Source: Caldifarciminota bacterium (GTDB taxonomy: Bacteria > Hydrothermota > Tepidihabitantia > Tepidihabitantales > DTDR01). From it: a stretch of 35,486 nucleotides of DNA. Below, one piece after another: positions 1 through 35,486 of the stretch. The stretch's first letter is position 1, and every line of letters begins with the position of its first letter. The DNA lies in NCBI GenBank assembly GCA_025060715.1, contig JANXBG010000017.1, positions 1 through 35,486 on the forward strand. Direction: 5' to 3'. Made by a program: the position numbers and the translations under genes. The notes under the pieces are model-generated. The model searched no databases, was not told the origin of the DNA, and was given only the letters and a program-made list of their open reading frames with translations.

Positions 1-201
1 CAATTTTTCCTAATTTTTAAAGAACGATTATTTATTTTATTATTTTTTGGTGATGTTTTAGGCAAACATTTATTTTTTATAAATTGGTTGGATAGTTTTT
101 TGTTTTTTGGTTATCTCTTATTCAAAAATTTTTGTTTATTTTTACGAGGTTTTCATTTTGATATTTTGATATTTTTATTTGTCAATTTTTATTCTTTTTG
201 A
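1..201 (+). CDS. Possible 3' end of a membrane protein gene (partial)
   Basis: Frame 1 is open from the first base to a TGA at 199-201, giving 66 codons that are almost all Phe, Leu, Ile and a few charged residues. The start lies outside the window. The stretch INWLDSFLFFGYLLF (about codons 27-41) resembles the last part of lipoprotein signal peptidase LspA, where an N-x-A-D-S segment carries a catalytic Asp before the last membrane helix. The match is weak, and T-rich DNA in this frame would give Phe/Leu by chance. The TGA overlaps the -35 box of the metK promoter. It may equally be non-coding. Confidence 0.35.
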   Translation, partial: QFFLIFKERLFILLFFGDVLGKHLFFINWLDSFLFFGYLLFKNFCLFLRGFHFDILIFLFVNFYSF

Positions 202-225
202 CATTTAGAAATTTAATTTTATAAT
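198..225 (+). promoter_or_regulatory. sigma70-type promoter of metK-ahcY
   Basis: TTGACA at 198-203 and TATAAT at 220-225, 16 bp apart, are both perfect consensus hexamers. The predicted transcript starts near 232. That leaves about 20 nt of leader with an AGGAG Shine-Dalgarno at 241-245, so there is no room for a SAM riboswitch in this leader. Confidence 0.8.
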
Positions 226-251
226 TTATTAAGTTATAAAAGGAGTTAAAA

Positions 252-2676
<2,425 letters not shown>

Positions 2677-2774
2677 TATTTTTTAAGAAGGCGATATTAA
2701 AGGTGTTAGCTTTAGAGTTAAATAGATAATTCAATCTGGAAGACGAATAGTTTATCGCTGAGAGTTACAAGTTT

Positions 2775-3683
2775 TTAATTATAACAGAAAATTGGTATTT
2801 GGTATAGATGATAGATAAATTTTTCTTTGAAATAGAAAAGAGTTTTTGAGGTTAAAACTTCAATTGTTAAGTAATTTAATCCTTTTTTATTGGGTTTTAT
2901 TTTTAAATAGAAAATATTATTCTCTTTTTTAAATAAAAATCTTTCATTTTGGTAATGGAGAAAAACAAAATATTCTTCCAAGTTATTTTCTTTTATCTTT
3001 ATTTGGATTGTGATTGATTCATCCATTGAAAAACTAGGTAATTCTTCTAAAAGAATTAGATTTTTAAAGAAATTTGAATCGATTGTGGTTGAAAGCTTAT
3101 TTTTTAAATTGATAAATTCAATTGTTGGCGCGGTATCTAAACTTGGAAAAAAAGAGTAGGTTGGTGAAATTTTATAAAATTGATATTTTCCTTCTCTTTT
3201 TTTCAAGATAATTTTCTTTTGGGCATTAATTGGATAAATTTTTTCGTATTCTTTTATACCGTAGCTAATTTTTTTAATACTATCTAAAAGGCTATCATTA
3301 AAAAATATCCGCCAAAGGGTATCGTATTGAATAATCGCTATGCAATGGCGCATAGAATCTAAATGAATAATTTCACAAAAGGTATCATTATTCTCAATAA
3401 AGAATCTTAAGGAATCAAAGGAGAAAGTGTCATAACTTATTCGATAAAAACCAATAAGATAAGCAATTCTTTCAAAAACTTTTTGTTTTTTATAAAGGGT
3501 GTCTAATGGAGAAAGAGGGGAAGAATAAAAAAAATTTTTGGGCGATTTTTCTAAAAAGGAGTAAATTGAAATTATATCTTTATTTTCATTTAAGAATTGG
3601 TTAACCAATTCTTTATCATTTTTAAAAATATCTCTTTTTTGGCAAAAGATAAAAAAGATTATAAAAAATAATATTTTTTTCAT
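2775..3683 (-). CDS. Unknown secreted or lipoprotein-like protein
   Basis: A 302-aa protein of unknown function. The N-terminus MKKILFFIIFFIFCQKR is a short positively charged signal sequence ending at Cys14. Cys14 is followed by a charged region and could be a lipobox cysteine, although the residues before it (F-I-F) are a poor match to the canonical L-x-[AGS]. The rest is rich in Phe, Ile, Lys, Asp and Ser with predicted beta content and no motif I recognise. The ATG is 3 nt after the T-tract of the terminator of the preceding gene, with no Shine-Dalgarno nearby. Expression may therefore depend on read-through or on leaderless initiation. The start is kept because the signal sequence begins exactly there. 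Confidence 0.7.
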   Translation of the reverse strand: MKKILFFIIFFIFCQKRDIFKNDKELVNQFLNENKDIISIYSFLEKSPKNFFYSSPLSPLDTLYKKQKVFERIAYLIGFYRISYDTFSFDSLRFFIENNDTFCEIIHLDSMRHCIAIIQYDTLWRIFFNDSLLDSIKKISYGIKEYEKIYPINAQKKIILKKREGKYQFYKISPTYSFFPSLDTAPTIEFINLKNKLSTTIDSNFFKNLILLEELPSFSMDESITIQIKIKENNLEEYFVFLHYQNERFLFKKENNIFYLKIKPNKKGLNYLTIEVLTSKTLFYFKEKFIYHLYQIPIFCYN

Positions 3684-3686
3684 AAT

Positions 3687-3722
3687 AAAAAAAAGGGGAG
3701 ACAGAAAGAAACTGCCTCCCCT
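3687..3722 (-). terminator. Rho-independent terminator after the TonB/T9SS operon
   Basis: Read on the minus strand, a GC-rich stem pairs CTCCCC/GGGGAG (3716-3721 with 3695-3700). It then has one mismatch (3715/3701), then CAG/CTG (3702-3704, 3712-3714) and a 7-nt loop at 3705-3711. Eight T residues (3694-3687) follow directly. It lies 15 nt past the stop codon at 3738 and immediately before the start of the next gene. Confidence 0.85.
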
Positions 3723-3737
3723 CTCCTTTTTAAGTTA

Positions 3738-5486
3738 TTAATTAGAGATTATTAGTTTATATCTTTCAACTGAATTATTTGCTTTTATTGTTAAGAAATA
3801 GAGCCCGTTTTTCAGTTCTTTTGGTGTTCGGAATTGATAATTATGAGTACCTGCTGAAAGATTTTTATTTAATAAGTTCATAACCACACGACCACTAAGG
3901 TCAGTTAGATAAATATTTACTTTTGTTTCTTTTTCTAAATTAAGAGAGAAATAAGCACGATTTCTAATTGGATTGGGATAGATTTTTAAAGTAAACAGCT
4001 TATTTCCTTTTACTTCAGCGATACCCGTTTCGTCTAAATATTGTCTTGGAATTTGATGAACGACAAAGGGATTTTGTGTCATGGGACCTTGGTTTTGAAC
4101 ATAAAAACCAGCAACTAAATCAATCATATAAACAATCCAACACATATCATCCACAACAGGTGCTAAGAATGGGAATCTTTTGGATGTTAAATCAGGTTCC
4201 GTAATTCTTTTTGGTGGTAACCAAGTTAAACCGCCATTCATAGAAGCAGTTCCCCAAATGTCAGCCCTTAGTAAAGTAGTAGTTGGTTCGTAATTTAATG
4301 GGTCAAATTGCTCCCAAACAACATAAAGATATCCGTTTTGTAAATTTTGACCGATAGAAGGACGACAAGCAAAAACAGCATTGTAGCCTACAGGAGCGGC
4401 TAGGGTCTCAGGCATAATTCGGCAGATTCTTGTTAATTCTGGATTTCTTCCAGGAACATAATGCCACATTTCAACAGGAATTATTCTGCCAGTATCTCTT
4501 ATGTTTGGAGTGTAACAAAGAACGAAGTTTGGCCTATCTTCACGATCAAAGAAACCGCCAACAGAGGATATTGAAAGTTCTGGTAAGGTTTCGCTACCTG
4601 GAGTAAAGATTGGTGGAAATGGAAAAGGAATTATTTCACTCCAAGTTTCACCACCATCGGTTGAAATGCGGTAAGCGCCACTATCTGTTCCTGAAACTCC
4701 CCATTCTGTCCAATAAATAACTACTTTATTACTGCTTTTAGAAGCAAAAATTCCCTGAGAATTACCCAAAGGAGCAATTGGTTCTCCACTTCGAGGAGCA
4801 ATTAATACTGGTTCATCAGGATTAGGCCAATTACGTATTCTGATATAATAAAGATCTTCACGACGGAACGCACCAGGAGCGCTTTCTACCGCGCACACAT
4901 GGATCCAACCATTATTGGTAACTGCAATTGGTGGCCAAAGAAAACGTTCTTGGCAATCCGCATAATCAAAAAGTCCTTGTCCAGGAGCAATATCCTTGGC
5001 AATCCTTGGAATGAAATTTTGGGTTCCGGCCACATGACCAACAATCACTCCAGCTCCTTCCAGAGGATTAATATCTAAATTACCAAAACCCGCACGAGCA
5101 TTAATTGCATCGATCCCACTTTGACCAAAAACCCATGTTCTAATAGCAGGGTCATAAAAATTATATCTCATATTTCTATCTGCCCAAGGACTGGCTAGAA
5201 GAGAAGTCATTCCTGTTACGTGAACACCTCGTCCAGGGTCATTATAAATTCTTTGCCAGATATGACTATTAAATTGCCAATCATAAGTGGTAAAGAATAC
5301 AGTGTCTACTCGACCAACCTGCTGTCCAAGAGAAATAGGAGTTCTTTCTTTAATAATTCTTGTTTCCGAGAGCTTAGGAAAATCAACTTTTACTTCCGGT
5401 GGAAGGGCTTTTATTGGGATGAGATATTCTTTAGGGATAGCGAAAACAATTAATAAAGGAATAAAAATAACTAATAATTTACGCAT
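3738..5486 (-). CDS. Secreted BNR/sialidase-fold-like protein with T9SS type A sorting domain
   Basis: A 582-aa exported protein of unknown activity. The N-terminus MRKLLVIFIPLLIVFAIPKE is a signal peptide. The middle contains two Asp-box-like motifs, STDGGETW at 275-282 and SMNGGLTW at 415-422, the beta-propeller turn found in sialidases and other BNR proteins. The C-terminal 80 residues start with LKIYPNP (500-506). They contain a DLSGRVV strand and end in GLYFLTIKANNSVERYKLIISN-type sequence, the hallmark of type A Por-secretion (T9SS) sorting domains. A GGAGG site lies just before the ATG. It is the last gene of the exbB-exbD-exbD-tonB operon, 30 nt after tonB. No catalytic sialidase residues are evident, so a binding or structural role is as likely as enzymatic activity. 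Confidence 0.85.
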   Translation of the reverse strand: MRKLLVIFIPLLIVFAIPKEYLIPIKALPPEVKVDFPKLSETRIIKERTPISLGQQVGRVDTVFFTTYDWQFNSHIWQRIYNDPGRGVHVTGMTSLLASPWADRNMRYNFYDPAIRTWVFGQSGIDAINARAGFGNLDINPLEGAGVIVGHVAGTQNFIPRIAKDIAPGQGLFDYADCQERFLWPPIAVTNNGWIHVCAVESAPGAFRREDLYYIRIRNWPNPDEPVLIAPRSGEPIAPLGNSQGIFASKSSNKVVIYWTEWGVSGTDSGAYRISTDGGETWSEIIPFPFPPIFTPGSETLPELSISSVGGFFDREDRPNFVLCYTPNIRDTGRIIPVEMWHYVPGRNPELTRICRIMPETLAAPVGYNAVFACRPSIGQNLQNGYLYVVWEQFDPLNYEPTTTLLRADIWGTASMNGGLTWLPPKRITEPDLTSKRFPFLAPVVDDMCWIVYMIDLVAGFYVQNQGPMTQNPFVVHQIPRQYLDETGIAEVKGNKLFTLKIYPNPIRNRAYFSLNLEKETKVNIYLTDLSGRVVMNLLNKNLSAGTHNYQFRTPKELKNGLYFLTIKANNSVERYKLIISN

Positions 5487-5516
5487 TTTTCCTCCTTTTT
5501 ATAATTACTCATTTTT

Positions 5517-6134
5517 TTATCTCAATCTAAATTTATAAGGAATACTTACCCAAACCCTCACCGGCATATCTCTTTGTTTTGCCGGTGTAAATTTTGCCTG
5601 TCGGGCAGCATCCATTGCTGCTTTATCTAACTCGGGATTTCCTGAAGACTTTAAAATTCTTACATCCGCAACACTACCATCTATATCTACCAAAGCTTCT
5701 ACTACTACATCCCCCTCATGACCTAATTGACGAGCAATTTCGGGATATACTGGTTTTGGTAAATAAATTTCTTTTGGTTTTACTTCAACTTTCCAAAAAG
5801 GAACTATTGGTATTTCAGTTTCTTCTGTTTTTTTATATATCTCACTAAATTCAGTTTTTCCTATGGAAGAAACATCTTCAGCTTCTTCCTCAGATTGTGC
5901 TTCAGAAACCACAGCAATTTTTGGTCTTTCTACAGGTGGCGGTTCAGCAATTTGTTCTAATTCTGGGGGCAGTTGTTCTAAAATAGTGTGTATTTCTTTT
6001 TTCGGAACATAGGGTTGATAGAAAAATTCTCTTGGAAAAATGATAAAAACCAACAAAACAAAAGCAAGCGAAATTACTAATCCCACACGAAACATTATGG
6101 AATAATATTCATCCCATTCAAAACCTCTTTCCAT
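5517..6134 (-). CDS. tonB: TonB family energy-transducing protein
   Basis: Transmits proton-motive force from an ExbB/ExbD motor across the periplasm to outer-membrane partners. I place the start at 6134 (MERGFEWDEYY, 205 aa) because GGAGG lies just upstream and the longer reading overlaps the preceding exbD by 38 bp. One membrane helix spans about residues 14-33. A Pro/Glu-rich linker runs to about 125, and a TonB_C domain follows (PKPVYPEIARQLGHEGDVVV, then GSVADVRILKSSG and a terminal SIPYKFRL). The domain resembles the short GDV-type TonB of Bacteroidota and deltaproteobacteria. It belongs to the five-gene exbB operon and directly precedes the secreted T9SS-tagged protein. Confidence 0.9.
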   Translation of the reverse strand: MERGFEWDEYYSIMFRVGLVISLAFVLLVFIIFPREFFYQPYVPKKEIHTILEQLPPELEQIAEPPPVERPKIAVVSEAQSEEEAEDVSSIGKTEFSEIYKKTEETEIPIVPFWKVEVKPKEIYLPKPVYPEIARQLGHEGDVVVEALVDIDGSVADVRILKSSGNPELDKAAMDAARQAKFTPAKQRDMPVRVWVSIPYKFRLR

Positions 6135-6135
6135 T

Positions 6136-6552
6136 TTAACCTCCAATTTTTTTATATTCAGTAGCAAAAACAATTTTAAAAGCTTGGGCTTCTTTTAAAG
6201 CTTCTAAGAGGTCATTTATTTTCCCATAGTCAACATCACTATCAGCCATAATTTCAGCAATTAATTCAGGATTATCAGCAACTTTTAAAAGCATCACATT
6301 AGTAACCCCTGTTAAATCTAATACATTATCATCAATAGTAATTTTTCCCGTTTTATCTACCCAGATATGGATAACGTTTCTCCTTTTTATCAATCTTTCA
6401 GTAGCTTCTGCTTGTGGTAAATTTACTTTTAAACCCATTTCTGTTCTTAAAACGGTGGTGAGCATAAAGAAGATAATCAAAAGAAAAGCAATATCACCAG
6501 TAGAAGCACTTGGTATTTCCGGTGTTTCTCTTTTGATTAAAAATTTTCTCAT
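6136..6552 (-). CDS. exbD: ExbD/TolR biopolymer transport protein (second copy)
   Basis: Stator-like partner of ExbB, with one N-terminal membrane helix and a periplasmic domain. In this 138-aa protein the motif STGDIAFLLIIFFM at 17-30 places the conserved membrane Asp at residue 20, the proton-carrying residue of the family. GLKVNLPQA follows the helix as usual. GAGGAG lies 5 nt before the ATG, inside the end of the preceding exbD. It ends 1 nt before the tonB start. The two tandem ExbD proteins share the STGDIAFLLIIFFM block but differ in their periplasmic parts, so they may form a mixed ExbD pair. Confidence 0.93.
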   Translation of the reverse strand: MRKFLIKRETPEIPSASTGDIAFLLIIFFMLTTVLRTEMGLKVNLPQAEATERLIKRRNVIHIWVDKTGKITIDDNVLDLTGVTNVMLLKVADNPELIAEIMADSDVDYGKINDLLEALKEAQAFKIVFATEYKKIGG

Positions 6553-6554
6553 AA

Positions 6555-6956
6555 TTACTCCTCTTTTACCGGTGTTAAACTAATTTTTTCAGCCTTTGCT
6601 AATTTTAACTGATCAAAGGCATCAATCATAATTTTGTAAGGAGCCTTTCGAGAGACTTTTAAAGCCACAACTAATTCGGGATTTTTACTCAAAGCTTCCT
6701 GAACGATTGATTTAATTTCAGGGATGGTTATTTTTTGACTTCCAATTAGTACTTCACCGTAAGGATTTACAGTTACTACTAAGATATTTTCTTTTTTTAC
6801 TTTTACTTCCGCCCCTTTTGGCGGTAAAACAATTTTTAGCCCCTTTTCCCGAGAAAAAATAGAAGTAACCATAAAGAAAATTATTAAAAGAAAAGCAATA
6901 TCACCAGTGGAAGCAGTGGGAATAGAAATTTTTTGTTCACTTTTTCTTCTAAACAT
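6555..6956 (-). CDS. exbD: ExbD/TolR biopolymer transport protein (first copy)
   Basis: A 133-aa ExbD with the helix motif STGDIAFLLIIFFMVTSIF beginning at residue 17 and the conserved Asp at residue 19. GLKIVLPPKG is the usual juxtamembrane stretch, and the periplasmic domain ends near KLAKAEKISLTPVKEE. The ATG follows the exbB stop after 2 nt without a clear Shine-Dalgarno, suggesting translational coupling. Two exbD genes in series after exbB are common in TonB loci of Bacteroidota-like lineages. The Asp needed for proton transfer is present in both copies. Confidence 0.93.
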   Translation of the reverse strand: MFRRKSEQKISIPTASTGDIAFLLIIFFMVTSIFSREKGLKIVLPPKGAEVKVKKENILVVTVNPYGEVLIGSQKITIPEIKSIVQEALSKNPELVVALKVSRKAPYKIMIDAFDQLKLAKAEKISLTPVKEE

Positions 6957-6958
6957 AA

Positions 6959-7567
6959 TTATTGTCGTTTTGTTAAATATTCAATTAATGTAGCTGCTGC
7001 TGTTTCTAAATCTCGGGTATAACTATTGATTTTCATTTGGTAAAGAGTATGAATAATTGCTAAAGGTGCAGCAATCATTAATCCCCATTTAGTAGTGATT
7101 AAAGCTTCAGAAATACCAGAAGCTACTACTGTCGGTTCTACTTCACCCACCGCCGCTACTGCAGCAAAAGCACGGATCATTCCTGTGACAGTACCTAAAA
7201 ACCCAAAGAAAGGAGCAACCATTGTTAAACCACCCATTAAACTCATACCTCGATCCAGAAAACCAAGTTCTGCAACTCCAGCTCTAGTTACTGCTTCTTC
7301 CATTGCTGTTTTTCCTTCCTTTGCTTTTTCTAAAGCTGCAAGAAGAACTCGAACAACTGGACTTTTTGTTTTTTGGCACATTTTAATTCCGCTCTCTAAC
7401 CCCTCTTTTTCAATTACTGAAATAAGATTATTGGTAAACTTCTTAGCATTTAACGAGGCAACAATAAAAAGAGTAATAAATCGTTCAATAACTAAAGCAA
7501 TACCTAATATGGCACAGGCTAATAAAAACCACATTATGCCACCACCTTTAATGAATTCCTGTATCAT
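6959..7567 (-). CDS. exbB: ExbB/TolQ/MotA-type proton channel protein
   Basis: Forms the pentameric inner-membrane channel that powers TonB with ExbD. The 202-aa protein has the family's three-helix plan: one helix at about 12-35, a cytoplasmic loop, then two helices at about 115-140 and 155-175. The loop-to-helix stretch GLTMVAPFFGFLGTVTGMI and the following ISEALITTKWGLMIAAPLAI are the conserved ExbB/TolQ blocks. AAGGAGG lies about 5 nt before the ATG. It is the first gene of the operon exbB-exbD-exbD-tonB-T9SS protein and has its own promoter upstream. Confidence 0.94.
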   Translation of the reverse strand: MIQEFIKGGGIMWFLLACAILGIALVIERFITLFIVASLNAKKFTNNLISVIEKEGLESGIKMCQKTKSPVVRVLLAALEKAKEGKTAMEEAVTRAGVAELGFLDRGMSLMGGLTMVAPFFGFLGTVTGMIRAFAAVAAVGEVEPTVVASGISEALITTKWGLMIAAPLAIIHTLYQMKINSYTRDLETAAATLIEYLTKRQ

Positions 7568-7600
7568 TTTTCCTCCTTATCATTTTGTCATTTTTATTAA

Positions 7601-7628
7601 ATATTAAAAAAATAATAAAAAAAGTCAA
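7601..7628 (-). promoter_or_regulatory. Promoter of the exbB-exbD-exbD-tonB operon
   Basis: On the minus strand, TTGACT (7628-7623) and TAATAT (7606-7601) are separated by 16 bp in the 66-bp gap between the RNase G gene and exbB. The transcript would start near 7594, leaving a leader of about 27 nt that includes the AAGGAGG site. Confidence 0.6.
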
Positions 7629-7633
7629 TAAGT

Positions 7634-9124
7634 TTAAAGTTCCTCCAAAAATTTATATTCATCGTATTTGAGTTTATGGTTTATTTTTAATTCTAAGTGA
7701 ATACCAATTTTTTTAATAAGTTGGGTTAACCTGTCGTTCCATTCGTTTGTTAAAAATTCATACATATAAGGTGAAACCAACAGAAGAATTTTTTTCCCTT
7801 TTAATTTTTCCGATTTATTTATTAATTGGCTTTCAATTTTCAAAGCGACTTCATAACGGTCTAAAATTCTTCCTTTCCCTTTGCAAGCAGGACATTCCTC
7901 ACAGAGGGTAAAAAATAGACTGGGACGAATTTTTTCTCGTGTCATTTCCACTAATCCAAAACGACTTAATTTACCAAAGTCGGATTTCGCTCGGTCATTT
8001 GCTAAACACCATTTTAGTTCTTGATACACCAATTCGCGATTTTTTGGTTCCCGCATATCAATAAAGTCAATAATAATTAAACCCGATAAATCTCGTAATC
8101 TAATTTGGCGAGCAATTTCACCGGCAGCTTCCAAATTGGTTTGTAAGATTAATGTTTCGGGATCCTGTTCTGACGCAAAACTACCAGTATTCACATCAAT
8201 GGTAACAAGAGCTTCGGTTTGGTCGATAGTAATAAAACCACCGCTTTTTAAAGGGATTTCTCGGTCTAAAGCTTTTTCTAATTCTTCATCAATTTTGAAT
8301 TTTTTAAAAAGCGGTTCCTTTTCTTCATAAAGAATAATCTTGTCTTTTATAAATAACTCCGGAGTATAATTTTTTATATAATTAGTTATCTCATAATAAA
8401 GATTTCGGTCATCCACATAAATCGCTTCGGTGTCTAAGGTATATAAATCACGAATAATTTTTAATGCCAATTTTGGTTCTTTATAAAGTAAACGAGGAGC
8501 CCGGGATTTTTGAAATTCTCTTTCAATTTCTTCCCAAGTACCTTCTAAGTAATGATAATCCCGAACAATAACCTCTTCAGGCATATTTTCGGCAGCAGTT
8601 CTCACTATTAATCCCCGATTTGGTTTTTTTAATTTTTTAGCAATCTCTTTTAATCTATTTCTTTCCTTTTTATTGGTAATCCTTTGGGAAATACCAATTC
8701 GGGAAATAGTTGGGAAAAAAACTACATATTTACCAGGCAAATGGATAAAAGAAGTTAAGCGAGCACCTTTATCACCGATCTGTTCTTTAACAACCTGACA
8801 GAAAATTTGATCCCCAATATTTATTGGTAATTCTTCCTTTGTTGTCTTTTTTACTTTCTCCTCTTCTTCCAAATCAATTCCAAATATTTCCTCTGGGATT
8901 TCTGTTAAAGGTAAGAAACCGTTTTTTCTCAAACCGATATTCACAAAGGCTCCTCGTAATCCCCTCACAATGTTTTCTACTCTTCCTTTGAAGATTTTGC
9001 CTACATTATTTTCGATTCCTTCTCTTTCAATATAAAATTCTACCAAACGGCCATTTTCTAAAATTCCTACTCGAGTATCATTTAGTTTATGAGTAATCAC
9101 AATAGTGGTTTTAACTTTATTCAT
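7634..9124 (-). CDS. rng: Ribonuclease E/G family endoribonuclease
   Basis: Cleaves single-stranded AU-rich RNA in rRNA maturation and mRNA decay. The 496-aa length fits RNase G rather than RNase E, whose long C-terminal scaffold is absent. An S1 domain lies at about 38-125 (VGKIFKGRVENIVRGLRGAF at 41-60). The catalytic Mg-binding aspartates are D310 in LVTIDVNTG and D353 in IIIDFIDM. The zinc-link motif CPACKGKG is at 411-418. All key residues are present. The start overlaps the end of the radical SAM gene by 8 nt, so it is translated from the hypB-hypA-radical SAM transcript. Confidence 0.95.
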   Translation of the reverse strand: MNKVKTTIVITHKLNDTRVGILENGRLVEFYIEREGIENNVGKIFKGRVENIVRGLRGAFVNIGLRKNGFLPLTEIPEEIFGIDLEEEEKVKKTTKEELPINIGDQIFCQVVKEQIGDKGARLTSFIHLPGKYVVFFPTISRIGISQRITNKKERNRLKEIAKKLKKPNRGLIVRTAAENMPEEVIVRDYHYLEGTWEEIEREFQKSRAPRLLYKEPKLALKIIRDLYTLDTEAIYVDDRNLYYEITNYIKNYTPELFIKDKIILYEEKEPLFKKFKIDEELEKALDREIPLKSGGFITIDQTEALVTIDVNTGSFASEQDPETLILQTNLEAAGEIARQIRLRDLSGLIIIDFIDMREPKNRELVYQELKWCLANDRAKSDFGKLSRFGLVEMTREKIRPSLFFTLCEECPACKGKGRILDRYEVALKIESQLINKSEKLKGKKILLLVSPYMYEFLTNEWNDRLTQLIKKIGIHLELKINHKLKYDEYKFLEEL

Positions 9125-11471
9125 CCTCTAAAGGAGTTATTAATTTTTCATTTTTTATTAAATATTGTTCAATTCTTTTCACAGGTAATAATTTAATCTG
9201 CTCTTCTTCTAAATTAAAAATTTTAGTAAGGGTTGGATAAAGTCTAACTCCAGGTTTAAAAGGAAGAAGAATTTCTGCGGTGTTATTATTAAGTTGAACA
9301 TAATAAGAGGAAGTATCAAGATTTATATTTTTAAAAATCGATTCCGGTAAGGAGACTTCGTATTTTAAAAACTTAATTGATTTTCCTAAGCTTGGCGTAT
9401 CCTTTTTTATTTCCTTAAAATCTATCACTATTAAATCCTTTGGCATGAAATCATTTAAGTCTTTTATTAGATTACCATTATAATTAATTTTTAAAAAAAT
9501 GTCAAAGTATTCACTTTCCGAAATTACTCCTACCGGTAACGGAGGACCAAAGGAAATTAAATATCGTGGAGAAAAACCAGCAGAATGAAGAACGGGTAAA
9601 GAAGCCCGTCTTATTGTCCGATAAATTGCTCGTACAATATCTAAATGAGAGGCAAAACGGAAAGTTTCACCCACTTTAAATTTTATTCTAAATCTTTTAT
9701 AAATAGGAGAAAAAGAAGTTTGTTTTTGAGAAATAGAAATTTTCGGTAAGAAACTTTCTTTTTTAGTCATTTTAAAAGAGGAAAACTCTATGTTTTCTTG
9801 AAAAGATAAAGCCTTTTGATAACTTTCAATTAAAAAATTCTTTGAAACACCGATATCAATAAATTCCCAAGGCAAAGGTTCTTTAATATTTTTTTCTTTT
9901 AAATAATTTTCTTTTTCAATTTGATTTTTTAAAAAACTTTCTAACCAAAGTTGGTATTTAAAATTTTCTGTCCAATCTTGAAAAATACCCTGTCTTTTAA
10001 AAACTTCTTCAATAACCGGAGCCAATTTTTCGTCACCCCTTGCTAAAATTGTTTGAATTTCGGCTTGATCAAAATTTTCATATTTTATTCTAATATTTTT
10101 AAATTTTACTAAGTTTTTTAAAATCTTGATCTTCTCAAATAATAACTTCTTATCTTCAAAAGAACAAAACTGAAAAGGGGTATGAGGTTTAGGAATAAAG
10201 GGAGAAATAGAAATTCGTAATTCTTTATTTTTTATAAGTTTTCCTAAAAAATTTAAGAAATAGGCGATCTCTTTAATATCTTCTTCTTTTTCGGTAGGAA
10301 GGCCAATCATAAAGTAAAATTTAATTCCTTGCCAATTGTTATTTATTAAAAGTTCTACTGCTTCAATAATTTTTTCATTAGAAATTTCTTTATTAATAAC
10401 TTTTTTTAACCGAGAAGAAACGGTTTCCGGAGCAAAAGTGATACCCGTCTTTTTAATTAGCTTGAGTTCTTTCATAATTTCTTCATTAAAATCTTCTCCC
10501 CGAAGAGAAGGAAGAGAAAGGGCAACTAAATAAGGATGTAAGATTTCGTTTAAGGATCTTAGTAAAGAAGATAGATTGGGATAATCGCCAGCAGAAAAAG
10601 AAAGTAAAGAAATTTCCTCATAACCAGTTGCTTTTATTGCTCTTAAAGCTATTCTTTTAATCTCTTCTTCAGAACGAATTCTTAATGGACGGTTAGTAAA
10701 TCCTGCTTGGCAAAAACGGCATCCGCGAGCACATCCACGAGAAATTTCAATAGTTAGATGGTCATGGACAATCTCGCAAAGAGGCACTAAAGGTGGAAAA
10801 GGAAAATCATCCTCTTTTAACTCTTTCACATACCTTCTTTTTATAATCTTTTCTTTCTTATGAATTAAAGGGACGTAGACACCTTCTAAATTTGCTAAAT
10901 TTTCTAATATTTTCTTTTTATCCTTTTTGAAATTTCGGTAGACTTCAACAATTTCTAAAATCACTTCTTCACCATCGCCGATTACAAAGGCGTCAATAAA
11001 AGGAGCCATTGGTAAAGGATTAACGGTACAAGGTCCACCAGCAATAACCAATGGATAATCACCGTTAAGACGCTCTTCACTATAAAGAGGTATTTTACCC
11101 AAGGATAAACAATATAAAACATTAGGATAATTCAATTCCGATTGTAAAGAAAAGCCGATAATATCAAATTTAAATAAAGGTAACTTATTTTCTAAAGAAA
11201 AAAGAGGTATATTATGTTCCTTTAATTTTTCTCCAAAATCTAAAGCAGGGGCATAACTTCTTTCACAAATAGTATTTTTATGATAATTTAACTTAGCATA
11301 AAGAATTCTTAATCCATAATTAGACATTCCAATTTCATAAATTTCGGGAAAGATTAAACAACATTTTATAGTATCTTTTTTAATAGGAAGAGGAAAGAGA
11401 TTATATTCGCCTCCGGTATATCGGATAGGTTTTGTTACTAGGGGTAAAATATTTAAAATTTTTTTTGTCAT
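9117..11471 (-). CDS. Radical SAM protein fused to a DUF2344 domain
   Basis: A 784-aa radical SAM protein of unknown reaction. Residues of about 30-200 form a B12-binding-like Rossmann domain (GMSNYGLRILYAKLN, later VIAGGPCTVNPLP at 142-154). The 4Fe-4S/SAM motif C247-ARG-C251-RF-C254 lies in the stretch from RGCARGC to CRFCQAGF. The C-terminal part from about residue 600 (YKRFRIKFKVGETFRFASHLD) is the DUF2344/radical SAM-linked domain. This matches the known but uncharacterised fused families TIGR03960 plus TIGR03936, often encoded next to RNase G and ribosome-related genes. A GGTGA site precedes the ATG, which follows hypA after 2 nt. A tRNA or RNA modification role is suggested by the rng neighbour but is not shown. 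Confidence 0.9.
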   Translation of the reverse strand: MTKKILNILPLVTKPIRYTGGEYNLFPLPIKKDTIKCCLIFPEIYEIGMSNYGLRILYAKLNYHKNTICERSYAPALDFGEKLKEHNIPLFSLENKLPLFKFDIIGFSLQSELNYPNVLYCLSLGKIPLYSEERLNGDYPLVIAGGPCTVNPLPMAPFIDAFVIGDGEEVILEIVEVYRNFKKDKKKILENLANLEGVYVPLIHKKEKIIKRRYVKELKEDDFPFPPLVPLCEIVHDHLTIEISRGCARGCRFCQAGFTNRPLRIRSEEEIKRIALRAIKATGYEEISLLSFSAGDYPNLSSLLRSLNEILHPYLVALSLPSLRGEDFNEEIMKELKLIKKTGITFAPETVSSRLKKVINKEISNEKIIEAVELLINNNWQGIKFYFMIGLPTEKEEDIKEIAYFLNFLGKLIKNKELRISISPFIPKPHTPFQFCSFEDKKLLFEKIKILKNLVKFKNIRIKYENFDQAEIQTILARGDEKLAPVIEEVFKRQGIFQDWTENFKYQLWLESFLKNQIEKENYLKEKNIKEPLPWEFIDIGVSKNFLIESYQKALSFQENIEFSSFKMTKKESFLPKISISQKQTSFSPIYKRFRIKFKVGETFRFASHLDIVRAIYRTIRRASLPVLHSAGFSPRYLISFGPPLPVGVISESEYFDIFLKINYNGNLIKDLNDFMPKDLIVIDFKEIKKDTPSLGKSIKFLKYEVSLPESIFKNINLDTSSYYVQLNNNTAEILLPFKPGVRLYPTLTKIFNLEEEQIKLLPVKRIEQYLIKNEKLITPLEDE

Positions 11472-11473
11472 TC

Positions 11474-11818
11474 TTATTCACCTTCAATACTTTCTAAATA
11501 ATAATTGTCACCCTTTTTGAAAAGAATTTTAAAAGAGTTACATTTAGGGCAGATATAAGAAAACTCTTCTTTTATCTCACCATAATAACCACAATCTTTA
11601 CATTCAATCTCGGGTTTTTCTTCAATAGCCTCTATCTCACTATTTTCCATAAGACTATCTTTTAGTCCTTCTTTTAACCAAAAAAGAAATTGTTCCTTGT
11701 TAATTAAAGTTAAGGTGCCAATTTTTATACTTATTTTATAAATCTTTTTAATCTCATACTTTTCACAAACTTGATGAATCACTTTGATGAGATATTGAGC
11801 ACAAGAAAACTCATGCAT
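11474..11818 (-). CDS. hypA: Hydrogenase nickel incorporation protein HypA
   Basis: Nickel metallochaperone for [NiFe]-hydrogenase maturation. The 114-aa protein begins MHEF, with the N-terminal Met-His that binds nickel in HypA. A zinc site is formed by C73-KD-C76 and C90-PK-C93. Its start overlaps hypB by 8 nt (TCATGCAT on the plus strand contains both the hypB stop and the hypA start). The two hydrogenases it would serve lie 5-24 kb away on the same contig. Confidence 0.95.
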   Translation of the reverse strand: MHEFSCAQYLIKVIHQVCEKYEIKKIYKISIKIGTLTLINKEQFLFWLKEGLKDSLMENSEIEAIEEKPEIECKDCGYYGEIKEEFSYICPKCNSFKILFKKGDNYYLESIEGE

Positions 11819-12482
11819 TTTTTAAAAATTTTACCACCTTTTCTATCCCTTTTCCCTTTTTAGCAACCATTTCTACAATGGGAATGGAGGGTTTAATCTT
11901 TTTTATATCTTTTTTCAATTTAATTAAAGAAACGCCCATTTTTTTTGCTAAATCAATTTTGTTAATGATCACCATATCAGCCTCTTTAAAAATGTGAGGA
12001 TGTTTGATAACTGTATAGGGCCCTTCTGTTGAAGAAAAAATTACTATTCGATAATGGGCACCTACCGGAAATTCAGCAGGGCAGATAAGATTACCAACAT
12101 TTTCAATAAAAAGTAAGTTAATCTCCTTTAAAGGCAGGTTTTTTATCGCTTCATTCACCAATTTAGCATCTAAATGGCATTCTTTGCCAGTATTAATTTG
12201 GACTACTTTAGCACCGTTCTTTTTAATTAAATTAGCATCGATTTCCGTTGTTAAATCTCCAGCAATAACGCCTATTTTATAATCTTTTTTCAATTTTTTA
12301 ATAAGTTGACAGATTAGAGTGGTTTTTCCACTACCAATAGAACCTAAAATATCAATTGCTTTTATTCCATATTGATTAAAAATCTTTTTATTCTCTTCTG
12401 CTAGTTCTCTATTTTTTCTTAATAAACTTTCTTCTAATTCAATATCAAAGATTTCGCCACTTTTTGGTTTAATAACTTTCAT
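11811..12482 (-). CDS. hypB: Hydrogenase nickel incorporation GTPase HypB
   Basis: GTPase that delivers nickel with HypA to the hydrogenase large subunit. The 223-aa protein has the P-loop GSIGSGKTTL at 47-56, the switch region AGDLTTEIDA at 74-83, the metal-site residues C102-H103 in GKECHLDA, a further Cys in NLICP at 134, and the guanine motif NKID. The N-terminal His-rich or CxxCGC nickel-storage extension of some HypB proteins is absent. The other maturation genes (hypC-F, endopeptidase) are not in the window. The ATG at 12482 sits 7 nt below a -10 box with no Shine-Dalgarno, implying a leaderless mRNA. Confidence 0.96.
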   Translation of the reverse strand: MKVIKPKSGEIFDIELEESLLRKNRELAEENKKIFNQYGIKAIDILGSIGSGKTTLICQLIKKLKKDYKIGVIAGDLTTEIDANLIKKNGAKVVQINTGKECHLDAKLVNEAIKNLPLKEINLLFIENVGNLICPAEFPVGAHYRIVIFSSTEGPYTVIKHPHIFKEADMVIINKIDLAKKMGVSLIKLKKDIKKIKPSIPIVEMVAKKGKGIEKVVKFLKNA

Positions 12483-12488
12483 AGTTAA

Positions 12489-12516
12489 ATTTTAATAATA
12501 AATTGACTTTTTTCAA
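12489..12516 (-). promoter_or_regulatory. Promoter of hypB (predicted leaderless)
   Basis: On the minus strand, TTGAAA (12516-12511) and TAAAAT (12494-12489) are 16 bp apart. Six bases lie between the -10 box and the hypB ATG, so the usual start distance puts the transcript start on the A of the start codon. The region overlaps the divergent nnr promoter. Confidence 0.6.
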
Positions 12517-12531
12517 TGATAGAAGTATAAT
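12503..12531 (+). promoter_or_regulatory. Promoter of nnr (predicted leaderless)
   Basis: TTGACT at 12503-12508 and TATAAT at 12526-12531 are 17 bp apart. Six bases separate the -10 box from the ATG at 12538, and there is no Shine-Dalgarno. Its -35 region interleaves with that of the divergent hypB promoter, so the two may be mutually exclusive or share a regulator. Confidence 0.75.
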
Positions 12532-12537
12532 TTCTTA

Positions 12538-14115
12538 ATGAAAAGGATAGTGAGTCAAAAGGAAATGTCTGAGATTGACAAAATATCAGCAGAAAAATTA
12601 AATATTCCCACAATAATTTTGATGGAAAATGCAGGAAGAAGTGTGGCAGAATATTTAAAGGAAATTTTTGGCATAAGAGAAAAGGATTTTTCTAATAAAA
12701 ATTTTTTAATTTTTTGTGGCAAAGGAAATAATGGTGGAGATGGTTTTGTTTCTGCCCGTTTTTTGTTAAATAAGAAGGCAAAAGTTAAAGTTATTTTATT
12801 AGGAAAATTTGAGGAATTAAAGGGTGATGCCAAAATAAATGCTGAGAGATATAAGAATATGGGAGGTGAAATAATTGAGATAATAAAAGAAGAAGATTTC
12901 TCTTCGGCTAACATTTTTTTTAGAAATAAAAGAGAAACTTATATAATTGATGCTATTTTTGGCACCGGTGTCAAAGGCGAAATAGAAGGAATTTATAAAA
13001 AGGCTATTGAGTTTATCAATCAATCCGGTTTAAAAGTGATTGCAATAGATGTTCCTTCGGGAGTAATGGAAGATGGCAAGGTTGCTAATATTTGTGTGAA
13101 AGCAGATTTCACTATTACTATGGGTTTTATAAAAAGAAGTTTACTTTTACCACCAGCAAGAGATTATGTGGGAAAAATTTTGATTGGCGATATTGGAACT
13201 TTTTATGAATATTTTAATAATCAAGGTAATACTTTTTTGATAGAAGAAGAAGATGTTAGAGATTTTTTCCCAAAAAGATTAAGTTGGGGGCATAAAGGAA
13301 CTTTTGGAAGTTGTTTGATAATTGCAGGTTCAAGAGGTTATAGCGGAGCTGCTTTTCTTGCCTCTGTGGGAGCTTTGAAAATTGGTTCCGGATTGGTATA
13401 TTTAGCTACACCAAAAATAATTATTGATGTTATTGAAACCAAACTCACCGAGGTAGTAAAAATTCCATTAAATTGGGAAGAAGGTTTTACCTTAGATAAT
13501 TTAGATAAAATTAATGAATTGTGGCCCAAAATTGATGTCTTGGCAATAGGTCCAGGTATCGGAACTAATGAAAAGACAAAATTATTTGTGAAAAAAATTT
13601 TGACCGCAGCAGAGGAAAGAAAAATTCCTGTGGTTATTGATGCAGATGGTATTAACTGTTTAAGCGAAGAGATTGATTTATTGAAGGGTTTAGCAAAAAA
13701 TATACCGATAATTTTAACTCCCCATCCTGGAGAACTTAGTCGGTTAATTAAAATTTTGCCTGAAAAGATTAATGAAAGTAGAATAGAGATTGCCCGTTCT
13801 TTCAGCCAAGAAAAGGGTGTTTATTTGGTTTTAAAAGGTTCACCCACAGTAATTGGCACTCCCCAAGGGATGGTTTATATTAACCCTACAGGAAATTCGG
13901 GATTAGCAAGTGGTGGTAGTGGTGATGTGTTGACAGGTTTTATTGCTGGCTTGCTTGCTCAGAAATTAGCACCGGAAAAGGCAGCGATTGTCGGTGTTTA
14001 TCTTCATGGACTATCTGCTGATTTAGCCCTAGAAAACCAAACCGAATATGATTTTATTGCCTCCGATATTTTTGTTCACCTTCCAAAGGCAATTAAAAAA
14101 ATTTTAAATGCTTAA
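12538..14115 (+). CDS. nnr: Bifunctional NAD(P)H-hydrate epimerase / ADP-dependent NAD(P)HX dehydratase
   Basis: Repairs hydrated NADH and NADPH by epimerising and dehydrating them. The 525-aa protein carries both domains. The N-terminal epimerase (YjeF_N) shows CGKGNNGGDGFVSAR at 60-74 and AIDVPSG near 168. The C-terminal dehydratase shows HKGTFGSCLIIAGSRGYSGA near 252, VIDADG, LTPHPGEL, and the ADP/catalytic block NPTGNSGLASGGSGDVLTG from 449, with the catalytic Asp at 463. It starts the operon nnr-propeller-LCP and is divergent from hypB. The NAD(P)-linked hydrogenases nearby make a repair role plausible, although the gene is widespread and need not be linked to them. Confidence 0.96.
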   Translation: MKRIVSQKEMSEIDKISAEKLNIPTIILMENAGRSVAEYLKEIFGIREKDFSNKNFLIFCGKGNNGGDGFVSARFLLNKKAKVKVILLGKFEELKGDAKINAERYKNMGGEIIEIIKEEDFSSANIFFRNKRETYIIDAIFGTGVKGEIEGIYKKAIEFINQSGLKVIAIDVPSGVMEDGKVANICVKADFTITMGFIKRSLLLPPARDYVGKILIGDIGTFYEYFNNQGNTFLIEEEDVRDFFPKRLSWGHKGTFGSCLIIAGSRGYSGAAFLASVGALKIGSGLVYLATPKIIIDVIETKLTEVVKIPLNWEEGFTLDNLDKINELWPKIDVLAIGPGIGTNEKTKLFVKKILTAAEERKIPVVIDADGINCLSEEIDLLKGLAKNIPIILTPHPGELSRLIKILPEKINESRIEIARSFSQEKGVYLVLKGSPTVIGTPQGMVYINPTGNSGLASGGSGDVLTGFIAGLLAQKLAPEKAAIVGVYLHGLSADLALENQTEYDFIASDIFVHLPKAIKKILNA

Positions 14116-15529
14116 TTTTCTTATCTTTCTTATCTTCACAATCTATAATGAGAAATTATGGACAAACTATTTGGCAGTAGATACGGTTTTGACAATCACC
14201 GGTAATGAGCGAATAGTTTATGTGGGGACCTCCTACGGAATTCTATTATTTGATGCTCAAAAGATAAGATATTTAAAAACCTTGACAAAATTTGATGGAA
14301 TTTTAGAAAGTTTAAAATTTGTTGCTTATGACCGTGAGATAAATTCCCTATGGTTATTAGATAAAAATTTTCTAATGAATTATAATCCTTTTACTAAAAA
14401 AAAGGAGCTTTTTAAATTAAATATTACACCAAAGGCAATTGGGGTGGGTAAGCATTTTTTATATTTTATTGCTAATGGTGATACTTACCAATGGGATAAA
14501 AAAAAGAAAAGATTATTAAAAATTGAAAAGACAAAAGATACTACTATTTTTTGGTACGGTGAAAAGAAAAAATATTTACCCCAAAATTTTCCTTTTCTTA
14601 CTCCTTATTATTATATGGATGAAAATTTGGAAAAATATTTTTATAAAGAACTATTTTTGACAAATAGAAATTTATGGGTAAGCGCTAATGGTTATGGAAT
14701 TTTAGTTTTTGATAGGATAACTAAAAATTTAATTAAAATTTTCCCTTTTAATAACCGTTTAGGAAAAATAAGAAAGATTTTAAAATTTGAAAATAACCTC
14801 TGGCTGATAGGGGAGAGGTGTTTTGTAAAAACTGATAGTGAGATTTCCAAATGGCGGTTTTTTTCTCTTGAATATAATAAATTTTATGAAGAAAAAGAGC
14901 CATTATTAAAATATAAATTTTTAGAAATATTTTTAAAAAAAGGATTTTCTTCTTTTGCTAATTTGAAAAATTCCTTTGCTTTCGTGTCAGAAAAAAATAT
15001 CTATCTTTTTTTAGAAGACTATAAAGAGCCGATAGAATTGGAAGTTCCCTTTGAAATAGAGAATTTATATTTTTTAAAAGATACTTTAATAATTTTAACA
15101 AAAGAGGGGATATATTTCTTTGATTATAAAAATAACATTCTTTCAGATTTTTCCCGTCAGCCACCGGAAGCCAAATTTGGGGTTTTTTCTTTTTTACCAA
15201 TGAAAGAGGAATATTATTTTGGAGTGCGCGGTGGCTTTTTGATATACAAAAACCAAAGATGGGAAAAAGTGATTATTCCAATAAGAGACCTCTCAATACC
15301 AATTAGAGAATTAACAAATTTTGACAATTACCTAATAACAAAAATTGATAACCAAATTATTTTTTTTGATACTAAAAAACGCTTCTTCCAATTTTTGACA
15401 AAAGAAGACGGTTTAATTGGTGAAGATATTTATTCTATAAAAGTAGACAATAATAAATTATGGATTAGCCACGAAAAAGGTATTTCTCTTTATGATTTAA
15501 CTTTCTTAAAGAAAAAAATTAAAAAATGA
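14108..15529 (+). CDS. Predicted exported beta-propeller-like protein
   Basis: A 473-aa protein without a recognised catalytic motif. Residues 1-13 (MLNFLIFLIFTIY) are hydrophobic and may act as a short signal or anchor. The body consists of repeating beta-rich segments such as LWLLDKNFLMNYNPFTKK, LWVSANGYGILVFDRITK and, at the C-terminus, KLWISHEKGISLYDLTF. These W-[LVI]-x-[ST]-x-x-G-[IV]-x-x-[FY]-D units are typical of two-component-regulator propeller (Reg_prop) blades. Residues 413-434 resemble the same repeats. The gene overlaps nnr by 8 nt and the LCP gene by 4 nt. A role at the cell surface is inferred from the signal and from the LCP neighbour. Confidence 0.7.
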   Translation: MLNFLIFLIFTIYNEKLWTNYLAVDTVLTITGNERIVYVGTSYGILLFDAQKIRYLKTLTKFDGILESLKFVAYDREINSLWLLDKNFLMNYNPFTKKKELFKLNITPKAIGVGKHFLYFIANGDTYQWDKKKKRLLKIEKTKDTTIFWYGEKKKYLPQNFPFLTPYYYMDENLEKYFYKELFLTNRNLWVSANGYGILVFDRITKNLIKIFPFNNRLGKIRKILKFENNLWLIGERCFVKTDSEISKWRFFSLEYNKFYEEKEPLLKYKFLEIFLKKGFSSFANLKNSFAFVSEKNIYLFLEDYKEPIELEVPFEIENLYFLKDTLIILTKEGIYFFDYKNNILSDFSRQPPEAKFGVFSFLPMKEEYYFGVRGGFLIYKNQRWEKVIIPIRDLSIPIRELTNFDNYLITKIDNQIIFFDTKKRFFQFLTKEDGLIGEDIYSIKVDNNKLWISHEKGISLYDLTFLKKKIKK

Positions 15530-16581
15530 AGAAGAAAATTTTTATCTATTTTCTATTAATTTTTCTCTTAATTTTAGGAGTTTTGATCTTATATCAAAAA
15601 AATAATCGGTTATTACCAATAAGGTATCCTCAGTATTCTTCGGATTTAAAAAACAAAGCAAATATTCTTTTGATTGCTAAAGATGCTTTAATAATTGGTA
15701 AGAAAAAATTACCTAATGGAAAAGAAGAACCAATATTAGAGAAAAAATCAAGAAGTGATATTATTAATATTATTCATATAGATTTTGACAAAGGAAAGGT
15801 AAAAATTTTAAATATTCCGCGAGATATGCTGGTGAGTATTCCTAACTACACTAAAGAAAAATCAAAAAAGGATTTTAACAATCTAGACAAAATAAATCAT
15901 AGTTATTTTTATGGTGGAGAGACTTTGTTAATAAAAACAATCAAAAAGAATTTTAATATTGACATTGATCGCTATTTAACAGTGGATTTTGTGCGGTTTC
16001 AAAAATTAATAACTTTTTTAAAGCCCTTTGTAAAAGTTTTTCAAATAAGAAAGTTCAAAACAGAGGAACCAGCGGTAGTTAAGGAGCTTTTAAAAAATCG
16101 TTTTATCTATCCTTATGATGATATTGACCGAAGTCGCAATTCTTTGTTTTTTATCAAATATCTTTGTGAAAAAATTTATCCCCAAATCAACCCCTTAAAC
16201 TTTTTAGTTTTTAAAAAAATCTTTTGGGAAGTTTTTAAAGGAGCCACTAATTTAAATGAAGATGATATAAACAAAATTTTTATTGAATTAAAAGAAAAAA
16301 ATTTTGACCCGAAAGATATAGAATTAGGAGTGATGATTGGTTACCAAGCCAATGTTTATCTTAATCGTTTTTCTCAAACTCTCTCGTGTTATCTGCCAAT
16401 TTATGAAGAGATTGAAAAACAGATAAAATATTTTATTTATGATTCAACAAATATTTCTCCAAAATTTTACCTTAGTAATAATGAAAGTTTTTTCATTCCC
16501 GAGTATGTAAAAAGAGATTATGCTTTCTCTTTTGATTTAGATACTATTAATCTAAGAATAAGGGTAGAAATTCCAAAATAA
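15526..16581 (+). CDS. LytR-CpsA-Psr (LCP) family protein
   Basis: LCP proteins transfer lipid-linked polymers to cell-wall or surface glycans, acting outside the cytoplasmic membrane. The 351-aa protein has a membrane anchor at 4-23 and the LCP blocks SRSDIINIIHID (75-86), LNIPRDMLVSIP (95-106), KINHSYFYGG and a Y-L-T-V-D-F segment. It also has DDIDRSRNSLFFIKYL, which matches the family's conserved Arg-containing region near its C-terminal half. The GKxxLxGxxAL stretch is poorly conserved, and the final 100 residues are lineage specific. It overlaps the propeller gene by 4 nt (ATGA) and ends the nnr operon. No terminator is visible after it. Confidence 0.85.
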   Translation: MKKKIFIYFLLIFLLILGVLILYQKNNRLLPIRYPQYSSDLKNKANILLIAKDALIIGKKKLPNGKEEPILEKKSRSDIINIIHIDFDKGKVKILNIPRDMLVSIPNYTKEKSKKDFNNLDKINHSYFYGGETLLIKTIKKNFNIDIDRYLTVDFVRFQKLITFLKPFVKVFQIRKFKTEEPAVVKELLKNRFIYPYDDIDRSRNSLFFIKYLCEKIYPQINPLNFLVFKKIFWEVFKGATNLNEDDINKIFIELKEKNFDPKDIELGVMIGYQANVYLNRFSQTLSCYLPIYEEIEKQIKYFIYDSTNISPKFYLSNNESFFIPEYVKRDYAFSFDLDTINLRIRVEIPK

Positions 16582-16711
16582 TAAAAAGCATTATTATATA
16601 GTATAAACTCTAAGTGGTTTTTGTTTTGGATTGGGTAAGATTAAGAAAACGCTTTTTAATTCTGCCGATATGTGATTTTTATTTACTAAAAATGGAGATT
16701 GAAAGTTAAAA

Positions 16712-16747
16712 GGGGGAGGGGGTATGATAGGGGGTATGGTCTTAGGG
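16712..16747 (+). other. Candidate G-quadruplex (four G-runs)
   Basis: Runs of G at 16712-16716, 16718-16722, 16730-16734 and 16745-16747 are separated by 1, 7 and 10 nt. The third loop is slightly longer than the classic 7-nt limit. Such a run is striking in an AT-rich intergenic region. Confidence 0.45.
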
Positions 16748-16866
16748 TCTAATAAACATTAACTTTCTTATTTATATTTTTATTCAGCAGTTATTAATGA
16801 TTTTTATGGTGTTTTTTTAGCTTACTAAAATAGGGTATCTTTATCTTAATAAAGTAGAGCTTAGGG

Positions 16867-16884
16867 GTTTAATAGGAGTTAAAC
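16867..16884 (+). repeat. Inverted repeat with SD-like loop
   Basis: GTTTAA (16867-16872) and TTAAAC (16879-16884) are exact inverted copies around the 6-nt loop TAGGAG. The stem is AT-rich and the loop carries an SD-like AGGAG, but no good start codon follows it closely. Confidence 0.4.
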
Positions 16885-16961
16885 TATAGGAGTTTATTGG
16901 AGTACCGTTTTGGGTATCTTATTGGTTATTGAAAATACATTTCGAAGGGAGGGTTGTTGAT

Positions 16962-17003
16962 ATGTTTTTTATTTTCTCTAGCGTAGTTGCTTTAAATATT
17001 TAG
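16962..17003 (+). CDS. Possible leader peptide ORF (13 codons)
   Basis: An ATG at 16962 is preceded, 8 nt upstream, by a strong AAGGGAGGG ribosome site (16945-16953). It reads MFFIFSSVVALNI and stops at TAG 17001-17003. The last five codons and the stop lie in the 17-bp tandem repeat. It is 115 bp upstream of hydB. It could be a regulatory leader peptide, the remnant of a signal-peptide gene, or chance. Confidence 0.25.
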   Translation: MFFIFSSVVALNI

Positions 17004-17017
17004 TTGCTTTAAATATT
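16984..17017 (+). repeat. 17-bp tandem repeat, two full copies
   Basis: TAGTTGCTTTAAATATT occurs exactly twice at 16984-17000 and 17001-17017. A partial third AGTTGC begins at 17021. The repeat contains the palindrome TTTAAA. Its position about 55 bp before the hydB promoter suggests tandem regulator sites. Confidence 0.7.
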
Positions 17018-17071
17018 TTAAGTTGCGACAGAATAAGGATTAGAGATAGGTTTAAAAATAAAAAATATAAT

Positions 17072-17099
17072 TTGATTTTTTATTAAATTTTTATATAAT
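17072..17099 (+). promoter_or_regulatory. Promoter of the hydB-hydG-hydD-hydA operon
   Basis: TTGATT at 17072-17077 and TATAAT at 17094-17099 are 16 bp apart. The predicted start near 17106 gives a leader of about 13 nt before the ATG at 17119, with no Shine-Dalgarno. Other AT-rich -10 matches follow closely, so the exact start is uncertain. Confidence 0.55.
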
Positions 17100-17118
17100 A
17101 TAAAATATTTAATATTTT

Positions 17119-18147
17119 ATGAAAGCATATAAATTAAAAAAAGAATATTTAAAGGAATATTTAAAAAGTTTAGAAGATTTTGGAGAGGTTTGGGGACCGA
17201 TAAAAAAAGGCGAGATTGATGTTTACGAAAAAATTACTGATTATTCTTTGTTAAATCTTAATGCTTTAAGACCGATTTTACCTTTAAAAAAATTTCTTAT
17301 TCCACCGAAATTTAATACTTTTTTTTACACCAAAGATGGCAAATATGAGAATGCTTTAAAGGAAGTGAAAAGGAAAATTGTATTTGGGGTTCATCCTTGT
17401 GAAATTCATGCTCTTTTAACCTTAGACCGATTATATAAAGAGAGATATCCTGATTATTATTATTTGACTCACCGCAAATCAACTTGGATTATTGCTCTTT
17501 CTTGTGTTCCGGATGATAAATGTTTTGCCCGTTCTTTAAACACCCATTTCGTAGAAGAAGGTTTTGATTTGGGATTTACGGACTTGGAGGATTATTATCT
17601 TGTATGGGTAGGCTCTTCTGAAGGAGATGATTTGTTACGCCATCGTTTGGATTTATTTGATGAAAAGATAACTTCTAAAGATTTAAATCGTTATATTGAA
17701 TGGCGAAAATGGCGAGATAATCAATATCAACTTAATTTAGATCTCACTGCTATGCCTGATATTATGGAGTTAAGTTATGACTTAGAAATTTGGAATGAAA
17801 TTGGCGAAAGATGTCTTTCTTGTGGAACTTGTAGTATGATATGTCCAACTTGTACTTGTTTTAATATTGCTGACCATTTGGGTATTGATGATGAACCAGG
17901 AAGGAGAGAGAGATTTTGGGATAGTTGTATGTTAAAAATCTTTGCCTTGGTTGCCGGTGGTCATAATTTTAGAGAAAAACGGGTAGATCGAGTAAAACTT
18001 TGGTACACTCATAAACTAAAAGCCTTTATTACTGAATTTGGTAAACCAGCTTGTGTTGGGTGTGGTAGATGTATTGCTAACTGTCCGGTTAATATAAATG
18101 TTGCGGAAATAACAAAAATTTTAAAAGGAGAAGAGGTTAAAAAATGA
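17119..18147 (+). CDS. hydB: Sulfhydrogenase beta subunit (4Fe-4S dicluster protein)
   Basis: Electron-transfer subunit of the soluble group 3b [NiFe] sulfhydrogenase, linking the gamma flavoprotein to the hydrogenase dimer. The 342-aa protein has the HydB/AsrA-family N-terminal domain with GVHPCEIHAL (90-99). Two ferredoxin-type motifs follow: C232, C235, C238, C242 in the stretch ending CPTCTCF, and C312, C315, C318, C322 in CVGCGRCIANCPV. C94, C129 and C135 are further conserved-looking cysteines. It is the first gene of the operon and its 3' end overlaps hydG by 4 nt. A paralogue heads the convergent 18-gene operon (34285-35328). Confidence 0.93.
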   Translation: MKAYKLKKEYLKEYLKSLEDFGEVWGPIKKGEIDVYEKITDYSLLNLNALRPILPLKKFLIPPKFNTFFYTKDGKYENALKEVKRKIVFGVHPCEIHALLTLDRLYKERYPDYYYLTHRKSTWIIALSCVPDDKCFARSLNTHFVEEGFDLGFTDLEDYYLVWVGSSEGDDLLRHRLDLFDEKITSKDLNRYIEWRKWRDNQYQLNLDLTAMPDIMELSYDLEIWNEIGERCLSCGTCSMICPTCTCFNIADHLGIDDEPGRRERFWDSCMLKIFALVAGGHNFREKRVDRVKLWYTHKLKAFITEFGKPACVGCGRCIANCPVNINVAEITKILKGEEVKK

Positions 18148-18980
18148 GTGAAAATTTATATGAACCCATTCCGATGAGGATTGTAAGAAGATACGATTTA
18201 GTTGAAAATGTGCGTTTTTTTCAAGTAAGACCGGTAGAAATTGAAAGAGCCCTAACTATTAATTACAAACCAGGTCAATTTATGATGATTTCCCTTTTTG
18301 GTGTTGGAGAGGCTCCTTTTTCAATCTCTTCATCCCCCTCTCGCCCTGGTTTGTTAGAATTTGGTATCAGAAAAATTGGGGTTTTAACCGAAGAACTTTT
18401 TAAACTAAAAGAGAATGAAATTATTCATATTCGTGGACCTTATGGTAACGGTTTTCCTATCGAAAAGATGTATGGTTATAATTTAATTATTGTTGCTGGT
18501 GGTTTAGGAGCTGTTCCTTTGCGTTCTTTACTTTTATATGCCTTAGATAACCGGGATTTATTTAAAAAGATTTACTTTCTTTACGGTGCCCGCCGACCTA
18601 ATGAAATGTTATTTTTAAGAGAGTTCCTGGAATTAAAAGAAAGAGAAGATTTAGAATGTCTTTTAACCGTAGATAAAGATGATACTGGTAGTTGGACAGA
18701 AAAAATTGGTGTGGTAACCGAACTTTTTAAGTATCTAAAAGATATTGACCCACAAAAAACTTATGCGGCAGTTTGTGGACCACCGGTAATGTACCGGTTT
18801 GTAATTGATAAATTAGTAAATTTACAAATTCCTAAACACCAAATTTTAATGACCTTAGAAAGAAGAATGCGTTGTGGAATGGGAAAATGTGGCCATTGTG
18901 TTATTGGTTCTATTTATACTTGCGTAGATGGACCGGTTTTTACTTATTGGGATGTTTTACATATGAAAGATTTAATATAA
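18144..18980 (+). CDS. hydG: Sulfhydrogenase gamma subunit (FAD/NAD(P)-binding diaphorase)
   Basis: Flavoprotein that exchanges electrons with NAD(P)H in group 3b hydrogenases. In this 278-aa protein the FAD-binding barrel carries PGQFMMIS (43-50) and PFSISSSPS (58-66). The NAD(P) Rossmann part carries VAGGLGAVPLRSLL (117-130) and CGPP (211-214). A C-terminal [2Fe-2S] site is formed by C244, C249, C252 and C260 (CGMGKCGHC). AGGAG upstream supports the ATG. The name means the sulfhydrogenase gamma subunit, not the FeFe-hydrogenase maturase also called HydG. A paralogue is at 33473-34288. Confidence 0.94.
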   Translation: MSENLYEPIPMRIVRRYDLVENVRFFQVRPVEIERALTINYKPGQFMMISLFGVGEAPFSISSSPSRPGLLEFGIRKIGVLTEELFKLKENEIIHIRGPYGNGFPIEKMYGYNLIIVAGGLGAVPLRSLLLYALDNRDLFKKIYFLYGARRPNEMLFLREFLELKEREDLECLLTVDKDDTGSWTEKIGVVTELFKYLKDIDPQKTYAAVCGPPVMYRFVIDKLVNLQIPKHQILMTLERRMRCGMGKCGHCVIGSIYTCVDGPVFTYWDVLHMKDLI

Positions 18981-18983
18981 TTT

Positions 18984-19766
18984 ATGGATAAAGAAAAAAA
19001 GTTAAAAATTGGTTTTTATGAATTTAGTGGCTGTGCCGGAGATTTATTAACTATTATTCATAATGAAGATTATCTTTTAAAAGTTTGGAATTCCGCAGAA
19101 ATTATTAGTTTTCGGTTGGCAACAAGTAAACGGGATGAAAAAGCCAATTTGGATATTGCTTTTGTTGAAGGTTCAATAACAGCCGAAGAACAGATAGAAG
19201 AGCTCAGAAAAATAAGAGAAAAAAGCAGAATTTTGATTGCCTTAGGAACTTGTGCTTCTTTTGGTGGTTTACAATCAATGTATTCTCATCTGGGAGACTT
19301 TTCCTCTCGTTTTAATTCTATCTATCCTCATAAGTTTACAATCTTAAAACCAATAGAATCAAAGCCCTTAGAAAGCTATGTAAAGGTAGATTATTTTATT
19401 CCTGGTTGTCCAATTGACTTTAAGCTTTTTCTTTTTAATTTTACTCGTCTTTTAAGAAATTTACCAGTAGAATTACCCTCTTATCCTGTCTGTATAGAAT
19501 GTAAATGGCAGGAAAATAATTGTCTCCTTTTAAAAAAGATCCCCTGTTTAGGTCCTTTAACGCGTGCTGGTTGTCAAGCAAGATGTCCAACCCATAATTT
19601 ACCTTGTGTTGGCTGTTTTGGTCCTTATGAAGATTTAAATCTTCCTTCGTGGTTAAAAACTCTTCAAGAAAATAATATACCTTTTAAAGAGTTAGAAAAG
19701 AAGATAAGAATGTTTTTTGGTGTAAAAGTCAAAGAAATTTTAAGCAAACTTAAGAATAAAAAATGA
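18984..19766 (+). CDS. hydD: Group 3b [NiFe] hydrogenase small (delta) subunit
   Basis: Carries the Fe-S relay next to the NiFe active site. The 260-aa protein aligns with Pyrococcus-type HydD: IGFYEFSGCAGDLL at 9-22, GTCASFGG near 89, a GCP motif, then a Cys-rich tail (CIEC, PCLGPLTRAGCQARCP, CVGCFGP) expected to hold two more [4Fe-4S] clusters. In Pyrococcus the first motif is C-Y-G-C. Here it is C17-A-G-D20, so the second proximal-cluster ligand position is Asp. An Asp ligand is known for the proximal cluster of F420-reducing hydrogenase FrhG. The gene follows hydG after 3 nt without a Shine-Dalgarno and overlaps hydA by 4 nt. Confidence 0.92.
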   Translation: MDKEKKLKIGFYEFSGCAGDLLTIIHNEDYLLKVWNSAEIISFRLATSKRDEKANLDIAFVEGSITAEEQIEELRKIREKSRILIALGTCASFGGLQSMYSHLGDFSSRFNSIYPHKFTILKPIESKPLESYVKVDYFIPGCPIDFKLFLFNFTRLLRNLPVELPSYPVCIECKWQENNCLLLKKIPCLGPLTRAGCQARCPTHNLPCVGCFGPYEDLNLPSWLKTLQENNIPFKELEKKIRMFFGVKVKEILSKLKNKK

Positions 19767-21055
19767 AAAAAATAAAAGTAGATTTAGTTAGCCGGATTGA
19801 AGGGCATGGAAATATTTATATTGAACTCTCTAATAACAAATTAAAAAACATCAGATTTGAAGTTTTCGAAGGTCCAAGATTGTTTGAGACATTGGTTTTA
19901 GAAAAAACTCCTGAAGAGGTTTTAAATATCGTATGTCGAATTTGTGCGATTTGTAATGTTTCCCATCGCTACTCAGCAATCCGGGCCTTAGAAAAGATTG
20001 GAAATATTAAGGTTCCTAAAGAAATAACTCTTTTAAGAGATTTGGCTCATTATGGAGAGATGTTAGAAAGTCATTCTCTCCATCTCTTTTTCCTTTCCTT
20101 ACCCGATTTTTTAGGCTTTCCTGATGCGGTTAGTATGGCAGAGAAATTTCCAGAACTTGTTCAAATTGGGTTAAAGATAAAAAAATTTGGAAATTCTTTA
20201 ATGGAAAAGATTTTAGGAAGGATAATGCATGGTGAAAATATGATTATTGGGGGCTTTGGTAGATACTTAACCTTGGAAGAATTAAGTAATATTAAAAAAG
20301 AGGCTGAAAAATTGTTACCGGAAGCAATAAAGGCTTGGGAAATTACTCACGACCTCCATTACACCACTTTTGGTGAAGAGAGTATGCTTTTTGTTTGTCT
20401 CAAACCACCTACTGATGAATATGGTTTTTGGGGAGATGAAGTATTAATTTCCAATGGTGAAGAATATCCTGTTGAAAAATTTTATTCCTTTATTGAAGAA
20501 AAAATTCTTCCCTATTCATCTGCTAAACATTCTTATTATCAAAATCGTCCCTATATGGTGGGTGCTTTGGCAAGAATGAGTTTATTAGGTGAAAGATTAC
20601 ATAACGCTTCGGCTGAAGCCTTTAAAAAAAGTTATAGTTTAAGTTGGATAAGAAATCCTCTATATAATAATCTGGCTCAGGCGATTGAAATTATTTTTTC
20701 CTTAGAAAAAGTGATATCAACAACTGAAGAACTTTTGAAAGGTCTTTCTTCTTTAAAAGAAACCTCTTTGACTTATCAAAAATTTAATGGAAAAGCGGTT
20801 GGTAGTGTTGAAGCACCACGTGGAACGCTTTTCCATTATTATGAGTTTAAGAATAAAAAATGTGTGAAGGCAAACCTAATTATTCCAACTGCTCAAAATT
20901 ATGCTTCTATTGAACAACATTTAAAAACTTGTGTTTGCAACATAATTAAAAAATTTGGAACAAAAGAAGAGGAGATGATAAAGGAAGCTGAAAAAATTAT
21001 CCGAGCTTACGATCCTTGTATTTCTTGTTCTTGTCACATTGTAAAAACTTCTTAA
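19763..21055 (+). CDS. hydA: Group 3b [NiFe] hydrogenase large (alpha) subunit
   Basis: Catalytic subunit of the soluble sulfhydrogenase, interconverting H2 and 2H+ with electrons to or from NAD(P)H through HydD-HydB-HydG. The protein has 430 aa. The N-terminal nickel motif is R59-ICAICNVSH (C61, C64, H68) and the C-terminal motif is D417-PCISCSCH (C419, C422), so all four NiFe ligands are present. Only five residues (IVKTS) follow the final His. This matches the short tail removed in Pyrococcus HydA, so an endopeptidase encoded elsewhere is expected. Its stop overlaps the stop of the convergent gene at 21052, with no terminator visible between the two operons. Confidence 0.95.
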   Translation: MKKIKVDLVSRIEGHGNIYIELSNNKLKNIRFEVFEGPRLFETLVLEKTPEEVLNIVCRICAICNVSHRYSAIRALEKIGNIKVPKEITLLRDLAHYGEMLESHSLHLFFLSLPDFLGFPDAVSMAEKFPELVQIGLKIKKFGNSLMEKILGRIMHGENMIIGGFGRYLTLEELSNIKKEAEKLLPEAIKAWEITHDLHYTTFGEESMLFVCLKPPTDEYGFWGDEVLISNGEEYPVEKFYSFIEEKILPYSSAKHSYYQNRPYMVGALARMSLLGERLHNASAEAFKKSYSLSWIRNPLYNNLAQAIEIIFSLEKVISTTEELLKGLSSLKETSLTYQKFNGKAVGSVEAPRGTLFHYYEFKNKKCVKANLIIPTAQNYASIEQHLKTCVCNIIKKFGTKEEEMIKEAEKIIRAYDPCISCSCHIVKTS

Positions 21056-21660
21056 TATCCCCAAACTTCTTCTAAGTATGCCTTTCTTCGGCACGCAGGA
21101 CAGAGAATTTGCATATGGGAAGCCCGATAAGGAAATTCTTTTATTTCAACATTTGGTTCATATACTAAGCCCAATTCTTTATAATAAATCAAAAAAAGGG
21201 TTGGATTAGCAGAAATTAAGTTACCAACTTTTTTAGCGATCCAAATAATCTGGTCTTTAGGTGCAATTGAGTCGCCGCAAGAAGCACATAAAACTAATTC
21301 TTTCTCTATTTTATTTTTATAATTATCTTTCTTAAATGATGCTAAATCAAATTCTGGTGTATGTTTTATACCTTCACCAGTAATACAATATCTTACACAT
21401 TGGCCACAATAAACACATTTTTCCTCATAATGAATTACTTTTCTAATTTTTCTCTCTTTCTCATCAATTATTTCTCGTGCTTTAGAAGGACAGACTTCAG
21501 CGCAAGCACCGCAGCCGACACATTTTTCTTTATTAAAAATAATTTTTCCTCGAAAATTAGGAGATACCTTTGCTGGTTGATAAGGGAATTTTATAGTATA
21601 AGGACCTTTTAAAATCGCTTTTATTGCCTCTTTTAATTCTCTTAATTTAGGTTGCTTCAT
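21052..21660 (-). CDS. mbhN: Membrane hydrogenase ferredoxin-like subunit (MbhN/NuoI/HycF type)
   Basis: Peripheral Fe-S subunit that passes electrons to the small subunit of the group 4 hydrogenase. The 202-aa protein has two [4Fe-4S] motifs: C47, C50, C53, C57 (CVGCGACAEVCP) and C82, C85, C88, C92 (CVYCGQCVRYC). A C-terminal extension has CxxC pairs at 125/128 (CASCG) and 187/190 (CPAC), resembling the zinc-ribbon tail of HycF-type subunits. It is the last gene of the 18-gene operon, overlaps mnhG by 14 nt and is tail-to-tail with hydA. In Thermococcales mbhN follows mbhM directly, so its place at the far end here is a rearrangement. Confidence 0.9.
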   Translation of the reverse strand: MKQPKLRELKEAIKAILKGPYTIKFPYQPAKVSPNFRGKIIFNKEKCVGCGACAEVCPSKAREIIDEKERKIRKVIHYEEKCVYCGQCVRYCITGEGIKHTPEFDLASFKKDNYKNKIEKELVLCASCGDSIAPKDQIIWIAKKVGNLISANPTLFLIYYKELGLVYEPNVEIKEFPYRASHMQILCPACRRKAYLEEVWGY

Positions 21661-22012
21661 CTTCTTTACTTATTTGTGAATAGCCTTTTTTATCCTCACC
21701 AAACTTATCAATTACACTTTTATGCCAAAGTTTTGTTCCAAAGAGTAAAGAACCTCTTGATAAAGCATGGGCGGCTACGGGCATAGTGAAGAGGATAAAT
21801 AAAGCGCAAATTAAAGCCTTTATTCCCATTTGATTAAAACCACGGATAAAAAAGATACCCAACATAATGCCACAGGTTCCAATAGTAACACATTTTGTAG
21901 AGGCTTGCATTCGATTATATAAATCAGGAAATTTTACTAAACCTAAGGCACCCAATAAATTAAAAATCACACCAAAGATGATAGATATCCAACCTAAATA
22001 ATAGAAAATCAT
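21647..22012 (-). CDS. mnhG: Mrp-type Na+/H+ antiporter subunit G
   Basis: A 121-aa membrane protein with three predicted helices, equivalent to MnhG/MrpG and to MbhC of the membrane-bound hydrogenase. Family marks are LGALGLVKFPDLYNRMQAS at about 21-39, then TKCVTIGTCGIMLG, and HALSRGS near the end. It is part of the Na+-translocating module. It lies 12 nt after mnhF and overlaps the mbhN start by 14 nt. Confidence 0.9.
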   Translation of the reverse strand: MIFYYLGWISIIFGVIFNLLGALGLVKFPDLYNRMQASTKCVTIGTCGIMLGIFFIRGFNQMGIKALICALFILFTMPVAAHALSRGSLLFGTKLWHKSVIDKFGEDKKGYSQISKEDEAT

Positions 22013-22024
22013 AAACTCTCCTTT

Positions 22025-22279
22025 TTAATCATCTAAATGTCTTCCTTCTAAATATTTTGCTAATGCCAATGTACCGATAAAGGCTAATATTGCAATAGTG
22101 ATTGAAAGATCTAAAAGATAGGGTAGATTGTAGCGAAAAGCCATCAAGGCTGTAATTCCACAAAAGAGAATTGACATAATATCAACCGCAATTGCCCGGT
22201 CGGAAATAGAAGGTCCTCTTAAAGCTCGATAAAGACTAAAAAAGGCAGCTAATGATAAAGTAATAATTAAAATACTCAT
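22025..22279 (-). CDS. mnhF: Mrp-type Na+/H+ antiporter subunit F
   Basis: An 84-aa protein with three membrane helices, the usual size of MnhF/MrpF and MbhB. The motif RALRGPSISDRAIAVDIMS at 18-36 is the hallmark, with a conserved Asp in SDR. It is followed by a helix with YNLPYLLDLSI and ends at KYLEGRHLDD. It lies between mnhE and mnhG, the canonical E-F-G order of Mrp operons. Confidence 0.92.
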   Translation of the reverse strand: MSILIITLSLAAFFSLYRALRGPSISDRAIAVDIMSILFCGITALMAFRYNLPYLLDLSITIAILAFIGTLALAKYLEGRHLDD

Positions 22280-22281
22280 AA

Positions 22282-22770
22282 TTATTCAAAAATCCTTTTT
22301 AAATACTTTTCAAAAGTTTGGGCAATCATTTTTTTTGCCTTTTCTTCTTCTTCCTCTTTTATCCAAATCCAATGGATATAAAGAGTATCGCCATCAATTT
22401 CACAAGTCATTGTTCCTGGTGTTAAAGTAATAGAATTTGCTAAAAAAGTCTTAGCGATTTCTGTTTTTAAAGAGGTTTTTATTTTTATAATTCCTGGTTT
22501 TAAAGGCATACCGGGATGGAGAACTCTTAAGGCTACATCCAAATTTGCTTCTATACATTTATAAGCAAATATCGGAATATAAACCAAAAGCCAAAACCAC
22601 CTATGAATTTGGAAAATTTTTATTGGTTTCTCAATAAAATAACCACCAAAAATAAAAGCACTTAATAGAGAAACAAAAATACCAACAATAATTTCATCAT
22701 AATTTAAATTAAAAGTAAATAAAAACCATAAAATTAAAGCGACCAAAAAAAAGATAATCTTTCTGTTCAT
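22282..22770 (-). CDS. mnhE: Mrp-type Na+/H+ antiporter subunit E
   Basis: A 162-aa membrane protein of the MnhE/MrpE (MbhA) family. Two N-terminal helices lie at 5-20 and 27-45. IHRWFWLLVYIPIFAYKCIE leads to the conserved DVALRVLHPGMPLKPGIIKI. The cytoplasmic part contains ANSITLTPGTMTCEIDGDTL, the family signature. The gene overlaps mnhD by 4 nt and precedes mnhF after 2 nt. A structural role in the Na+ module is known for the family. Confidence 0.93.
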   Translation of the reverse strand: MNRKIIFFLVALILWFLFTFNLNYDEIIVGIFVSLLSAFIFGGYFIEKPIKIFQIHRWFWLLVYIPIFAYKCIEANLDVALRVLHPGMPLKPGIIKIKTSLKTEIAKTFLANSITLTPGTMTCEIDGDTLYIHWIWIKEEEEEKAKKMIAQTFEKYLKRIFE

Positions 22771-24266
22771 TTCATCAAAACTAATCTCGCGTATTCAATA
22801 CCCCTAATCACTACTTCGCTGGCTTTATTAATTAAATTTGGCTGCAAGTAATTGAAATAGAAAATACCAAAAATGAAAATTAAAAAAACTAAAAATAGAA
22901 AACTAATCGCCGATAAGGAATTTTCTTTCACTTCCTCTCCTTCTTTATTAGTAAAAACCTTATTAGTGATTTTTAATAAATAAGCCAATGTTAATATAGA
23001 AAAAATTCCTAATATAATCGCTAATCCTAACATTTTTTCTTTAATTGCTCCTAAAATCAAAAATAGTTTAGGGAAAAACCCTAAAAAGGGAGGGATTCCT
23101 GCTAAAGAGAGAGCACCTAAAGTGTAAACCAATCCATAAAAGGACATTCTCTTTTTTAAAAGAGTAAGTTCATTAATATCCAAAGTACCCGCTTCTCTTT
23201 CTACTGAACCAGCGGTCAAAAATAGAAGCCCTTTACTTAAGGCATGGGCAAAAATTAAAGTTAAAGCACCAATAATTCCAAAGAAATTACTAAGGCCTAA
23301 GCCAACAAAAATATAACCAATCTGACTAATAGTGGAGTAGGCTAATAACCTTTTATAATTTTCTTGTTTTAAAGTAATAAAGCTGGTAATTATTATTGAT
23401 AGAATTCCAAGGATAAGAAGTAGATTAAAATAATGAGGTGCGTTGTTTCTATTTAACCCAAAAACATTAAAGATTAAACGAAAAAGAGTATAAACTCCTA
23501 AGGTTTTAATAAAAATTCCTGAAAGTATTGCCGAAATTGGTGCAGGTGCTTGTGAATGGGCATCCGGTAGCCAAAAATGGAAAGGAAAGAGAGCAGATTT
23601 TATTAAAAATCCAAAGGTTAAAAGGGAGATGATAAACCAGAATAAAGTCCCTTTATTTTCATTTAAAAAAGTATTGGCAATATCTGCCATATTTAATGTT
23701 GATGTTTTTGCATAAATTAAAGCAATTGCTAAAAGAATAGTTAAACCACCTACCTCACCGATCACTTGGTATTTGAAACTAGCTTCCAAATCTTCTTTTT
23801 CCACGCCAAAAGCCACTAAGGCATAAGAAGAGATTGCTGAAATTTCAATAAAAACAAAAAGATTAAACAAATCGCCAGTAATTGCCACTCCATTTAAACC
23901 AGCAATTAGTAATAAAAATAAAGTCCAAAATTTCCAACGGGCAGTATAATTATCTAAATAATTAATTGAATAAACAGCACAAGCAAAACTTAATAAGTTG
24001 ATTGCTAAAACCATTAGCAGTGATAAACTATCAAAGGTAAAAACAATACCTAGGGGAATTGGTCTTATTGGCCATTTACCAATTTCATAAACATAAAGAT
24101 CCCCAAAAATTGGTAAGAGAAAAATAGAATAGATACTTAAAATCAAAAGAAAGGTAGTGATAATACTACCAATAATATCAGATAGCCTTTCCCATATCTT
24201 AGAAAGTAAAGGGGTTAAAAAAGCGCCTAAAAGAGGTAAAGCAGTAAATAAAGGTAGATAATTCAT
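22767..24266 (-). CDS. mnhD: Mrp/MbhH-type antiporter subunit D (proton-translocating)
   Basis: A 499-aa polytopic protein of the NuoL/M/N family with about 14 helices, the size of MnhD and MbhH. Conserved channel residues are visible: Glu in FIEISAISSYALV, Lys in FLIKSALFPFHFWLPDAH, and Lys in the helix of FAHALSKGLLFL. A loop KQENYKRLLAYSTISQIGY matches the family. The protein is expected to couple ion movement to the redox arm. It is one of three antiporter-like subunits in the operon and the most canonical MnhD, being flanked by mnhC and mnhE. Confidence 0.93.
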   Translation of the reverse strand: MNYLPLFTALPLLGAFLTPLLSKIWERLSDIIGSIITTFLLILSIYSIFLLPIFGDLYVYEIGKWPIRPIPLGIVFTFDSLSLLMVLAINLLSFACAVYSINYLDNYTARWKFWTLFLLLIAGLNGVAITGDLFNLFVFIEISAISSYALVAFGVEKEDLEASFKYQVIGEVGGLTILLAIALIYAKTSTLNMADIANTFLNENKGTLFWFIISLLTFGFLIKSALFPFHFWLPDAHSQAPAPISAILSGIFIKTLGVYTLFRLIFNVFGLNRNNAPHYFNLLLILGILSIIITSFITLKQENYKRLLAYSTISQIGYIFVGLGLSNFFGIIGALTLIFAHALSKGLLFLTAGSVEREAGTLDINELTLLKKRMSFYGLVYTLGALSLAGIPPFLGFFPKLFLILGAIKEKMLGLAIILGIFSILTLAYLLKITNKVFTNKEGEEVKENSLSAISFLFLVFLIFIFGIFYFNYLQPNLINKASEVVIRGIEYARLVLMK

Positions 24267-24601
24267 TCTTTTAATCTTTTTATCTCTTTAATATCTAAAG
24301 TTTTGTATTTTTCATAAATTCTTACAGCTACTGACAAAAGTAAAGCAGTTGTCCCTAAACCGATTACGATAGCTGTTAAAACCAAAGCCTGAGGAATTGG
24401 ATCAACAAAATTTTTAGATTGAGAAACATTAGTATAAATTGGTGCCAAGGCATCTTTTTTATATCCAATTAAAGCAAAAAATAGATTTACGGCATATTCT
24501 AATAAGCAAAAACCAATAGCAATTTTAATTAAATTTCTTTTGGTTAATATTGCGTAAATACCAATTAAAAAAAGGATTATACAACATAAATAGGGAACCA
24601 T
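24263..24601 (-). CDS. mnhC: Mrp-type Na+/H+ antiporter subunit C (NuoK-like)
   Basis: A 112-aa protein with three helices, related to NuoK and equivalent to MnhC and MbhG. Marks are IGIYAILTKRNLIKIAIGF, the following LLEYAVNLFF with a membrane Glu, and the motif DPIPQALVLTAIVIGLGTTA at 67-86. The last motif is diagnostic for MnhC/NuoK-like antiporter subunits. The gene follows mnhB after 2 nt and overlaps mnhD by 4 nt. Confidence 0.93.
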   Translation of the reverse strand: MVPYLCCIILFLIGIYAILTKRNLIKIAIGFCLLEYAVNLFFALIGYKKDALAPIYTNVSQSKNFVDPIPQALVLTAIVIGLGTTALLLSVAVRIYEKYKTLDIKEIKRLKE

Positions 24602-24603
24602 AA

Positions 24604-25038
24604 CTACTCCTTCATTATAAATCTTGTTGCGGCTATTGCCAAAAAGATGGCAAAAAGTCCTGCCCCCACTTTTATCCCAATTGCCACATTACATAAAGGA
24701 ATTATTCCTGAAGAAAAAAGCATAAAAACCTTTCCTTTTGGTAAAAAGTTATAGAAAAAGTAAGAACCCAACAGAAGACCAAAGAGGGCAATGAAAACGA
24801 ATAAAAGCCCACCAATACTTTCAAAGATTGAGGAATAAATATATCCTATCCTCTCTTTAATCTCTTCGCTACCAAAAGCAAGAATTAAAAGGATGAAAGA
24901 AGCAGAAATTATCACTCCACCAGCAAAGCCACCTCCGGGTGTTAAATGGCCATGAGTAATAATATATATTCCATAGAGAAAAATTAATCCAACTAAAAGT
25001 TTGGTTATTGTTTTTACAATAATTGTCATTCCTCTCAT
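24604..25038 (-). CDS. mnhB: Mrp-type Na+/H+ antiporter subunit B
   Basis: A 144-aa membrane protein of the MnhB/MbhF family with four helices. The N-terminal part shows YGIYIITHGHLTPGGGFAGG at 19-38, the family signature, followed by a helix with VIISASFILLILAF. The ending NVAIGIKVGAGLFAIFLAI matches as well. The start at MRGMTIIVK overlaps the preceding gene by 4 nt. A start at the second Met (position 4) is also possible. Confidence 0.93.
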   Translation of the reverse strand: MRGMTIIVKTITKLLVGLIFLYGIYIITHGHLTPGGGFAGGVIISASFILLILAFGSEEIKERIGYIYSSIFESIGGLLFVFIALFGLLLGSYFFYNFLPKGKVFMLFSSGIIPLCNVAIGIKVGAGLFAIFLAIAATRFIMKE

Positions 25039-25568
25039 TTTTTCTTTCCAATCTTTCTTAAAATTGTTAAGACACCTATCACTGAAGTAAAGAGAACAGT
25101 GGCTTCTCCTAATGTATCATAACCTCGGAAATCTAAAATCACTGCTGCCACTTGATTAGCCGCTTTTATCTCTTCAAATCCTTTTGCTAAATAATGAGAA
25201 GCAATTTTCATAATTGGTTTTCCAAATTCGGGTAATTCTTTTAATGCTGAAATAGAAAAGATTAAAAAGAATATTCCGAAGATAACAAAAACTCCTTTTG
25301 TTAAATAATCTCTTACTTCCATTTTATTTTCTAAAGTAGTATCAATATGAGTAGTTTTTAATATCACAGCAACAAAAATAATTACCGTTAAAACTTCCAC
25401 AACTATTTGAACGATTGCTAAATCAGGAGCTTGAACTAAAATAAATATAATAGCTACTGAAAAACCAACAATTCCTAAGGAAATTGCTGATGCTAATAAA
25501 TCTTTAATTTCTACTGCAACAATTCCAGCACCAATTGAAGCAATCAATAAAATATAAAGTTCAATCAT
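25035..25568 (-). CDS. Fused MbhD-MbhE subunit (MnhA C-terminal-like, DUF4040)
   Basis: A 177-aa membrane protein that joins in one chain what Pyrococcus encodes as separate MbhD and MbhE. The N-terminal half (about 1-75) is the DUF4040/MrpA C-terminal segment: AVEIKDLLASAISLG, then VQAPDLAIVQIVVEVLT with membrane Asp and Glu. The C-terminal half carries NQVAAVILDFRGYDTLGEAT at about 139-158 and a final helix, the MbhE signature. The fusion itself resembles the C-terminal end of MrpA. It lies between the large antiporter-like gene and mnhB with 4-nt overlaps on both sides. Confidence 0.88.
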   Translation of the reverse strand: MIELYILLIASIGAGIVAVEIKDLLASAISLGIVGFSVAIIFILVQAPDLAIVQIVVEVLTVIIFVAVILKTTHIDTTLENKMEVRDYLTKGVFVIFGIFFLIFSISALKELPEFGKPIMKIASHYLAKGFEEIKAANQVAAVILDFRGYDTLGEATVLFTSVIGVLTILRKIGKKK

Positions 25569-27448
25569 AGTATTAAAATTAATAAAATTATAACAATTCC
25601 AATAAATATTACAACTAAATAATCACTCAAAATTCCTGATTGGAATTTTCTTAATAAACTACCAAAAGTTTCAGAAAAATAAACAATTGTTTGATAGATT
25701 ATTTCTAAAATAAAATCAATCACTTTTTTAAATAATAAAGAGATAGTACCCAAAATTGTCTTTAAATAATTATAGAAATCAAAACTACCTTCTTCACCAA
25801 ACTCAAAACCTTTACTTAATAACGGAGCTTCTTTAATCGGTGAATAAAATTGATCACCTGAGAAATGTCTCTCTTCTTCTTTTAACGATTCGCCACCAAT
25901 AAATATTTCTCTCTTTTCAATTTTTTGAATAGCGCCCCACATATAAATCACAAAGCCAATGCCTATCCCTAAAATAATTAAAATAAAAGCTAATGTTGGT
26001 TGCCAAAAACCTATTTCTTCAATTTTAAATGGTAAAGAAGGATAAATTAACCCTTTTAAAGGTAAAGGAATGGCTAATATACCAAATAAAATACAAAGAA
26101 AGGCTAATAAAGATGAAGGGAACCATAATGAAAAATTAACTTCTTTTATTTTCTCATACTCTTTGGGCCTATCACCAAGAAAGATGGAATGGGTTAATTT
26201 CAAAAAAGAAGCAAGAGTAAGAACGCTACCAAACATTGCTGCTAATAAATATAAAAGAAATAAATAATTTCCCTCTTTGTATAAATAAATCACCCCTTGA
26301 TAGATCATTCTTTTTGAGAAAAAACCATTTAATGGAGGAATTCCTGAGATTGCTAACGCAGAGATTAAAAAGGAAGTAAAGGTTATTGGCATATTTACCG
26401 CTAAACCACCAAGTTTTTCAATTCTTGTTTCCTTTGTCCAAAATTCTACTTGGCCGGTAGTTAAAAAAAGAGAAGTTTTATAGAGTGTATTATTAAGCAT
26501 ATGAAAAAGACTCCCAGCAACACCAATTGGAACTCCTGTTCCAATACCTAAAACCATATAGCCCACCTGTGATACTGCATGAAAAGAAAGAAGTTTCATT
26601 GCCTCTTTTTGGATTAATGCCATTAGTACGGCTGCTAAAATTGTTATTGAACCGACTATCATTAGATAGTTTTTTAATGTAAAATTAGTATTTAAATCAA
26701 AAAGATAATAACTTACCTTTAAAAGCAAATATATTCCAAGTAGTTTATCTAAGGAAGCAGGAATGAATGCCATTGTTGAAGCAGGCATCACTTTACTAAT
26801 TTCTGGTATCCAAGAATGGAGAGGGATTGCTCCTGCCTTAGCAAAGCAACCAATTGTGATTAAAATATAAGCCAAAATATTTAAATTATTATTTAAAGAT
26901 ATTTTTAAATTTAAAGGAATATTGCCATAAGAAACAAACAATAAAGCAAAACCAAGGATTAATAGAAAATCGCTTAAACCTAAAATAAAAATACTTTTTA
27001 TAAAAGCATCTTCACTATTATTTTTAGTGGTATATTGGAAAAAGCCAAAGATTAAAGATAATAAAATTCCCCAAAAAATCATCAAGGTAATGATATTATT
27101 TGCCAAAACAATTCCGCAACTAATAGAGCCAATTAAAAGAAGATAATAAAAATATTCTTTTTTCTTTTCATAATATTTTAAATACCGAATAGAATAGATA
27201 AGAATTAAAAGAGTAAAAAGGGAGATAAATAAAAGAACAAAACCGCTCAATTTATCAACACCAAAATTAAATATTCCAAAGGTTTTTCTAATAACCTCTG
27301 TTTTTCTTGATATAAAAAAAATCCTTACTGCATAATGAAAGTTTAAAATCGCCCCTAAGAAATAAAATTCATTTCTTAAAAAACTCACCAAATAACCTAA
27401 AAATCCAAAAATTATTGGTAAAATAATTAAAAGTTCAAAACTGCTCAT
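25565..27448 (-). CDS. NuoL/HyfB-like antiporter subunit with C-terminal lateral helices
   Basis: A 627-aa proton-translocating-type membrane subunit. The core shows KAGAIPLHSWIPEISKVMPA (channel Lys), KEAMKLLSFHAVSQVGYMVL, and FHMLNNTLYKTSLFLTTG with a Lys in a membrane helix. ISGIPPLNGFFSKRMIYQG is the usual HyfB/NuoL-type loop. After a break with a soluble segment (FIGGESLKEEERHFSGDQFY), the C-terminal 100 residues form amphipathic and hydrophobic helices. These could act as the lateral arm or as an MbhI equivalent, since no separate mbhI is seen. Pyrococcus MBH has only one antiporter subunit of this class, so this is extra. It overlaps both neighbours by 4 nt. Confidence 0.88.
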   Translation of the reverse strand: MSSFELLIILPIIFGFLGYLVSFLRNEFYFLGAILNFHYAVRIFFISRKTEVIRKTFGIFNFGVDKLSGFVLLFISLFTLLILIYSIRYLKYYEKKKEYFYYLLLIGSISCGIVLANNIITLMIFWGILLSLIFGFFQYTTKNNSEDAFIKSIFILGLSDFLLILGFALLFVSYGNIPLNLKISLNNNLNILAYILITIGCFAKAGAIPLHSWIPEISKVMPASTMAFIPASLDKLLGIYLLLKVSYYLFDLNTNFTLKNYLMIVGSITILAAVLMALIQKEAMKLLSFHAVSQVGYMVLGIGTGVPIGVAGSLFHMLNNTLYKTSLFLTTGQVEFWTKETRIEKLGGLAVNMPITFTSFLISALAISGIPPLNGFFSKRMIYQGVIYLYKEGNYLFLLYLLAAMFGSVLTLASFLKLTHSIFLGDRPKEYEKIKEVNFSLWFPSSLLAFLCILFGILAIPLPLKGLIYPSLPFKIEEIGFWQPTLAFILIILGIGIGFVIYMWGAIQKIEKREIFIGGESLKEEERHFSGDQFYSPIKEAPLLSKGFEFGEEGSFDFYNYLKTILGTISLLFKKVIDFILEIIYQTIVYFSETFGSLLRKFQSGILSDYLVVIFIGIVIILLILIL

Positions 27449-28563
27449 AAAATTTTTAAAAAATAAATTAAAAATAAAGTTCCCAATATTAATAATAAAA
27501 GTCCAAAAATATAAACAATTGAGGTAGCAATAATATTTTCTCCCTTCTCTTTTTTTAATAGTGGATAAAATTTCAAAGAATAAAGTAAAGTAAAAAGAGA
27601 ACTAATGATTGCTGAAACTCCTAAAAGAATATTTAATTTCAAACTACCAATAATAATCAATAATTTTCCAATAAAACCAAGAAAAGGAGGAATTCCCATT
27701 AAGGATAAAGATAAAAGGGCTAAACCAAAATTTACGCTACCGTCTTCTTTTGCTTCCATTTTGTAAAATAAACCCGGTTTTGCTAAAGCGTGGGATAGAA
27801 TTAAAATAAAGGCCCCAATTATCCCAATATCATTTTTTAAAGCTAAGCCAAATAAGATAAAAGAAAGTTGGCTAATTGTTGAATAAGCTAAAATTCTTTT
27901 TAATTCTTTCTCAAAATAAGCAATTCCTCCAGCAATTATAGAAGTAAAGATTGCTAAAATAATAATGAAATGATAAAAAGAAATTTCCATTTCTAACCAA
28001 TTAGAGATGAATATTTTGTAAAAGAGAATTAAACCCAAATTTTCAGCTATTCCACAAAGAAGGGCAATTATTGGTATTGGTGAAACTTCATAAACAATTG
28101 GTAGCCAATTATAAAATGGAATAATTGCTGATTTAGTAAATATACCACAGGATAATAAAATTCCCGATAAAAATGAGATATGATAAATATTTCTTAAATC
28201 AAAAGCCTCAAAAGTTATATTTTCGATTCCATTTTCTATTAAAAGAAGCGAAATCCCAATTAACATTAATATTGCTCCGGCAAAATTAAAATATAAAAGA
28301 TAATTACCAGCCTTAATATTTTCTCTTTTTATTAAAACCAATCGCCAGGTTGCCAAGGTGGAAATTTCAAAAAAGATATAAATCAACAAAAGATTATTAG
28401 AAATAATGATAGCATAGGAAGAAAGAGCAAGTAAAATTAAAAAGATATAGAATTCAAAATTTCTTATTAATCTATCTTCAAAGGAATAAATTAAAGTTGC
28501 TAAAAAGGGTAATGCGAAAGTGAATAATAAGTATTGATTTATAAAGTTTTTATCAAAAATCAT
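27445..28563 (-). CDS. Short NuoN/MnhD-like antiporter subunit
   Basis: A 372-aa polytopic protein, shorter than NuoM/N or MnhD (about 450-500). It retains the family features: membrane Glu in FFEISTLATWRLV, Lys in GIFTKSAIIPFYNWLP, the loop EKELKRILAYSTISQLSFIL, and Lys in ILSHALAKPGLFYKM. ALLSLSLMGIPPFLGFIGK is the second characteristic loop. Helices appear to be missing at both ends compared with MnhD. It overlaps the large-subunit gene by 4 nt and the 627-aa gene by 4 nt. It could be a second ion channel or a structural spacer. Confidence 0.85.
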   Translation of the reverse strand: MIFDKNFINQYLLFTFALPFLATLIYSFEDRLIRNFEFYIFLILLALSSYAIIISNNLLLIYIFFEISTLATWRLVLIKRENIKAGNYLLYFNFAGAILMLIGISLLLIENGIENITFEAFDLRNIYHISFLSGILLSCGIFTKSAIIPFYNWLPIVYEVSPIPIIALLCGIAENLGLILFYKIFISNWLEMEISFYHFIIILAIFTSIIAGGIAYFEKELKRILAYSTISQLSFILFGLALKNDIGIIGAFILILSHALAKPGLFYKMEAKEDGSVNFGLALLSLSLMGIPPFLGFIGKLLIIIGSLKLNILLGVSAIISSLFTLLYSLKFYPLLKKEKGENIIATSIVYIFGLLLLILGTLFLIYFLKIL

Positions 28564-29738
28564 ATTTTATTATATTTCTCTTTTAATTTTTCTGTCAATT
28601 TCCAAGAGAGTTTTAGAATATCCTCATAATCCATAATTTTTTTGTTATCTAAATAAACCGCAATTCTTTCCGTGCAACAATAACAAGGGTCAACAGCTGC
28701 TAAGGTAAGTGCGGCATCAGCAATTGAGTATCCTACACAAGCATAAGCATTAGAAGCAATATTCATATAACTTGGTGCCCGTATTTTATGTCTGATTGGA
28801 TGGTTCATCCCACTGGTTCTTACATAATGAAACACTTCTCCTCTCGGCGCCTCTGCCCGACCAATTCCTTCACCCGCGGGAATTTCGTCAATCCTTCTTT
28901 CAATCTCTCCCTTAGGCATTTTTTTTAAACATTGTCTAATAATTTTTATTGATTCTAAACATTCTAATAATCTCACTTTTGCTTTTGCTAATACATCTCC
29001 CTCTTCAAAAACAATCACATCCCAATCAATTTTATCATAAGCAGCGTGAGGATCATCCTTTCTCACATCAATTTTTATACCACTTGCTCTTGCGGTAGGA
29101 CCTACTACACCGTAATCAATTGCTACTTCTTTTGGCAAAATTCCTACATCTTTTAACCTGGCTAAAATTACTGGATCATCTAAAATTGCCTTGGTGAACA
29201 TCAAAGTAGCCCTTTCCACCTCTAATAAAATATTCTCAATAATCGGAATTTGTTCATCTTTTATATCCCATCTTACACCACCAATTTTATTCATTGCGTA
29301 ATGGTTTCTATTGCCGGTAATCATTTCAAAAATATCTAATATTGGCTCCCGATATTTCCATGCCCACATCCAAACAGTATTATAACCGATAAAATGGCCA
29401 GCAAGTCCAAGCCAAAGAAAATGGGAATGGAGTCTTTCTAATTCATGGTTTATTGTCCTTATATATAATGCCCTTTCAGGAACTTCAATCTTTGCCGCAT
29501 CTTCTACTGCTTGCACAAAGGCTAAAGGATGAGAGTTAGAACAAATTCCACATATCCTTTCCACTAAGTAAGGAATCTGTTCATAAGTCATCTTTGGTGA
29601 TAAAAATTCGTGCCCCCGGTGATTATAGCCAATATTAATTTCTAATTCTACTACTTTTTCTCCTTCCACAATCAACTTAAAAAATTCGGGTTCTTCCTGT
29701 AATGGATGATAAGGACCGATAGGAATTACTCTTCTCAT
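28560..29738 (-). CDS. mbhL: Group 4 membrane-bound [NiFe] hydrogenase large subunit
   Basis: Catalytic subunit of the membrane complex. The 392-aa protein has the complex-I-related fold (NuoD/MbhL). The N-terminal motif RICGICSNSH (C63, C66) and the C-terminal motif D350-PCYCC (C352, C355) supply all four NiFe ligands. This sets it apart from NuoD and from MbxL/MbsL, where nickel ligands are lost. The tail after C355 is 37 residues long and ends in KEKYNKI, so a cleaved C-terminal extension is not evident. GHEFLSPKMTYEQIPYLVE precedes the first motif. It overlaps the NuoC-like gene and the next antiporter gene by 4 nt each. Confidence 0.96.
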   Translation of the reverse strand: MRRVIPIGPYHPLQEEPEFFKLIVEGEKVVELEINIGYNHRGHEFLSPKMTYEQIPYLVERICGICSNSHPLAFVQAVEDAAKIEVPERALYIRTINHELERLHSHFLWLGLAGHFIGYNTVWMWAWKYREPILDIFEMITGNRNHYAMNKIGGVRWDIKDEQIPIIENILLEVERATLMFTKAILDDPVILARLKDVGILPKEVAIDYGVVGPTARASGIKIDVRKDDPHAAYDKIDWDVIVFEEGDVLAKAKVRLLECLESIKIIRQCLKKMPKGEIERRIDEIPAGEGIGRAEAPRGEVFHYVRTSGMNHPIRHKIRAPSYMNIASNAYACVGYSIADAALTLAAVDPCYCCTERIAVYLDNKKIMDYEDILKLSWKLTEKLKEKYNKI

Positions 29739-30166
29739 ATCATTTCAAAATCTCTTCTTAAAGGATATTTATCCCTTTGCCAATCTTCGCTTGTTAATAA
29801 TGGTTTTAGATTCTTATGGCCAATAAATTCAACACCTAGTAATTCCCAAATTTCTCTTTCAATCCATTCGCTTGCCTTAGTAATATCCGAAATGGTATCA
29901 ACTTTTGCATTATCTCTTTCGGTAAAAATTCTTATTGTATAATAAGTTCCGGTTTTGTCATCAGAAAAATGGTAAAGAATTTCTATTCCTTCTCTCGTAT
30001 CAATTCCCGTCATAATTGATAATCTCAATCCTTTTTCTTTATGTAAAAAATAGGCAATCTCTCTAATCTTTTCTTTACTAATTTTTAAATATAATCTTCT
30101 TTTATTATGCTCATAGACCTCTATTTCAGGAAATCTATTTTTTATCTCTGCTAATAATTCATTCAT
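29735..30166 (-). CDS. mbhK: NuoC-like subunit of the membrane hydrogenase (MbhK type)
   Basis: A 143-aa protein of the complex I 30-kDa/NuoC family, which helps assemble the large and small subunits. The family signature is EWIEREIWELLGVEFIGHKN at about 101-120, preceded by FTERDNAKVDTISDITKAS. The ending KYPLRRDFEMI is also typical. Overlaps of 4 nt with the small- and large-subunit genes indicate coupled translation. It is the usual neighbour pair of the group 4 core. Confidence 0.92.
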   Translation of the reverse strand: MNELLAEIKNRFPEIEVYEHNKRRLYLKISKEKIREIAYFLHKEKGLRLSIMTGIDTREGIEILYHFSDDKTGTYYTIRIFTERDNAKVDTISDITKASEWIEREIWELLGVEFIGHKNLKPLLTSEDWQRDKYPLRRDFEMI

Positions 30167-30576
30167 AATTTATTTAATGCCTTCACTATACCCGCAATTA
30201 TTGCTTCGGGTCTTGGTGGACAACCTGGGATATAAACATCTACTGGCAAATATTTATCATAAGGTCCAACCACATTATAAGAATCTTTAAACATATGGCA
30301 ATCACAAGCACAAGTTCCAATAGCAATCACTAAACAAGGTTTTGGAGTTTGATTATAAACCTCTAAAACCCTGGGCAAAGTTTTTCTGTTAATTACTCCG
30401 GTAACTAATAAGGCATCAGCATGTCTTGGTGAACCAACCAAAAGAATGCCAAACCTTTCAACATCAAATCTTGGTGTTAAAGCAGCCAAGATTTCAATAT
30501 CGCAGTTATTACACGAAGCAGCCGAAACATGAAAAACCCAGGGAGATTTTTTAAGTGCCTTTAATTTAATGCTCAT
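30163..30576 (-). CDS. mbhJ: Membrane hydrogenase small subunit (MbhJ/NuoB type)
   Basis: Holds the proximal [4Fe-4S] cluster that receives electrons from the NiFe site. In this 137-aa protein the cluster ligands are C22 and C25 (SCNNCD), C89 in IGTCACD and C119 in GCPPRPE. Residues around AASCNNCDIEILAALTPRFD fit group 4 small subunits. All four ligands are Cys, unlike the HydD subunit of the neighbouring soluble hydrogenase. It overlaps mbhM and mbhK by 4 nt each. Confidence 0.95.
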   Translation of the reverse strand: MSIKLKALKKSPWVFHVSAASCNNCDIEILAALTPRFDVERFGILLVGSPRHADALLVTGVINRKTLPRVLEVYNQTPKPCLVIAIGTCACDCHMFKDSYNVVGPYDKYLPVDVYIPGCPPRPEAIIAGIVKALNKL

Positions 30577-31487
30577 AAACCACTTAATGTTAAAATAATC
30601 CCCAAAATTGAAAAGGGTCCTAAAATAAACCAGAAAAATCTTAATGCCTGGTCAATCCTTAACCGGGGATTAGTGTTTTTTATTAAAACAATTAATAAAA
30701 AAATAATTAAGAATTTAACAATAAAGGTAATAATATTCTTTGCCGGCCATAAGAGAGAGATTAAAAAGGCTGGTAACGATAAAAGTAACATTGCTTTGGA
30801 TAATTTAAAAAGTGCCAAAGGCGCACCCGAATATTCTAAAATTATTCCTCCCATAATTTCTTGTTCAGCCTCAGCAATGTCAAAAGGAATATAGCCCAAC
30901 TTCGCTTGAAATACAAAGAGTAAGGTGATAAAACTAATTATACCTGATAACGAATAGAGAAAAGGGAAGTTATTCTGGGCCATTATTATTTCACCGATTT
31001 TAATCTTATCGCCGGCTTTTATTATTGGAATAAGTAAAGCAAAAAGCAAAGGAACTTCATAACTAATTAATAATGTTATTTCTCTCTGAGCGCCACAGGC
31101 ACTTAAAGGATTTCGGGAAGCAGAGGCACCTAAAACAAAACCTACCGGCACTAAAGTAAGAAAATATAAAATCACAATAATATCACCAACAAAAGATTTT
31201 TCAGGATAAAGAAGATAATAAATCATTGTGCCACTAATTAAAGCACTGAAAAAAGATAAAACCGGAGCAAATAAAAATAGGATTTTACTACTATTTACTG
31301 GAATAATTATTTCTTTTGATAATAGTTTAACAAAGTCTAAATAAGGTTGATACCAAGGAGGGCCCATTCGCCACTGAATTCTTGCCGATAACTTTCTATC
31401 CAAAAAAGTTAAAAACATTCCTAAAATTGCTAAAAAAAGAAAGCCAGGAAAAACGAAAAAGTTAAATAATAAATTTAAAACATTCAT
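30573..31487 (-). CDS. mbhM: NuoH/MbhM-like membrane anchor subunit
   Basis: A membrane subunit that connects the redox arm to the antiporter modules. I choose the ATG at 31487 (MNVLNLLFNFF, 304 aa). It overlaps the stop of the ferredoxin gene as ATGA and is preceded by AAGGG, whereas the next in-frame upstream option, at 31499, is a TTG. Eight helices are expected. The signature FLTFLDRKLSARIQWRMGPP is in the first quarter, and GYIPFDIAEAEQEIMGGIIL carries the acidic loop (IAEAEQEI) that lines the E-channel in complex I. It is a standard member of the group 4 core. Confidence 0.93.
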   Translation of the reverse strand: MNVLNLLFNFFVFPGFLFLAILGMFLTFLDRKLSARIQWRMGPPWYQPYLDFVKLLSKEIIIPVNSSKILFLFAPVLSFFSALISGTMIYYLLYPEKSFVGDIIVILYFLTLVPVGFVLGASASRNPLSACGAQREITLLISYEVPLLFALLIPIIKAGDKIKIGEIIMAQNNFPFLYSLSGIISFITLLFVFQAKLGYIPFDIAEAEQEIMGGIILEYSGAPLALFKLSKAMLLLSLPAFLISLLWPAKNIITFIVKFLIIFLLIVLIKNTNPRLRIDQALRFFWFILGPFSILGIILTLSGL

Positions 31488-31957
31488 ACCCTTCGCCAAT
31501 AAGGTGAACGAGAAATATATCTTACCCCTACTTTCTCTTTTTTAATCTCTTTCTCTTTAATAAATTGTAAGGCACCAGTGGCACAAGAATTGGCACACCT
31601 TGGGCCTTGTTCATTTTGATAACAGAGATTACATTTTTGGGTTACATAGAAAGATAGTCTATTTTCAATCACACCAAAGGGGCAAGCTAAGGCGCAACAC
31701 TTGCAACCAACACAATGAAAACTTGCCTGATAAACAACATTTCTATTTTCATCTCTTTTTATCACATCAAAGGGGCACGCTGCTGCACATAAAGGCTCTT
31801 CACAGTGTTTACAGACATGAGATAAAATTACCGTTGGTTTTATTTCATTAATAGTAATTCTTTGTTCGTTTTCAAAATAACTTCGGCAGGCAGACTCACA
31901 AGAACGACAACCAATACACAAATCTAAATCTAAAACTAAATATCTCCTTTCTTCCAT
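31484..31957 (-). CDS. Four-cluster ferredoxin subunit (HycB/CooF-like)
   Basis: A 157-aa electron carrier with 16 ligand cysteines in four groups: C14, 17, 20, 24; C49, 52, 57, 61; C82, 85, 88, 92; and C109, 112, 121, 125. This matches the HycB/CooF/DMSO-reductase B family with four [4Fe-4S] clusters. It is soluble and has no signal peptide, so it should act in the cytoplasm. It is encoded between the molybdopterin-like subunit and mbhM, with a 22-nt overlap at its start. It is the likely wire between the NAD(P)H-side module and the membrane hydrogenase. Confidence 0.92.
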   Translation of the reverse strand: MEERRYLVLDLDLCIGCRSCESACRSYFENEQRITINEIKPTVILSHVCKHCEEPLCAAACPFDVIKRDENRNVVYQASFHCVGCKCCALACPFGVIENRLSFYVTQKCNLCYQNEQGPRCANSCATGALQFIKEKEIKKEKVGVRYISRSPYWRRV

Positions 31958-33471
31958 TCTATTATTAAAGGTTTAATTATAATAAACTTTTCTCTCTTGT
32001 CAACAAAAATGGGAAAATATTTTCTATTCTCTAAATTTTCTAATTCTAAAATTCCAATATTTTCCGGAAGTTCTTTTTTTATCTTTTTTGGTAAAGAAAT
32101 TGCTATCTCTTTTTCGTTATTTAAATACAAATAACTATCCTTTTCAAAAATATTTAAAAAATAGAAAGGCTCTTTCTTACCGATAATAACTAAGTTGTTT
32201 TCTAACTTTTCTTTTAAATTTTCTTTATAAAAAGATAGATACTCATTAAATCTTTCCAAAACATCTTTCTCTTTATAAATTTTCTCTTTTGGATAGTTAA
32301 ATTGAGAGATATATAAATTTATATTAAAATTTATTTCTTCTAAAATTTCAGAAAGGGTCTTACTTCCTGAATAAGGTGAAATCAAATTTTTATCTTCTAT
32401 GGGTAAACTTTGTGGCAAAAGATAGGTATTATTTAAATCATCAATAGGCATTTGATAAAAGTTTGTTAAATAAACCTTCTCACAATTCTTTAATTTTTCA
32501 TAAATGGGAGGATATAAAAAAGGAAAACTATTACCAAAATTTATTAATAATTTTATCTTTCTTTCTTCAATCTTTTCTAAAAGCTCTCCAAACTTAATAT
32601 CAAAAGGAATATAAGATGAATTTTTTAATCCCAAGAAATATAGATTAGTTTTTTTATTACAAAGGATTTGGGCTAATAGGGAATATAAAATGGGCTCAAA
32701 ACTTTTGCCGCTCTCTAAGGACATTATTAAAATACCCCTTTTTGCATTTAAAATCTTTTCCGAATATAATTCAATTAGCACCGGATTTATTTCACAAAGT
32801 TTTTCTACCTCTTCAATTTTAATTCCTTTTGATTTTATTATTTGGGCTTTTTCGGAAATTAAGAATAAAAGAAAAGGCTCAGTGCCAATTTTGGGAGTTA
32901 AAAACTGGTTGGTAAAACCAGAGGCACGATTTTTAAATATATCTATACCATAAAGCAAAACATTTTTATCCTCATATTTTCTTTTCAAAATTCTCCTTGC
33001 CACAATAGGAAAACTACCAAAAACATCACCAATTAGTAAAATAAAATCGGCTTTATCAATATCTTCTAAATCACCTTCTTTTACTCCATTAACCTTAAAA
33101 AAGAAAAACTGGTCAGGTTCTAAATAACCCGAAAAAATATTCTCTATCCCCAAAGATTTAAAGAAATTATATATTTTTCTCTTTTCTTCTTCTTTTAAAG
33201 AAGTATCTAAACCCACTGCTATCTCTTCTTTTTTATAGGTTTTTAAATCTTTTATAAGTTCTTCAAAAACTTTTTTCCAACCTATTTTTTCTTTTTTTCC
33301 GTTATTTATAAAAATCGGCTCGGCTAATCTTTTTGGACTATCCAGTAAAATAGGAATAGCATTACCTCGGGCACAAAGAGGTTCTTCGTATTCAATAGCA
33401 AACTTAAATTTTTCTTTTTTTATTATTAAAGAACAATTGAGAAAACAAAAAGGGCAATTTATCTTTACCAT
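31936..33471 (-). CDS. Molybdopterin-oxidoreductase-like subunit lacking the metal-ligand residue (NuoG-like)
   Basis: I take the ATG at 33471 (MVKINCPFC, 511 aa), 1 nt after the preceding stop. The longer reading would need a TTG at 33492 and a 20-bp overlap. An N-terminal [4Fe-4S] site is formed by C6, C9, C13 and C33. The chain then resembles the molybdopterin fold of FwdB, formate dehydrogenase and NuoG (for example KADFILLIGDVFGSFPIVARR). At the place where formate dehydrogenases have a Cys or Sec ligand, the sequence reads GYLEPDQFFFF, with neither. The chain is also shorter than catalytic formate dehydrogenases. Metal catalysis is therefore unlikely, and a structural or electron-relay role like NuoG is inferred. 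Confidence 0.8.
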   Translation of the reverse strand: MVKINCPFCFLNCSLIIKKEKFKFAIEYEEPLCARGNAIPILLDSPKRLAEPIFINNGKKEKIGWKKVFEELIKDLKTYKKEEIAVGLDTSLKEEEKRKIYNFFKSLGIENIFSGYLEPDQFFFFKVNGVKEGDLEDIDKADFILLIGDVFGSFPIVARRILKRKYEDKNVLLYGIDIFKNRASGFTNQFLTPKIGTEPFLLFLISEKAQIIKSKGIKIEEVEKLCEINPVLIELYSEKILNAKRGILIMSLESGKSFEPILYSLLAQILCNKKTNLYFLGLKNSSYIPFDIKFGELLEKIEERKIKLLINFGNSFPFLYPPIYEKLKNCEKVYLTNFYQMPIDDLNNTYLLPQSLPIEDKNLISPYSGSKTLSEILEEINFNINLYISQFNYPKEKIYKEKDVLERFNEYLSFYKENLKEKLENNLVIIGKKEPFYFLNIFEKDSYLYLNNEKEIAISLPKKIKKELPENIGILELENLENRKYFPIFVDKREKFIIIKPLIIEWKKGDI

Positions 33472-33472
33472 A

Positions 33473-34288
33473 TTAAATAAAGGGGTCTTCAATATTTTTT
33501 ATCTCCTGCCAAGTTAATACCGGTCCATCTTTACAGACAAAATATCTGCCCATCCGACAATGGCCACACATTCCCACTGCACAAGACATATTCTTTTCCA
33601 TTGATAAGTAAATATTCTCTTCTTTAAAATTCTTTTCTAATAATTTTAATAAGGTGAATTTCATCATTAAAGGTGGACCACAAACAACCGCACAAGCAGT
33701 TTCCACATCACAAGGTATTTCATCAAGCAAAATGGTAACAACCCCTACTTTGCCCTTCCAAGTCTCATCACCAACATCAACAGTTAATTCAACATCAACA
33801 TTTTCAATTTTTTGCCATTCAAAGAGAGAACTTTTATATACTAAATCTTTTGGTGTTCTTGCTCCATATCTTATATAAATCTTTTTATATTTATTAAGAT
33901 TATGTAATAATGCCAAAAAGAGGCTTCGCAAAGGTGCCATACCAACACCACCACCAACAATAAAAACCTCTCTTCCTTCAAATTTATCCAAAGGATAGGG
34001 TTTGCCAAAGGGACCTCTTAAACCAACATAATCACCTTTCTTTAAAGAAAATAAACCACTTGTTACCCTACCAACTTTCATAATGGTAAATTCAATTTTC
34101 TCTTTATCATAAGGTGAAGAAGAAGGGGTAAAAAATCCTTCACCAATACCAAAACAGGTTAAAGCAGCAAATTGCCCTGCCAAAAAATTAAACTCCTCTT
34201 CGGGTTTTAAAAGAAAGGTTTTAATTGTTGGTGTCTCATCAATAATATCTAAAATTTTTGCCTTAATCGGCTTAAATAATTTACTCAT
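33473..34288 (-). CDS. HydG-like FAD/NAD(P)-binding flavoprotein
   Basis: A 271-aa paralogue of the sulfhydrogenase gamma subunit, the proposed NAD(P)H entry point of the membrane complex. The FAD-binding domain shows LAGQFAALTCFG near 36 and FFTPSSSP (52-59). The nucleotide-binding domain shows IVGGGVGMAPLRSLF (110-124) and CGPPLMMKF. A [2Fe-2S] site is formed by C236, C241, C244 and C252 (CAVGMCGHC). It overlaps the HydB-like gene by 4 nt. It is related to, but clearly diverged from, the HydG at 18144-18980. Confidence 0.92.
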   Translation of the reverse strand: MSKLFKPIKAKILDIIDETPTIKTFLLKPEEEFNFLAGQFAALTCFGIGEGFFTPSSSPYDKEKIEFTIMKVGRVTSGLFSLKKGDYVGLRGPFGKPYPLDKFEGREVFIVGGGVGMAPLRSLFLALLHNLNKYKKIYIRYGARTPKDLVYKSSLFEWQKIENVDVELTVDVGDETWKGKVGVVTILLDEIPCDVETACAVVCGPPLMMKFTLLKLLEKNFKEENIYLSMEKNMSCAVGMCGHCRMGRYFVCKDGPVLTWQEIKNIEDPFI

Positions 34289-35328
34289 AAAGAAAGTAAA
34301 ATCTTTCTAATATCAATCTTTCCCATACAAACTAAAAAACAACGGCCACAACCCGAACAGGCATAAAAATTATAATCTAAATAAAAATTACTAAATTTAC
34401 AATGGAAACGATTCCTTCCCCTTTTATAAAACTCCGCCCGGGGATTCAAACCACCAGCAACTCGCGCATACATCGGATGATAACAGGTATCCCAAACTTT
34501 TATTCTCTCATAATAATTTTCTACTGGATAATCACTTAAAAGAAAACAGAAACAAGTAGGACAAACATAAAGACAACCAAAACATTCCACACAAGTTTCC
34601 AAATTCCTATCCCAAAAATCCTTTTTTGCCTCTAAAACCTTCTCATAAATATTATCTTTTAATTCCTTCTCATTTATCTTCCTTAAAGAAAACTCTGCTT
34701 TTTCTCTCAATTCTTTTCTTTTTTCCAAAATCTCCTTATCCGCCTCCTCTTTTCTTATACCAATCTTATCTTTCAATAACTCTTCTCCTTTCTGAGTAAA
34801 AACTTCAATTAAGATTTTATTATCAATAAAAGAAAGATTTATATCAGGAAAAATACCATCAATATCTTTATCAACATAAGGTTTTAAACCAACCAAATTA
34901 CAAAAACAAGTATCTTGGGGATAAGGACAATCCGCAGAAATAATTAAAGTATTTTCTAAACTTTCCTTAAACTCTTCAAAGATAAAATCCTCTTTTAAAT
35001 ACATTTTTTTTAAAACGGCTATTGGCCTTAAATCACAAACCTTAGCACCAATTATCAAATTTTTAAATTCTTTCTTTTCAATTACCTCTTCTTTATTACC
35101 AAAACTTGCCACTTTCTCTTTGGGCGGTGAAATAATTGCCTTCAAAGGTTCCCTTACTCTGATATTTTGAAAAACTGAAAAAGAAAATTTATCCAATTTT
35201 TCTTTATTTAAAATTGTCAATTGGGGAATATTTTGATTGTCAAAAATCTCCGGAATAAAAATCTTATAATTTCCTAACCACTGATGAAAAAGATTTCTCA
35301 AAGATATTTCATCTATAACAAAAATCAT
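34285..35328 (-). CDS. HydB-like 4Fe-4S dicluster protein
   Basis: A 347-aa paralogue of the sulfhydrogenase beta subunit and first gene of the 18-gene operon. An N-terminal domain of the HydB family contains GAKVCDLRPIAVL (94-106, compare GVHPCEIHALLTL in HydB) and cysteines 134, 141 and 143. Two ferredoxin motifs follow: C246, C249, C252, C256 (then CPTCFCF) and C324, C327, C330, C334 (CSGCGRCFLVC). The second motif lacks the usual Pro after its last Cys. It should carry electrons between the flavoprotein at 33473 and the downstream Fe-S subunits. No Shine-Dalgarno precedes its ATG, which lies close to the -10 box. Confidence 0.9.
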   Translation of the reverse strand: MIFVIDEISLRNLFHQWLGNYKIFIPEIFDNQNIPQLTILNKEKLDKFSFSVFQNIRVREPLKAIISPPKEKVASFGNKEEVIEKKEFKNLIIGAKVCDLRPIAVLKKMYLKEDFIFEEFKESLENTLIISADCPYPQDTCFCNLVGLKPYVDKDIDGIFPDINLSFIDNKILIEVFTQKGEELLKDKIGIRKEEADKEILEKRKELREKAEFSLRKINEKELKDNIYEKVLEAKKDFWDRNLETCVECFGCLYVCPTCFCFLLSDYPVENYYERIKVWDTCYHPMYARVAGGLNPRAEFYKRGRNRFHCKFSNFYLDYNFYACSGCGRCFLVCMGKIDIRKILLSL

Positions 35329-35337
35329 AAAAAATAA

Positions 35338-35365
35338 ATTATATAAGAAAAAATTTTTATGTCAA
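35338..35365 (-). promoter_or_regulatory. Promoter of the 18-gene membrane hydrogenase operon
   Basis: On the minus strand, TTGACA (35365-35360) and TATAAT (35343-35338), both perfect consensus, are 16 bp apart. Only nine bases lie between the -10 box and the ATG at 35328, and there is no Shine-Dalgarno. The leader would be about 0-3 nt. Confidence 0.8.
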
Positions 35366-35420
35366 ATGATAAAATATCTTTTCTTACTTTTTCAGTTTAT
35401 TTTTGTTCACCAGTTTGCCA

Positions 35421-35436
35421 CTATATAGATATATAG
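35421..35436. repeat. Palindrome CTATATA-GA-TATATAG
   Basis: A perfect 7-2-7 inverted repeat lies 56 bp upstream of the -35 box of the membrane hydrogenase operon. It may be an operator for a dimeric regulator or part of a terminator-free end of an upstream gene. AT-rich DNA makes chance palindromes more likely. Confidence 0.45.
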
Positions 35437-35486
35437 GCTTTTAATTAAAGAAATTATCCTTGTTTCTTTGATAATCTTTTCTTGGT

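What the first reader, a model, noticed from the sequence alone, without database searches (positions are those of the whole stretch)
17119..21055. Two hydrogenases with the same beta/gamma architecture side by side
The soluble operon HydB-HydG-HydD-HydA lies beside an operon whose first two genes are diverged HydB and HydG homologues. This looks like reuse of one NAD(P)H diaphorase for both a soluble and a membrane-bound hydrogenase. It would let the cell balance NAD(P)H, H2 and ion gradients. The two gene pairs give a natural test of duplication against separate acquisition.
Basis: partly seen in the sequence, partly recalled or inferred. Interest (0 to 1): 0.55.

Follow-up and report, generated by a model that had tools for sequence, protein, structure and literature searches.

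The report
NAD(P)H-linked ion-pumping hydrogenase beside soluble one
A bacterium of the uncultured WOR-3 group carries, tail to tail, a soluble hydrogenase and a membrane hydrogenase that each appear to have their own, anciently separate NAD(P)H-handling module; the membrane one looks like a complex-I-like ion pump that exchanges electrons between NAD(P)H and hydrogen, using a burnt-out formate dehydrogenase as wiring.

Summary
Duplication or a shared diaphorase is not supported. The HydB copies are 27% identical, and both trees put the pairs in separate clades: S with P. furiosus sulfhydrogenase I and other 3b enzymes, M in a multi-phylum clade of group 4 hydrogenase operons (AU p 2.7e-52, 1.6e-26). 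A third HydBG kind sits beside FlpD/Hdr-type genes. So an old module is reused, one copy per complex. M-type HydB is in 55 of 61 genomes searched and in Omnitrophota, Planctomycetota and others. M keeps all Ni ligands, a mostly conserved Fe-S route from an NAD(P)H-binding flavoprotein, and antiporter-type subunits (number varies). In WOR-3 it has an extra formate-dehydrogenase-fold subunit keeping one 4Fe-4S site and no catalytic Cys, in a lineage with no detected molybdopterin synthesis. Best reading: ion-translocating NAD(P)H:H+ oxidoreductase. One such cluster was noted in 2019 with donor unknown; donor assignment, breadth and the inactive FDH subunit are added here. No activity is shown.

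The parts
17119..18147 (+). S-HydB: soluble hydrogenase beta subunit (4Fe-4S protein)
   Evidence: PF17179 1.1e-33; ShyB model 8.2e-84; P. furiosus SHI beta 9nez_B 2.3e-73
18144..18980 (+). S-HydG: soluble hydrogenase gamma subunit (FAD, NAD(P), 2Fe-2S)
   Evidence: PF00175, PF00970, PF10418; 9nez_C 1.5e-64
18984..19766 (+). S-HydD: small (delta) subunit
   Evidence: PF01058 6e-21; HydD model 4.2e-55
19763..21055 (+). S-HydA: large [NiFe] subunit, group 3b type
   Evidence: PF00374 1.9e-31; ShyA 9.1e-107; ligands
34285..35328 (-). M-HydB: HydB/AsrA-like 4Fe-4S protein, first gene of the membrane operon on this contig
   Evidence: PF17179 8.7e-23; ShyB 4.3e-33; 13 of its 15 conserved Cys in 92 of 92 rows, the other two in 91 and 86 (2 of the rows are Hdr-type pairs)
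33473..34288 (-). M-HydG: FAD/NAD(P)-binding 2Fe-2S protein, predicted NAD(P)H site of the membrane complex
   Evidence: PF00175 2.6e-15, PF10418 6.1e-09; 9nez_C 1.2e-47; four 2Fe-2S Cys in 96 of 96 rows (5 rows are Hdr-type pairs)
31936..33492 (-). NuoG/FdhA-like subunit (TTG start), no catalytic Cys, one 4Fe-4S site; seen here only in WOR-3
   Evidence: NuoG model 9.6e-13; Cys pattern 50 of 50 rows; AF2 pLDDT 90.7; FDH/NuoG fold
31484..31957 (-). HycB-like ferredoxin subunit, 16 Cys, four 4Fe-4S predicted
   Evidence: PF13247 3.5e-13; Cys of clusters 2-4 in 89-93 of 93 rows, three Cys of the first motif in only 80-83
30573..31499 (-). NuoH/MbhM-like membrane subunit
   Evidence: PF00146 7.5e-64
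30163..30576 (-). NuoB/MbhJ-like small subunit, 4Fe-4S ligands conserved
   Evidence: PF01058 1.9e-30; C22, C25, C89, C119 in 83 of 83 rows
29735..30166 (-). NuoC/MbhK-like subunit
   Evidence: PF00329 5.2e-27
28560..29738 (-). NuoD/MbhL-like large subunit with four Ni ligands
   Evidence: closest solved: P. furiosus MbhL 6cfw_L 7.3e-88, E. coli FHL subunit 5 8.4e-73; C63, C66, C352, C355 in 74 of 74 rows
27445..28563 (-). antiporter-like subunit 1 (NuoM/N-like), Glu and Lys conserved
   Evidence: PF00361 7.5e-42; E66, K144 in 42 of 42 rows
25565..27448 (-). NuoL/MrpA-like antiporter subunit; Glu at the expected TM5 place replaced
   Evidence: PF00361 7.7e-41; Gly in 45, Glu in 5 of 69 rows at that column
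25035..25568 (-). MbhD-MbhE-like (MrpA C-terminal part)
   Evidence: PF13244, PF20501
24604..25038 (-). MrpB/MnhB
   Evidence: PF04039 7e-27
24263..24601 (-). MrpC/MnhC
   Evidence: PF00420 2.1e-29
22767..24266 (-). MrpD-like antiporter subunit
   Evidence: PF00361 4.6e-67; E141, K223, K254 in 36 of 36 rows
22282..22770 (-). MrpE/MnhE
   Evidence: PF01899 5.3e-41
22025..22279 (-). MrpF
   Evidence: PF04066 2.1e-15; ORF
21647..22012 (-). MrpG/MnhG
   Evidence: PF03334 2e-22
21052..21660 (-). NuoI/MbhN-like ferredoxin, last gene, overlaps the end of HydA by 4 bases
   Evidence: Fer4 and Fer4_7 matches

Best explanation
Two separate hydrogenases, each with its own NAD(P)H input module of one old, widely reused type. 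S (17119-21055) is a soluble group 3b [NiFe] hydrogenase. M (35328 to 21052) is a membrane-bound, group 4, complex-I-like [NiFe] hydrogenase with an Mrp-type membrane arm. In M a hydride goes from NAD(P)H to the HydG flavin, then electrons pass through HydG 2Fe-2S, HydB 4Fe-4S clusters, the single cluster of a catalytically dead formate-dehydrogenase-like subunit (a WOR-3 addition), the HycB-like and NuoI-like clusters and the NuoB cluster to the NiFe site; electron transfer is coupled through NuoH and antiporter-type subunits to H+/Na+ movement. Direction follows H2 pressure: H2 evolution with ion export when H2 is very low, or NAD(P)+ reduction by H2 driven by the ion gradient. Shown by sequence: genes, ligands, fold, separate ancestry, distribution. 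Inferred: NAD(P)H as physiological partner, the order of clusters, ion coupling, direction, assembly into one complex.
For: M-HydG has FAD, NAD(P) and 2Fe-2S domains; its closest solved relative is P. furiosus sulfhydrogenase 1 gamma. HydB, HydG and the hydrogenase genes stay together in WOR-3 and other phyla: HydB directly upstream of HydG in 72 of 74 named loci with room, NuoD downstream in 50 of 51, an Mrp-type gene in 42 of 45. Cluster and Ni ligands are conserved. A Rex gene (NADH/NAD+-sensing repressor; its role recalled) lies beside HydB in 11 of 40 loci outside WOR-3 (10 of 39 if only loci with 1 kb upstream are admitted) and 0 of 26 inside (one of the 11 confirmed by profile, the rest by similarity to it). 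NuoG-like subunit: four cluster Cys in 50 of 50 rows, aligned catalytic position never Cys, FDH/NuoG fold; MoaA C-terminal domain 0 of 61, MoeA 0 of 61 over cut-off, 11 of 14 controls each. The genome (92% complete) has RnfC/RnfD and no other Complex1_51K protein, so NADH made by Rnf could be the donor. HydB and HydG trees agree.
Against: No biochemistry. HycB-like and NuoI-like ferredoxin subunits would also allow ferredoxin, the donor usually assumed for Mrp-linked group 4 enzymes. The NAD(P)H/H2 couple offers little energy except at very low H2 (recalled values). WOR-3 genomes show no Rex (0 of 21), so the Rex argument is borrowed from other phyla. The first HycB cluster is missing in 10-13 of 93 rows and the NuoL-like subunit has lost its TM5 Glu. 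The membrane arm varies: of 20 fetched WOR-3 loci 13 have all three antiporter-like subunits, 4 (one family, f4) have one, 2 break off early and 1 is cut short by the fetched stretch, so pumping may be reduced in some lineages. Nothing shows that the operon makes one complex.
Confidence: 0.68

Rival explanations
1. M is an ordinary ferredoxin-dependent Mrp-linked hydrogenase; HydBG is a side module that makes it a three-way enzyme (ferredoxin plus NADH confurcating to H2, or ferredoxin:NADP+ transfer).
For: HycB-like and NuoI-like ferredoxin subunits are present; HydDB lists group 4g as putatively ferredoxin-coupled and of unknown function (PMC5037454, passages); HydBG-type pairs also sit with FlpD and, in some loci, HdrA-type genes, the setting of flavin-based bifurcation (recalled).
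Against: No NuoF-type or HdrA-type flavin subunit was found among the operon's genes. The gene order HydB-HydG-HycB reads as one wire. Rnf is present to turn ferredoxin into NADH.
Confidence: 0.22
2. The FDH-like subunit is a working molybdenum or tungsten oxidoreductase (formate or another substrate), so M is a formate-hydrogenlyase-like complex.
For: FDH fold over nearly the full length, the alignment to FDH-H running to its residue 690, so a C-terminal domain may survive in reduced form; the 2019 paper reports a molybdopterin oxidoreductase it could not classify in the Saganbacteria counterpart (PMC6349859).
Against: Aligned catalytic position Glu in 43 of 50 rows and Cys in none; no molybdopterin-binding C-terminal Pfam match at E 0.001; MoaA-C and MoeA not found in the class; 24-32% identity to relatives whose NuoB is 75-87% identical.
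Confidence: 0.04
3. The two HydB/HydG pairs are a WOR-3 duplication, perhaps of one operon.
For: Same beta-then-gamma order, adjacency in one genus.
Against: AU tests reject window S+M as sisters, p 2.7e-52 (HydG) and 1.6e-26 (HydB); the M clade spans several phyla; S-HydB groups with P. furiosus SHI at 99/96.
Confidence: 0.02

Closest known systems
Pyrococcus furiosus soluble hydrogenase I (sulfhydrogenase; group 3b; PDB 9nez)
   Same: S operon has all four subunits and groups with it; M has homologues of its beta and gamma subunits
   Different: M lacks the delta/alpha partners and uses a group 4 hydrogenase and a membrane arm
Pyrococcus furiosus membrane-bound hydrogenase MBH (PDB 6cfw)
   Same: NuoD-like subunit closest to MbhL among solved structures; Mrp-type subunits
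   Different: MBH takes electrons from ferredoxin and has no HydBG, NuoG-like or HycB-like subunits (recalled); M in this window has three antiporter-like subunits
Saganbacteria RX5A group 4 hydrogenase locus (PMC6349859)
   Same: group 4 hydrogenase, Mrp-like subunits, cooF, asrA and asrB, molybdopterin-type protein; probably the same kind of operon
   Different: described in one genome group, donor left unknown; sequences not aligned here
E. coli formate hydrogenlyase (PDB 7z0t)
   Same: FDH-fold subunit plus ferredoxin subunit plus group 4 hydrogenase
   Different: FDH subunit is dead here, electrons predicted from NAD(P)H; Mrp-type arm
ElpA of Methanothermobacter marburgensis (PMC12350162; PDB 8rvu)
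   Same: FdhA homologue that binds no molybdopterin and stays in an electron-donor arm with a flavin subunit
   Different: belongs to an F420H2:Hdr complex; lacks the molybdopterin-binding region outright
Respiratory complex I
   Same: homologous NuoB/C/D/H/L core, an FDH-like NuoG without FDH activity (recalled) as wiring, antiporter subunits, NAD(P)H input
   Different: input module is HydBG, not NuoEF; the terminal site keeps all Ni ligands, so the predicted acceptor is H+, not quinone

Membership tests
Group 3b [NiFe] hydrogenase (sulfhydrogenase), for S | beta-gamma-delta-alpha gene set | tested here: met
   (scores below the models' curated cut-offs)
Group 3b [NiFe] hydrogenase (sulfhydrogenase), for S | four Ni-binding Cys in the large subunit | tested here: met
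   RICAIC and DPCISC
Group 3b [NiFe] hydrogenase (sulfhydrogenase), for S | groups with known 3b enzymes in trees | tested here: met
   18 of the 19 3b rows in one set, 96/88 (HydG) and 98/97 with P. furiosus SHI inside (HydB); the long-branch Paraburkholderia 3b row falls outside
Group 3b [NiFe] hydrogenase (sulfhydrogenase), for S | NADPH-linked H2 and sulfur-reductase activity | not testable with these tools
   needs enzyme
Group 4 energy-converting [NiFe] hydrogenase, for M | NuoB/C/D/H-like core with all Ni ligands | tested here: met
   Ni ligands in 74 of 74 rows
Group 4 energy-converting [NiFe] hydrogenase, for M | antiporter-type membrane subunits | tested here: met
   number varies among relatives
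HydDB subgroup 4g, for M | classification by the HydDB tool | not tested
   classifier not available; two papers call Omnitrophota enzymes 4g (passages)
Complex I (NADH:quinone oxidoreductase) | NuoE/NuoF NADH module | tested here: not met
   no operon gene matches it; the only PF01512 hit in the genome is RnfC
Complex I (NADH:quinone oxidoreductase) | loss of Ni ligands in NuoD | tested here: not met
   ligands kept
Formate hydrogenlyase / formate dehydrogenase | catalytic Cys or Sec and molybdopterin synthesis | tested here: not met
   0 of 50 rows Cys at the aligned position; MoaA-C 0 of 61, MoeA 0 of 61 over cut-off, one weak hit
Anaerobic sulfite reductase AsrABC | asrC beside asrA-asrB, and tree position with Asr | tested here: not met
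   no operon gene matched an AsrC model; the two Asr rows form a separate clade

The most novel reading that the evidence does not exclude
The M operon defines a widespread NAD(P)H-coupled branch of ion-pumping [NiFe] hydrogenases: a 'complex I whose acceptor is protons', fed by a HydBG/AsrAB-type diaphorase instead of NuoEF, giving a donor to part of the group 4 hydrogenases whose donor is listed as unknown or putatively ferredoxin. In WOR-3 a formate dehydrogenase was recruited and reduced to one iron-sulfur stepping stone in a lineage without molybdopterin synthesis, a parallel to the origin of NuoG and to ElpA.
Probability: 0.55. Interest if true: 0.68.

Novelty: new variant of a known kind. 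Interest (0 to 1): 0.5.

Why it matters
[quoted passage not shown] If NAD(P)H is the partner, many uncultured anaerobes (WOR-3, Omnitrophota, Planctomycetota, Elusimicrobiota and others) would have a single enzyme tying NAD(P)H, H2 and ion gradients together, which changes how their energy budgets and syntrophy are modelled. The WOR-3 subunit looks like a formate dehydrogenase turned into a wire in a lineage without detected molybdopterin synthesis, a further case of the step proposed for complex I.

Tried and rejected
In-place duplication: rejected by both trees and AU tests. Active formate dehydrogenase: rejected by residue and missing cofactor genes. Ehr-type (Ni-less) complex: rejected, Ni ligands intact. 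Rex control in WOR-3: no Rex domain in 21 genomes. A scan of the window for a Rex-like operator (consensus recalled) gave 29 loose matches against 16.8 expected, none in the stretches upstream of either operon; nothing was concluded. Promoter and terminator scans were near background. A motif look at HydG for NADH against NADPH preference was not decisive, and my pattern failed on several rows.

Labels and rows: the first quick HydG tree had L204 labelled 3b although no HydD/HydA was in that stretch; it was relabelled 'unk' before the careful trees. L069 carried the label Hdr in the trees although no FlpD or Hdr gene is visible in its stretch; FlpD was confirmed by profile for L062, L065, L067, L072 and L074. 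Six of 80 named loci had no HycB before their contig ended. Two of 74 loci failed the strict HydB-upstream distance because of over-long ORFs, but one search lists HydB in them. Conservation counts include a few Hdr-type pairs (2 HydB rows, 5 HydG rows) and seven pairs of rows that are the same genome reached twice, so the 50 NuoG-like rows are 43 distinct. The plasmid search with M-HydG found only relatives under 60% identity.

Literature: none of the listings pointed to a paper describing this complex as NAD(P)H-linked; I opened only some of the listed papers and the library is partial. The Atribacteria 'Hun' hydrogenase-antiporter complex, recalled by me, was not found (no paper) and could not be compared; it may overlap with this system.
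Full report
What is there. The window is a whole 35,486-base contig of a 1.6 Mb genome in 86 contigs, 92% complete. The nearest named loci are from candidate division WOR-3 / Stahlbacteria, so it is almost certainly WOR-3. The plus-strand genes 17119-21055 are beta, gamma, delta and alpha subunits of a group 3b-type soluble hydrogenase (P. furiosus SHI beta 2.3e-73 and gamma 1.5e-64). The minus-strand operon reads HydB-like, HydG-like, NuoG/FdhA-like, HycB-like, NuoH, NuoB, NuoC, NuoD, an antiporter-like subunit, a NuoL-like subunit, MbhD/E-like, MrpB, MrpC, MrpD, MrpE, MrpF, MrpG and a NuoI-like ferredoxin. Its last gene overlaps the end of HydA by four bases.

Are the two pairs sisters? No. 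HydB copies are 27% identical. Trees of 54 HydG and 54 HydB sequences put all 22 membrane-operon copies in one clade (100/99 and 100/100). The window S copy falls with other 3b hydrogenases including P. furiosus. Forcing the window pair together is rejected (p 2.7e-52 and 1.6e-26). Two rows are long (Paraburkholderia, and P. furiosus in HydG), and the Paraburkholderia 3b row falls outside the 3b set. A third set of HydBG-like pairs lies next to FlpD and, in some loci, HdrA-type genes in WOR-3 and in Ilyobacter polytropus, and AsrAB is a fourth. So the module was reused several times, before WOR-3 diversified.

Distribution. Of 61 genomes (own plus 60 relatives), 55 have a hit with the M-HydB query at E 3.3e-50 or better, and one more has a partial hit of 51% identity. 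16 have a close S-HydA (424 bits or more), one more a distant 3b. A 98% complete same-genus genome (G001) has M-HydB (cut by a contig end) but no close S-HydA. Of 14 genomes with both, only the window's and one same-genus genome have them on one contig. Of 20 relatives' loci fetched, 13 hold the whole marked gene set, 4 loci of one family have a single antiporter-like subunit (one of them, L041, no MrpB either), 2 break off (after the NuoG-like gene in L050, after the first antiporter subunit in L055) and 1 was cut short by the fetched stretch. These are the closest hits, not an unbiased sample.

The extra WOR-3 subunit. Between HydG and HycB, 30 of 31 readable WOR-3/Stahlbacteria-labelled loci have room for and hold a 480-624 aa gene of this kind, and 0 of 43 other loci have the room; six of 80 were cut by contig ends. 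The exception, L138, lies outside the WOR-3 clade in the trees. All 50 aligned copies (43 distinct) keep four Cys in a CxxCxxxC...C pattern. The column aligned to the formate dehydrogenase selenocysteine (alignment) is Glu in 43, and Cys in none. AlphaFold2 gives a confident model (pLDDT 90.7, pTM 0.91). The best structural match is a Bacillus formate dehydrogenase (Z 25.2); FDH-H scores Z 23.8 over 491 residues, ElpA (8rvu_D) Z 22.9 over 309, complex I NuoG Z 21.0 over 468. The alignment to FDH-H runs to the model's end, so the C-terminal domain may persist in reduced form. MoaA C-terminal domain was found in 0 of 61 genomes, and MoeA in none over cut-off (one weak hit), while 11 of 14 control genomes have each. 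A paper on WOR-3 MAGs reports formate dehydrogenase annotations, including F420-type ones in 33 genomes (PMC12542636, passages), which sits uneasily with the missing cofactor genes; subunits like this one could be a source of such calls, which I did not test. ElpA is the closest precedent: an FdhA homologue without molybdopterin in an electron-donor arm (PMC12350162, passages).

How it likely works. Conserved ligands give a plausible route: FAD/NAD(P) and 2Fe-2S in HydG, 4Fe-4S sites in HydB, the NuoG-like site, 16 Cys in the HycB-like protein (first motif incomplete in 10-13 of 93 rows), NuoI-like and NuoB sites, and a NiFe site with all four Cys in 74 of 74 rows. The Glu and Lys residues used for pumping in this family (recalled) are kept in the first antiporter-like subunit and MrpD, while the NuoL-like subunit has lost the TM5 Glu. 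A Rex gene beside HydB in 11 of 40 loci outside WOR-3 (5 of 7 Planctomycetota, 4 of 23 Omnitrophota, 2 unplaced; one of the 11 admitted with under 1 kb upstream) points to NADH/NAD+ as the signal the operon answers to there. The own genome has RnfC/RnfD and no other Complex1_51K protein. From recalled potentials, NAD(P)H to H2 pays only at very low H2, so the direction may reverse. Donor, coupling and assembly are inferences.

What is known. Matheus Carnevali et al. [quoted passage not shown] Papers on Omnitrophota list Mrp-linked or membrane 4g hydrogenases for redox balance (PMC8542988, PMC10066038, passages). The 2025 WOR-3 genome paper's short hydrogen section names Mvh-Hdr and Rnf (PMC12542636, section 16). 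The paper on the first WOR-3 isolate notes that most of the lineage tends to have an NADP-reducing hydrogenase (PMC12285271, passages). So the kind of operon is known from one description; its breadth, the NAD(P)H reading and the dead FDH subunit appear to be additions, within the searches named.

Verdict. A real, conserved, interesting system; ordinary as to the soluble enzyme, and a new variant of a known kind as to the membrane enzyme.

Noticed in passing
window 11474-12482 (-): HypA- and HypB-like nickel-maturation genes (by eye) lie a few kb from the hydrogenases; an NAD(P)HX repair-type gene follows at 12538-14115.
   Followed up: no
L076 6111-8521 (G000:C6): A third [NiFe] hydrogenase, large subunit VhuA-like (2e-116) plus a small subunit, without Hdr genes in the fetched stretch.
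   Followed up: partly
L117 410-4958 and from 5030: A Planctomycetales-labelled bin has a 3b operon and a maturation protease gene directly in front of the M operon in tandem; its 3b HydG and HydB (row L158, same genome) belong to a different branch from WOR-3's, so the neighbourhood probably arose separately.
   Followed up: partly
L103 and L082: Two chromosome-level MAGs have the M operon broken off after HycB and after the first antiporter subunit: rearrangement or assembly error.
   Followed up: no
L037, L038, L041, L043 (family f4): Shortened membrane arm with one antiporter-like subunit; L041 also lacks MrpB.
   Followed up: partly
window 3738-5486 (-): Large protein ending in what looks like a type IX-type sorting domain, next to ExbD/TonB-like genes at 5517-7567; identity by eye only.
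   Followed up: no
HydB tree: WOR-3 soluble HydB is sister to P. furiosus SHI (99/96) rather than to Omnitrophota 3b enzymes; only one archaeal row, so transfer across domains is untested.
   Followed up: no
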